Origin: Hydra vulgaris | Taxonomy: Eukaryota; Cnidaria; Hydrozoa; Anthoathecata; Hydridae | Direction: 5' to 3' | DNA length: 64,000 bases | Assembly: GCF_038396675.1 (NCBI RefSeq) | Contig: NC_088928.1 | Span: 56,299,501 to 56,363,500, forward strand | Shown here: positions 1-64,000 of the stretch, piece by piece | Layout of the letters: each line of letters begins with the position of its first letter | Position numbering within the stretch: position 1 is the first letter of the stretch | The notes under the pieces: model-generated | Seen by the model: the letters and a program-made list of their open reading frames with translations, nothing else | What the model was told of the DNA's origin: nothing | The model's database searches: none | Made by a program: the position numbers and the translations under genes

Positions 1-306
1 CAAGATACATTATTATATATTACAATTGTTAATGATGCAAGTATATAATTTTTATAAATCAATAGTTAAATAGGGGGGTAAAAAGGAAGATCACTAAAAA
101 AAAAAAAATATCAAAAGTATATTGTTACATCTTCAATTGTAAAAATGAGTTCTTTAAGCTTTCGTTTAAAAGAAAAGTAGTTACTTTGATGAATAAAATC
201 CTTAGTAAAATTTTTTAAAACTATTTTATTCCATAAGAATGGTCCGCGATAATCAATACAAAATTTAAAAAGATTTGTTTGAAAAATGGGCTGCTTTATA
301 AAATTA

Positions 307-585
307 TCATTCCGCAAAATATATTCCTGACCATACAGATGGTGGCATTTTCGGTCTTTGTTTTCCTTGAACAGTAACTTTTTTAAAAACTGTTGGCCAA
401 TGTAATTGGCAAATAACAGTTTCATCTGGAACTAAAAGATTAGAATTTGGAATACTTTTTATCCAAATATTTCTTAGTTCTTTGTCTTTAGGAAAATGAT
501 AAACTGGTATTTTTTCAAAGCTTTTATTATTTTTGGTACTTTGGTAATTAGTTTTGCAGCCATATACACAACACTTTTTTGGCAT
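307..585 (-). CDS. THAP-type zinc finger domain exon
   Basis: A 92-residue reading frame starting MPKKCCVYGC. It has the THAP C2CH layout: paired cysteines at residues 5-6 and 10, a YHFPKD-type segment near residue 29, a tryptophan in NIWIKS, CQLHW about 50 residues after the first pair, and a C-terminal P-PSVW block in the place of the family's AVPTIF box. THAP domains bind DNA in a zinc-dependent way and occur in transcription regulators and P-element-like transposases. The frame closes soon after PPSVW, and a GTATGG donor-like site sits there, so this may be the first exon of a longer gene or a THAP-only remnant. No downstream transposase is visible before the window edge. The domain call is firm; the gene identity is not known. 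Confidence 0.75.
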   Translation of the reverse strand: MPKKCCVYGCKTNYQSTKNNKSFEKIPVYHFPKDKELRNIWIKSIPNSNLLVPDETVICQLHWPTVFKKVTVQGKQRPKMPPSVWSGIYFAE

Positions 586-2424
586 CTATAAAGTATAATT
601 ATTTAAAAGAATATGAAAATATGCAAACTATAACATAAGATTTTCAAACACTTTTTTGTCAAATATAATAGATCACTACCCATATCAGACATAATAAATT
701 CAGTCGATGCATGTACATTTTATTGCGCCAATCCCTATTTGTCAGTCGATTTTGTGTACTTTTAAAAAGCAAAATCTTAAATTAATTTTTTAAAAATTAA
801 TTAAAAATATATAAAATATATTAATAAAAGCATTTAGTTTAATTTAAATATAATTTAATTTTGACGACAATAAAAACCGGGTTGCGTAATTAAAAAAAGA
901 TTTTCTAAGCGATTGATTTCAAAATGTAAACTTTGATGCTAAACGTTTTAAAAAAATGGCGAATATTAGCGTTTTTTAGTGTAATTTTATAAACTTCAAC
1001 AGCAAATTAGAGCACTTTTTGTTGATTTTCAGACCTATGTTTTTATATGATTCTTAATCAGCATAAAATTCTCTATCATAATCAGCAATAAAAAAAAAAA
1101 AAGGGGGGGGGGGAGAAACTGCAGTAGCGCCCAAAGTTATTGGAAATATAAGAGAATAAACAAGATTAAGTTGAAAAAGTTAAAAATTCTCTAGCAAGTT
1201 TTTCAATGTGAGCTTTTCACCTTCGCAATTTTTAGAATATTAAAATAGGCCCCCAGTCACGGCTTACGGTTGCGCGATGAATAGGCCTTCAGTATAGATC
1301 GTCTTGGTTTAAACCATATACTAACACCAAAATGAGTTATGTCACTGAGTACTTTAAACTGTGTCATTTCTTTTTAAGAAATTTACAACAATTTATTCAA
1401 AAATTATTTTGCTTAAGAGAAAGCTAAACTTTTAAAATGAGGTTTTTCCGGGCTAAAGTTTTTGAAAACTTTTTACAGGCTAAAACTTTAGCAGGAGTTA
1501 AAGCAAAAAATATTTTTCAACTATGTAATTTTTATTGTACTCTAAAAAACCTAAAAAAAATCAACAATATATCAAAATGAATCTAAAAATAATTCTTAAA
1601 TAATATTTAATACAATTTGTAAAAAATTTGGCTAAACTTTTGGTAATTATGCTTAGTATGGTTTCAATAGAGAAAGTTTAAAGTAGCTTCCTCAGGGCTT
1701 TGTATTAGACCATATACAAACCTTTATTTCCCATCCAATCAATGTTTTTTGCTACAATCCTGTATGATTATCTATTTCGAAAACATAATATCGAAATTGT
1801 TTCTTTTATGTAATTTCTTTTAAGTAGCAAATAATTAGTTAGAGTTATCATTTAGTGAAATAATTTTTTTTCAACATTTGTTTTAAAATTTAATAAGTGT
1901 ATAAATAATTAACATAAAACTTTTTATAATTGAAGGATAAATCAAATAAACATGATAAAGTATATAGTATAGCTTATTCAGAGGCATCCCGAGGGAGGTG
2001 GGGCGTAAGGGGTGTCTAGCCCCCTACGAAATTTACCAGTCGGCATATTGGACACTGGAGTCGACAAAATTGGATCTAAAGTTAGCAGTCGGCAAATGTC
2101 AGCCAACGAGAACCTTTTTTTTATAATTGTTATATATATTTTTAAATCTAAGTAGGCAAAAACGTTTTTCTAGGCCTTAGTCAACAAAAAACAGGTACGT
2201 CACCTTATCTCAGGGTTTAGCGGAGAGAAGTGAATACGGCAGCAAGGCAAACATTTATCTTTTCTATGTTGATCTTTTCTGAAAGACTCTCGTGTTTGTA
2301 TATTTCAAAGACAAGATTGTTTCACGAGTGTTTCACGAGTGTTTCTTGCAAAAATGTACGAAAATCTTTTGTATTATTATAATAAAAATCTTAAGTTATT
2401 TATTTTATAGATTTTATCAATAGT
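586..2424. other. AT-rich spacer
   Basis: No convincing coding frame. It contains A/T-rich stretches, a poly-A/poly-G run near 1090-1113 and a low-quality repeat-like stretch near 1985-2200. Nothing else is supported. Confidence 0.6.
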
Positions 2425-3521
2425 TTACTTTTCTTTTGTAATGTCTAATGAAGCAACGTATGCCACTTGAATTACGGGCGGCGAAAGCAGGCGTTGTTCG
2501 ACTAATTTAAAGGTTAACCAAATTGAAGATAATAAGCAGGATACAAAATCGTCGACTAGTTGAACGGCGCCTAATAATAGCGGTTGTAAAAGATGATATG
2601 TTGTAAAGCATCCGTTACTATCAATTGGAACCATGCACCATATCAGAAAAAGTGTCTTCATGAAATCATATCCTGGAATCAGAGTTAGAATTAGTCCAAA
2701 AATTTTCTCACTAATAGAAACAGTGTTGTAAATGAACCAATAAACAAGCCATTTCTTCTTATCTTTAAGATCTCCTTCAACAGCTTTCACAGACATAATT
2801 AATGGATAAAGTATGGTCAACAAACTTAGAAGTCTCGGTAACAAAATAACAAGAAAGAGCAACAGCAAAAATAGAAGAAGAAAATACAGCAATATCGGAA
2901 GTATACCCTAAATAAATTTCTTCTGTTTATAAAAACAGTATGAATAAAAGTCAAAACTTTAGCGCACCCAGTAAAGAATCAGAGAATAAAAAAAAAAGCA
3001 AACTCCCTTCCACAATGTTTTCTTGCCTAGAAATTTTTATTTTATGCTGCATTTAATATAGACTTTTTTTATTTCTGTTAATTAATCTAAAATAACAGAA
3101 ATAAAAAAAAATTTATAATTGTAGCAATTGATAGCATAAGTTATCAAAATAACAAATAAATTTTTTTTTGACTTGTTTTCAAGGTTAGCTAAGTTTTGTC
3201 GAAAAAAAGTTACAAAAGATTTTTTTCTTATTAGAAAACTCTGGGTACGCTAATTACTCAATCAAACAGAAACTTTAGTATTTAAAAAGTTATACACTTT
3301 TGTTGTTGTGTTTTTGTGTTTTGTTTTGTTCTTGTATTATTTGAAGAAAATAGTTTGTAGGATAAATTTTTGAAATGACTTACTATTATGATTCCTGCGC
3401 CGCACCTCTTGTAACTTGTCAATTCAAGTTTTTCTATTATTTCTTTAATGACGGAGTACTTTTGAAAAATGTTTTTAAATGCATTTCCTATATGAAAATA
3501 AAACTTTTTTCGAATCTCCAT
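2425..3521 (-). CDS. REEP5/6-like (TB2/DP1/HVA22) ER-shaping membrane protein, two exons
   Basis: Exon 1 runs 3521-3384 on the minus strand (46 codons, start MEIRKKFYFH) and ends at a perfect GTAAGT donor. Exon 2 runs 2907-2425 after a TTTATTTAG acceptor. The phase-0 junction gives about 206 residues. Exon 2 holds the family signature: a hydrophobic hairpin, YPLIMSVKAVEGD, a K-rich turn, WLVYWFIYNTVSI, a second hairpin and FLIWCMVP. REEP/DP1 proteins insert hairpins into the outer leaflet of the tubular ER membrane and curve it. The length is close to that of animal REEP5/6. Exon 1 is amphipathic and charged, as in the family N-terminus. The splice model is inferred from consensus sites and frame continuity; no transcript was seen. 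No damage is visible, so this is probably a functional host gene. Confidence 0.85.
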
Positions 3522-3917
3522 TACTAACAAATATGAAAGATACTTAAAAGTACACGTTTTAACGTTTAATAACGTCAAAACGCATGACGTCAAATTTAAC
3601 TTTTTCTCATATTTACCAGTGCCATAACTTCAAATTCTGGGGCCCCCACAAGATTTTCAAAATGCCACTCCCCATTCCCCTGTTTCCCATACAACCCATG
3701 ACAATCTGGTTGTATGGAAGATGAGAACAATTTTTAATGATTTCAACTTATGATATTTTAATTTTATTTTATTTTTAATTTGTAATCTTATGCCACAACT
3801 AAAAATTGTTTTCGATTTGCATTAAAATTAATTGTTATAAAAATTGAAAATGTTATTGAATTTTTTTTCATTCAATGTTTTGGACTTATAAATCAACAAG
3901 TTTGCATTTAGTAGTAG
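3522..3917. other. AT-rich spacer upstream of the REEP-like gene
   Basis: No reading frame of note. It should contain the promoter and 5' UTR of the minus-strand REEP-like gene, but no unambiguous TATA or initiator was identified. A GC-richer stretch near 3640-3710 looks like an old repeat fragment. Confidence 0.5.
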
Positions 3918-3956
3918 TATAGCCCACCCAAGCCGGCATTTGGCCCTAAAATGACG
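3918..3956 (+). repeat. left copy of an inverted GCCGGCATTTGG repeat
   Basis: The block around AGCCGGCATTTGG is followed by CCTAAAA. The same block occurs inverted at 6937-6966 (CCAAATGCCGGCT). The two copies flank the LINE at 4.2-6.8 kb, which suggests the retrotransposon sits inside an older foldback or DNA element whose ends these are. The following ATGACGTCTTTTGAA resembles the foldback at 48.55 kb. Confidence 0.5.
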
Positions 3957-4139
3957 TCTTTTGAAAGTTCAATAAGCGTCCTTTTTTTTATTTAATTTTT
4001 TATTTTTATTCAACCATATCAATAAAAATTTGCAAATGCTCATCGTAAATTAATTGAATTTGGCTAGGTGTCACTCATATAGTTACAAACTAGTCAAATG
4101 AGTGACACCTAAAAAATAAAAAATAAATATAATATAGAT

Positions 4140-6930
4140 AAATATTAAATAAAGCAAAAATCGAACCACTTTTTTGTTAAAGAAATTATATATCAAAGAC
4201 AACTTAGGTACAGAGAGAAATTATAAAGAAATACACTCCAACAGCATATTTTTAAATTGAGTTCTGTTCAGCAATAAATAATCCGTAACAACGGGACATT
4301 TTTTTAAAAACTCTTTTAGTAATGCAGGAATACATTGGTTCGATTGGGATTGTCGTTTTATGGAAAACTTACCATATTTAATTGTGTTGAAAAATGAAGA
4401 GTATAGCTTACTGTTTTCTGTATTCTTGGTGTGATGATTGTGAATTTCATTTGTTTTAATATAAAAATTCAAAAAGTCGAACACAAAAAGACAATTGTAA
4501 AACTTTACAAGATCATGGAGTTTTAGGATTTTTAGTGCAGAAATTTTTTTTTGGATATCAGATCTCATTGGTGAAAACGTCATTATTCTAATAGATGCGC
4601 GTTGTAAACTAGCAATGCCATTAAGTAAAAAGTTACTTTTTTGACCCCAAACAATACAACAATAGCAAAGACCAGAAGAGAATAAAGAAGAATAAATCAT
4701 TTGAAGAGTTTGGATAGGAACATTGTAACGAATTAGAGAAAGCATACTGTTAGCGTTTGTTGTGTAAGTTTTTTTTTAAGATGACACAGTTGGTTATACC
4801 AAGATAGGTTTTCATCAAGATATAATCCAAGATACTTTATACATTTTGACGGAAAAAGTATTTTCCGTTAATTTTAATTTTAATACTATTAATAGCTTTT
4901 TGAAGGGATTGAAAAATAATGTATTCAGTTTTATAGACATTCGATGAAATGCAATTACTATTTAACCAATTTAAGTTATATGAGCGATGAAGATCTTGAT
5001 TAACATTTTTATAAAGAGTCGTAAGTGATTTCTTGATATATAAAAGATTCAAATCCATTAATTGAAACAAACTGGGTGCGATCCCTTATATATGAAGAAA
5101 ACCAATGATTAGCAATACCACGTATAACTAGTAGTTTAATTTTTTTATTAGAATGTTGTGATCAACCGCATCAAAAGCTTTTTAAAGATCTATGAATACA
5201 CCACAAGCAAAGGAACCACTGTCAATTGCACCACGAATCATTTCAGTAATGCTAATAAGAGCATGAGAAGTGGAGTGATTTGAGTAAAACCCAAACTGTC
5301 GAATATGAAAACAAGAATTATTCAAAAAGTTGTAAATACGAGTATACATAAGTTTTTCTAAAAGCTTGCTGACATTTGATAATAATGGTATTGGTCTGTA
5401 GTTATTGCATTCAAGTTTTTATGAATTGGGATAACAGAATGAATTGGGATAACCTTTTTATAAATTGGTATAACAGAAGCAGTTTTTAAGATACCAGGGT
5501 AAGATTTTAAGATACACCGGGTAATACAACGATGATGAATGTTAAATAGTTCAGAAAGTACAGGAGAGATATCATTTGCAAGAGCTTTAAAAATAGGTAT
5601 TGGAATGCTGTTAGGTCCCAAAGCCTTGCTGTCATTAAGAGAATGAATAATAGATAATACTTCTTTGATTTTAGGTTTTATTAATATTGATTTAAGATTA
5701 GGACTTTTAAGATATTTATTAAAGTCAGTATTTTTAAGATATTTATTAAAGTCAGTATTATAGTCAGATAAGTGTATCTTTTTCTGTAATTCTTCCAGAA
5801 CTGAAACAAAGAATGAACTAAAAGATTCCAAAATTTTAATAGGGTCATTTATCATAGAGTTGTTAAAAGGTAAACAGGAAGGATATGAGTTAACTCTCGA
5901 ATTATTGTTTAAAAGATTCCTAATACCATCCCATGTATATTTTAAATTTTTGGCATTATCACAGAAGTACTTAGAGTAATGGTTTTTTTTACTAAGTATG
6001 GTGAAAGTAAAAATTAAGTTTCTATACGTTATGTAAGATTTTTCTAGATTGAGTTTGTTATTAGGATTCTTTGTTTTAAGAAATTTGTTAAATATTTTAT
6101 TTCGTATTTTAATTGAAGTCAAGATTCCTCGTGTTATCCAAGGTTCGAGACCCCTTGATAAGCAGCGATTGCTGACTTTTTTTAATGATGCATGTTTAGA
6201 TCTAAAAGAGAATTGAAACTAGTGAAAAACTCTTCAAATGACTTATTAGCCTTACTTTCGTCGACATTGATTACATTAGTCCAGCTAATTTTTGAGAAAT
6301 CACTACATGGTTCCTCGCAATTTATTTTTTTTAAATTCCGAAAAAAAATGCAGCTTTTGCGAGAAATAATTTTGGTTCTATAAAATGGATGTATCAAAAA
6401 TTGGGGTAAATGATCTGATACCGTAGAAGTAAAATTATTGGCAAAAATATTTGTAGAAGTGTGCATCAGAAAATATGTAATTGCATCAGAAAATATGTAA
6501 TCAATTAGAGTTTTAAAGTGAATCGTGTTTCTTGTTGGCAATGAAATAAAGGGAAGAAAGTTATTTAAAGCAATGGTGTCTAAAAATTCAGAGACAGAAT
6601 TATCTGAGTTTGCTAATAAAAGATCGACATTAAAATCGCCCATTAAAAAAATAGTTTTGTTTTCTTCCATAGATGGCTTTTCAAAAAGTGGAATTAAATA
6701 TGATTTAATAAACTCTGAAGTATCCATATTAGGATGGTGATAAATACAGCCAATAATGATGTTTAATTTTTTAGGAAAGGTGATTTCCACAAACACAGAT
6801 TCTAAGTCGAGGTTTGTAAATTAATGTATTAGATATATAAAGTGTGCTCATAAACATTACCGGTAAGATTTAATGGGATAGTTGGTAGGATGTCATTTTT
6901 TAGTTTAGTTTCAGTTATATCAATAATACT
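4140..6930 (-). mobile_element. non-LTR retrotransposon (CR1/L2/jockey-like), decayed
   Basis: Minus-strand remnants appear in the order expected of an ORF2. An APE-type endonuclease piece at 6796-6182 has MGDFNVDLL and a downstream LIDYIFSD. A linker and RT N-terminal piece at 6122-5358 has SKALGPNSIPIPIF in the place of the usual A-GPD-IP motif. RT core scraps lie at about 5350-5070 (KAFDAVDH-like, read across stops). An RT C-terminal and thumb piece lies at 4745-4221. Frames change several times, and a short duplication is visible near 5700-5750 (NTDFNKYLK repeated). No intact ORF remains. The family assignment within the CR1/L2/jockey group is a guess; the APE-RT order is clear. Confidence 0.85.
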
Positions 6931-6936
6931 GAATTT

Positions 6937-6966
6937 ATTTTTAGGACCAAATGCCGGCTGGGCAGA
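6937..6966 (-). repeat. right copy of the inverted GCCGGCATTTGG repeat
   Basis: Reverse-complement partner of the block at 3918-3956. It reads GGACCAAATGCCGGCTGGGC on the plus strand and flanks the LINE on its other side. Confidence 0.5.
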
Positions 6967-7876
<910 letters not shown>

Positions 7877-7883
7877 CATATAC

Positions 7884-8085
7884 ATTAGGTATGGCCCTGC
7901 AAATTCGCTTTGCTTTGCTTTGCTTTGCGAATCAAGTGTCGCTTCGACTCGAGATTCGATTCGAATAAAATGAATCGAGTTTTTTGAATCCCTATATATT
8001 TTGAAAAAGATGCTTAAATTTGAATTTCCTCATATTCTGATTCGATTCGAAGTTTAAAATGCCGAATCGCAGGGCCCTAGTATTA
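7884..8085. mobile_element. small MITE with CAGGGCC-type inverted ends
   Basis: A roughly 200-bp unit bounded by GGCCCTGCAAATTCG on the left and CGAATCGCAGGGCC on the right, with internal GATTCGATTCGA repeats. CAGGG-type ends are common in non-autonomous hAT elements. No coding capacity. The exact target duplication is uncertain because the flanks are low complexity. Confidence 0.6.
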
Positions 8086-8310
8086 GGGTAGGTAAAATAA
8101 ATTTTTTTTTATATGAAATATTCCTAAAAAATTGTAACACTACCTAATAAACATAAAAAAAATAGAATTTTTTTTTACCTCACTACCACCCTGCAACATG
8201 CAAACATTTACATGATCATTCGCTTCATAATAAAATATTTACTTGTATATAATACTTTAAATTACGTGGTTTGTTTTTTTGTTTTAGTTTAGTTAAAATT
8301 AATAATAAAA

Positions 8311-9990
8311 ATGGCTACAAAAAAACACGAAGTGAAACTGAACATGGTTTTCTTAGACTACGAACTTAGACCACTCCAAACAAATCAACAGCCAACTTCT
8401 GCTGATGTTTTCAAAGCAAATGACTATTTATTAAAAAACGACAATTTCGCAAGTGTTACTGAAAGAGCAAAAAGCATAGCTAATGAATTTAAAGCACTGT
8501 ACAACAAACCACTTTACAACAAACCACTGTACAACAAACCACTGTACAACAAACCACTGTACAGCAAACCACTGTACAACAAAGCACTATACAACAAAGC
8601 AAGTACCATTGAATTCAGCAACTAAGTTATTTGCATAAAGAGACTAATTAACAAAGTACATGATCTTGATAAATACTCTGATGGCAAGAAGTACAAAGAA
8701 TCAAGACCAACTATTCGATATTTCTATGTGTAAGTGTTTTGACAATGAAGTTCGAGAAAGGTCAGCTTGTTCATGTTCACTGCCAAAAAATTACAACACT
8801 TGAATGGGAGTTCTGGATAAATCAAAAAACGGTACGGAAAATGATAATAGGAAAAGTAGACAAAGAAGAAACAGTTAAGAGAGAAATAAGAGAAAGTAAA
8901 ACATGCAATTTACCAATTACCGATAAAACTGAAGTTTGATAAGGAAATTGATCCAAGTGAAACATATTGCATTGATAATGAACAGTTAAAGTCTATTGAA
9001 GAATTTTTGCCAATTGAGATGTCAAATGGTAAAGTGATTTCAAGTTATGAAGTTATGTCAAGTGATAATGAGATACCAAATAATAAAGAAATACAAAAGG
9101 TTTACAATACTAAACAATATCCTAAATTGTGCAATGGATAGGTGTAAAATTAGTAACAGAGATGCATGCCTAATATCTAAACTACTACTACCGTAGATCT
9201 TTAAGACCAAAGAATGCTATTGATCCAGAAAACTTTGTCATCAGAGAAATATGTGGAGGAAAAAGAAAGTCAAAAAGCATGCTGCTAAAGACCAAGAAGT
9301 ACTTCGCATTGAATTTGATAGGAAGCAGGATATCACTTCTGATAAAAAAAGTGGCGTCTGACAAAATTTTATAGAAGAACATTATCTGATAGTAAAAACA
9401 AACATATCAATCATGTCATGCCACAAAGTAGTAGGGCTGTTGATATTGAACAAAAGATATTATTGAGCATCAACAACATCAAATCGTCAGACACTTTAGC
9501 AGCAGTTGTTTGTGATGGTGCTGTGAACAACACAGGTCAACACAATGGAGTAATTAGAATATTAGAAGAAGATTTTGGGAAAATATTGCAATAGTTGGTC
9601 CGTTTATTACATGCAAATGAACTACATTTAAAAAATATTTCTCCGTTCTGATGGTAATGGTGATGATGGACGTTTAACAGATCCAACTATTTCAACAGGT
9701 AAAATAAACATTGCACTAGATATTGATCCAAAAGTTTTAGTTATTTCAGTTATTTCCAGTTCCACGTTGATGCCTTAAGTGGTAATCCATGGCATTCTCA
9801 GGCACTATTAAAGACATCTCAGAAATAACTGTGAAAGTTTTTGGACACAAATTATGACATGGAATAATTTTGCAGTGTCGAAAATCTCGAGCAGAATTAC
9901 CGAAAATTGACTCTAAAACTGACTTCTTGAGCCATAACAAATAGCAAATAACTGAAATAATTTGCTGTTATGTGTTGCCTACTACACTCT
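8311..9990 (+). pseudogene. decayed transposon-associated gene with a LYNKP repeat expansion
   Basis: An open frame from ATG 8311 (MATKKHEVKLNMVF) gives 104 residues. It ends in about seven 15-bp units coding LYNKP/LYNKA (8498-8600). Downstream, further frames continue the same old gene: WINQKTVRKMIIGK near 8820, CDGAVNNTGQHNGVIR near 9512, and LLHANEL near 9606. The last motifs resemble a multicopy, transposon-associated protein family seen in invertebrates (pattern CDG-NTG--GGVIR then LLHANELP). At least four frameshifts or stops break the chain. The function of that family is unknown to me. The repeat expansion has shifted nothing because the unit is a multiple of three. Confidence 0.6.
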
Positions 9991-10747
9991 GACTATTTTT
10001 CCTTCAACAATCGCTTGCATTTTTAAAATTAGTGTAAAGAGATGTCGAGTAATGGAACATTGCATTAAACCATGTGTATTTACATTATACAATTATACAG
10101 TAATTTTAGTTCGCAAAATTGCGGATCCAAGGCCCGCTTCCATTTTATTTCAATAGGAGTTTTTTTCATAAGTATTCTAAAGAAAAAAAAGTATATATCT
10201 TTTTTTGTATTTTTTGTATTACTAATAAAAAGTTTTAAAATTTATCGGCAGTCCTATGACAGCCAATAAATTTAAAACTTCTTATTAGTAGTACAAAAAT
10301 GTAAGCCTATGCATAATCAATGTAAACCCACTTTTGGTAAAAAGTGAAACTAGAGTTTTTTATGTTTTTATCATAGATTTTCTTTTAAACACTTTTACAT
10401 AAAGTTTTTAGCAATATTATCAAAAAAATATTTTAAAAATAATTTCAACTAAAAATTATTTTAAACAAATCTTTCCAACTGTTTAGAAAATACGCGTATT
10501 GATGTGTAGGTAAAAAAAATCTTTTAGACTTCCTGAAAAATCCCCCCTCAGTTCTCCCCCTCCACCCCTTCATCCTTCTTCCTTAAATTTACCGAAAAAA
10601 TATGTCTTCGAAAAATATGTCAACCATTCATTTAATAATAATGAAGTTAAAGTTATTTCAAATTTATCTTAGATTGATTTAATGCTTAATCTATTGATTA
10701 GATAATTATAAAAATATTCATGTTTATTCATTATGTCATTAGTGATT
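9991..10747. other. AT-rich spacer with a foldback
   Basis: It holds an imperfect 30-bp inverted repeat at 10216-10245 and 10265-10294 (TACTAATAA ... TTATTAGTA) with a 19-nt loop. No coding signal. Confidence 0.6.
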
Positions 10748-10808
10748 GTTAGCAGCCGTGGCGCAATGGTCAGAGTTCTGACTCAAAACCAAGAGGTTTG
10801 AAGTTTTT
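10748..10808 (+). mobile_element. tRNA-derived SINE head (fragment)
   Basis: AGCCGTGGCGCAATGGTCAGAG matches a Pol III A box with its surrounding tRNA-like sequence. A weak B box (GAGGTTTGAAG) and a T run follow. It resembles the head of the SINE copy at 30472-30613. It is truncated and not a functional tRNA gene. Confidence 0.55.
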
Positions 10809-11102
10809 TTTGTTTCAGTTTATAACTTTTGGGTGGGGCAAAGTGTCTTTTTTAATTTGACGCCAAAAATTATATCTAGACTCTTTTCGATGTCAAAATA
10901 TTTAATCAAAATTTTTATGATATTTATTTGATTTTTATGAATCATTCTCATTGTTTCACAAGCGTAAGGCGTCATTACAAGTCATTGCATTGTGAAATCT
11001 TTTGTAAACGAAAAATGAAAAATAGTCTCTCCAGAGTTTATACTGTAATTACAAATCTCTACTAATACTAATTCACTTTTAAAAGCAAACGGTAGAGTTA
11101 AC

Positions 11103-11631
11103 ATGCCTAACCAAATTAGGAAACGAGCAGCTGATAGAAAAGAGCTTCAAAATGCTGAAAAGAAATGCAAATCGTTAACTGTATATTTTAAGTAAAAAAG
11201 TTATTCTGATCTTCTTTTTATAATAATTAGTTTGACTAGATATAGATATAGATATTATCTTTACGTTAAATTTTTTTATTATAGTACTTTTGTTATTACT
11301 TGTTTTTTATTGTAATGTTTACGCGAGTTTTTTTAATTTTGGGATAGTTTAAGATCTGAAAGTTTTATTATTAATTACTTACGTATCAAGTGTTTTTTAT
11401 TATCGACAGTTCTCAAAATGTAACCGATCAAACATTACTCGAAGTCGAAGAAAAAGAGGAAGTTGTTAAAGATGATAATAATGTTAACAAAAGCTTGTCA
11501 TGCGAAGTAGACCAAAAAATTTAAAAGAATGTGATTTTAAAGAAGAAGAAAAACGATATGATATTGACGAACTCTTGCGCGGAAACCAAGAATTATCACC
11601 ACATAAAATATACAAAATGTTTACGAACAAC
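11103..11631 (+). pseudogene. hAT/ZMYM1-like transposase-derived gene, 5' part
   Basis: Exon 1 (11103-11191) starts MPNQIRKRAADRKEL, ends KSLTVYF and meets a GTAAAA donor. Exon 2 starts at 11410 after TATCGACAG. It encodes an acidic linker, then HKIYKMFTNN up to the insertion point at 11631. There is a one-base frame slip in an A run near 11515. The frame resumes at 24073, so this is the 5' part of the pseudogene whose 3' part lies at 24073-25117. The layout (basic N-terminus, then a TTF/ZMYM-type Cys region, then a hAT dimerisation domain) is that of ZMYM1-like or domesticated hAT proteins. Confidence 0.75.
11626..11631. repeat. 6-bp target-site duplication, left copy (AACAAC)
   Basis: AACAAC lies directly outside the left terminal repeat and again at 24067-24072 directly outside the right one. 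Two Asn codons of the interrupted gene lie here, and the reading frame is continuous once a single copy is kept. A six-base duplication is the size made by Maverick/Polinton-type integrases. Confidence 0.9.
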
Positions 11632-11806
11632 TGATGATATAGTATGTTGGAAATATTTAAGACAAGAGACCGTCCGTCTGAGGTCAAAAAAAGCTAAAAA
11701 AAAAAACGAGCAAACGGTCACAAGCGATCAACCGATAAACCGAAAGGATCCGAGAAAAAAAAGGTCCCGAGTTAAAAAAAAAGAACGACGTCACGCACAT
11801 GCGCAT
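11632..11806 (+). repeat. left terminal inverted repeat
   Basis: Begins TGATGATATAGTATGTTGG. The outer 48 or so bases match the right terminus almost perfectly. Further in the match continues with indels through CGATCAACCGATAAACCG units to GACGTCACGCACATGCGC. It carries A-rich runs and repeated CCGAT-type words. Confidence 0.92.
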
Positions 11807-11842
11807 ATGTAAAATTTTTAATTAATGAAGCGTGACAAAAAG

Positions 11843-11850
11843 TATATAAA
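11843..11850 (+). promoter_or_regulatory. TATA box
   Basis: TATATAAA, 33 bp upstream of the ATG at 11883 and just inside the left terminal repeat. Likely promoter of the first rightward gene of the element. Confidence 0.55.
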
Positions 11851-11882
11851 GAGTGAAAAAAAATGAAATAGGTTCACAACGA

Positions 11883-12029
11883 ATGGAATCGAAAAACAAA
11901 CCGTTACAACAATTTCAAACTCCAACGACAGTAGCAGTAGTTCAACCTTATAAACCTGATCCTCCAATAGATAATGGTGGTACACACGACTTGCATGGGA
12001 ATCATATTCGAAATTTTGAAGTGTATTAA
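11883..12029 (+). CDS. small Pro-rich protein of the element
   Basis: 48 residues from the first ATG after the TATA box (MESKNKPLQQF), rich in T, V, Q and P (TPTTVAVVQPYKPDPP). No membrane segment and no known domain. It overlaps the next frame (11974-12186), which is in the +1 frame and begins within its last third. The two may have been one protein split by a frameshift, since the second frame gives a membrane tail right where this one stops. Function unknown. Confidence 0.45.
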   Translation: MESKNKPLQQFQTPTTVAVVQPYKPDPPIDNGGTHDLHGNHIRNFEVY

Positions 12030-12186
12030 TAAAGCAAAAATAGTGACAATATTAACACTTTCGAGCTTGTTTATTGTTATTGTAGTGGGAGGATATTTAT
12101 TTGGAGCGTTATTAGGAGTTTTTATATTACTTGGAACAATGTTGGGATTTTATATTTGTAATAAAATAATAAAAAACAAAGTGTAA
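11974..12186 (+). CDS. small two-pass membrane protein of the element
   Basis: 70 residues from ATG 11974. A short polar N-terminus (MVVHTTCMG) is followed by two hydrophobic segments, roughly residues 24-42 and 44-63, separated by GGYLFG, and a basic tail KIIKNKV. It looks like a small membrane protein, as many DNA viruses encode near their ends, but no family is recognised. It overlaps the preceding Pro-rich frame and may be its frameshifted continuation. Confidence 0.5.
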   Translation: MVVHTTCMGIIFEILKCINKAKIVTILTLSSLFIVIVVGGYLFGALLGVFILLGTMLGFYICNKIIKNKV

Positions 12187-12216
12187 AATTTTTTTATATA
12201 TTATATATTATAAATA

Positions 12217-12429
12217 TTATTTTCCAATTCTATTAATTCCGTAAGAAATTCCACCAGAGATAGCTCCACCCAAAACAGCTTTACCAATGGTAGGTAGAAG
12301 AGCACTAGTAAAGGAAGGTAAAACAACTTTAGCTAAAAGAGGTCCTAAAAACTTTCCACGCATTCGTCTTGTTCTATGTCTTTTATATTGACTTTTATAA
12401 TGTCTTTTTTTATGTCTTCTTTTATACAT
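12217..12429 (-). CDS. pX-like Arg-rich core peptide, copy 1
   Basis: 70 residues. It has a Lys/Arg/His-rich N-terminal half (MYKRRHKKRHYKSQYKRHRT), then RRMRGKFLGPLL at 21-32, then a Gly/Ala/Ile hydrophobic tail (GKAVLGGAISGG). This plan, basic then R-M-R-G then hydrophobic, is that of the adenovirus pX (mu precursor) and the X proteins of adintoviruses, which condense or bind virion DNA and associate with membranes. ISGG at 57-60 fits one form of the adenain cleavage pattern. First of a row of related genes; family assignment by motif only. Confidence 0.6.
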   Translation of the reverse strand: MYKRRHKKRHYKSQYKRHRTRRMRGKFLGPLLAKVVLPSFTSALLPTIGKAVLGGAISGGISYGINRIGK

Positions 12430-12433
12430 TTTT

Positions 12434-12646
12434 TTATCGCGGTATAAGTGATGTTAATAAAGTAGGTGCTAAAACAGCAGCTAACAATGGAAGAAATTTA
12501 CCACGCATGCGTTTACTTAAATGTCTTCTTAAACGTTTTCTACCTGCGCTTTTTAACGGAGGTAAATAAACTCTTCCTCTTCCTCTTTTTCTATGCATTA
12601 CGACATGTTTGAGGTTGGTTAAAGTAAATTTATATTGTAAAGTCAT
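12434..12646 (-). CDS. pX-like Arg-rich core peptide, copy 2
   Basis: 70 residues from ATG 12646, or 54 from the internal ATG at 12598. It carries KRGRGRVYLPPLKSAGRKR at 20-38 and KRMRGKFLPLL at 45-55, followed by a hydrophobic tail ending TSLIPR. The first module recurs in the next gene (12727-12957), also at DNA level. The second matches the R-M-R-G block of copy 1. It ends 4 bp before copy 1 begins. Probably a DNA-condensing virion peptide like adenovirus pX; function inferred. Confidence 0.6.
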   Translation of the reverse strand: MTLQYKFTLTNLKHVVMHRKRGRGRVYLPPLKSAGRKRLRRHLSKRMRGKFLPLLAAVLAPTLLTSLIPR

Positions 12647-12726
12647 GTTTTTTTAACATGATCAAATTTTGTTTTTTGCATTTATTTCTTTTAAGTTACA
12701 TACCAAGGGTAAATCTCTTAACTTGG

Positions 12727-12957
12727 TCAAAAAAATTTAGACAAACCTCTAAACGGTGGAATCAAATTAAGAGCTTTTTTAAAATCCTCTTTTTGACTAA
12801 TCGGTCGTAATTCTCCACCTCGAATTCTTTTTCTATGTCTTCTGAATCGCTTTCTACCTGCGCCTTTTAAAGGAGGTAAATAAACTCTACCTCTTCCTCT
12901 TTTTTTACATGAACTTTTTTTTATTTTACAAGCGCTGCAACAAAATTTTTTACGCAT
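12727..12957 (-). CDS. pX/core-like Arg-rich peptide with adenain-type cleavage motifs
   Basis: 76 residues. A Cys-rich start (CCSACKIKKSSC) is followed by KRGRGRVYLPPLKGAGRKR, then RHRKRIRGGELRPI and a less basic C-terminus ending GLSKFF. LKGAG at 30-34 fits the (M/I/L)xGx-G pattern and IRGGE at 45-49 fits the (M/I/L)xGG-x pattern of the adenovirus-type maturation protease. The ATG overlaps the end of the upstream gene by 8 bp (ATGCGTAA), so the two may be translationally coupled. No protease gene is visible in this element. Confidence 0.6.
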   Translation of the reverse strand: MRKKFCCSACKIKKSSCKKRGRGRVYLPPLKGAGRKRFRRHRKRIRGGELRPISQKEDFKKALNLIPPFRGLSKFF

Positions 12958-13138
12958 TGCGTTGCTTTTGAAGATAATCCAAAGCGTAACCTCCTACGTT
13001 TGATTTTAGTAGACGTTTAGCAAAATTTTTAACTTTGGTAAAAAATTTTCCTTTCCCTCTATGATGTCGCGCGCTACCTCTATGAAGACGACAATGATGA
13101 CGACGGTTTCCGCTTCTTCTTGTACGCCTGCGAGCCAT
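12950..13138 (-). CDS. Arg/His-rich basic core-like protein
   Basis: 62 residues from ATG 13138. MARRRTRRSGNRRHHCRLH and HHRGKGKFFTKVKNFAKR form a strongly basic body, with a mixed tail (SNVGGYALDYLQKQRNA). A few codons lie upstream in frame but start at a TTG and are not needed. The composition suggests a nucleic-acid-binding virion core protein. It heads the run of four basic genes. Confidence 0.55.
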   Translation of the reverse strand: MARRRTRRSGNRRHHCRLHRGSARHHRGKGKFFTKVKNFAKRLLKSNVGGYALDYLQKQRNA

Positions 13139-13272
13139 GAACACAACAAATAAAAAAAACAAGATTTATGGTTTTTTAAGATTTTTTTTAGAAATAAATA
13201 GTCGTTTGCTTATAAAATAATAAATACAAATAGGGTTTCTTTAATAAAATTAAAAATGTTTTTTATAACAAA

Positions 13273-13641
13273 TTAAGACGATTTAAATTTGGTAGGAATA
13301 TAGTTGAGATCAGTATCGTCTCCTGACCCAAGTTCTACAATTTGAGCTGGATATTGCAAATACATAACAAGTACACCTTTAAATTGTTCTGTAAATTTTA
13401 CATTGATTTGAAACGAATTATTTCCAGCAATGGTAGCAGGAGGTTTATCGTTGATAAAATTAAAATCGCTGGTGGTGTCAATGACTAAAGGTTCTGTAGT
13501 GTTAGTAGTACTAAAGTATAATTTAGGATGTCTCAAAAAACTATCGTCATCACTATTATAAAAATCTGCAAAATTGTTAATATTAAAAGTAGAAGGTGTA
13601 TTTCCTTTAGACCAGGAAGCATAACTTCCCAAATTGTCCAT
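13273..13641 (-). pseudogene. possible C-terminal fragment of a jelly-roll capsid protein
   Basis: 122 residues from ATG 13641. The sequence is Asn/Asp/Thr/Ser-rich with a final alternating stretch (FQINVKFTEQFKGVLVMYL, then an acidic turn) that looks like the last beta strands of a viral jelly-roll protein. It overlaps, in another frame, the 3' end of the 200-residue gene upstream. The frame of that gene runs into this region at TTEYDLTKQ, as if a deletion joined an unrelated gene to the tail of a capsid gene. No full-length hexon or penton is present. The structural reading is inference from residue pattern only. Confidence 0.35.
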
Positions 13642-14135
13642 TGATCATCTTGCTTTGTCAAATCGTATTCAGTAGTATCACCTGCTGAATTAACATATGG
13701 AAACATATGATTAAATTTATATACTAAATCTTGATTACATTCAATATGTTTATAAGCAAAAGTTATTAATTCTATAAAAATTTTTTCTATAAATTTTACA
13801 TCCGTTAAATATTTTTGAATACTATTATCCTCATCTATTATACTAAATGATGATAACATGTTTTTAATTTCATTTTCTGTAATTTCACATTGATGATAAA
13901 TATTGTCAAAAACAACCAAATATAAATTTAATGAAATAGTTTCATGAATAGTTCCAAACGATTGATAAAATTTCATTTTCATTTCAATCATATTATAAAG
14001 TGCATCACTAAATGTAATAACTTGACAGTCTTCTATAAAAGCAAGTATGGTTTCTAAACGAATATGTTGATCGGAATCTAGTTTTTTAATATCATCCCAA
14101 GCGCTCCAAATAACGTATTCTTTATCTTTTCTCAT
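13533..14135 (-). CDS. unknown protein of a duplicated family, fused 3' end
   Basis: 200 residues from ATG 14135, preceded by TTTTTTTAG and AACTAAT. Residues 1-150 match the broken neighbour at 14182-14704 (shared W-D-I---D--Q--RL--I and ELITFAYKHIECNQDL). The last 50 residues leave that family and turn into a hydrophobic tail read out of frame through the capsid-like fragment at 13273-13641. The duplicated family is not known to me. It is mostly helical and acidic. The fused tail is probably an accident of deletion. Confidence 0.55.
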   Translation of the reverse strand: MRKDKEYVIWSAWDDIKKLDSDQHIRLETILAFIEDCQVITFSDALYNMIEMKMKFYQSFGTIHETISLNLYLVVFDNIYHQCEITENEIKNMLSSFSIIDEDNSIQKYLTDVKFIEKIFIELITFAYKHIECNQDLVYKFNHMFPYVNSAGDTTEYDLTKQDDQWTIWEVMLPGLKEIHLLLLILTILQIFIIVMTIVF

Positions 14136-14181
14136 TTTTTAATTAGTTATCTAAAAAAATTACACTTATTTAAGCAAAAAA

Positions 14182-14704
14182 TTAAACAGATAAATGTTTA
14201 AAATTATAATGTAAATCGTGATTACATTCAATATAATTATAACTCAAAGTTAACAATTCTGAAAAGTTTTTTGCGATTGTTTGTAAACTCGATATATAAT
14301 TAATACAACTATTCTTTTTCATATCTTCTATAGATTTCGTATCTTCTATAGATTCCATATCTTCTATAGATTTCGTATCTTCTATAGATTCCATATCTTC
14401 TATAGATTTCATATCTTCTATAGATTCCATATCTTCTATAGATTCCATAATTAATTTTTCTCTATGACTACAATCAAGCTGAATTTTAGAAAAAATATCC
14501 AAATAGCAATCCAGTTTATTTATAGACATAACTTGAATTGCTTGCGTAAAAGAACTCTTAATATCCTTAACATCTTTGAGCACATTACTAAATGAGTCTG
14601 TTTGAAAGATATTAATAATAAGCGATTATTCTTGATAAACGTCCATATTGTTCTTCATCATGTTGAAAAATAGTATCCCAAGCTAAGCGTGTAGGCCAAT
14701 CCAT
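14182..14704 (-). pseudogene. paralogue of the 200-residue gene, frameshifted, with SIED repeats
   Basis: The ATG at 14704 follows TTTTTTTAG and AACTAAT. 30 codons (MDWPTRLAWDTIF) are open before a stop at 14614. The related downstream sequence lies in another frame from about 14616 to 14182 and ends YIECNHDLHYNFKHLSV, aligning with the intact paralogue. A tandem run of about seven 18-bp units (M/T-E/K-SIED) lies at 14328-14448. One indel near 14615 separates the halves. Confidence 0.6.
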
Positions 14705-14741
14705 TTTTTATTAGTTTTCTAAAAAAAGTTTACAAAAAAAA

Positions 14742-15289
14742 TTACTTAATTTTACATTTAATATACAAATTATTTTCAATTAAATAATCATCAATGTCTG
14801 CTGTCTTTATAAAATTACAATATCCATATCCAACATTTTCTTGATCTTTGACTGGTTGTTGAAAAGACACATTGTTTTCAGTCATAAAACTTTTTTTTAT
14901 TTGTTTACCATGAGGACCACATAATTTAAAAGTAATAACACGATTTATAAAAGGCCATTTTAATACTGCATCATAAGGTGTAGATCGCATCATTATATAT
15001 AAACCAATTTCTTCTTCTTCATGATTATCGCATTTCATATTGATATTCATTTTCATTAAAAATTGATAATTTTTATAAAAAAAGGAACACTATAATAAGC
15101 CTTGCTTTCATCTTTTATTTGTTCTTTAAAATTTTCAAAAATCCATATTTTGCTACCATGACCATTATTATTATGCATTTCTTCCAACATAGATAGACGA
15201 AAATCTAAATTCGTTATTTTGTTATTATATAATCCATTGAATAAAAAACTCGGATTGTCAGTGTAAATAAATGAAGGTGTGCCAGCCAT
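14742..15289 (-). pseudogene. TRAF-type MATH-domain gene, split by a -1 frame change
   Basis: The ATG at 15289 follows TTTTATTTTAG. The first frame (77 residues) has a coiled-coil-like lead (ITNLDFRLSMLEE) and the start of a MATH domain (GSKIWIFENF, YYSVPFF). The second frame (15056-14742) continues it: EIGLYIMMRST, YDAVLKWPF, VSFQQPVKD, GYGYCNF and IKCKIK, in the order of TRAF-C strands. TRAF MATH domains bind TNF-receptor-family tails and adaptor peptides. The frames meet at a T7 run near 15083. A -1 step there continues the domain, and the run is in phase as T TTT TTT. This could be programmed frameshifting or a simple deletion. No RING or TRAF zinc fingers are present, so it would be a binding-only protein, perhaps a captured host gene. 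Confidence 0.75.
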
Positions 15290-15343
15290 AATTTTTACTA
15301 ATCTAAAATAAAAAAATTATAAAAAAAATATTACAAAAAAAAT

Positions 15344-15547
15344 TTATTTTTTATCTATTTTTTCTTGTTCAATTTTTTCTTGATTTATTTTACTCGAGTT
15401 AAATAATTTTTTATATATATCTTCATCATCCTCGATTAAAATAATTTCTTCTGGTGTTGTTAAATCTATTTCGCAAAAGTTTAACTCTTGATCTTCTGTT
15501 TTTTCTGTATTCATCTTGTTGCGTTTTACAATGCGTGTTCGAGCCAT
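15344..15547 (-). CDS. small acidic protein with SUMO-interaction motifs
   Basis: 67 residues from ATG 15547 after GTGTTTTTTAG. The basic start MARTRIVKRNK may be a nuclear signal. EIDLT at 26-30 and IILIEDDED at 35-43 fit SUMO-interaction motifs (hydrophobic core beside acidic residues), and a charged tail EKIEQEKIDKK follows. It is the first gene of the leftward block. Viral proteins use such motifs to reach PML bodies or act on sumoylated proteins. That role is inferred from the motif only. Confidence 0.5.
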   Translation of the reverse strand: MARTRIVKRNKMNTEKTEDQELNFCEIDLTTPEEIILIEDDEDIYKKLFNSSKINQEKIEQEKIDKK

Positions 15548-15814
15548 TTGATTTTGTCAACTAAAAAACACGCTTTTTATGTATAAAATTTAATCTCTAC
15601 AGATTAACGCGAAATAAAAGCTAAAGTGATGCAACTTTATGCGATGAAAAGAAAATGCTGTGTCATGCTAGTTAAATTTAGAAAGTTTTAATACCGCTTT
15701 TATGAACAAGATTAAAGAGATTAAAATACGGAGTAAACAACTTTTTAATAACACTGCGAAGAAAAAAAACTCTGCGTAAAGTGTTTTAAATGAATTCAAA
15801 ACTCCATGAACCAT

Positions 15815-15900
15815 CACGTCGACGTAGCATAGTGCATTCGCATTCCGCACTATGTTTCAAACGCCATAACATTTGCCCGCCGTGGGTTCAAATCTCGCTC
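15815..15900 (+). promoter_or_regulatory. tRNA-like A/B-box pair (possible Pol III type 2 promoter)
   Basis: TAGCATAGTGC resembles an A box and GGGTTCAAATC a B box about 55 bp further on. The T-arm can pair (GTGGG with CTCGC around TTCAAAT), but no matching acceptor stem is seen, so it is not a tRNA gene. It could be a SINE relic or a small-RNA promoter like that of adenovirus VA RNA. It lies between the two gene blocks. Confidence 0.3.
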
Positions 15901-15910
15901 ATGTAATATC

Positions 15911-16482
15911 ATTTCTATGTTAAATTATCAAGTTGATAAAACTTGGTAGCGTATGTCTAGTTAGTTCTATGTTAAAAATATCAAGTTGGCGAAAGTTGAC
16001 TTGGTAATGTATGTCTAGTTAGTTCTATGTTAAAAATATCAAGTTGGCGAAAGTTGACTTGGTAATGTATGTCTAGTTAGTTCTATGTTAAAAATATCAA
16101 GTTGGCGAAAGTTGACTTGGTAATGTATGTCTAGTTAGTTCTATGTTAAAAATATCAAGTTGGCGAAAGTTGACTTGGTAATGTATGTCTAGTTAGTTCT
16201 ATGTTAAAAATATCAAGTTGGCGAAAGTTGACTTGGTAATGTATGTCTAGTTAGTTCTATGTTAAAAATATCAAGTTGGCGAAAGTTGACTTGGTAATGT
16301 ATGTCTAGTTAGTTCTATGTTAAAAATATCAAGTTGGCGAAAGTTGACTTGGTAATGTATGTCTAGTTAGTTCTATGTTAAAAATATCAAGTTGGCGAAA
16401 GTTGACTTGGTAATGTATGTCTAGTTAGTTCTATGTTAAAAATATCAAGTTGGCGAAAGTTGACTTGGTAGTGTATGTGGAG
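15911..16482. repeat. 58-bp tandem array, about nine near-identical copies
   Basis: The unit (CTAGTTAGTTCTATG ... AAGTTGACTTGG) repeats every 58 bp from 15961 to about 16480, with one divergent copy before it. Copies are virtually identical, so the array is young or homogenised. It has no coding frame and no T4 run. It lies exactly between the leftward and rightward gene blocks, where an origin, enhancer or insulator would be expected. Confidence 0.95.
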
Positions 16483-16509
16483 TGTGTGAGAACGAGTGAG
16501 CGTACGAGT

Positions 16510-16680
16510 GTGTGAGTAAGCAGGCTAAGGACTAAGGCAGGACTAAGTAAGTTAAGTAAGGACTAAGTAAGGTTAAGAAAGTAAGAAAAAATGCGTTCGT
16601 ATAAAAAAATAAACACTGTAAGAAAAAAATAAAAGTAAGTAGGCCTACTAAGACAAAGTAAAGACAGAATAAGTAAGGTT
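16510..16680 (+). promoter_or_regulatory. leader region: TATA box and a run of GTAAG donor-like sites
   Basis: GTAAG occurs at 16516, 16547, 16556, 16567, 16581, 16635 and 16673. Those at 16547 and 16635 are full GTAAGT. TATAAAAAAA starts at 16600. This is a plausible promoter and 5' leader for the rightward block, with donors that could splice to the T-rich/AG acceptors before each downstream gene. Confidence 0.4.
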
Positions 16681-16779
16681 GTGTCAGGGTGACACTATGT
16701 TTTTTATCTTGTAAAAAAAAGATATAAAAAAAAGTTAAAGTCAGAAAGTTAGAGTCAAAAAATTAAAGTAAAAAAAAAA

Positions 16780-17220
16780 ATGGCTGCAGATGATATTGAT
16801 TTTTCCCGTATGATTGTAAGACGGAATTTATTTTCAAGACCTCCGTATTATAAAAGTAACTTAAGACCCAAATATACATCTAAATTACCCAAATATACAG
16901 TAGATGGAAAATGGCCTTTTCATAGAGATGCCTTTTTTGAATTTTTTGATAGGACCTCATTTGATGAAAATGAGTTAGCAGATCCAAATAATACGGAAAT
17001 AAGAGCTCTAAGACGTAGAAGAGCTAAGAAAAATTTAAAAAAAATAAAGCGTCAAATTTGTAGAAAAGCACTGATGTGTTACCGAAAAACAAAAAGCAAG
17101 TATATAAATAATAAACAAAATCGTGAATTGGATCGAGTAGGAAAACCGATATATCGTTTTGTTTTAACAAAAGTGGATCGCAATAAACAAAGAAACGAAG
17201 TATTTTTAATATTTAAATGA
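16780..17220 (+). CDS. basic protein, first gene of the rightward block
   Basis: 146 residues from ATG 16780. An acidic start (MAADDIDFSRMI) is followed by an aromatic/Pro/Lys region (RPPYYKSNLRPKYTSK), then a very basic central helix (LRRRRAKKNLKKIKRQICRK) and a mixed end (YRFVLTKVDRN). It is probably a nucleic-acid-binding or core protein; no family is recognised. Its stop TGA overlaps the next ATG (ATGA). No T-rich acceptor precedes this gene, unlike those downstream. Confidence 0.6.
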   Translation: MAADDIDFSRMIVRRNLFSRPPYYKSNLRPKYTSKLPKYTVDGKWPFHRDAFFEFFDRTSFDENELADPNNTEIRALRRRRAKKNLKKIKRQICRKALMCYRKTKSKYINNKQNRELDRVGKPIYRFVLTKVDRNKQRNEVFLIFK

Positions 17221-17421
17221 GACATAGAAGACATAGAGGTCATAGAAATGCTAAAAGATATATTTTTGTTCACCGAAAATCGAGACCTCATCCTAGATTA
17301 CATCATTTGTTTAATTGGTAAAGGGCGAAAACGTATACTTAGAAAGCGTGGTAAAGGTATCCTTGGTAGCTTATTAGGTCATATACCCGTACTTGGTGGT
17401 GTATTTAAAACTATATTTTAA
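17217..17421 (+). CDS. pX-like basic and hydrophobic peptide in two overlapping frames
   Basis: Frame A, 17217-17321, 34 residues: MRHRRHRGHRNAKRY and a His/Arg-rich end. Frame B, ATG 17248 to 17421, 57 residues: its second half reads GKGRKRILRKRGKGILGS and then a hydrophobic GHIPVLGG tail. Together they give the basic-then-hydrophobic plan of the pX-like peptides at 12.2-12.6 kb, so one gene with a frame change near 17310 is likely. Which frame is used at the start cannot be decided here. Confidence 0.45.
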
Positions 17422-17434
17422 TCGGATTAAAAAA

Positions 17435-17697
17435 CATGTATAAAAAAGCACAACTTTGTAAAACGTTTATTTACAAAAAATGAATTCAACAGTGTGCAAA
17501 CATGTAAAAAGAAAGACGCATATAAAAAAGTATTGCGACAAATGTTTCGTTCAAAAATTTCGACAGCATGTTCAAGAAAATTTAAAAGAATATCTATGGT
17601 TGATAAAAGAATGGAAAAACAGAACAATAAGCTTAAAAATTTACGAACATCTGTTCGTAAATTTTTAAGCTTATTTTTAAACGAGCGCGTTTGGTGA
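17435..17697 (+). CDS. short basic protein(s), frame uncertain
   Basis: Three short frames overlap: ATG 17435 (15 codons), ATG 17480 to 17668 (62 residues with HIKKYCDKC), and an ATG-less frame to 17697 (KKKDAYKKVLRQMFRSK). The last has the Lys/Arg composition of the other core-like genes and may be frameshifted from the first. The 3' end overlaps the perfect hairpin at 17626-17675. No family is recognised. Confidence 0.35.
17626..17675. terminator. perfect 24-bp inverted repeat with a 2-nt loop
   Basis: Arms 17626-17649 and 17652-17675 are exact reverse complements centred on TC (ACGAACA TC TGTTCGT at the tip, AAGCTT in the stem). It would form a stable hairpin. It could mark a transcript end or a replication structure. 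It sits at the 3' end of the first rightward gene cluster. Confidence 0.6.
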
Positions 17698-18019
17698 TTA
17701 TATACTTACTTATGAATATGAAAACGGTATCGTCGAAATCATCAGTAGTGATAAAGAAAACGGACACTTGAAAATATCTACTTTTTTTTTTTTTTTTGGG
17801 GGGGGGGGGTTATATTAGATTTTGACATTGTAATAAATTGTATTGTTTATCACATATCAATGACGGTGTGTTTTATGTCGGTAATAAAATACCAAAAATA
17901 TATTGATAAAAAAAATATTTAATAGTGTTTTTTCTGTTTGTTTTTTTCCAAAAAAAAGACTATAAATTTAGTTTTTTTGAAATAAAAAAAATTCATTTTG
18001 ATCAAAATTTATTGAAAAA
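17698..18019. other. decayed stretch with a T17/G10 homopolymer junction
   Basis: An open remnant (YEYENGIVEIISSDKENG) runs to 17780 without a start codon, then a long T run followed by a G run. An AT-rich spacer continues to the next gene. It is probably a relic of another element gene. Confidence 0.4.
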
Positions 18020-18541
18020 ATGGAGTTTAAAACTTGTTTAAACGATTTTTATAAATCGATTAATAATTTAGAAACTTAATCCTTTACAACGGATGATAGT
18101 TTAAAACAAGTCCAGGGTAATTTTAAATTATTTTTTCGTTTGGATGGAAGTAAACAAATCAAAGTAACTCGTGTTAATAATAAAGCCCATATTGATTTTA
18201 TTTATGGTGAAAACAAACACGAATTTGAAATGGTCTATGAAGACTTTGTTAATGTTATTAAAGAGTCATTTAACATTTGGTTACTCGAAGAAGCAGACAT
18301 AAAAATTGAATTTTAAAGCTTATGCAGAGATTTATTATCCGTTTCCGCAATTACAAGATTTTTTTATTTCACTATTTAAAACGAATAGTAAAGCCAAGAG
18401 AGATTTTTCATTGTCACATTGTTTAAAACAGGGACAAATTATTAAAGTAACACGTTCCAATGAACATCTCAATGTTGTGTTTATATATGAAGATGGAAAC
18501 GAACATTCTTTTGAAATTCCTTTGAAAAATTTTTTATTGTA
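18020..18541 (+). pseudogene. two-copy repeated-domain gene, broken by a stop, a frame shift and a MITE
   Basis: Copy 1: ATG 18020 (MEFKTCLNDFYKS), in-frame TAA at 18077, open again to 18316. Copy 2: a frame with no ATG from 18306 to the MITE. Both carry a matching core (KQIKVTR ... FIYG-N-HEFE in copy 1, QIIKVTR ... FIYEDGNEHSFE in copy 2). The stop codon of copy 2 is made by the first base of the MITE at 18542. Past the MITE, 19470 onward continues the alignment with copy 1 (shared WLL-E). No family is recognised. Confidence 0.55.
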
Positions 18542-19469
18542 GGGGAGACCGGGGCTAGTTGGCCGCAGGGGTAAGTTGACGAACTGCGTTTATCTTTAGA
18601 GCCTTTCATAAGAAAGTGACAAAAATTACTCAGAAACTTCCTTATTGACCATTTCATCATTCACTGTAGTATTGTCAGGATTCGCGCATGCGCATGGGAG
18701 ATATTGAGATTTATGCGTTTTTTGGACAAAAACGTAACTTTTAGAACATCGCTTCTTGTTTAATTTACAAAGAAAATGTTTAGTCGTATGAAAAAAAAAT
18801 TATTGTAAAAGTTCCAGTCACAATTGGTTTACTATATCCAGTCAGACTTTTTTTTCTAAGCTGCTGTTTTTCAGGATCTATAGACTGTTTATTAAAAAAA
18901 AAAGCTTTCGGGGTAAGTTGACAAATTTTTCACGGGGTAAGTTGACTCGTAGCATTTACTATGGAAAAAAATATTTATTTTTATAAAATTATTATTATTA
19001 TTTTTTTTAATTTTTAACAATATTGAAAATATTTATTCTTACAAAAAAATTAAAAAAAAAATCTTTTTAGTTTTTTTTACCACAGATAAAAGGTGGGCTA
19101 CTGTTTGGCTTTTATACGGACTAATATTTGGTACCAACTAAAGGTAATATTAAATTTTGGGATAAAATTGTTGCAAAAATTAATTTTAAAAAAATTTCTA
19201 TTAATTTTGCACTTAATAGTGCATTAAAAGTCATTTTTATAGTTTGCGCCAACTTACCCCGTGGTGGGGTAAGTTGGCGCAAATTTTTTTTTTTTTTTCT
19301 GAGGGCCCGGAAAGGCCCCAAGATTTTTTTTTTGTAAATGAATGCAAATTTTATAAGAAAACCTAATCCATACTCTTTAAGACTACACTTTAATATTTTT
19401 AAAAAAATGTACTGTTAGGGCTACAGAGCTCATAGAGTAAAAACCGAGCCAACTAGCCCCGGTCTCCCC
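18542..19469. mobile_element. 928-bp MITE with GGGGAGACC ends and TA duplication
   Basis: The termini GGGGAGACCGGGGCTAGTT and their reverse complement are identical over 22 bp and flanked by TA at 18540-18541 and 19470-19471. GGGGTAAGTTGAC-type words recur inside (18568, 18909, 18934). A perfect 18-bp inverted repeat (19243-19260 and 19266-19283, loop GTGGT) lies near the right end. A small frame here (19128-19337) is incidental. The TA target site suggests mobilisation by a Tc1/mariner-like or related transposase; the superfamily is not settled. It inserted into an element gene after the element arrived or during its life. Confidence 0.85.
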
Positions 19470-19492
19470 TATGTTATCCATTGTCAAGAAAA

Positions 19493-19756
19493 ATGGCTTT
19501 TAGGCGAAAAAGACAGAATCATAGATCTAAAACACGTAAGAGTAATAAAAAGAGGATACGCAGATTGGTAAGAGGAAGAGGATTAGCTGATTTTATAACC
19601 CCTAAAAATGTAACCAACGCATTGCAGGTGGGTTCGCTGTTATACGGTATAAAAAAAGCGTGGAAAGGCAAAAAAACAAAAACTGCTCCTGTTCCTGTTG
19701 TTACAAAACCCGCCAACCCTTATATGCCTCCGGAAAAAGTGTTTGAAGTATATTAA
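19493..19756 (+). CDS. basic core-like protein with amphipathic middle
   Basis: 87 residues from ATG 19493 (MAFRRKRQNHRSKTRKSNKK). RRLVRGRGLADFITPKNV and VGSLLYGIKKAWKGKK follow, with a Pro-rich tail (PVPVVTKPANPYMPPEK). It shares the basic-then-amphipathic plan of the other pX-like genes. Its start lies within the overlapping tail of the gene cut by the MITE. Probably a virion core or membrane-active peptide; inference only. Confidence 0.55.
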   Translation: MAFRRKRQNHRSKTRKSNKKRIRRLVRGRGLADFITPKNVTNALQVGSLLYGIKKAWKGKKTKTAPVPVVTKPANPYMPPEKVFEVY

Positions 19757-19787
19757 AAAAATAGTTGTAAAAAAATATTATATTAAT

Positions 19788-20111
19788 TCATTTAATGAAT
19801 ATATATGTACAAATAAAAAATTGTTTGTTTTTTCTTCTCCTTTTTTTCTTTTTGTATCGTTTGATGGTAATTATTTTTTTTCCTTTACAAGTTAAACACT
19901 GCGTCTTGTGAAGATGTATTTTGACCGCTCTTTTAGTAATGGTGTTAAATATCCACACTTCTTTATTTAATACGTGAATCGTGCAATTTTTTAATAAAGC
20001 TTCTTTTTTTTTATCTTTTAATACGAGGAAATAGAGTTCGCCATAACCATTGCACGTAGCGCATTTTTCTTTGACAATTTCTTCTAGTAGTGTGTGTGCT
20101 GTTCTCTTCAT
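19788..20111 (-). CDS. small zinc protein with twin CxxCxGxG-type motifs
   Basis: 107 residues from ATG 20111, on the opposite strand to its neighbours. CATCNGYG at 17-24 and CLTCKGKK at 72-79 are half-sites like those of the DnaJ zinc domain (CxxCxGxG), here as a single pair that could bind one zinc ion. A long Lys/Arg run (KRYKKKKRRRKNK) follows. There is no J domain. It could be a DnaJ-like cofactor or an unrelated zinc ribbon. Convergent with the gene at 19493-19756. Confidence 0.55.
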   Translation of the reverse strand: MKRTAHTLLEEIVKEKCATCNGYGELYFLVLKDKKKEALLKNCTIHVLNKEVWIFNTITKRAVKIHLHKTQCLTCKGKKIITIKRYKKKKRRRKNKQFFICTYIFIK

Positions 20112-20165
20112 GATTCTGTTTATATTAAATTCAGAGCAATCTGCCTTTTTATTTCTTTTTTAGTC

Positions 20166-20458
20166 ATGACATCATCAATAGGTACATCTAAAAATTGACT
20201 GGCTGTCTTTAATCGAGACCTTGACGATGCTTTAAAATGGCCTTTGACCAAAAAAGTCATTTTTACCTTGAGAGATGAAGATAAATTTTTTGCTCGCACT
20301 ATTACGAATGATAATTATCTTTAAAGTTTAGAGGCTAGTTCTTTTGATAAACCGAAGAATATAATGTGGCTGTTGGTTTCAACAATTTTATTTCGCATGA
20401 AGAACTAAAACAATTTATTATTAATAATAATTTATTTATCCCGATTACTATTCAATAA
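20166..20458 (+). pseudogene. second TRAF-type MATH-domain remnant
   Basis: The ATG at 20166 directly follows TTTCTTTTTTAG. After 10 codons there is a TGA, then an open stretch DALKWPLTKKVIFTLRDED, an in-frame TAA at about 20322, ASSFDKPKN, a frame change near 20360, and a tail FIINNNLFIPITIQ. DALKWPL, F-KP and the C-terminal strand align with YDAVLKWPF, FQQPVKD and NLYIKCKI of the MATH gene at 14742-15289. Only the C-terminal half of the domain is present. It is clearly dead. Confidence 0.65.
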
Positions 20459-20564
20459 TATATTTTATGTAAAAAATGTATTTTTTCTCCTTTTTTGATA
20501 TGTATTTGTACTTTTTTATCTATAATTATTATACATTATTTTTTTTAGATTAACTAATAAAAAA

Positions 20565-21017
20565 ATGAATGCAATAGAAATATTCAAAGAAATCAGTCTG
20601 GAACTAACCATTGCCATCGTGAAATCTATCAAATTTATGCTCAGAATACCTTTTGGAATCAAAGAAACTTTAAAAAATGGTTTGGATATTGTAGAGTATT
20701 TTAAAGATAACACTATACAAAGCGAACAAGGGCATATTTACGAATCACTAGAAAGTAAATTGGAATATTTACTTGTATTATGCAAAACTATTCATCGAAT
20801 GGATATTGTCACTAAATATAAAAATCAAATACCACGACTACCTACTTACGAAGAAAGCATAGTTAAAAATCTACCACCTGTTTACTCTCCACCCAATACA
20901 TTTTATCCAAGTGCTGTCGTAGAAGCCAAACAAGAAGAACTTTTAAATTTTTATCATTTTTGTAATGCTGAACCACCTGAAGCACCTGAATGTGCCCAAG
21001 AACCAGAATTCCTCTAA
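20565..21017 (+). CDS. PPxY protein with an N-terminal amphipathic segment
   Basis: 150 residues from ATG 20565. Residues 5-47 form an alternating hydrophobic/charged segment (IFKEISLELTIAIVKSIKF). The middle is helical. RLPTYEES at 91-98 and LPPVYSPP at 103-110 follow, and the tail is Pro/Glu-rich. PPVY is a WW-binding late-domain motif that recruits Nedd4-type ubiquitin ligases. Adenovirus protein VI also combines an amphipathic helix with a PPxY motif; the similarity here is in plan only. The frame is undamaged. A strong hairpin follows the stop. Confidence 0.55.
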   Translation: MNAIEIFKEISLELTIAIVKSIKFMLRIPFGIKETLKNGLDIVEYFKDNTIQSEQGHIYESLESKLEYLLVLCKTIHRMDIVTKYKNQIPRLPTYEESIVKNLPPVYSPPNTFYPSAVVEAKQEELLNFYHFCNAEPPEAPECAQEPEFL

Positions 21018-21027
21018 AAAACTTTTT

Positions 21028-21087
21028 TTTGGGAATCAATTCATAGTTTTTTTACTTGTATAGTAAAACTATGAGTTGATTCCCAAA
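21028..21087. terminator. long inverted repeat after the PPxY gene
   Basis: TTTGGGAATCAATTCATAG pairs with CTATGAGTTGATTCCCAAA with one G-T step, about 26-bp arms and a short loop. It lies 10 bp after the stop codon and is a candidate transcript-end or processing structure. Confidence 0.55.
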
Positions 21088-21149
21088 CAATATTTTTTTA
21101 TTCTATTTTTTAACTATTTGTAACTTTTTTTTAGACAATTAATTAAAAA

Positions 21150-21857
21150 ATGGGCAGCGATTGGGGCAATATTGGCACCATACTTGATAGAGAATTTACT
21201 TCATTTCGCTACTTTCTGTATAAACGTGGAAAACAAATGGAACGAAAAAATAAAGTTAAAAAAGTGGACAAAAAAACAAGAGATCGTTGCCGTTATTTGG
21301 AAAACATTCATTCTCATATTAAAAACTTTGAACAAGAAACACTGATTTGGTTTAACCCAGAAGAACGACATTTTTCTTATTATCTTTTTCATTACGATGA
21401 CCCATGAAAATCAATCTCAACTCACCTTGAAAGATTTATGTAAAAGAACTTTGGCACATCAACGAATTCGTTTTGAATTTACACAGTTACAAAATAAAAT
21501 CTTTTCTCTGTTCGATAAACCAAACTACCACTTACCAGATGGAAAAATAAAGATAATATTAGATTATTGTTTTATAGCTTTCATTCGCTAATTCGTTTTG
21601 AATTGGAATCCTTTTTGAATGTTAAAAAAAAACATTTATTATTTTTTCATCTTCAAAGACGTTATCTTTACAATTTATTTCATTTACTTTTTACAGAAAT
21701 ATCGTATTTTGCTGATCCACGTAAACAACTAGAAACACATTTAATGAAAAAACTATATCATTTAATAATGGAATATATAAATTGGTCAAAACAACAATAT
21801 TTTTATACTACTGAACCTTGTTTTATTCATTTTAATATTGTAAAACAATTTTTTTAA
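21150..21857 (+). pseudogene. BC-box family gene, copy 1, in three frames
   Basis: Three overlapping frames (21150-21407, 21397-21591, 21567-21857) together align with the intact copy 3. The first has LIWFNPEERH, the second LTLKDLCKRTL (an elongin-BC box, TLxxxCxxxL), and the third YINWSKQQYFY. Two indels, near 21400 and 21580, break it. The first frame starts MGSDWGNIG and has a Lys-rich insert that copies 2 and 3 lack. Confidence 0.65.
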
Positions 21858-21883
21858 TTTTTTTTTAGATAACTAATAAAAAA

Positions 21884-22347
21884 ATGCAATATTACGAAAG
21901 AAGCAAAAACTTTTACGAATACAAGTTCATCCACATTGTCAGATGGTTTTGTATTGAATCAAAAAATAACATGGATCAAGATATAAAATCCTTAAAACAA
22001 TTATGTAAAAGAAATTTAGCTATTAGAAGAACTAAAATCGAATTGGAATTATTAAAAGATCAACTAGGATTTTTATATCCTCGGTTCAATTCTGAGGATT
22101 TTTTTTATATTAGTTATAAATTGACTTTTTTAAACGATCATAATTTATTTTTTTGGATACAAAGAAGAATTATATTTTATTTACATCGATTATTTAGATC
22201 ACATATTTTAATCCCTTTATTAATGATGATGAAGTTCAATTTTTCTATAATTGTGCTATGAAATATGCTCAATGGACAGTAGATCAATATTATTATATTA
22301 TTGAAAATAATTTTGCAAATTATAAAAATAATATTTTATATTTATAG
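21884..22347 (+). pseudogene. BC-box family gene, copy 2, frameshifted near the 3' end
   Basis: The ATG at 21884 follows TTTTTTTTAGATAACTAAT. WFCIESKN and SLKQLCKRNLAI (BC box) are intact. The frame runs off at 22261, but a second frame from about 22205 to the TAG at 22347 keeps the family ending (AQWTVDQYYYII). One indel near 22210 explains both. Confidence 0.65.
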
Positions 22348-22361
22348 CTAAACTAATAAAA

Positions 22362-22859
22362 ATGCAACTAATAAGAAAAAGTTTTGAAGAATACAACATG
22401 CATTATCACGAATGGGTATGGTTTTGTCCACAAACAAGACTAGACTATAAATACGAAAAAGTACCTACGTTAAAACAATTATGCAAAAGAAAAATGGGAT
22501 TAGCAAGAATACAAATTGAAATGGAAACATTTTTAAAAGAACTTGGCAAAGTAATTCCTATTGAATATTACGATTCGGATAAATATATTATTTGGACTCA
22601 AACTTTTTACACGACGACTGAAATTGGACCTCGATTCTTATACAGAAAACATTTGGAATTTTTTTTTGATCAAGCTTTTTTTTTATATATAACTGTTGAA
22701 ATTTTTAACTCTCATTATATTCTACCTTATTTAAATAATACACAATATGATCATTTTTATATTTTATTAAAAAATTATGTAAATTGGGCTTTAGAGCAAT
22801 ATTATTATATTATTTCTCATCAATTTGTACATAAAAATGATGTTATTTTATATTTATAG
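22362..22859 (+). CDS. BC-box (elongin BC-binding) family protein, copy 3, intact
   Basis: 165 residues from ATG 22362. WVWFCPQTRLDY precedes PTLKQLCKRKMGLARI at 35-50, which fits the BC-box consensus (S/T/P)LxxxCxxxPhi. A helical body follows, then VNWALEQYYYIIS and a hydrophobic end ILYL. Proteins with a BC box recruit elongins B and C and a cullin (Cul2 or Cul5) to make ubiquitin ligases. Several viruses do this to destroy host factors. No clear cullin box was found. It is the only one of the three tandem copies with a single open frame, so selection may be retaining it. Function inferred from the motif. Confidence 0.55.
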   Translation: MQLIRKSFEEYNMHYHEWVWFCPQTRLDYKYEKVPTLKQLCKRKMGLARIQIEMETFLKELGKVIPIEYYDSDKYIIWTQTFYTTTEIGPRFLYRKHLEFFFDQAFFLYITVEIFNSHYILPYLNNTQYDHFYILLKNYVNWALEQYYYIISHQFVHKNDVILYL

Positions 22860-22895
22860 CAAAACTAATAATAAAAATGAAAACATATATAAAAA

Positions 22896-23148
22896 ATGAA
22901 AACATATACAAAAAATAAAAAAATACCAAAAAAAGTACGCCAACAAATGAAAGGTATATTTTTTTTTTATTTTTTAAAAATTCTAATTTTTTATTTATTT
23001 AAACTCATTTTGTTTCTTTTTTACAGCCATGTATGCCTACTATTTTTGTTTACAAAAGGAATCTCTCACTCAATCACGATTATTAAACCAAAGATACTTT
23101 TGTGTAAAAAAATGTGGCTCGTGTCAAGCTTGTAAATTACCAAAATAA
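22896..23148 (+). CDS. small spliced Lys/Cys-rich protein
   Basis: Exon 1, 22896-22953, codes MKTYTKNKKIPKKVRQQMK. The intron 22954-23026 is GTATAT to TTTTTTACAG, 73 bp. Exon 2, 23027-23148, codes AMYAYYFCLQKE and ends FCVKKCGSCQACKLPK. Reading through the intron gives only a T-rich hydrophobic frame. The C-terminal cysteine cluster (C-x3-C-x2-C-x2-C) may bind zinc. A tandem duplication of the start (22877 and 22896) puts an upstream ATG in another frame. The splice model rests on consensus sites and coding continuity. Confidence 0.6.
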
Positions 23149-23283
23149 CTTTTGTATTATTTTATTTTAGAATATATTTTTTTATTACATTTGTCTTTTT
23201 TATTCCTTATTTTTTTTATTTTTTATTCCTCTTTTTTTATACAACTTTATACTAACATTCTTTTTTTTAGATATAAATAAAAA

Positions 23284-23379
23284 ATGAATATTAATAATGA
23301 TGAAAATTGGGAAACGGAACTCGTTGCTCCATCTTTTGAATTCCAACAACCAAACATGAAATTTTGTAAAGTGCAATAA
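23284..23379 (+). CDS. 31-residue peptide
   Basis: MNINNDENWETELVAPSFEF, ending FCKVQ. It follows the standard T-rich/AG start arrangement. It is acidic. The downstream frame at 23411-23509 has related ENW/EEW--CDAP words, so this may be a truncated repeat protein. Confidence 0.4.
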   Translation: MNINNDENWETELVAPSFEFQQPNMKFCKVQ

Positions 23380-23410
23380 ATTAGAAGTTATAAACTTAAA
23401 AACAAAATAA

Positions 23411-23509
23411 TCACAAGAAAAAATAGAAGAAAAATCAATATGTGACGCTCCTCCCTTTAAGATCGAAGAAGAATGGATTTGTGACGCCCCCCCCCCCCAT
23501 TTAATTTAA
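23411..23509 (+). pseudogene. remnant with repeated CDAPP words
   Basis: A frame without an ATG reads SICDAPPFKIEEEWICDAPP and ends in a poly-C tract. Two copies of the word I-C-D-A-P-P suggest a short tandem repeat coding part. It may continue the peptide at 23284. Weak evidence. Confidence 0.25.
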
Positions 23510-23588
23510 ACTGTAAATACTATTATGAATAAATTTTGTAAATATTATTATGAATAAATTTTTTTTATTTTTTTAGCAAACTAATACA

Positions 23589-23774
23589 ATGATTGAAAAT
23601 TCAAATTGTGTGGAGAAAAAAATTGTTTTGACAGTTGAAGAAGGACTATTCGTTGTAGAAATGTCTAAAATATATAACATAACCTTCATCGAAGAACTCG
23701 ATATTTATAATAACTACATCACGATTGGAAAAGAAGTTTACCCAAACATGACGTTTGAAAATTTTGTGAAATAA
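23589..23774 (+). CDS. 61-residue acidic protein, last gene of the rightward block
   Basis: MIENSNCVEKKIVLTVEEGL, a mixed alpha/beta-looking sequence ending NMTFENFVK. It is preceded by TTTTTTTAGCAAACTAATAC 12 nt before the ATG. No family recognised. The frame is intact and lies about 100 bp before the right terminal repeat. Confidence 0.5.
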   Translation: MIENSNCVEKKIVLTVEEGLFVVEMSKIYNITFIEELDIYNNYITIGKEVYPNMTFENFVK

Positions 23775-23872
23775 AAACTACCCTATTTTCAGGGAGCAGT
23801 ATTGTAATTTTGAATTGTATCAGTTTTTTTATATAAAAAAATTTTTACACCTTATCCTTTCATTTTTTTGTC

Positions 23873-24066
23873 TGCGCATGCGCGTGACGTCGTTCTTTTT
23901 TTGCTCGGAACCTTTTTTTAATTGGGACCTTTCAGTTTATCGGTTTTTCGGTTTATCGGTTGATCGGTTGATCGCTTGTAACCGGTGGCTCGTTTTTTTT
24001 TGAGCTTTTTTTGACCTCGGACGGACGGTCTCTTGTCTTAAATATTTCCAACATACTATATCATCA
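23873..24066 (-). repeat. right terminal inverted repeat
   Basis: Reverse complement begins TGATGATATAGTATGTTGG like the left end. It is slightly longer than the left repeat because of extra AACCGAT-type units. It ends at 24066, next to the AACAAC duplication at 24067-24072. Confidence 0.92.
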
Positions 24067-24072
24067 AACAAC

Positions 24073-25117
24073 TTAAAACAGAAGATATATTTTCGATTTC
24101 CCAAAACATTAAAACATCGTTGCAAACGCGCTTGTAAAGAAGAATATTTACAAAATGGATTTGTTTACAGCAAAAGTGAAGACGCAGTCTACTGCATATA
24201 CTGCACTTTATTTCTAAATCAGGATAAAAAAATCTTTTGGAGCTTTTGTTAACCGTGGATGTAAGGAATGGCACAATGTTTTAGAGAAACAAAATCTACA
24301 TATAGGCAATAGATATCATAAAGAAGCTATCGAACAAGCTAATGGCATTTGTTGTCGTTTTGAAGATCCAAGACAAACCATTCCATTACAAAGCGATAGC
24401 ACTTTAAAAAACCGACAACAAATGTACCCGTACATTGTTGAAACATTAGGTAGAATAGTGCATTTGATGGGGAAACAAGGACTTGCATTTCGTGGAACTT
24501 ATGAAAAGTGTATGAAAAACTCAGACCAAAAAGGTAATCCTGAAAACTTTCCTGCATTTGTGAAAGAAATAGCTCGCCATAACGCTGAACTCAATGCGCA
24601 TATACAAACACCATTACGCAAAGATGTCAGCTACCTTGGCCCCAATAAAGGAGTTTATTGCATTAATGAGGAGACAAGACAAATTGCATTACTGCTAAGG
24701 TTTTGTGCTTGGTTCCCTCGATAATTTGCAGTGAGGAGATAACTGCTTTCCAGGAGTTAGTTGAAATGTATAAAAGTGATCTTCCAAACTCAGAAGCTGT
24801 AGATCAAGAATTCATGTTTTGGAAAAGAAAATGGTCTGTCATTAAACCTGAAGATAGACCTAATACTCTAGCTAAAGCCATTAAAATCTGCGATGAAAAT
24901 TAACATCCTTATCTCTTTGAGTTTCTAAAGATATACACTAGCCGTAACGTCCACAGAATGTGAACACAGCTTTTCAGCAATGCGAAGATTAAGAACATGG
25001 TTGAGAGCCAGTATGACTGCAAATAGACTTGGTTCATTAGCCATCATGAATATCCACTACAATAAAATTGTTGATTATAAACAAGTCTCAAAATTATTTT
25101 TTACTTTACAACCTTGA
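24073..25117 (+). pseudogene. hAT/ZMYM1-like transposase-derived gene, 3' part
   Basis: The frame continues from 11631: a FRFPKT stretch, CKRACKEEYL, then YCIYCTLFL, a TTF/ZMYM-type zinc region. A one-base shift near 24228 leads to WHNVLEKQNLHIGNRYHKEA and then ETLGRIVHLMGKQGLAFRG. An internal deletion near 24700 removes the catalytic middle. The C-terminus (24930-25117, broken by shifts) has VTSTECEHSFSAMRRLRTWL, the hAT dimerisation signature. Dead before or after the insertion; the shift at 11515 and these breaks cannot be dated relative to it. Confidence 0.8.
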
Positions 25118-25429
25118 AAATTGTATGAAAAAAGTTTAGTTTTTGAATAAAGGTTTAAACCATTTATCAAAGTATTATTAATCTTTGTATCGATACCCAT
25201 TTTCTAGCAAGGAGCTTGTTTATATGCTTATGCAGTATAAAAATAGAAAAACTATTGGGAGAACAATAAATTCGTTAATGTGAACATTGTTTACACAATA
25301 TATAGCTATGTTTCATGAAAATTTTATTAAGTAAATTTAGTAAGATATTTGTTTGGTGTTTTAAAACTGCCTATTTTTTTTCAAAAACAACCCCTCCTCC
25401 CAAAAAAATTTCACGGTATTGTCCTGATT
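25118..25429. other. spacer
   Basis: AT-rich, no frame or repeat of note. Confidence 0.5.
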
Positions 25430-26882
25430 TTGTATGAATATATACAACTTACGATATTGACTTATTCTGTAACAAAATCATAAGAACTATACAATCTGCT
25501 GTATCTGATACCATACCTCATTGTGATTTTAAACATAAAAATTATGAATATATTACTTCAGGTTGGAATGACTATGCTTAAGATAAACATGATATTGCAA
25601 GAGATGCATTCAAGAAATGGATTTTTCAAGGAAAGAAGTAAAAGGGTGATATTTTTGAAAATAATGCAATAAACTTAGTTGCTAGTGTTGGAGGTGCTAC
25701 CGGTGATAGTAGTATTGCTACTATGGAGAAACTTTCAAAAATTGTATAACTCAACTAACAATGAAAAACCTCAACTTCATAAAGGAAATGGAACTTTCTA
25801 CAGAAAAATCTAATATTATTCTGAGTTACATTGATATATCTACTACAATAAAAGCTCAAAAACAAGGAAAAGCAGCTGGACCTGACGACCTTTGTATGGA
25901 ATCTTTTACGTACGGTGAAAGTAGAGTGCAGCTTTTTATTACTATTTTTTTAATTTATGCATTAAATATGGTTATTTGCCATCTAGATTTTGTGAGGCCG
26001 CAATTATTCCACTAGTGAAATCTAAAATGGCTGATTTAACAGATGTGAACAACTATAGAGCCATAGCTGTTTCCTCTGCTTTATCAAAAATATTTAAGAG
26101 TCTTTTATTACAAAAAGTCAATATGTACAACATTAATAAAAATGATGATTACCAATTTGGCTTTAAACAAAATCACTCAACAACGTCATGCTTAAAACTA
26201 TTTATAAAGACTGTACCGTACTACACATGTAGAGGAAGCCATGTATTTGCTTGTTTCATAGACTTTAATAAAGCATTTGACAGTGTCAATTGTTGGCTCT
26301 TGTTTCAGAAATTACAAGATGATGGGTAACCCGAAAAACTTGTTTGTTTGCTAGCATTTTGGTATAGTAATCAACAAATGTCTGTTCGATGGCAGAAAAC
26401 AAAATCAAATAGTTTTGGAGTTGGAAATGGGGTTCGTCAAGAGAGTATATTGCACGCCACATCTATTTAACTTTTACATACACAATTTGATTTTATCAAT
26501 CTCAAACCAACGTATTGGATGTAATATAGGTGGCATCTTCATGAACGTGTTGACTTACGCTGATAATATGGTTCTAATTGCACCTTATTGGTTTTCTCTT
26601 CAAAAACTTATAAGCTTTACAAATAAGGAATCTTCTTTAATTAACATGTCCTTTAATATCAACAAAACCGTATGTATGGTGTTTAATCCAATTCAAAAAT
26701 CAAAAATTATATCAAACTCCTTCCCAGAATTATGCGTAACAGGCTGTAAAATTGCTTTTGTTGAATCTTTTAAATATCTCAGTCAAATAGTTAAAAATGA
26801 CCTAAACGATGATCTTGATATAACCAAGGAGGTAAAGGGTCTATACAAGCGTACGAATATTCTAACTAGACGCTTTCATTAA
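25430..26882 (+). mobile_element. non-LTR retrotransposon fragment A, plus strand
   Basis: Order: linker (about 25440-25640), KAAGPDDLCMESF (25761-26015), SRFCEAAIIPLVKS, NNYRAIAVSSALSKIF, FGFKQNHSTTSCL, CFIDFNKAFDSVN (25976-26329), and an RT core with TYADNMVLI (26415-26882). The catalytic YxDD reads YADN, so the RT is inactive even apart from three frame breaks. It is related to the LINEs elsewhere in the window but diverged from them. Confidence 0.85.
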
Positions 26883-27088
26883 TTACCAGAGTAAAAGTTA
26901 AATTGTTTAAATCATATTGCATTTGTTTATATGGTGGCAAAATTATGTTTATATCTGTGGCAAAATTATAATGAGAAGATTACTAAGATTACTAAGATCA
27001 TCGGAACCTTAAAAAAAATAATAAAAATAAAAATAAACAAACAAATTAACAAATACATTGTAAAGTATAAGTTACAATAAAGTAGAAC

Positions 27089-27245
<157 letters not shown>

Positions 27246-27419
27246 GTATATACATATAGAATCTTTTACATAAGCGAAACTGTAAACAATATAAACAACA
27301 TCTATAAATAAAAAAATAATATAATGATTGTAAACAACATAACTACAAAGTTTTAGAGAAAAATAACAAAATTCAAAAATAAAAAAATGTAGATAAAATA
27401 ATTAGTAATACTGTCAAAT

Positions 27420-28893
27420 GGAGGGAAAAAATTAAATTTTTTATTTTGTTTTTAAAAAGACAAAAAGAATTGGTCGATCAATCAAATTTCGGCAAAACAA
27501 CTATAGTTTTCCTACAAATCTAAACATTGATAATAACATTATTAAAAATAAATCTTTTATTGCTGAAACACTTAATCAGTATTTTGTCAATGTAGGTTCG
27601 ACTTTAGCGTCAAAAAGAGAAACTACGAGCAGTATCTTAATCCTAATAAGACCTCTAAGATGGAGAATTATGAAATTTTTGAAAAGGAACTCTTAGATGC
27701 AGTATATATTTTAAAACTAAACAAAAGTATGGGATATTAACTATTTTATTAATTAAAAAATTAATAAAATAGTTAACAATCCCTCTTTTACATATTTTTA
27801 ATCTCTCTTTAAAACTAGGTATTTATCCGGAGAAACGTAAAATTGCGAGGGTCAAACCCATTTTCATATCAGGAAGTTTCAAATCGAAGATTATGACATT
27901 AAAAGCATGTTTAAAATGGCTCAAAAGTTATCTAAGCAATAGAAAACAATAGTTATCTTATGAAGAAGGAAAAACTGATTTCATGACTATAACTTGCGGT
28001 GTTCCCCAAAGCTCAATTCTGAGTCCACTTTTATTTCTTATTTATGTAAGCGATTTCCATAAGTTTTCAAACATTTCAAACTCAGTTTTATTTCCAGATG
28101 ACACGAGTTAATTTTATTCTAATGGAGATTAACCTTTTATTTAAAATAGAAAACAAGGAATTTATTCATATCTCGCGAATGGTTTAAGGCAAACGAATGG
28201 TCCTTAAATTTAAATAAAACTAAGTATACTTTTTTTCATAGAATTCACGATAAAGAAAATTTTCAATTAAAACTTCCTGATAACTCTAAAATAATTAGAG
28301 AGTCTTCATTAAAGTTTTTAAGAGCGATACTTGACTTTGACTAAATTTTCTATTGCCATTAGAGGTTCTAAATTATGGAACACTTTATTAAATAACGAGC
28401 TGAAATTTTGTTGTTCTCTTTTTCTATTCAAACAAAAACTCAAAAAAAATTAAATTCTTTTTAAAATTCTTTTTTTTTTCAATTTTTTAATCTTATTAAC
28501 TTGTCTCTAATTTAAATTACCCTACTAACTTATCTTTAGTTTTTAGGTGAGACTATTTTTTATTTTATTTTTACGATTTTCTTTTGATTAGTAACTGATC
28601 TTAACATATTTGATAGATAGTAAATGCTTAACATATTTTTAAATATTTGTATATAATTTTAAAATAGTACAAAGTAATTGTATGTTTACCTTTTAATGGT
28701 TGTACACGTTTGCTAATGAAAGCACGTCGGGGCGTAGTGATAAAGCAAATATTGTCTTCTTCTAGCCCCTGCCATGTAGATTTTATTTATATAACACGGC
28801 ATTGTATTCTTTTTTTATATAATATAATGATTTTTATATAATATAATGATGAAATAAATAAAAATAAAAATATATATAAAAAAAAAAAAAATA
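27420..28893 (+). mobile_element. non-LTR retrotransposon fragment B with 3' tail, plus strand
   Basis: An RT linker (FVNVGSTLASK-like, 27570) is followed by a palindrome at 27736-27776, RT pieces WLKSYLSNRKQ, CGVPQSSILSPLLF and a FxDD box read FPDD (27910-28110). A 3' region carries GCACGTCGGGGCGTAGTGAT and ends in AATAAATAAAAATAAAA-type sequence at about 28890. Frames are broken and the 5' half is missing. Confidence 0.75.
27736..27776. repeat. perfect short palindrome inside a LINE
   Basis: TTAACTATTTTATTAATT and its reverse complement are separated by a few A/T bases. It replaces expected RT coding sequence between the GPD-type region and the next RT block, so it marks a deletion junction. 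Confidence 0.6.
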
Positions 28894-30471
28894 GAATAAA
28901 GTTTATTCCATAGGTGCGTTCCACGATGAGCAAGACAAAATTGATTAAAACTTGTTTAACAAAAAGGTTCGTTAAAATTTTTTTTTAAAGAGTGTATTTT
29001 TTGCTGGGTTTAAAACTGAAAAGATCTTTAAAGACTGGGGGGATATATTGTTTTTCCACATATAAGCAAAGCATAACATTTTCAAATTATTGAGTTTAAA
29101 TATATTTAAAATTTTTATTTCAATAAAATAAGGTTTACAATGATAAATACGATCAGCAAAGTTAATTACACGAATTGCTCGTTTCTGACAGCGATAAAGA
29201 AGATGTAATTTACTTTTTTCAGTACTTTCCCAGGCAATATTAGTGTAGTTTATGTGGCAGTGAATAAATGAGAAATAAAGTTGCCTTAAGCTTTTCTTAT
29301 TTAGATAAGTTCGAGCTTTGTATAAAACTCCAATGTTTTTAGAGACTTTAGTGCATACATAATTAATATGCTGATTCCAAGTGATGTTCTCATTGAGAGA
29401 AACACCTAAGAATTTAATAACGGGTCTCTTTGTGCTTCAATTTTATAAAAAAAAAATACGAGGCAAGCTTGAGGGTAAATTTTTTTTTTCCTAAGCGAAT
29501 GAAAAAGAGTCTCTTTAGTCCTTATTTAATGTTAATTTAATGGATTTGAACCAGTTGGATAAAAGTTTAAGTTCTTTATTTAAGGTGGAAAAACTTCGCT
29601 GATATTACTCTCAGAGATAAATAAATTAGTATCATCAGCGAACTCAGATCAGTAGCATTAATTAGATTGTTTATATAGATTAAAAAAGAAGGGGTCCAAG
29701 GATTGAACCTTTGAAATACCACAGGTTATATTTAAACAATTGTTGTGATAGTTGTCATTACCAACAACAAATTGTTTTCGGTTTGTTAAATAACTTCTAA
29801 ACCACCTTAAAACTTGGTTATTTACTCCATAGTGTTTCAGTTTTTCGAGTAGGATATGATGGTCAACTGTATCAAAGGCCTTCGATAAGTTGATAAAGAT
29901 ACCTAAGGTATAATTTGATTGTTCAAAAGATTTTGAAATTTTATTTACAAGTTGGATAATTGCATGCTCTGTTGTCCTTTTTAAAACCAAAATGGTTAAC
30001 ATAGAGTAGGTTATATTTGTCAAGGTGTTTAAACATTCTGTTGCACATAGTTCTTTCAAGGATTTTTGAGAGTATCGAGAGCACAGAGATATTTTGTCTG
30101 ATCCACATGATTTGTTTTTTTAAATAGATTTGAACGCCTTTTTAAATTCTTCAATTAATAAATCAGAGGATAGCTCAATAGAGCATATGCACTTATCCAA
30201 GGATAATAAGAAATCACTAAATAAGGTTCTGGTGATAGGAATTTTATTTGATAGTTTAGGACCTATTTCAGTAAAAAATTTATTAAATTCATGTGATATA
30301 GCATTTGGTTCAAATTTACTAGTATCATCAATTTTAATCATTTGTGGCAGAAAACCGAAGCACTTCCCTGTAATTTTCTTCATTATTTCCCAACTGCGCT
30401 CAGTGTTATTTTTGAATTTGTTAAATAATTCTGAATCTTAATTAATTCTAATATATATATTTAGGTGCCCC

Positions 30472-30613
30472 AAGAAGTCCTAACGTTATACCACAGCGCA
30501 CCACGGATAAACATTTAATTGGAAGTTCACGCCTCCTTTCTAACCGATCGCAAAACTTGAACTACGGATCCTTTGTTTCTGAGGCAAGTGCGCTACCACT
30601 GCGCCACGGCTGC
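30472..30613 (-). mobile_element. tRNA-derived SINE, full-length copy
   Basis: On the minus strand it starts GCAGCCGTGGCGCAGTGGTA (A box), has GTTCAAG (B box) and a body ending CTTCTTGGGGCACCT, with a TAAATATATAT tail. It interrupts LINE C between the endonuclease and RT. A 5'-truncated relative is at 47711-47872. Confidence 0.75.
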
Positions 30614-31679
30614 TTAACTTCTGTTTGATTTTGGAAGATTTTTTAAACCCCTTGGTAATCCAAGGATATATTATCATTTGTATTAATGTTATTCAAATGG
30701 AGTAAAGTTGGTCTTCGAATAAATTAAGGTTTTCTGATTAATACTACGTTTCTTCAATACTTTTAATTGTCAGTGTTTTTTTCTATATTTGTATTTATTG
30801 TTACGAAAATGGTTAAAAGGTTCGTTATATCAGTTTTTAAAATAGCTTTTTACATACCATTATTAAAAATATCAGTTGAAATAAAGTTATCGATTAAAGT
30901 CGCTGAGTTTATAGCTACTTGGGTATGGCGATTGACGAGGGGGATTGATTCTGTTTCAAAAAATGTGTCACAAAAACTTTTTACTTTATAGTCATTGTTA
31001 TAAAGAAAACAATTCAAATTAAAGTCCCCAAGTAAAATATTTTTTTTCTTTTCGGCATCGCCATTTTTAATAATGTTTAGCAAAAACATGCTAAGGTTTT
31101 CACTCACGCTAACAGGTGGCTGGTAACAACAGCTAATCAATAAGTTTTTTGTTTGGTTTTTTTCGATTTCGATTTTGAAACTTCTTTGCCGCTATCAGAA
31201 ACGCTCAAATTGCTTCTAAAAACAAGCCTTAGTGTTTCGTGCTAATAAATAAAAACTCCAACACCTTGTTTGTTTATTTGTCTCTCTAAAGAAAAAATAT
31301 TAAAATGCGGAGTTTGAAAATTACTATTTACAGCTTTTGATGTAATCCACGTATCTGTTAAGCATATTATATTAAAAAAGTTCTAGTAGAATTAAAAGTT
31401 TTTCAAAGTTGCTATTTAGACTTCTTATAATTGAGGTGGAGAGTTTGGTTCTAATTTGATTTGAATTTTTGTCAATAACATTCTTAAATAGATACTCTTC
31501 TAGTTCGCTCGGAAAAAGATACGAGTGATCTGAAAAAGCCTCACAATAAAAATTATTGTAGGGGTCTGAGTTTTCCTCGTGGGAAAAAAAATTCTTTTTC
31601 GAAAAAATCAAACGTCAGAGATTCAAAATTATTTAATGCAGTCATGATTGTTTTATGTATGTTTAAAGGAGTTGTTTTT

Positions 31680-31735
31680 ATTTTAATACTTTTTTCTATT
31701 GTTAAAAAGTATTAAAATAAAAAGTATTTTTAAAC
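31680..31735. repeat. short inverted repeat in LINE C
   Basis: TTTTAATACTTTTT and AAAAAGTATTAAAA flank CTATTGTT. Likely local rearrangement in the ORF1-ORF2 junction. Confidence 0.5.
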
Positions 31736-32297
31736 AAATAATTTTATCATAACGAACGGCAACATTCTCTAATTTTTTCTTGATGGCAATGGTTTCTAGT
31801 GAGAAGTCTTCGTTTACGAAAATATTTGTTCCTTTTAATCAATTTTTTTTTTTTTTTTTATATTTTCATTTTATCTTTATATCGTTGAAGGTTAAGAACT
31901 ATTGTACGAGGTCTTCCGTCTTTCTTCTGTCCGGTGCGGTGGGGGCGCTCGATTTCAATATCTTTAACACCAAGTTTTTGTTGAAAAAATAACGAACTTT
32001 TTCATCTGTTTGTCCCCAAGTTTCTTTTTCGTCTTTGTATAAACCATCTTTTCGAAGATTATTTCAACGTAAACAATCTTTTAGTTTTCGTTTTTTTTTT
32101 TTAAAGTTCATTTTCGATTAATTCTTTTTCTAATTGTTTGCTATTGTATTCGATTTTTTTATGAATAATGTTTTCGTTAAAGCTTTCGCTTTTTTCTTCA
32201 ATTTCTTTTTCAATTTTTTTGATTTTAATTATGTTTTCATTAGCATTGGTCTCAAGCTTGTCCAATCTTTCTGTTAAAATTTTCAGATTTCCACTTA

Positions 32298-35200
32298 GGG
32301 GCCATCCATAAAGGACGTCATGCAAATAGGGGGGGAGGGGGTCCATATTAAAAGGACAAAAAAGGACAAGGGGAGGGGGGTTATCAGAAAAGGACGTCAC
32401 TTTATATAATTTTTTTTATATAAACATGTGTTTTGATGGAGTTAACGTAAGGGAATGTTATACTTTTATCTATCGTAATATAGGCAAGAAATTAGTGTTG
32501 ATATTTGTTTAAATTTTATTTTTGTATAAAAAATATATTGAATATATTACAATTAATTATATATTGCTCAACCCTTGGTAGTTTCTCGTATCGTACGTAT
32601 CGTTAGTTGATCGCTACGGGTTTTCGTGCTAATTCTTTTAATTGCGTGCGTAATTCGTCCCCAAGGACTTAGTGTTAATATCATATATGATTTTAAATAG
32701 AGTTTTACAAATATTTGTCCAAAGGGAATTGCTTGCGTAGCAATTAATAATAATTGTCTAAAGCGAATATTACAAATGATTGTCCAAAAGGAATTTGACG
32801 GGAAAAACCACATCTTTACTTTTTAAAGTATTTGTGTTAATAAAGACAGAATTTCAAAGATTCAGAAATTCATTCAAAGTCAGTGCAGAGACTTCCGGAA
32901 TGGCGGATGCTTTTTTGTAACGAATTTTATAAATAAATTTAAAATAAAGAAAGATAATAAAAAGATAATAAAATAAAATAAAAATAAAGAGAATGGAGAA
33001 AAGAAAAAAAAGAAATAAAGAAGCAAAAACTAAAAAAAATTAAAAACCAATTAAAACAAATAAACAAAAGAAAAAATTGAGATAAGAAAAAGGAAAGACA
33101 AAAAACCAAAGTTAAAAGAAAATAAACATTCGAGAATGGAAAGTAATTAAAAAGAATTAAAATAAAATATAAAAATTGCTCCGTTTTTGAAGAAAGAAAA
33201 AAGAATGTTTTTTAAATTTTATTATTTTCGAAGGATTATATGTGTTTGCTTGACATGATTTACTTTCTTATTTTAATATTGTCATTTATTATGAAAACTC
33301 TATACTTTTCGTGACTAAATGTTTGTGTGTGTGGGGGGTGACACGTTTTTATTTGTGAATATTATTGAAAATTTTTTGTTTATTTTTTGTTATTTTTTAA
33401 TTTTGTAAAAGATCATTGTTGTCTGTATATTAAAAGGTGGATAGAAATAGTCTTCTAAATTCGCTTATAAAATTTTACAATAATGCTCATCCATTCGAGA
33501 AAAAAGCCGATAGTCAAAAAAAAGTCCATAAAATATGGAATGAGATCAAGGAAAAGCAAGACTTGGAGGTTCAAGTAAAGACTTTGATCCAAAAATATAC
33601 CTCAATGGTCTTGAAACAAAAAGGTTCTTTAATGTCATTTTGGGCCCATCAAACAACCAAGCAATCTGTTCCTTCCCATGCCAGTTCTTCCTCCTTAGAG
33701 TTCCAACATTTTTCAGATCAATTTAATGAGCCAATAGATGTCGTTGATACCACGTCAGATGCCTCTCGACACGACATCCTGAGCACAGTTCAAATTGAGA
33801 CGAAGAAGGCCAAGACTCATGTTCAAGACAAAATCAAAGCAGAGATTATTCTTTTGAATCAAGAAATAGTTGCTATGAAGAGCAGAAGAAGTGGCTTATG
33901 GACCGATGCTGAAGAAGAAACCATTAAAAAGAAGAAGGCCAATGTCCAGGAGCTTACGAGTAATCTAAAAAGGTTGATTGGCAATATGAAGTCAAAACAA
34001 AGATCAAGGGCTGAAAAGAAAACTGTCATGAATCAGGTAATATTTATCGCATCATATAATAATAAGTTACAATAATAATATTGTAGAAAATGAACATTAA
34101 CTTATTTGTATAGTTCTTTCGGTACTGTAGGTGTTCGCTAACCACCTGGAAGTGAAAAAAGCTCTTAAAGTACGTGACGGAATCGGTCGCCCTGCTATTG
34201 AGGTAGAACAATTTGAGATATTGCGTGTCATCATTCAACTTGCTGAACATGGATCTGCTGCCCACGAGAAAAGACAATCTGAAGTGTATAGGGTGAGAGT
34301 ACAACTTTAGATAATAAATAATTCTAATGTACTATATTAGGTCTCAATATAAATTTTCAGCCTTTGAACTTATTCACTGATTATTCTTTAATTACTTTTA
34401 AAGAGCCTCAAATCTTTGGATGAGCTTGGTGCCGAGCTCGAAAAGAGAGGTTACAATCTTAGCAGAAGTGCTTTATATACTCGTTTGCTGCCAAAACGGA
34501 GCGATTCGCTTGAAGGAAAGAGACACGTCCACACGGTTCCAGTTAAGTTGATGTGGGCTCAAACTGACCTCCATTCAAGTCACGTGGATGGTCCATTTTG
34601 TACAGCAACTATAAAGAATGTGGAAGAAGTTTGCTCTTTTTTGTGCCCCAAGGATGTGTGCTTTATAAGTCAAGACGATAAAGCTCGGATCCCTATTGGA
34701 ATCACCGCTGCCAACAAGCAAGCTCCTATATTGATGCATATGAAATATTAAGTTTCTCTCCCTGATCATGATTGGGTTATCACTGCAAAGCACTGATGTT
34801 GCTATTCGATCCGGAAAGCATTCATCATTGACAGCGTATGCTCACGGATTGAACTTTAAACAACTTTTGACTCTGCCAAAGTTTGATTCTATCACAAAAG
34901 ATCCTTTGACCAAGTTGGTCAAGCCAGTGGTTGTCTTCAGTGTTGATGGTGGACCAGATGAAAATCTACGATACGCTAAAGTCATCGAAACTGGTATACC
35001 CTTCTTTTTCAATTTTTTTATTGCGATCTATCAATATAATTATGTTTTTTCTAATTTAAATGTTTATTTTGTTTACAGCAATTCACCATTTTCTTACAAA
35101 TGATTTGGATGCCTTATTCATCACGACGAATGCGCCAGGAGTGCTTTCAATCAAGCCGAGAGAAGGATGGCTCCATGAGTAAAGAGTTGGCGGGATTGGT

Positions 35201-36446
35201 CCTACCTCACGATCATTATGGACCTCATCTAGACTCTAAAGGTATTCAAATTCATTTTTAATATCAACTGTTTATCAAAATACAATATAGATACAAGGCT
35301 TAAGGAGTTAATTATATGCATTGCAACTTATATTTAAGGCAGGACAGTGGATCTTCTTTTGGTGAAAAAAAACTTTGAATTTGCTGGAAAGAGCTGTGCC
35401 TCGGTCTTTTCAGGTCTGATGATTGACCAGTTTCCAACGGTGGCCGAGTATATCGATCCAGACAAAAAGACGGAGCTCGACGTCCATCATCTCTTATCAA
35501 AGGATCAAGACTGGTTTGCCTCTCATGTGCGCACCAGTCAATATTTCACGCAAATTGTGAAATGTGAAGATCCCAGATGTTGCGCTTTGAAAAGAAGCTC
35601 TTACTTCCATGTTATTCCTGGTCGATTTCTGCCTCCACCTATTCCAATCAGCCAGTCAGAAGATGGTTTGAAAGCTGTACCCATTTCAGACATCGCCAGC
35701 AAGAATCGTTTTCCTTCAGTATTTTTTCTTATCGCTTCCAATATTCAGACCACCATTCCTCGATCATTGAAATCATTCAAACCTCCTCCTTACGACCTGT
35801 TTTGTCCCTCTGTGCAATCAAGTTTGTCTCAGAAAATCTGCAAGCACTGTAACTTGTATTTTGCCTCCCAAGTCATACTCAAAAAGCATGTCAACTTTAC
35901 TCATTCCAATGTTATTAACCGAATGACTATTACTGTTTTGCAAGTCAGGCCTGTTCGCATTGCCGCCAAGCGCGAAAGAGAGTTTATGGCCGTAGTTGCA
36001 ATAGAAGAGAATGTGGCCTTTGCTGAATGGTTCGATGAGGACGAAATCGAAACGGAGGGCCTTCATATTCCGAATGATTCAACTGTTTCAGACGAACCGG
36101 GCTGCTCTTTTCCAATCATATCAATTGACGATCACTTAAAAAATCCTTGGATAGATGATGAGTGAGGCAAGTTGATACTCTGATACACTTTGATTAAATT
36201 TAATATGTCGGATAAGACTAAAGTAATATTAAATAATTTTTTTTTTTCAGAAAGGCAAAAGAACAAAAACATACGTGGAAATACCTAATCAGATTCTGAA
36301 TGATATTTATAGGGGTTGTGGGGGGGGGGGTGCTCAATTTTATGAGGTCCTTTTTAAGGGGTATAGGAAAAAAGGACAATCAGTGACGAAAGGGGGGGAG
36401 GGTCAAAAATGCCTTATAAATGGTGACGTCCTTTATGGACGGCCCC
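32298..36446 (+). mobile_element. 4.1-kb DNA transposon (Zator-like?) with GGGGCC termini and TTA duplication
   Basis: Termini GGGGCCATCCATAAAGGACG and their reverse complement differ at one position over 23 bp. TTA flanks both ends (32295-32297 and 36447-36449). Keeping one TTA gives a continuous LINE ORF1 frame across the site, so the ends are exact. Sub-terminal G-rich and GGACAA-type repeats occur on both sides. It encodes a multi-exon transposase (33437-36165). A 3-bp target site and presence in Hydra fit Zator; PIF/Harbinger also makes TWA duplications but has a different transposase. The superfamily is tentative. Confidence 0.75.
33437..36165 (+). pseudogene. multi-exon DDE-type transposase, damaged
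   Basis: Exons by consensus sites: about 33437-34035 (donor GTAATA), 34131-34291, 34405-34980 and 35079-35240, then 35341-36165. Blocks: a Lys-rich N-terminus, RSALYTRLLPKRSDS, MWAQTDLHSSHVDGP, CFISQDDKARIPIGI, VVVFSVDGGPDEN, then AFNQAERRM read in another frame, and a C-terminal part with a C2H2 finger (CKHCNLYFASQVILKKHVNF). The spaced acidic residues in QTD, SQDD and SVDGG may be the DDE core. TAA at 34750 and at least three indels (34790, 35140, 35180) show it is inactive. Confidence 0.65.
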
Positions 36447-36560
36447 TTATAATGTTAAAAACTTGATGTCAAAACTGTTTATTCATGTTTTTTAAATATA
36501 GCTTCAGTTTCTTTTTAAAACTCATTAAACATATCTTTTATGTGTATACATACATTTTAA

Positions 36561-37250
36561 AATATAATCCCTCCTCCGCTTGTTCACTAACTATCAATTT
36601 TGTATATCTTTAAGTTTTTCATTAAGTCATATTTTATTTATTTTATTTTTATTCGACGAGAAAAAAAAAGTGTAAAAATAAATTTAAAAAGTGTAAAATT
36701 CTTACTTTAAAAATATTTCGTAATATCTGCAATTTTTTTACTAAGATTATAATTTTTTTTTATTGGTCTAAATTTAAAAAAAAAGTGTAAATGACATGTA
36801 CGAGGCTAGATGATAAGACTTATGTCTTCTACCTGCACCGGTCATATTTCAGTTAAAAAGACAAAATTGTTAATAAGTATTATCAAGATAACGAAAGCAA
36901 AAAATAAATAATAATAATATTTCACAAAGAAGATGCACCTCCTCTTTTGTTCAATCTTCTCTTTTTCTCATAATTGTTAACAAATCCTATAACGTACTCA
37001 AATCCACGTCATCAAACATTTCAAACCTATTCTTATTTCAAGACAACATCGTGGCTTCCGCTGCGCCGGGATCATGGCTCCAGCAGTTTTATAGCAAAAA
37101 CCTTTGAAAATAATTATGCACTGAAAAACGCGTGATGATAGGTAATAATAAAAATACTTTTATTTATTTATTGATTTATTTATTATTACTTTTTTTTAAC
37201 TTCTTCACTTCCAATAAGGCTGCAAGCAACCATTATTAGAGTTGGGAGTT
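36561..37250. other. AT-rich spacer with a LINE 3'-end scrap
   Basis: 36795-36860 (GGCTAGATGATAAGACTTATGTCTTC...) resembles the 3' UTR of the LINE near 58.15 kb. Nothing coding. Confidence 0.5.
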
Positions 37251-37740
37251 ACTGGAAGAGAAAAGATAAAGTTTATAGAGCAAGATAACGATTAACAGAC
37301 AACTTAAAAGGCTGCATATTATATGTATCAGGAAAAAAAGAAGAACGGAGTGAATTCCAAAGAACTAATATTCGAGGAAAAAAACCTGGACGAATAAAAG
37401 TTTTTGGAGCACTTAAGAACAGTCACAGAAAAAGGATGAGACTTAATTGAATGACGAGTAACACGAGAATGAATTTTTGTAGATTGCACAAGAGACGCTA
37501 ACTCCTTAGAGCAAGAATCTTTTCAAATGCTCTTTCGCGGTGCTCTGTGATAAGACCGTAAGGACTTATTAGGGCTTTTAAAAAAAATCTACATCGGTGG
37601 TTACGATTGGAAATTGTAGAAGCGCAATGACAGGAAAACCATGGAGAAGAGTGAGGCTTTAATTGGAATTGTAGAGAGAGAATAAAATATTCCATGCCAG
37701 CCTGAATCCAAGAAGTTACATGCTACATGAGTTTTCATGC
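37251..37740 (-). mobile_element. non-LTR retrotransposon C-terminal fragment
   Basis: Minus-strand frames read SIKSHPFSVTVLKCSKNF and PDTYNMQPFKLSVNRYLAL, an ending seen after RT domains in jockey/RTE-type LINEs. The CGGTGCTCTGTGATAAGACCG stretch has a counterpart at 60050-60090. No intact frame. Confidence 0.5.
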
Positions 37741-40088
37741 TATACTTTGCTATATAATGCTCTTATATCCAAGGATATTGTTGACTTGGCATAGAAATAG
37801 TCACAAATAGTCATAAAGATCAATCCAAAGTAGTTTCCGTTATCGACCAACATTTTAGCAAACTCTTTTTATCGTCATCAAAAGCATGTATTATGTTTAA
37901 TAATTTTTAGTAAACGCAAAGTCTTTGTCAAGAAAAATGAATGTACTAAATAGAGATCAACTTAATGTTTATTGCTCCTTGTCTTATGTTAAAATATAAA
38001 ACTAATTTTTTCTCGGTTGATTTGTTGTAGTCAAAACAAAAAAAAGATCATTTTTTTAAGCAGCTACTTTTTCAAAAAAATGAGGAAAATTTTGCATTCC
38101 TTTTGGCAGGGAATTTTTTTTTACTACAACTCCTTTTTAACAAAATATCAAGGAAATAATTTTTACAATTGATAATTTATTAAAATACTTTTAATAATAC
38201 ATTTTTTCTTCCGTTTTTTTACGACCTACAAAGATCTAATAAAAATTTTATAGAGGTTTTATCATATATAAAGGGTTTTGCATTAATATTTTTACAGCAT
38301 CTTTCTCAAAAGAAGAACTCAGTATGGTTCATGAGTTCGGCTTATGGCTACGAAAAGAATTGGATTACACTTGAATAAAAATCACCATCATGTTATCATT
38401 AAAAATTTCATCTATAACTGTTGTAAAATGATTTGAACTAATACACAAAAAACCTTTTTTGGAATCTTGTTTTTTTTAAAAATTCATTTGTCAGTTTTTG
38501 TGACATTATAAAATTACAGTCTAATATAGATTTATAAACATTTCTTCTTTCATTTTTCCAGGATGAATGATTTTTGGCTCATTAGAATTAAATGTTACCA
38601 CATGTTAGAATTAAATGTTACCACAACACGGACAATGCAAAAGACAATATTGATTGGGATGCAGATACTGGCTGAGCTTGATATGCAAAACCTTCAATAG
38701 GTATCTAACTGTAATCAAACAATGTATCTAAGGTCTACTTTTATTGTGTATATTAAGGTTAATTCATTAGGAACCTTAATGAACAAAACGCTTAATGAAT
38801 AAACGAACCTTAATGAATAAAACGAATAAAAAATTGATAAAATAAAATTCTTATATAAGCATCTACGTTCGGATATTCAAACTTCCATAATAAGGAGTGT
38901 TAGGCGCAAGCATTCAGCAGATCAACTACTGAGTCATATTACAGTATAAACATAATAGCATGAGTTGTTATTGTGTTTTGAAGAGCAAAAAGGTTTTTTT
39001 TGTTCTTCTGATTTTGCAGCGATTATTAAAGCTATAGAAAATAAAAAACCCGATTTAAATGCCCAATTGTTTCTAGTACTACAATTTTTAAAGTGTTTGC
39101 GATTAGGTGCTGTTTTTGGCTTATCAATTATAATTGGTGGATAAAGTGATAAACCTTTAGAATGGAACAAACTAATACTTTTTGAATTGGACTTGTCCAA
39201 ACGAACTGTTATAAACAGAGTTTTTAGCAACCCTATCTCTAATCAAAAAAACAAAATTGTTTTTGTATTGTTCGTTTATCAGTTCTGATAATTAGGGTGT
39301 CACCAATGCTTTATTCAAAATTAAACTTTTGTTTTAAGGTTTAAACTTAGGTTTTAACAAAGTCGTGAAGAGAATTAAATTTCATTTAAAAAATGATTTT
39401 TAATGTTCGAGTCCACCGATGGGTTTATATAAAAAATGTTTTTTAATATTTGAGTCCACCAATGGGTTTATTTTAACAGATTTAGTAAGAATAAAAAAAA
39501 AATTCATTTAGATAGAATCTTCAGTTTTCGTTTGCACTAAAGATATTTTAGATATTGTGGATTTTTCTATAAAAAAAGTAATTGGGTTAAGAGTGGTGAC
39601 AAACATTCAGAAATTCAACAACCAAGCAATCAATATTTATTTGAACAGAATAAATAAGTTAACTCTTCAGAGTCATTGGTTAAAATAACTTGTCTTGAAA
39701 ACATTCATTCTTACTCTTAAGAAACTCCCAGAAAAGATTCTAGGTAAGGTAGACAGCAAGATAAAAGTTATATATTTACAAAAACTACAGACAAGACAGC
39801 AATTGAGCATAAAATCAAAAAATATTGAAAAAATTGATAGTAATATTGAAATTACTAAAAATAATAGTGAAAAAAGAAAAAAGAAAGAGAGAAAGAAAAA
39901 TTGAGTTGAAAGAAGTGAAAGAAACAGCAAACTCTGACAATGTGTCATTACCTTTAAAAAATGCACCAGTAAGTCAACAACATTAAAAGTACTTAGAAAA
40001 TATGCAAACACAACGTGAAAAGGCTTTTAGAGCCTGCTTTTTTTAAAATATTATTTAACCTCTCTCTTCCTAGACAAAATGGTAACTA
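37741..40088. other. AT-rich spacer
   Basis: It contains a two-copy 50-bp direct repeat at 39395-39475 (GAGTCCACCGATGGGTTTA and GAGTCCACCAATGGGTTTA) and a small frame at 38934-39230 with no recognisable domain. Lys- and Phe-rich frames at 39.7-40.0 kb are composition artefacts. Confidence 0.5.
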
Positions 40089-41807
40089 CAGAGGTGTTAA
40101 AATTATTAGACTCAACTAGGCTTTTTTCAATAAAAATAGTTTTTATATTCTAAAAAGAATTTATTGAACAATTTAAAGTTACATTAATACTTTGTATGCA
40201 TGCCTTTAGCCTTTAGTAACTTGGTAACCACGCATAAGGTTGGTGGGTTGTCAACACTGCTATAAACATAAAGGTGGTCAATCAGCTGTTGTAAGGATAA
40301 TTTTTACTGTAAATACATTTATCAATGTACATTCATCAAAATAAAAGCTGAAGGTGAGTTTAATTAAATCATTATGGTTAACCATTAACATATTAATGTT
40401 TATTTGCTATAACTTCCATTTTAAAATGTATAAAAAGTCTGATTACAAATTATTTTGTTTTTTTCTACAGATTTTGAGGTTATGGGGAGAACCAAAGATC
40501 TTTCACCTAGAAAAGTTGCTCTTACTAAAACATTGCTTGAAGAAAAAGCGTATTCACAACGAGAAATAGCTTCAAGACTACAAATTTCACAGAAATCTGT
40601 AAGCCGTATCAGCCAGGCTATTAAAAATGGGCAAGATTACAATTCTGCACGACAAGGAAATTGTGGACGCAAGTCCAAAGTTAGCCCGAGAACCCAACGC
40701 AAACTTATTCATATGGCTAAAGTAAATAGAAGTGCCACTTGTGAAGACTTAAAAAAGTCCTTGGAGAAGTATGGTGTTGATATTTGCAGTTCTACAATTA
40801 GGAGAAGGCTTATTAATGCAGATCTTTCAGCACGTTGGCCTTGAAAGAAAGCCAAAATAACAAAGGGCAATGGCTAAAATAGGGTTAACTGGGCCCATGA
40901 GGTTAAATCTTGCTTTGGAAGTGATTGGAGTAGGGTGAGTAACTTAAACATTTCAATAGTTTTTCTTACACATGCTTCTTTAAACAAAAATTTCTACCCT
41001 AACACCAACCAACCCATGTTCCTTTTTCTTTCACACTTAACCGTCAATTTTCAAGATCTTTTCATTACTCATATGCCAACTCCGGTCAATACTCAGCTGT
41101 GTTATTGCAGTCTGTTATATTATCTAATTACAGGTCTGCTTCTCTGATGAATCCATGTTTTCAATATGTGATGAAAGCAGTCAATATGTGAGGAGATCTT
41201 CAAACGAAGAGTTTTCTGAGACTTGCGTTGCTCAAACTGTGAAGCATCCTACGACAACTATGGTGTGGAGTATCATCTCAGCCAAAGGCACAGGGCGTTT
41301 ATATATTGTTGAAAGAACAATAAATCAGCACCAGTATAAGAAAGTTTTGGAAACAAAACTGCTGCCCCAATTGAGAGACTGGTTTCCTGATGGAGACTGT
41401 GTTTTCATGCATGATAGTGCACCATGCCATAGAGCCAAGTCAGTGACAAATTTTTTGACAGAAAACCATGTACAAACATTGCCATGGCCAGGAAACAGCC
41501 CAGATATGAACCCCATAGAGAATTTATGGGCGGTTGTTAAGAAAAGGCTAACGAAAACCAGCATTACCATAAAGTTCAATTGATTGAACAACTTATCAAA
41601 ATATGGCACCATGATGAGGAAATAAAAAATAAATGTCCAGTTCTTGTAGAAAGCATTCCAAAGTGTATAGAAATGTTACTTAAGGATAAAGACATGCATA
41701 CAAAGTATTAATGTAACTTTAAATTGTTCAATAAATTCTATTTTAGAGTATAAAAACTACTTTTATTGAAAAAAACCTAGTTGAGTCTAATAATTTTCAC
41801 ACCTCTG
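40089..41807 (+). mobile_element. Tc1/mariner element with TA duplication
   Basis: Termini CAGAGGTGTTAAAATTATT and CAGAGGTGTGAAAATTATT (reverse complement) extend with high identity for about 115 bp. TA flanks at 40087-40088 and 41808-41809. It encodes one Tc1-type transposase in two exons, now broken. Confidence 0.92.
40482..41703 (+). pseudogene. Tc1 transposase (DD34E), inactive
   Basis: ATG 40482 (MGRTKDLSPRKV). Two helix-turn-helix units (KAYSQREIASRLQISQKSVS and CEDLKKSLEKYGV) precede CFSDES (first D), MHDSAPCH (second D) and NPIENLWA (E), with 34 residues between the second D and E. An intron (40935-41133, GTGAGT to TTACAG) lies just before CFSDES. TGA at 40842, a shift near 40865 and another near 41570 disable it. 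Confidence 0.9.
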
Positions 41808-41809
41808 TA

Positions 41810-43412
41810 CAGTCAATGAGAATACTTATTATTTTTTGTTATTATGGTTACAGCCCTCTCTAAACAATTTAACTCCAATACACGAACCTTGACAAACAAG
41901 GCTGCGGCTGAGAGAAATAAGTTGAGATAAAGTTCAGTGCATCACTTTTCGATGGTGCTTAGCTTAAGTGTTTCTCAAGTTTAGGTTCAGTGTTTCACTT
42001 GTAAATGGTAGATGTGTGGTAATTGTAATAACAATAACAGCAAAAAAGCATTATTATAAGTGCGATTTATGCGTAATTTAAATCTATTATGTTTGTTTTT
42101 TTTAAAGTAAATTAGATACTTAATAAGGTAATAGAAAGCTTAGCAGAAAGACGCTGCAGTCAATAATATCCCCATTAGAAGGGTGCTGTAGCCAATAATA
42201 TGCCTTTCGGAAGGATTCTGTCGCCAATAAAAAGCTTAGGAGAAAGAAGCTGCAGCCAATAATAAGCTTAAAAGAAGGATGTTGCAGCCAATAACTCTTT
42301 TGTAATGTATAATTGGAATTATACTCAAACTTTTGCATTACTTCTGCTTTGTTTAAATAAAAATTATTCTCTTAAAATCTATTTTAATTGGTATTTATTG
42401 TGAGTAGTTTTAATTTAAAAATATCGTCAAAATGTAAACCTGGATTTTTTTAAGTTAAATTATATAAAGTTAAATGTTTTCAAAATGTATGTATTTCAAT
42501 ATTTTATTATTGAAATATTTACATTTCAATTCATTTAATAAGTTTCAAAATAAGTAATGATGTTTCAAAGTATTTGTTTCAGTAAGTTTTTTTTAATGAT
42601 TTAAACAATTGTTGTAAATATAAAATATCTAAGGAAATTCTTTAAAAAAGAAAAAGATACTTATATTCCTCACGGTGCTTCTTTTGTGTACGTGTTTTGT
42701 ATATACCATATACTACCTCAGCTTCCCTAATGGTAGAAACTACACAGACTAGTAAATTGATCATTCTTCATTTTTCAATCTTTTGGATTTGTCTCTTTCA
42801 ATTTTTTTTTAATGAGTAATTTTCCAATGAATGGGGGAAAATGCCCTGGTCCGATAAAACTTTCTTTTTATCAAAAAGGATATGCGAAATTAGTCTTTTG
42901 CTTATCATAGTGCAAGAGTTTTAGTTTTTTAACATTTTATCATTGTTAACACTTTAATGTTGAACACTTTAATATATTTTCATTATTAAAATTTCAAAGT
43001 TAAACACTTTTATATATTTTCATTATTAAAATTTCAAAGTTAGACACTTTTATATATTTATAAAACGCATTTTAAACAAACAAACAACAATAAGAAAATA
43101 AAAACATATCGATGAGTTGAACGAGTTTCGCAAAGCTTTTGCAGTCATGCGCATATTACTTTTATTAAATACGCGTTTAGCGTATTTAATAAAAGTATTA
43201 ATACGCGTTTTATTATCATATTGTTATCATCAAATACGCGTTTAGCTTATTTAATAAAAGTACGCGTTAGTTTTAACTTTTTTTTTTTTTGCTGAATGAT
43301 TTAAAACTAAATCACTAACTAATAATTGTTGCTTGGTACATAAACAATAATAATACGTTTTTACGATGTGTAAACATTGAAGAATGATTTACATTAATCG
43401 TTCACACAAAAA
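41810..43412. other. AT-rich spacer with short tandem repeats
   Basis: Four degenerate units of about 45 bp with GCAGCCAATAATA lie at 42125-42300. A 54-bp direct duplication (TTTCATTATTAAAATTTCAAAG) lies at 42955-43060. ACGCGTTTAGC/TTAATAAAAG inverted and direct repeats lie at 43165-43270. The minus-strand frame at 42120-42338 is made by the first repeat. Confidence 0.6.
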
Positions 43413-44480
43413 TTATTTTTTGTTTAAAAATAAAGATTTAATTCCTTTTGCAAATTTTCGATTTCCAAATGCGTAACAAAAAGGATTGATGAGCGAATTA
43501 ACATAACAAAACAAATATCCGAATTTCCATAACGAAACCGTCACACATTTTTTACAAAATGGAAAAATAACTGCAAATACATGATAAGGAAGCCAGGTGA
43601 TTGAAAATGCTAAGATAATCAAAATTAGCAACTTTTTTGCTTTGTTATGGTTTTTATACTTAATTTTTGGCAAGGCTTGAAAAGTCAAACAAAACTTTTT
43701 ATCATTTTCCACAGAGGAAATGTTTTTTTGCAAAACAGAAACGTGTCCAGAGGGACTTGCAACTGATTCGTTTAAAACATTTGGGCATTTCAGATTGTTA
43801 GCAGTTTGTTTACGCTTTCGCAGAAAAGTAAATATCCGAAAATACATGACAAACATAATTAACAATGGAATATAATATGCCGATAAAGCGGTGAAAATTG
43901 TCATAAAGACACTCTGTTTAAGAAACTGAATATAGCACATATTATTAGGAACCTCTTGCTTACCAACTATATACGGATATGATATTATCCAAGGTACTGA
44001 AAGTATAAATGACACAAACCATGCAAAAAATATGGCATACTTCAGACGAACACCATTTCGCATAAACCTATAAGTATAAGGAGTTCTAACCATCAGATAT
44101 CTATCAACTGAAATAACAAGTAAGTTTATCACACTCGCATGACTGCACCAATAATCTGTCGATAACCAAAAGTTACATACAAGTCGATCCATCGGCCAAT
44201 ATTCATAGACTAAATAAACTGTAAAAAAGTTAATAGAAACTGCACCTACCCACGTGTCTGCTACTGCTAAAGATAATAACAACCAGCTTGAAGGAGTTTG
44301 AAGATTCTGATTTCTAAAATATGCAATGAAAACACAAATGTTTGCAGCTGTTGTAATAAAACTAATAAGCGTTAGTCCAAATATTATAAATCCTGACTCA
44401 ATACTATTAAGCTTTAACTCAGTACTGTTAAAGTGAGAACTATTAGATTCAAAATCACTAGCTACGTTTAAATATAGCAT
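43413..44480 (-). CDS. class A aminergic (muscarinic/H3-like) GPCR, intronless
   Basis: 355 residues, seven hydrophobic helices. The N-terminus has NSS and NST glycosylation sites. Landmarks: LAVAD 71-75 (D2.50), C102 (3.25), D109 (3.32, the amine-binding aspartate, in STDYWCSHAS), DRY 126-128, C182 in loop 2, TWLPYH 295-300 (W6.48, P6.50), and NSLINPFCY 328-336 (NPxxY). TM3-DRY-PYTYR most resembles muscarinic acetylcholine and histamine H3 receptors. Loop 3 is short to medium and basic. These receptors couple amines to G proteins at the plasma membrane; the ligand is not known. The single exon fits the many intronless aminergic receptors of cnidarians. Confidence 0.9.
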   Translation of the reverse strand: MLYLNVASDFESNSSHFNSTELKLNSIESGFIIFGLTLISFITTAANICVFIAYFRNQNLQTPSSWLLLSLAVADTWVGAVSINFFTVYLVYEYWPMDRLVCNFWLSTDYWCSHASVINLLVISVDRYLMVRTPYTYRFMRNGVRLKYAIFFAWFVSFILSVPWIISYPYIVGKQEVPNNMCYIQFLKQSVFMTIFTALSAYYIPLLIMFVMYFRIFTFLRKRKQTANNLKCPNVLNESVASPSGHVSVLQKNISSVENDKKFCLTFQALPKIKYKNHNKAKKLLILIILAFSITWLPYHVFAVIFPFCKKCVTVSLWKFGYLFCYVNSLINPFCYAFGNRKFAKGIKSLFLNKK

Positions 44481-47400
44481 GGCTGATAACAGATTTAAAT
44501 ATAAGTTTGTTGTAAATGAGTTATTTATGAAAGATTTAAACGTTAAAGATAAAGCAAATATTTGAGACTCAAAAATGATTTTTATCTTGATAATAAAAAC
44601 AGTTTAGAAACTAAAGAATAAACATTTGCTCTCAGAGGCGGATCTATATTGTGATACCAGGTGGCTCTAAGTTTAAGATTAAATACCACTGTTTTGAAGA
44701 ACTGATTATAGGTAATAGAAAAATAAAGTACTATAAGACGTGTATCCATGGTAATTTAGATCTTTCATATTCAAACGATCAACATAAAACTTCATTACCT
44801 TTAAATTATTAGTAAACATTATGATCTTGTAAGATAAAATATTTCGTATGATATATGTATTTTTTTTTGAAGGCTTAACAAAATTTCGCTTTTTTCATTT
44901 CTGGTAAATTTTAAAAGTGGCATATGTATTCTTAACATGGTTGCTGGAATGAAAGGTTTTTAATCCGACTGATTGAACAACGCTTATTCTCCTATATTAC
45001 CTGTTATTTGATTGTTTATATCTTATATCTAATTAAGTTACACCATTTTTTAAGTACCTGTAAAGATTTTTAAGATTGTAAAGAAATTTGGCTTGTAAAG
45101 CAAAAGGTAAGCACACAAGCATCACTTTATCACTTTATAAAAGATTTAAAAGTGTAACAAACGCACTAAATTAGAAGAAATAGGAAATACAAATAAATTA
45201 ACAAACAAGGAAATAATTCATTTTTAAAAAGAAAAGAACTCCGTTTTTAAACCGTTCGAATAACTCTAAAAGTACTGTTTCATGCACAAAAGCTTGTTAT
45301 CAAACCTCAGTGATCTAGGGTTTATTCACTATTAAAGTTTATCAAATACTTTGTCATGTAAAAATAATTTATGACTATTTTAATTGTTTGTCAAACTTTT
45401 TTTCTTAAAAAAATGTCCAATAACATGATAAAGATTTGTTTGTTGTTGTCTTGGCTATTCAGAACTTTATGCAATTCAAAAATTAGACATGCAATACTTA
45501 TCTAGCTCACTTAACGCAGTGCACCAATGAGAGCGTAAACTACGCAACTCACTTAACGAAGTATAACAATGAGAACGTTAGCTACGATATTTTGCACTCC
45601 ATTTGTAACTGTCATGTTACTTAAGATTAATTCTCTGTTTCTAGATTCTCTTTCTTGATGAGCAGTTTAAGAAAAGTATTTATAATTTTACCTAATAGTA
45701 GCTGTCTGTTTTTGAATTTCTTTTGCTTGATAGGTAGTTCTTTCTTTTGCTTGATAGGTAGTTCTTTCTTTTGCTTGATAGGTAGTTCTTTCTTTTGCTT
45801 GATAGGTAGTTCTTTCTTTTGCTTGATAGGTAGTTCTTTCTTTTGCTTGATTGGTAGTTCTTTCTTTTGCTTGATAGGTAGTTCTTTCTAGATAGAAAGA
45901 TAGTTATGAATAAATCTTTTTATAATTGTTTATAGTTTTTATCAAAACATTAAAATAGTAAATATTGATCCTTTGCGGTCAGACTTTGTGATTGGTATTG
46001 AAGCAAGTGTCTAAAATATTGGAAAAGCTTCTCGTATCCATGAACTTAAATATATCAGATTTATTTAATGGTAATTCTTGTTGATGGGATCTCTTCTTTC
46101 CAAATTTCCTTCCATAAGTCTAACTCAGCATACGCTAATAAGAAATTCCCCAGAATTCATAAAAATACAATAAACAAAACTTTTTTTTACTTACACATGA
46201 TCTAAAATATTGCTCGCAAGAATTCATAATTACCGAATGCGCGCATCTCTTTTTCTCTGAAATTGTTTTAGCCTCCGAATCAATTTTTGCCACAAATCAA
46301 TAAAAAAATTTTCAAATGAAAACTTCAAATTTGTTTTACAATATTTTTCTTCAAATATATTTAAGACAGTATTTATTTTTTGTATTTGATTTTTCTATTT
46401 TCACTTCTATGAAACACATCAACAAGCCACTTCCATATTCCAGATGCCTCCTATTTCAATGTAGTTTTTGATGTCTTTGATCTTTTTGTTTAACATCAGT
46501 TCGTTGCTAAAATGTATAATAGTAAATGTGTTATATAAATGTATTTTCTGCAAATATCTATTATAAAATGAAACTCTTCGAGGTACAGATCTACCCTAAG
46601 CAGGTCCGTCCTAAACGGTTGTTTATTTCCACCGGATTTTACATTGGATTGTTGGGTCTTAAACGTAAAAACTGAGCTGGTAAATTTTCAAACACCTTTT
46701 CAAACAATTGAACCAAGAAAAATTATCACATGCAATGATTAAATCATCTTAAGAATTGCCGAATGTAAACCTCTAGTGTAACATAGCCAAAAATAAACTC
46801 TTTTCATAAATCTGCACCAAGTAATCCTCTTCGAGTTTCTATCATGACAGCATATGTTGTTGATATAGTTCAAGCAAATGTGTGTTTAAATCTTTAGAAT
46901 CTGACAGCCGTTTAGGTCTTTTTTTGATATCACATATAACATATTTTTTTATTTGTTTTCATTAATGTTTATTGTGGAAGGCTCTATGTATTCTCCAAGG
47001 CACTTTTTTTAATGAAAACAGCCTGTCTTTGAGGTAATCGAGGCATTTGTTGTTGTGCTGACGCTTATATTAAATTGTTATATCATATTTGTTTTGATGG
47101 CCATTAGTGTCACTTGACAATATATTTATTGATAACATGTTTGTGTTGATGGCCACCAGTGTCAGTTGACAACCATTTTCTATATATGTTAGCATTTCTT
47201 TGATTTGGTCAATTTTTTTTGGGTTAAACCCACCTTTTCTGACAAAACATAATGATGAAATAAATGTTGTGTTTCTCAATTACGTATTACAATGTCTTAA
47301 TTATAACGTTCACATTTTAAACTACATCTTGAAAAGGTGTAGTCCATCTAGTACATCTAATATATATTCCTGCAGGTTGTTGATAAATAGAGCCTTTTCA

Positions 47401-47710
47401 ACAATAAGATCATTACTTGACCAATTCTTAGCCAGATTTTTTTTACTGAATAACGTAAAACAATCCAAAATCTTTTCGATGTTAAAACTGTTACGCTTTC
47501 AGGTTAAGAACCACATTTGATTCTCCAGGTTTTCCTATGTGGCGCTACCAATTTGCAAAAACTTGTAAGAAATCTCAATTCATCTCTAATTTTATCACAT
47601 TTTCAAACTATTTTAGGACTTTACTTTTTTCACTATTTTATCTAATTTACTATGAATGTTATTTGATATTTATAAAAGAAAACAACTACATAAACGAAAT
47701 TTTTTTCTTT
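44481..47710. other. spacer with a 24-bp tandem repeat
   Basis: AT-rich. At 45720-45893 eight copies of a 24-bp unit (TTGCTTGATAGGTAGTTC...) give a frame repeating SFFCLIGS, which is not a gene. Two related 50-bp units with CTCACTTAACG-AGT lie at 45500-45590. Frames at 47070-47520 show no domain. Confidence 0.6.
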
Positions 47711-47872
47711 AGGTGCCCCAAGAAGTCCTTTAGGTCTTATTACAGAGCACCGCGGATGAGCATTTGATTGGGAGTTCACGCCTTCTTCCAAACCAATGTC
47801 GCAAAACTTTCCCAGACGTGGGGTTTGAACAACGGATTCTTTGTTTCTGAGGCAAGTACGCTAAAATTTAAT
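47711..47872 (-). mobile_element. tRNA-derived SINE, 5'-truncated copy
   Basis: Shares AGGTGCCCCAAGAAGTCC and the CTTTGTTTCTGAGGCAAGT block with the copy at 30472-30613, including a B-box-like GGGTTTGAAC. The A-box end is missing (cut at about 47872). About 80-85 percent similar by eye. Confidence 0.7.
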
Positions 47873-49372
47873 TTTGATAAACAAAAAATGCAATGTTGAA
47901 TCAACTTAAAATATTTTACTGAGCCAATTCAAATACAGGGTTGTGCCAACGTTGGTTTTTTATTGTAGGTGATATTGCATTTGCAACCAAAATAATATAA
48001 AAACAAAGTTTGCGACCGGTGTTGTGTCAACGCAGCCCACAAGACTATTCTAACGCTTTACCAACATGTGTGTGCTAGCTGGGTAGTGATTTTATTGATC
48101 AATTTTTATCTCCAAAAAAACCTTTCAATCCAGTCATACTTGGACCACCAAATTTGTAAACATACATTTAAATAATGCAATACAAATATTCTTAATCCAT
48201 TTTTTTTACTTCAACTGCTGATGAACTGAAATCAGTGCGTAACAGTTGGATGCAAAGAGTTAATTAATTAACTTAATCATTCGTTTAAGTTATAGCATTT
48301 GAATATATGAATGAATTCTGAATTAATATTTGAATACTGGTCCTTTAAAATAATATAACAATTCAGAAGAGCAAATAACTATCAGGAAAGCTGAAAAAAT
48401 GGAACTATTAAACAATATTTACATGCCATTTACGCGAACTTAGAAACGCAAAGACGACGGTAACGTAGAGTTAGGGTTTTTTTAAAATTTACATTTTGTT
48501 TAATATTACATTCTACATAAATTTACAACTAAGTTCCCTATGGGCACGGAACCTAAAAAAGATGTCTTTTGAACGTTCAAAAGACGTCCAAAACGTTCGA
48601 AAGACGTTTAAAAGACTTCTTTTTTACGTCCCGTGCTTTTTTCTGTTCTGTTTAAAAATCTTTCAACTATTAAAAATGTTGAATATAAAGTAGAAACTGA
48701 GACTTATATAGATATTTGCAAAAATATAAAGTATTTTAATTAAGACCTATTATCTGTCAGAATAAGACAGTTTTGAAAAAAATAATTAAATACTGAATGA
48801 CACCAATTTCGTTCTTTTTCATATATCTATTTTGTATAATAAGTAATGACAAATGCAAAATATTTGAAATATTTGTTGCTTAGCTATGGCGAGTCGATTT
48901 GCTTATTTTGCTTTATGTCATACTTTAAGAAGCTATAATTGGATTATTATTTAATTTATGTTTAGTCAACCTATTTATAACAGCCAACCACAAGTTTTAA
49001 CAGAAAAATGAAAAATGAAAACTAAAATTTGTCCCTTGTCTAGTCAAAACCTAAAGTATCAACCAAAGTAAGTATCAATGTAAAAAAGTGCAAACTAACG
49101 AGTTTTTATTGTTTTTTTATTTTTACAACTAAAATTTTTCTATATTTTCAAAAACCAATATTTATATGCCTCCAGTTTATATACAAAATCACACAAAAAG
49201 TTATCAACACACACATACATGCAATACCTAAATAAAGTTAAAATATTTTTTACATATTTTTATGCATATGCGCTTGACAGTGGGTTGAAATAATTAATTT
49301 AGTTAAAAATTGTGATTTATAGTACAAAGTGGTTACTATTAAAACATACATTTAAAATATATATGCAAGTCC
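47873..49372. other. AT-rich spacer with a GACGT foldback
   Basis: 48541-48640: GGGCACGG at the left and CCGTGC at the right enclose repeated (T/A)GAACGTTC and AAAGACGTC words that fold back on themselves. Probably a small MITE, akin to the sequence next to the inverted block at 3.95 kb. No gene. Confidence 0.5.
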
Positions 49373-49502
49373 GTTGCATCACCATGCTGATAAGGACTTG
49401 CTGTCATCGTTGCATCACCATGCGGACTTGCTGTCATCGTTGCATCACCATGCGGACTTGCTGTCATCGTTGCATCACCATGCGGACTTGCTGTCATCGT
49501 TG
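49373..49502. repeat. 30-bp tandem repeat, about four copies
   Basis: Unit GTTGCATCACCATGCGGACT plus TGCTGTCATC. The first copy is longer by a few bases. Translated frames (RCITMRTCCH) are artefacts of the array. Confidence 0.9.
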
Positions 49503-51184
49503 AAAAAAAAAATAGTTATAATAAAATTATGTTGAAGAAAACTCGCAGAGAAATTTTTTCATCAAGAACCTTTAGAATATATACATATAAAAAAAAAAAT
49601 TAAAAAGCAATTATACATAACACATATTTTGGGCAGCAGCTTAGCGATAGGCTCGCAGCCGTGGGAGGGCACAAAATATCAGGGGCCCCAGATGACCTAA
49701 ATTTTCGAAAAATTTCTTAAAAAGTTATCACTGTAAAAAATAATATGTATGTATAAACATATAAACAATAACAACTTATGATATAATATATATAAACATA
49801 TAAACAATAAAACTTCATTAACAATTTCTACAATGATAACTAAGGTAACTAAGGTAACTAAGAAATGCTAACTTACTTTTAGACAGATTATAATCTGAAA
49901 AATAAAAAAATAATTATTTTTTTATTTTTTTAAATAAATTTAAAAAATATTAAATTATATAATTAAATCTTAAATAGTAGTCTTGACTAGCACTTTAAAT
50001 AATAAGTAAATTTTTATTTTTTATAGTCAAATTTATTCTTAAACTATACAATTTTATTAAGTGGGAAATACGATGTCATGGCGTTGCGCAAGCTGCAATG
50101 ATTGAGCTGTTTTATTAAAGTGATTATTTGCTGCTTGCTTTTTTTGTCAACGGAAAAAATATTCAAAAACGGTGATTAAAGATCCGGACAGTTTTTCAGA
50201 TTTGCTCAAACTATTAACAATAACTAGATATTGTTAAAATGCGGAAACTTTTAACGGGTAAAGTGCGGGAATAAACTGCGGAAGTAGGGTTAGGTTAGTA
50301 CGCTGCACACATCGACTAATTTAGGATCATCATTCAAAAAATAATTTTACATTGACTGAGGGTTTGGATTGTGGCAGCGATAGAGTTAAAGTAATGAGAT
50401 ATTTCTTACGCTATATTCTCGCATTTTACACATTGAAAATCATGTGTAAATCATGGATATTCTTAATGTTTGTCAAAGCAATTATTAGGTAATTTTGGGG
50501 TTAAATCTATGCAATAATACCCAGGATGTTGAGTTGAAGTAATTAATTTATAAATAATTTACTCAAAAGCATCTAATATATAATTACCTAGGCCACTTAT
50601 TTGTAACGGTGTAAAGATGGGCCATCTTTACAGCATTACGGAATCAGTTAACTGGGTTATTTTTATAATAGATGCCTTTGGAATCGTCTATAAATTACGC
50701 AACGCTAAACTTCACTAATAAACAAAACAAAAAGATCAAAAGTTTTCCCTTGCAGAGCCTTAACTTAAATTAAAAAATTTTTTAAATAAAGTTTTTATTA
50801 AAAAATTTTTTTCTTCTGAAATTTAAAGTGTTACCTTAAATTATTTGTTATTTAGTATAGACACTCATTAAATATGCGTGATATATAAATGATGTAGTTT
50901 TCTCGCTTTCAACACAACAAGAAATTAAATCTTTTTTTCTCATAAACAAACTAATTTCATAAATTCTCATAAACAAGCTAATTTCTCTGTACTAAACTAA
51001 ACTCTTCTTTTTACATAAACAACAACTTTTTGCATACATAAATACAAATAATAAATATTCTCTTTAGAGATCTAGCATTTTTTGGTGTATGAGATAGCTA
51101 ACTTCTCGACATGGAACAAAATCCAAACATTCGTATGTTTATAATATGTCCAATAATAATGCTTTGCAAAAAATTGCGATGAAC
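49503..51184. other. AT-rich spacer
   Basis: No gene. A GC-richer fragment at 49640-49715 (CAGCAGCTTAGCGATAGGCT...) looks like an old repeat. Confidence 0.5.
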
Positions 51185-51593
51185 GGAGGCTGGGAGCAAA
51201 TAAGCTCCAAAATTTTACCTCACCTCCCACCCCATTCGTGAGGGCAACAAGTTGATAAAATATTTTTTGTACTATTCTCAACAAGACTTATAATTATCCA
51301 TTAATCTTAAGTTTTCATAGTAGTATCTTTCAGCGTTCAGAAGTTATGATCATTTAAAATTTAATCCCCCCCTCCTCAATTTAAGGGGGTTATAAATTTT
51401 ATATGGCCATAATTTTTGAATGCTGAGAGATAATACTATGAAACTTACAATTTATATACAGTATATACAGACAACAAGTTGATAAAATATTTATAGTACA
51501 GAAAATATTTAATCAACTTGTTGCCCTCTCGCTTGGGTGAAAGGCGGGGGAGAAGGAGATTATAATTTTGGGGCTTATTTGTTCCCAGCCTCC
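51185..51593. mobile_element. 409-bp palindromic MITE with long inverted arms
   Basis: Arms of about 100 bp start GGAGGCTGGGAGCAAATAAG and GGAGGCTGGGAACAAATAAG (reverse strand) and share GAGGGCAACAAGTTGAT-AAA. An inner pair (ATAGTAGTATCTTTCAGC with GCTGAGAGATAATACTAT) extends the fold. No coding. The target duplication is not clear. Confidence 0.7.
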
Positions 51594-52179
51594 AAATTCT
51601 TACTTGTTCCATCTTCCTTCATAAAATGTTTCAAAACTTTACTTAATAACATTAAAAACCGCTATTTAAAAAAATTTTTGACAAGACTTAAATGATTAAA
51701 ACTGTTCTTTAAGCGTCTCCTTCAGTTTTTTTAAAGCAAAATCTACAATTGGATATCATTTGTAATAAAAAGCCTAGCACCTACTGCGCTCAGCTGAGCT
51801 CAGAAAATGTGGTTGTAATTTTTTATCTATATATTAGAGTGTAATTTTAAGTAGATCACATGTGCGCCCTAGTGATTTTTAGCTTGTGTAAAGTTAAGTG
51901 TTAAAAAAATGTTGCGCATTTTAAAGGGGTTTTATTGAAAAACACTTTGAAAAAAAGCAAGCATAAAAATAAATTTTCATATTTTTTCCTCTTATTTCAA
52001 TGTATGATGTCAATGGACTAATATAAACCGTTAAGAAATTAAAATGTTGTGAAATTGTCTGGCAGGCCTCTTATTACATTTTTATATGATTTTTGTATTA
52101 AATTGATATACTTAGCTCAAAATTGACAGTAGGGAAAAAAATATATCAAAGAAATTACTTCAATATAAAAACTGGTTTT
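51594..52179. other. AT-rich spacer
   Basis: Nothing recognised. Confidence 0.5.
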
Positions 52180-53900
52180 GTGAGGTTTTGCTCAACTCTG
52201 GCCCACTGTGCAGTGTAAGTTTGTATCTTCTATTCCGGTTTTTTTATTAAAATGGTGCGATACGATGTCAAAAGCTTTGGACTGATTAATCTAAATATTA
52301 TAAAGTTTTAATTACATGGATTAATTAAATGTTTAACAAACTTTTTTGTGAAACCAAATTTCTTACTGCACAATATACTGCTTTCAATTAAATGATTATA
52401 CTGTTTATTGTAGATTATACGATCAAGCTATTTGAGAAGCAAAATAAGACAGATATAGGCCTGTAATTAGAAGGGAATTCTAACTCATCTCCAGCCTTAA
52501 AATTTGGAGTGGCTATTGCAATTTTTACGTTATCCAGAACTTTACCTTATTTAAGATAAGGATGGTTTAATTATATTGTTATATCACTAATTTTATTATC
52601 CTCACGCTAACTTTAAGCCGAACCTGGGCTCTTATTATTTTTTAGACTTAATAATACTGTCCGCAAATCAATTATATCCAGATATATAATTATTATATCT
52701 AGTTTTGATTCATTCGTTTTTTTTTATCAAAGTTGTTAGATAAAAATTAAATGATATTTCGTGATAAGGTAAAGCTAACATCAATAAAAATATTGTTCAA
52801 TTTTTCAGCTATTAACATTTTATCATTATCTAATTCATCGTAAATTAAAATTTTGTTTTACTACTGTTATTTTTATATTTGTTTTGAACAATTAGCTCTT
52901 TAATTGCATTCCATGTTTGTTACGCATTTCTATTGGATTTCTCTAGTAACTTTTTTGATTTTTTCAAATATGTTTTTTATATTTTATTTCATTTTATATT
53001 ATTAAAGCTTATGTTTTTTCCTCAACAATTTTAGTCAACTTTTTGTTATCCAAGGCGATTGAATTGATTTTGCGTTTATATAATTTTTTTTTACTGGAAA
53101 CGGTTTCTTGTATTGCTAGCATAATTGCATCTTGTATTGCTTACATAATTACATTAGAAAATGTTTTTTTGATTCATGAGTATTGGCATCACGTGATTGA
53201 AGAACAAGCTCCCAATCAACGCAGTTGATTTAGAAGGTTTCAAAATACTTGAGTGGAGTTTTTATTAATCTGTCACTTGAATATAATACTTTTTGAGAAA
53301 ACATTGTTAAGTATTATACTACTTGAAATAAGAAATGTCGGAAAATGATTCGGAATCTTTATAAAGCTTGTACTAAAATCTTTGTTGGTAAATGTTGGAA
53401 TGAGATTATTTTGGAAAAAAGTATTTAAAAAATATTTAACACTATTATTCAACGTATGGTTCAAAAGATTATTATTTAGGTCACCGACAAAGTAAACATG
53501 TTTTTGTGTTTATTAATTTTCCTTAAAAAGGTGCGTAAGCAAGGTTTAAAATTTTTTACCTGCTGTTTCTAAATAAATAGCATTAACAAATATGTTTTTA
53601 GAACTTTGGTCAATAATTTATATGCACAAACCTCTCAAAATCTTTTTCATTAATACATAAGGTTGATACATGGTATAAAATTAATGGAATTATTGGTAAA
53701 ATTACAAACGCCTCCACCAGTACGGTAATTTCGTGGTTAATGAATTTAGGCGTAATCTTTTAACTCAAATTATAAACTATGTTCGTCATATTTAGAATAG
53801 GCCTCTGTAAAACAGATTACTTTGAAACTGTGATTTAGTTCATACATTAGAAGCTTTTTAATGAATTTAGATTAAAATAAATACTGGCTGTGTCATTATC
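52180..53900 (-). mobile_element. non-LTR retrotransposon D, heavily decayed
   Basis: Minus-strand words in order from 53.5 kb down: VGDLNNNLLNH (endonuclease GDxN block, 53490), then RT words FPSNYRPISVL (52470) and SKAFDIVSHHF (52280). All are broken by many stops. It is older than the LINEs at 25-31 kb. Confidence 0.6.
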
Positions 53901-56766
53901 ACAATGGATGCTCTTTTCATTACAATAATTACTAAATTTTCTTCTTTTTTAAAATTTAAAGTTCAAATTATGAAAAATTATGATAAAAATATATTGATAT
54001 TTATATAGTGTTAGTGAGACGGTGAAGTTGCCTAACTATTACTTTCTTTGTAAGTAGTTGTTAATTTCAAAATGAAATTTTAAGTTAAAATTTGCTAAAA
54101 AAAATAATTTAAGTCTCAGGTGAGCATACCAATCTTTAAAAATTAAATTTGGCGTTTGGGGTAAAAATACAAACTCATCTGAGTTACCTTAAAAAGTATT
54201 TTATTTTAAGTAGAACTGTTTGTCAATGGGAGCCTGAGAAACTATAGAAACCAGTTAGAGTCTGAGAAATTTCTGGTCAAATACTGAGAATTTATTGGTT
54301 AATGAAATTCTCAAAATTTCATCAACCAAAGTATTGGTTAATGAAATTTTGAGAAAGCGTTGGCTTGTGAGATCCTGAGGAATTTTCACCCAATGCAGCC
54401 TATGAAAGTATTTTCAGTCCAATTTCTTAGTCTGTAAACAAGCTTTGAGAACACGTGATTGTTTTCTCTTATAATATGTAACATATAACACTATACTAAA
54501 GATACCATCAAACATTATATAAACTGAATGGCTTGTTTGAATTTTCGTACTTCGGAAAAGATACATTCCCTGTAAGATCAAATAATATGGACCAGATTGA
54601 TATCAAAAGTCTTAGTCACATTTATTTCATTTATACAATTAGTCACACGTTGTTATATATTTGTCATTCAAAAGTTTTATAACCTCAAATTAAACCCAAA
54701 GGAAAATAAATCTTGGAATTTTTTTTACTACTTATAAAACAGTGAAAAAAAAACATTGATTGAATAATTAAAAGTAACATATCAATAACACTTAATAACG
54801 AACAACATTCTAAAACACTTCTGTATCGAAACGAATAATTGAAACAATTTAATATATTCAGAATATTTTGTATCAAAGGTGTATAAAAAAATTACTGTTC
54901 AGATCAATAGATTAATAAAAATAATTTTTTTGATGCATCTATGAGTCCCTATCGGCATAAACTCCTATTTACAAAAGGGTTCAGGGGACCATTTATTCCA
55001 TTTTTTTTCGTTAGTTTTTTTTTAATAAGTTATTTATTATAAGTGGGGTCCTTTTGAAAATTTTGCATGGGTACCTGCAAATATAAGTTACGCCACTGTT
55101 AAACATGTGTTCAGTAATTGTGAATTATCGCAACAAAAATCGAATCACTTTTCAGTTAAAGATTTTTTCATGTTAAATAAATGAATGTGGCAACCAAAAC
55201 AAATTTTTTATTTCTATGAATGGTATTCAATATTTTAAAACTTTCAAAATAAAAACAACAAAAAAATAACTATTAATTTTTTTAACGTTGTTTTTATTTA
55301 GTTTTGTTTCAACTCAATTTCAAACTCTTAGATTTTGTATTTTGGTTACAGTTTTTACAGAGCAAAAACAATTTTTCAATAAACCATAAATTCTTCTTAA
55401 AATAAAAATTAGGTGGTTTGACGCCCCCCTCCTTTTTTATGTCAATCCCAACAAAATAATAAATGGTTGTAATCTTTTGAAAATTTAGAAATACCGTGTT
55501 AAAACTGAGCCTTATATCGTTTGTTATATCGTTATATCATATCGTTTTGTTTCTTTTTTTTTTCTTTTTTAAATATTTATGGTGCTAAAGAAACTAAACT
55601 TAGACGTTGATAAATAAAAAACAAATAATTTCAGTGAGTTTTATTTATTATGAAAAAAACAAACAAATATCAACAGATATTTTTAATTTAAACTTTAAAT
55701 TAAAAGTTTTAACTAACGAACTTGTGTCCTTATTAAAATGACAGGTTCAATTAATTCATTGATATTTTAATTAACATATTTAAGCAACGGTTAAAAATAC
55801 AAGTTAAAATAGATTCATGCTTTTCGTCAGCACTGCTTAGAGAAACAACTGACTCTATTTGGTTTATTGGTTTCCGGTAAATTGATCGGAGGAAGATTTA
55901 ATTTGATTCAAGGAAGATCCAAGGAAGACAAGTTTTTTAACAAACTGAAAACTAGTTTGTTAAATCCCATAATGGAAAAATCTGACTTATAACTCCGCAC
56001 AGCTTTTTAAATTTTTTGAAATTTTTGTTTTTATTTTTGAAGCAAAAAGGTTGAACTTAATTCCTTTGTTCTTATTAACAAATAGTTCAATACAACGCGG
56101 AACTTCTTTATTTCCATTAACGTTTTCACCAATCAAAATATAATAAATCAAATTTCACATTTATTTTTTACCTATATTTAATATCTTCATTTTTTTTTAC
56201 CTAAATTTTTATTTCAGCATGTTTAAACAGGTATTAAAAGAAAGAATATTTTTAAAAATACGAAAACATATTTTTATATTTATATTGTTTCAAATTAATA
56301 ACTTGGTATTCATGAAATATTTAATAAATTGAATTTAATACTTATCTTTAAATATATCATTTCATCATACTCAAAACATCAGATAAGTTACGTATTCGAC
56401 GATGCGATGAAGAGATACTTTATCTCTTCTCTTTATCTCTTTAAATATGATTGATGACTTTAAGAGTTTGAGATCAAAGTGGTTTTCTTTGTTTTTTGAA
56501 CTAAAATTCTTATGTGTTGCCATTATGTTTTTAATTTAAATATATCCCACTATGCCTTTAACTTATCTCGTAGTCGGAAGAACTCCCTCAATTCGATTAC
56601 AAACACATCCTGTCACTTTAGTAGGCTATTTTTGTAGGCTGAAATAACTCTAAAATGATTTCTATTGGTTTAAACAGTTCAAACATTTTCCTGACAAATT
56701 AAAAGTTTTTTAAAAAATAAAAAGGATGCAGAAATTATTCGGATAAAAAAAATTTTAAGAAAGAAG
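53901..56766. other. AT-rich spacer
   Basis: 54230-54420 contains diverged repeats around TTGGTTAATGAAATT with one hairpin (ATGAAATTCTC with its complement). The rest, which should include the promoter of the gene at 56767, shows no clear motif. Confidence 0.5.
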
Positions 56767-57249
56767 ATGTTTTTAGAAAGAAAAATGAAAATCTGTGTGG
56801 AAATTATTCTGTTTACTTTATTTTTTCTAAGAGTTGCTCCATTAAATTTAGAGGAAAGCCAAAAAAGTGTTACTAAAGATAATCATAGAGCGCCTTCTGT
56901 AAATCAAGGTAGATCATCTGTAAAAGATATTGATCATGGCTACATGAAAGATGAATGTGGCGTTTTTCCATTTAATCAAACTGTTACAAAAAACGGCTGT
57001 GAAGGAAAATATGTTGCAAACAACTTCTGTTTTGGTCAATGTGGATCTTTTATTATTCCATATTATAATATAACAAACAAAAAAATGTCTCGCTTAACTC
57101 TAGAAAATTGTAAGCAATGTATGCCGGAAGATTTTGAACTCATCAAAATACCTATATATTGCCCAGAACGAAAGAAAAAGCACCAGTTCGCTAAAGTTTT
57201 ACTAATTAAAAAATGTGTTTGTAAAAAAAACTCTTGCCTAATGACGTAA
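56767..57249 (+). CDS. secreted DAN/Gremlin-like cystine-knot protein
   Basis: 160 residues from ATG 56767, or 154 from the second ATG at 56785. A hydrophobic signal peptide lies at about 10-25. A linker with no domain follows, then a cystine knot: C64, C78, C88, C92, C115, C118, C132, C150, C152 (GQCGSF and CVCKK blocks). NQT at 70 and NIT at 101 are glycosylation sites. Spacing and the FCFGQCGSF motif are those of the DAN family (Gremlin, Cerberus, DAN), which bind and block BMP ligands outside the cell. In Hydra such a protein would act in BMP-dependent patterning; that is inference. Intact and intronless as read. Confidence 0.88.
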   Translation: MFLERKMKICVEIILFTLFFLRVAPLNLEESQKSVTKDNHRAPSVNQGRSSVKDIDHGYMKDECGVFPFNQTVTKNGCEGKYVANNFCFGQCGSFIIPYYNITNKKMSRLTLENCKQCMPEDFELIKIPIYCPERKKKHQFAKVLLIKKCVCKKNSCLMT

Positions 57250-58014
57250 AAATGATTTAACTACAAAAAAAGCATTTGACGATGAAAGATTCTTCAATGG
57301 ATTAACTATTCTTCTTTATAATTTAAAAAAAAGTTATTACAAAAAGCTGTACGTTCTTTTTAAATTACTCTTTTATTTATATTGTATTTGTACATTTCAG
57401 GTTATTATATATTATTACTAAATATTTATAATATATTACTTTTATTTTAGCTACCATTGTTGTTATTTACTTTTATTAGTTTTAATTAAATAAAAGTTAA
57501 AAAATGATAAAAGTTATATATCGAAAATTTTTTTTTTTTACGTATTTTGCTAATGATATTGTAAAAACTTGTTATAAATTGCAGTATTTCATACTATAAT
57601 GTTCTTATAGTATAATTACTCTAACCCGGAAAACACTCGAGTTTGCTAAAAATATTAACAAATCTGGTTCAATAAACGTGGCAATAACTAATTTATATAA
57701 TATCTTGATAACCTGACAAAAAAGTTAGAGGGGGCCTCATGCGTTGTTAAATAATAGTCACGCTTAATTTATGGAATGGCGTAAATGTTCGCCTTGCGTG
57801 GCTATGATATTTTTAACACTTACGTGCTAACCACATATGGCCCTCGTTTGGCTATAATACTTATATCACTTAAGTCTTATAATAACATGGCGCACATCTA
57901 CGCATCTACGTCTTCCAATGAATCGATTGTAATTATCACAAGTGACGTGTATCAAATTGATTTCTAGGCTTAAATTTTAAATGGTTTTGCAATCGAAATT
58001 TTACAAAATGATTA

Positions 58015-58016
<2 letters not shown>
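57250..58016. other. 3' flank and AT-rich spacer
   Basis: Includes the likely 3' UTR of the cystine-knot gene (AATAAA-like words near 57490). A small frame at 57785-57967 has no domain. Confidence 0.5.
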
Positions 58017-58090
<74 letters not shown>

Positions 58091-58122
58091 ATTATTATTA
58101 TTATTACTATTACTGTTATTAT
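58017..58122. repeat. (AT)n then (ATT)n microsatellite at a LINE 3' end
   Basis: About 70 bp of TA repeats followed by ATT repeats. It directly abuts the 3' end of the minus-strand LINE, so the ATT run may be its tail. Confidence 0.9.
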
Positions 58123-59800
58123 TATTATCGTGTTAATAAATAAGAGAGCTGGAGCAAGCAAAAGACATAAACTGTCTTATCATCGAGCCCTATTTACATT
58201 GAAAAACTCGTCAGTTTATATACAAAAATGAAAAGTAGCTAAGTACATAATAAGAATTTTACACACGTTAGTTAAAATATAAATATCAATATAATATAAA
58301 TATTAGCGTTAAAATATAACGCAATATATCAAAGATTAACAACAATATTAATGTATTTAAGTTTTTTAACAAAAAATTTAATAAAAATAAAACTGCAACA
58401 AAAGAGAAGCAGTGCCAATAACTATTTTTTTAGTTTATATTATTTTTGTATTTATTTTAAAAGAGATATTTTTAATCAAAGTCATTTTGTAATAAGAGAC
58501 TCATATTCTTTCCTGAATTGTTCCAAAGAGATGTTTTGAATATAATTTATTTTTTGTAATAAATTTTGAAAAGTGTTTCCATAGAAACAGTCCACGGTAT
58601 TGGATTTGTTAAGAACTTAGTTTTAAATTAGTTTTTGGTACAATAAAGTTGTTAATTGAAAATTTAGTAGGATACTTGTGAGAGATTTCACTAATAGTAA
58701 GGCTGAAATACAATAGGAGAAAGGCCATGTTTTATTTGAAACATGAATTGTAGAACTTGATGTATATTAAGTTTATAGATACATAGGGCACCAAGCTTTC
58801 TTAAAGGAGGTTCGCAATGAAAACTTCTGTGTGCACCAAATACAATCTTGCATGCGTGTTTTTGCTTACTATAAAGTTTTTAAATTTACTATAACTAGCA
58901 CTACCTCATACAATATTACAGTAAGAGATAAAACTATGAATAAGTGAAAAGTATATTCTTTTCAAGGAAGCAGTGTTAAGATATGGTTTAGTTTTATATA
59001 ATATGGAAATATTTATTGACATTTTATTTTCTATGTATTTTATATGTGGTTTCCATGACAAATTTTCATCTAGTGTTACTCCTAAAAAATTAACGATTGG
59101 TTCCCTTTTATTAAATGTTTTATTGATTAAAAGATTAGGTAATTTTAGACGAACATCATCACCTTTACTAGGTTTAGGGAATAAAATAAATTTAGTTTTT
59201 TCTACATTTAACGAAAGCCTATTACTTGTAAACCACTCGTTTATTTTTAATAGTTCTTCATTAAATATATTAAAGAGAGAACTTTTATGTTTTTGTTGGA
59301 ATAAAAAAGATGGAGTCGTCTGCAAACAATATAACATTTAAAATATTTGATGCCAAGTATAAATCATTGATATACAATTAGAATAATAATGGTCCTAAGA
59401 TTGAACCTTGGATCACAACACATGTGATGTGTTTTTCCTTTTTAATTTTTTTATAAATAATACATTGTGATCTGTTCGCCAGTTAATCTTCAAACCAAAG
59501 TAAGTTTTTATTTTTTTACTCCATTGAGTTCCAGTTTTTAAGTATCTTATGGTTTTTTAAGTATCTTATGGTGTCAAGAGCTTTTGACAGATCAATAAAA
59601 CTCCAAAGGTAAAATAGTCATTATTGAATGCATCTGATACATGATTAATCAGTTCGATTACCGCATGGTTAGTTGAATTATCTTTTTTAAACCCAAATTG
59701 TTTACTGTACAGCAAACTGTTTAACATCAAATAGTTATAAAGTCGGTTGTACATAATTCGTTCTAATAATATATATATAGTCATTATTTATTTATCAGAG
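58123..59800 (-). mobile_element. non-LTR retrotransposon E, 5'-truncated
   Basis: A 3' UTR (58130-58500, GGGCTCGATGATAAGACAGT on the minus strand) precedes RT C-terminal frame 59337-58906 (WFTSNRLSLNVEKTKFILF and FLGVTLDENLSWKPHI) and RT middle 59784-59566 (YSKQFGFKKDNSTNHAVIEL). The YxDD box falls in the broken gap between them. The endonuclease is absent. Confidence 0.85.
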
Positions 59801-59979
59801 ATTAAATAGTTTACAATTATTTTTCACAAAATTTTCTTCAAAGAAATTTTCAACAACCTTAATGACATCTCAGCTACCTATTACACATTCTCAAATTATT
59901 ACTTTTTTACGCATTCTCCCATAATGTAAAGCAACCATAGCCGTAGTGTTAGAATAATTGCTTTAATATAAAGAGGTCC

Positions 59980-60120
59980 AAGCTTTCATGTCTGCTCCTG
60001 CCATATTTATGATGTCTGTAGGAAAGCCGGTGTTAACTTTTTTGTTAAATGGTCTTCTGCGTTGCTCTGTAACAAGATCGTTATGCTTTCTGGTGCGTGT
60101 TTGAAATAAAAGTAAAAAAT
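59980..60120 (-). mobile_element. small LINE fragment
   Basis: The reverse strand reads a short ERRRPFNKK-type stretch. GCTCTGTAACAAGATCGTTA matches the sense of GCTCTGTGATAAGACCGTAA at 37540. Likely the same family as the 37.25-37.74 kb piece. Confidence 0.4.
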
Positions 60121-62249
60121 AAATTTTTTAAAAATGTAACGCACTTGAACTTTTATATTTTAATAGTTAAAAAAAGTTAAACTGAAATTGAGCTCCATTT
60201 TACAACAATCTTTTGAAGGCGCCGTTAGCTTTTTGATTATTTTGTATAAAATGTTTTTAAGTAAAACATTTCCGGTTTAGAAAGTATGTTTTCTATAAGC
60301 TTGCAAAATGCTCAAAACATTGCAAGTTAAACATAAAAACAAGCCTTCAAACCCTTATGTTAAAAATTAAATTCCACTGTCATTTGACTGTGAGGTTTTC
60401 CAACTAATTTATTAATAAATGTTTACTGTCCATTAAGTTTAGCAAGGGTATAAAATGAGTAAACTATTAAATCTAAACTATTAATGAGTCAAAAACGAAT
60501 ATCATCCACTTCTAAATGTATGGAATCTTTTTTTGGCTATTCACTACTTAAACATGTTTTGCTTGTGACTACGTCAGATTTACACCAAAGTTTGGGACAA
60601 GGTCTTTTTTGCTAATTCTGCTGTTACCTCAACGTACGACTCTTAAATTGTTTCTAACTTATTAGATCTTATCTGATATTATCTTGCAAAAAGCTATTAT
60701 TAGTCTATAGTTTACTTCTTAAGATTTTGGACGATTTCCATGATCCTCTAAAATTGTTTTAAATGCGGAGATCCCCCTTCTTTTGCATACAGGTGGGGGG
60801 GGGGGGGAAGAGGTCCTGGAGTGTGACACTCGGAAAGTTTATTGGAGTTCAAAATTAGTAACGTCATGTTAACTTATGTTGTTGATGTTAATTGTTCAAA
60901 ATATTAAAAATTTTCAGTATTATCATATAAACCAGATAAATATCATATAATCATGCAAACCAGAAAAAAAAGTGTTTTTATGCTAAAGGTAAATAAGTAC
61001 ATAATAAAATGCTTGATTAAATGGTCAATATAATTATATACGCAATAGTTGCCGAGCTACACAGTCGACAACTATTTTGTAATGACAACAGTCGATTATT
61101 AGTGGCGACTGGTTATTTAACAAAAATATACCTTAGTGTATTGCTTAAAATTTTTTTTTATTTATCACTAAGTTTGACAAAACAAATGTTCAGATAACTA
61201 TTTTTAATTGACACTTTAACACTTATTAGAGAATCATTAAACTTTAACTCTTCTTAGAGAATCGTTAAACGTTAGGAATCGTTAACCTTCAGCAAATAGA
61301 GTAGATTAATGTTTTTATTTTTTTTTTTTTGCCTTTAAAAATCGTGATTAAATTGAACAATCATCAAAGTATATATAAAAAACTTGTTTTTTTCTGAATT
61401 AATCTATAAAGTCTATTTTCCATAATAAATTTTTTTGATCGGATAAGATCTAGTGTCTATTATAATTATACCGTCAGTATGGCATCAGTATAAAACAACT
61501 CAAAAATTAACATGAAAGTTCATGTTTAGTCAATATAAATTATGTTTTTAATTGCTTTACCATGTGTGGAATTATTATTAATATAAAATTATGAAAAACT
61601 TGAACAAAAGTTTCAAGCATTAAAATTTAGTTACATAGCATAATTTTACATATATAGGTTACCCAACTATAATTGGTCAAATAAATTTTTATATCAACTT
61701 TGATCCTCTACCCAGTACTGGGATGCATCATCATAAACCAGTTCCAGGAAAACAATCATTCACACAGAATGGAAGCTAGGGACGCCATTGAAACTTTAGC
61801 CTATGGGGTCTAAATTCTTAAATTTACCTCTGCGTATTACAGTAGTATTATCAAAATAAAAGCCTAATAACTCTGACCAACCCAATAAAATTCTTTTAGA
61901 AACAAAAACCTTTTTTAGAAATAATTAATTAAAAAAACAGTGTTTATAAACGGCTCGGCAAAAGTGTAATAAAAACTTGAAGAAAAACTGCCCAATAGTT
62001 CACGAAAAAATAAGTTTCAACAATCGTTTTAACTGTTGTTGCTGAGTGAGGCCGTCGACTGGTATCCGAGTTCTCGGATACCCAACCGTTGGTTACCCCT
62101 CGTGCAGCATTAGCAAACGACGGGTAACTTTCATTTTATAATTTTATGCGAGCAGTAACCAACCCATTTGGAAATGATTTTAAACTTAAATTCATTTCAT
62201 TCATTTTTAAAGTTAAAAACCAATAATCAATTTAAAAGTATTAACATGG
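60121..62249. other. AT-rich spacer
   Basis: A T-rich region with a poly-G run at 60794-60805. GGTTACCCCTCG and CGACGGGTAAC near 62090-62130 form a short inverted repeat, perhaps a MITE end. No gene. Confidence 0.5.
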
Positions 62250-62625
62250 TACTTAAAAGAAGATCTTGAAGAAGATCTTGAAGAAGATCTTGAAGAAGAT
62301 CTTGAAGATGATCTTGAAGATGATCTTGAAGAAAATCTTGAAGAAGATCTTGAAGAGGATCTTGAAGAAGATCTTGAAGAAGATCTTGAAGAAGATCTTG
62401 AAGAAGATCTTGAAGAAGATCTTGAAGAAGATCTTGAAGAAGATCTTGAAGAAGATCTTGAAGAAGATCTTGAAGAAGATCTTGAAGAAGATCTTGAAGA
62501 AGATCTTGAAGAAGATCTTGAAGAAGATCTTGAAGAAGATCTTGAAGAAGATCTTGAAGAAGATCTTGAAGAAGATCTTGAAGAAGATCTTGAAGAAGAT
62601 CTTGAAGAAGATCTTGAAGAATTTT
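62250..62625. repeat. 12-bp minisatellite GATCTTGAAGAA, about 30 copies
   Basis: Nearly perfect array with a few variant units at the left (GATGATCTTGAA, GAGGATCTTGAA). All three frames are open on one or both strands (KKIL, SSRS, FKIF repeats). These are not genes. Confidence 0.97.
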
Positions 62626-64000
62626 GAAGATTGTTGTTTAAAATTAATAGTTTCTTTATAACCATCAGATTTTTTGAAAACATTCAATATAACATTCGAA
62701 AGGTTTTTTGAGTTTCTGATTCAGATCCCACTTATTATATAAATTTTAAATAAATCTCGATCACTTCTTGATTCTAGTACACAAAAAAAACTTTATTTTA
62801 GTCCATATGCATATATAGTATGGACTTATACACATAAAACAAAATTAATTAAATTACTAAGTGTGCAAAACTAAGCGTATAAAGCAACTCATTATCTAAA
62901 TAATAATAATCCATCAGTAGAATGAATAATCTATCAGTTGAATGAATAATCAATCAGTAGAATGAATAAATGTGACAAAAATATGAGATTTTTAAACATG
63001 GAAAAATTTAACTTGCATTAGATTCTAACTTTTATGTTCAAATATAAAAATAACATGCCACTTCAATAACTAGCAACTATTCTAATAAAACTAAAAGTCG
63101 GTTTTCAGAGTTTTCAACTATGCCAAAAAGTCGTAAAAAAGTCTAAAAAAACCAAAAAAGCCGTAAAAAAGCCAAAAAGTCGTAAAAAAGCCTAATAAAT
63201 CAAAATTTAAAGTTTGATTTTTAAATAAAGGTTAAACTTTCACAGAATGGAAAAAAAAACTTTTTGAATTCTTTATTGTGGCCTTTTAATTCAGCAGACG
63301 TTCTTTAAGTTGAATTAAAAGACAATATTTTTCAATTATTTAATAGATCATATTTATTACAAGCTTTTTTAACATAAAACCTTATGAAACAAAAATAGAA
63401 TTTATTACAGAGGTTTTACTTTGTACAGGTACTTAAGACAGCAATTTTGAGCTGAAGTTATTTAAAAAGAGATAAAAGCGTTCTACTACACATTTTTTTT
63501 CTGGTATATAAATTGAATCTTTTAGTATTTTATCTTTCAAACTGAATCTTTTAGTATTTTATCTTCTATTGTAGTTATAAATTATGTTTGTTTTATTATC
63601 GTCTAATAAATTCTATAATTCTATTTGACTATAATCATTTATAACGCATTCCGATATTTTGTTCTACTAAATTATACTTTAGAGTATAATTTAGTAGATA
63701 TAATACATATTAATATTTATTGTATTTTGATATTTAAATTTGTAATTAATTTCATTTAATTTCCTTGTCTTTTAGAGTTGTTTGTTGTTTTCACACTTTA
63801 ATTTTGTTATGGCTGACGTGGCTTTCCATTTCCGTTTTTCGATATAATTTTTTTTTTTTAAACCTTCAACTCTTGACTTTATAAGTATAAATTCCATGTC
63901 TATGTTTATGCAGTCATTTATTTTTTGAAATGAATAATGATTTGTTATTATTATTCAATTATCTTATTATTGTAATAAATGTTAACTTATTCTTATTTTT
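62626..64000. other. AT-rich spacer
   Basis: Short direct repeats at 62905-62965 (ATCAGTAGAATGAATAA) and 63120-63190 (AAAAAGTCGTAAAAAAG). No gene recognised up to the window end. Confidence 0.5.

Follow-up and report, generated by a model that had tools for sequence, protein, structure and literature searches.

What is the 12.4-kb virus-like insertion in this 64,000-nucleotide stretch of Hydra vulgaris DNA (hereafter the window): a compact virus, a satellite of larger elements, or what is left of one of them? Its limits are fixed to the base. The insertion occupies positions 11632-24066 (12,435 bp) between two copies of the 6-bp target duplication AACAAC (11626..11631 and 24067..24072), and its terminal inverted repeats lie at 11632..11805 (plus strand, TGATGATATAGTATG...) and 23873..24066 (minus strand), which confirms the inverted termini and the exact duplication reported in the initial annotation, with 11632 and 24066 as the ends. 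Aligned over 174 and 194 bp, the termini are 80% identical with gaps counted, and their outermost 64 bp contain a single mismatch. When the flanks are joined, with the element and one duplication taken out, one frame is open across the insertion site, as had been claimed for an interrupted transposase gene; the identification as a transposase was not borne out, Pfam giving no match at E<=0.01 for two downstream pieces of this host frame.

A search of the host assembly (911.5 Mb) with the terminus yielded 40 scored matches, forming 13 pairs: ten of 29-53 kb, and three of 12.4, 2.35 and 1.87 kb. Sister copies with the same ends, which the initial annotation had proposed to seek, are thus present, and the ten long pairs provide the longer relatives. 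Its companion expectation, a 6-bp duplication at other copies, held exactly for nine of the 13 pairs (two of these duplications are AT repeats and little informative) and at 5/6 positions for one, and failed for the three pairs without a match. Pieces of three long copies contain rve integrase, PIF1 helicase, PolB-like and ATPase-like fragments along with TRAF/MATH, DED and Death-domain genes, though not every one of these in every copy. PIF1 matched at E=6.2e-34. The rve matches (E=4.4e-7, 2.8e-4 and 0.01) all fall below the curated cut-off (30.5 bits against 32.6 for the best), as do the packaging-ATPase-type matches below theirs (ATPase_2, E=2.5e-4; Pox_A32, E=0.0035). By motif pattern rather than Pfam, a PolB-like exonuclease motif occurs in the pieces of all three copies, and a DTDS motif in one and not in the pieces of the other two; Pfam found no PolB in the long-copy pieces, and a genome-wide PF03175 search was silent, as were its controls. 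No adenovirus-type protease was matched among the long-copy ORFs scanned, a subset of all ORFs. Two adintovirus traits, an OTU-like domain at the N terminus of PolB and a chromodomain at the C terminus of the integrase, had no match in the long-copy pieces scanned, which are broken by frameshifts; the rve core did match. A 458-aa ORF of one long copy had no relatives in a large protein database and no significant match in the PDB by sequence, and NCBIfam returned nothing convincing for five long-copy ORFs. One long copy carries a Tc1-type insertion and another a Mutator-type fragment.

How the window copy relates to these long elements can be read from its blocks. Each block finds its counterpart in pieces of two of them, at ~75-98% identity, save for deletions and one inversion, which supports the suggestion in the initial annotation of a badly reduced Maverick-like element. 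Judged by sequence comparison, the copy is made up of parts of a long element from which a large stretch is deleted and in which one block is inverted; it also holds a MITE-like insertion of 928 bp (18542..19469, with TA/TA on its flanks) that is missing from the two long copies. Three junctions mark the rearrangement: J1 (13700..13706), a 7-bp filler that joins the left-end block to block B; J2 (approximately 15317..15342), an A/T-rich stretch between block B and the inverted block A (15528..20215, plus strand, opposite to its orientation in the two long copies compared); and J3 (20215..20217), where block A meets the right block. J1 cuts one gene (remnant at 13276..13699) and J3 another, the second TRAF/MATH gene, of which a C-terminal remnant with a stop is left (20217..20460, end approximate, plus strand).

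Are these junctions shared, as they would be in a family that spreads in its short form? Each junction search scored 40 out of 403-472 initial candidates, and J1, J2 and J3 were each spanned in none of the 39 other scored places of the host genome; the junction of the 2.35-kb copy likewise was found in 0 of 39 other scored places. A non-autonomous satellite family multiplying via helper Mavericks, the other possibility raised initially, would fit the retention of both termini and the presence of longer relatives, but its members should hold junctions in common and no other scored copy has any of the three, on which ground we disfavour it as highly improbable.

The content of the window copy bears on whether it might be a virus in its own right. 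Its left end encodes a 70-aa hydrophobic ORF (11974..12186, plus strand; 98.6 and 100% identity in two long copies), followed on the minus strand by four short basic ORFs (12217..13138), one with weak Adeno_PX resemblance, by what is left, spread over two frames, of the C-terminal part of a truncated protein conserved in the long copies (L011:1574-2449; remnant at 13276..13699) that is our virion-protein candidate, by two related ORFs of block B (13707..14529) with no function assigned, the first fused by J1 to remnant sequence, and by a TRAF/MATH-domain gene now in two frames (14742..15289). A tandem array of 9.3 copies of a 58-bp unit (15941..16478) separates these mostly leftward ORFs from mostly rightward ones: a 146-aa basic ORF (16780..17220, plus strand; 92 and 95% identity in two long copies, whose counterparts have 1 and 2 stops within the match), an 87-aa basic ORF kept in the long copies compared (19493..19756, plus strand), a 107-aa ORF with CxxC pairs and a weak, sub-cut-off DnaJ zinc-finger match (19788..20111, minus strand), a DED-like protein of 150 aa whose tail is rich in proline (20565..21017, plus strand) and ORFs that include repeats of one gene type with an LKxLCKRxLA-like motif (21150..22859, plus strand).

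The initial count of about 25 small genes was generous: 18 ATG ORFs of at least 70 aa start within the element, and at least one of them, a 200-aa ORF at 13533-14135, is an artefact, a fusion created by the deletion junction. The host-interaction genes described there stand, TRAF/MATH well supported (E=9.3e-17, above the cut-off) and DED moderately (E=1.5e-5, 25.6 bits against a cut-off of 35.9), although the DED protein had no match in the PDB by sequence. The adenovirus-style genes fared less well: Adeno_PX matched once in the window, at E=0.049 and 14 bits where the cut-off is 25, and not at all among ten long-copy ORFs. Several window ORFs remain open and dN/dS lies at 0.2-0.9 in 19 of 28 comparisons of window ORFs with other copies, from which we conclude that decay is not far advanced, a point that counts against the collapse proposed below. 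The many open small ORFs and the weak Adeno_PX resemblance speak for an intact, compact 12.4-kb adintovirus-like virus, but the 20 window ORFs scanned yielded nothing above chance for an integrase, a polymerase, a packaging ATPase or a helicase, while integrase, PIF1 and ATPase-type matches are present in the longer relatives. Such a virus is contradicted by the genes cut at J1 and J3, and we regard it as scarcely credible.

Searches for outside relatives returned little. Of two putative virion genes searched, one, the 458-aa long-copy ORF, had no relatives, as noted; the virion-protein candidate had two, a 64%-identical Hydra vulgaris protein (LOC124815749) and one metagenomic protein. With the double jelly-roll capsid protein of Mavericks/Polintons in view, the candidate and its relatives were modelled, at a mean pLDDT of 31, and the candidate's profile gave nothing significant against the PDB (best E=0.23). 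The J1 fusion ORF had no relatives in a large protein database, none were found in phage records and none confirmed in IMG/VR. Rfam gave no match over 9000-27000 and no tRNA genes were found. Pyrimidine runs followed by AG, possible splice acceptors, precede 4 of the 18 ORFs compared to 32 of 398 background ATGs, which is not significant (P=0.06).

Taken together, the element is very probably one integrated Hydra Maverick-type copy that lost its core genes and was rearranged; on the sequence evidence, it is a defective copy, private among those scored, of a virus-like element of ~30-50 kb. In the favoured scheme, a full-length parent would have used its inverted ends to replicate by means of its own polymerase, and its retrovirus-type integrase would have inserted it with a 6-bp stagger. 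Breaks after insertion may have been rejoined by end joining, with filler at J1 and a short overlap at J3; in this way the core region would have been lost, the accessory block turned around and two genes truncated. What remained should be unable to replicate or integrate alone, and the surviving DED and TRAF/MATH genes would be leftovers of the parent's putative host-manipulation genes.

As to when the collapse occurred, a time after insertion is favoured over one before it. The deletion and inversion could instead have arisen during replication of the parent, the shortened, defective viral genome then being inserted once by the parent's integrase. Perfect ends and duplication around a gutted interior would be expected on this account, and all three short elements (12.4, 2.35 and 1.87 kb) retain their two ends together with some 0.8 kb at the start of the left side; yet nothing requires it, in-place deletion yields the same picture, and the junctions of the 12.4-kb and 2.35-kb copies occur in no other scored copy. 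We consider it possible, if on the unlikely side. One deletion before integration would give a picture identical to that of collapse in place. A more far-reaching version, which we view as distinctly doubtful, holds that the short copies are defective genomes which arose in replication and then integrated, their source being a Hydra Maverick-type virus that still circulates or did so recently, that their retained left end holds cis-acting replication or packaging signals, and that the DED, Death-domain and TRAF/MATH proteins act on cnidarian cell-death and NF-kB-type pathways.

With collapse after insertion as the preferred reading, a puzzling 12-kb virus-like element is traced to a familiar process, in which a Maverick-type copy collapses internally. 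The copy points to a family with many members in Hydra, a laboratory model. Death-effector, death-domain and TRAF-type genes occur in the long copies of this family, and the interest lies in these cell-death-type genes of a cnidarian Maverick-type family. Should their products interfere with signalling in the host, these pathways would have been targets of DNA viruses as far back as the early-branching animals, a prediction that can be tested. A literature search pairing adintovirus with death effector domain, and vFLIP with Polinton, found no such report among the papers covered, which does not imply absence from print.

Among known systems, PMC11071308 mentions, in a figure legend, a polinton of Hydra called P1-HM, and PMC12220107 lists Maverick among the putatively active TE families in Hydra. 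Internal-deletion derivatives of DNA transposons of the Ds type (PMC3260210) resemble the short elements in that termini are kept and the interior deleted, and the two tested here (12.4 and 2.35 kb) each have their own junction or junctions; they differ in that there is no sign here of the short form being mobilised. Adintoviruses, in the definition of PMC11071296, include a hexon reciprocally recognisable by BLASTp-type search, and the adintovirus label of the initial annotation is not supported, in that the sequence searches made recognised neither an adintovirus-like hexon nor an adintovirus-like PolB. Small basic ORFs with weak adenovirus resemblance, the cell-death-type genes and the integrase match in the long relatives are points of likeness to that group. 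A 6-bp target duplication is a hallmark of Mavericks/Polintons, whose termini as a rule read AG...CT/TC. The window copy shares with them the terminal inverted repeats and the 6-bp duplication, and its long relatives show an rve match along with motifs resembling PolB and fragments resembling a packaging ATPase. By contrast, the window copy has no recognised core gene (no rve in the 20 window ORFs scanned), the termini of the family read TGATG...CATCA, and in the long relatives there are further genes of the PIF1, DED, Death and TRAF/MATH types.

The mobile element occupies 12,435 bp of the window (11632 to 24066) between two copies of AACAAC and is bounded by inverted terminal repeats of 174 and 194 bp, whose outer 64 bp contain one mismatch and whose inner parts diverge by indels within a short-repeat region, bearing out the exact ends and the 6-bp duplication claimed in the initial annotation. 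When the element and one AACAAC are excised in silico, a single open frame crosses the insertion site, as had also been proposed, although a Pfam search gave no confirmation that this interrupted target frame is a transposase. Both termini (11776-11805 and 23873-23902) hold a GACGTCACG stretch, near TATA-like sequences, that resembles a CRE site.

We searched the host assembly (911.5 Mb, 15 contigs) with a 107-bp terminus and scored the best 40 of 65 candidate matches. Judged by orientation and distance, 26 of these 40 form 13 pairs that define one element each, the window copy among them, and 14 remained without partner. The paired elements measure 12.4 (window copy), 34.0, 30.3, 33.7, 41.7, 39.5, 29.2, 41.3, 43.8, 53.4, 45.2, 2.35 and 1.87 kb; longer relatives with the same ends, for which the initial annotation had proposed a search, exist at 29.2-53.4 kb among the pairs formed by these best 40 of 65 matches. 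Interiors were inspected for five pairs besides the window copy, three of them in pieces, the remaining pairs being defined by their ends alone. Maverick integration has a 6-bp stagger. The expectation of 6-bp duplications at other copies held in part: duplications are exact at nine of the 13 pairs (window included), two of these nine lying within AT repeats and hence being uninformative, and in the other four pairs one duplication agrees at 5/6 bases and three disagree. AAC or AAT opens five of the nine exact duplications (AACAAC, AACATA, AACATC, AATATC and AACGAC), which may reflect a weak target preference. The 2.35-kb (G000:C13:33185079-33187431) and 1.87-kb (G000:C12:17821375-17823247) copies have exact 6-bp duplications and retain the right end and, in part, the left-end ORFs.

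Three long copies, of 30.3 kb (L011-L014) and 43.8 kb (L041-L043) on contig C13 and of 34.0 kb (L015-L018) on contig C8, were read as separate pieces. In the best of them the rve integrase match has E=4.4e-7 (30.5 bits versus a cut-off of 32.6); the remaining two copies gave E=2.8e-4 and 0.01. Each of the three has PolB-like fragments with an exonuclease-like motif, and a DTDS motif was seen in just one; Pfam PolB had no match in the long-copy pieces scanned, and a genome-wide PF03175 search gave nothing, its controls being equally silent. ATPase-type fragments give weak matches, to ATPase_2 (E=2.5e-4) and Pox_A32 (E=0.0035). Polymerase-like fragments of the C8 copy adjoin a PIF1-type helicase (L017:133-1208, E=6.2e-34), which is not known as a standard Maverick gene. 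The long copies also encode a coiled-coil TRAF/MATH protein (E=1.1e-18; C13, L013:5917-6726, plus strand), a Death-domain protein (E=4.1e-7, exceeding the cut-off; C8, L015:4689-5057, minus strand) and, in both copies, DED-like proteins (L013:6847-7299, plus strand, and L015:2173-2709, minus strand) whose matches, with E=1.6e-5 and 1.4e-3, fall under the cut-off. All are possible agents on cell-death signalling. A virion-protein candidate conserved in the long copies (L011:1574-2449) is 64% identical to Hydra vulgaris LOC124815749 over 56% of its length and 51% identical over 99% to P0002, a metagenomic protein of 314 aa from a 1,265-bp contig, hinting at relatives beyond this genome. The C13 and C8 copies are about 83-98% identical over common stretches; neither is demonstrably intact, since the former has a Tc1-type insertion, the latter a Mutator-type fragment, and the genes of each are broken into several ORFs.

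In window orientation, the C8 copy has its core genes after the left end, then block B, one more segment, block A in reverse, the right block and the right end; block A is likewise reversed in the 30.3-kb C13 copy, and block B found no match in the pieces read of that copy. In the window copy, the left end (11632-13699) is followed by a 7-bp filler and by block B, which starts at 13707 and stops near 15340. Block A comes next, securely from 15528 and as far as 20215, in an orientation opposite to that in the C8 and 30.3-kb C13 copies, and the right block (20217-24066) completes the element. The first junction (J1, 13700-13706) truncates a conserved long-copy gene and joins its remnant to a block-B gene, thereby creating the 200-aa ORF at 13533-14135. 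The third (J3, 20215-20217) interrupts a TRAF/MATH gene, and block B's own TRAF/MATH gene is divided between two frames. A 928-bp MITE-like insertion (18542-19469), with TA on either side, is missing from two long copies, the empty site being read in one.

Among the best 40 of 472 candidates scored for J3 (query base 186), the window copy alone crosses the junction and the remaining 39 matches end at query bases 185-188. None of 56 other alignments covers bases 13550-13706 at J1 (best 40 of 464 places scored), and none of 41 covers bases 15240-15316 beside the approximate second junction, J2 (15317-15342; best 40 of 403). Because a sister copy would be expected near the top of the scored matches, the 12.4-kb form appears single within this assembly among the best 40 scored per junction, with small doubt left. 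The junction of the 2.35-kb copy was crossed by none of 39 others among the best 40 of 333 candidates.

Filler sequence and short overlap at junctions are typical marks of end joining; J1 carries filler and J3 shows a short overlap. In the simplest order of events, the full element would have inserted first and collapsed in place afterwards, its parent presumably replicating by protein-primed synthesis and being inserted by the rve integrase, on the basis of Mavericks as described in PMC6431247 and PMC9683012. The main rival places the collapse in the course of replication, prior to one integration.

Surviving window ORFs show 87-99.5% nucleotide identity to other copies, and dN/dS ranges from 0 to 1.36 over 28 comparisons (one undefined, dS = 0), lying at 0.2-0.9 in 19 of them, which is consistent with, and no proof of, selection in the parent followed by drift. 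Identity between an element's own termini is 80% (gaps counted) for the window copy, 96.0% for C13 and 96.5% for C8, with two short copies intermediate (91.3% and 88.8%). This greater difference relative to C13 and C8 suggests that the window copy is an older insertion, a terminus divergence weakened as a measure by indels in the repeats. Several ORFs are preceded by a similar leader of T-run, AGA, ACTAAT-like sequence, A-run and ATG (14136-14160, 20525-20564, 21126-21149 and 21860-21883), which may be a common splice acceptor or promoter element; a looser version of the motif was not significant when tested. Hydra TE transcripts have been suggested to use spliced leaders (PMC12220107). Elsewhere the window holds host-type genes for a rhodopsin-family receptor (43413-44603, minus strand, E=5.4e-53) and a DAN-domain protein (56695-57249, plus strand, E=1.8e-22), and a long low-complexity tandem stretch (62213-62720) with several frames open on both strands.

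A narrow, incomplete literature search found no description of a cnidarian Maverick-type family that carries DED, Death and TRAF/MATH genes. Mavericks themselves are already known in Hydra, and PMC12220107 names Maverick as one of 14 TE families enriched in the AEP strain and putatively active.
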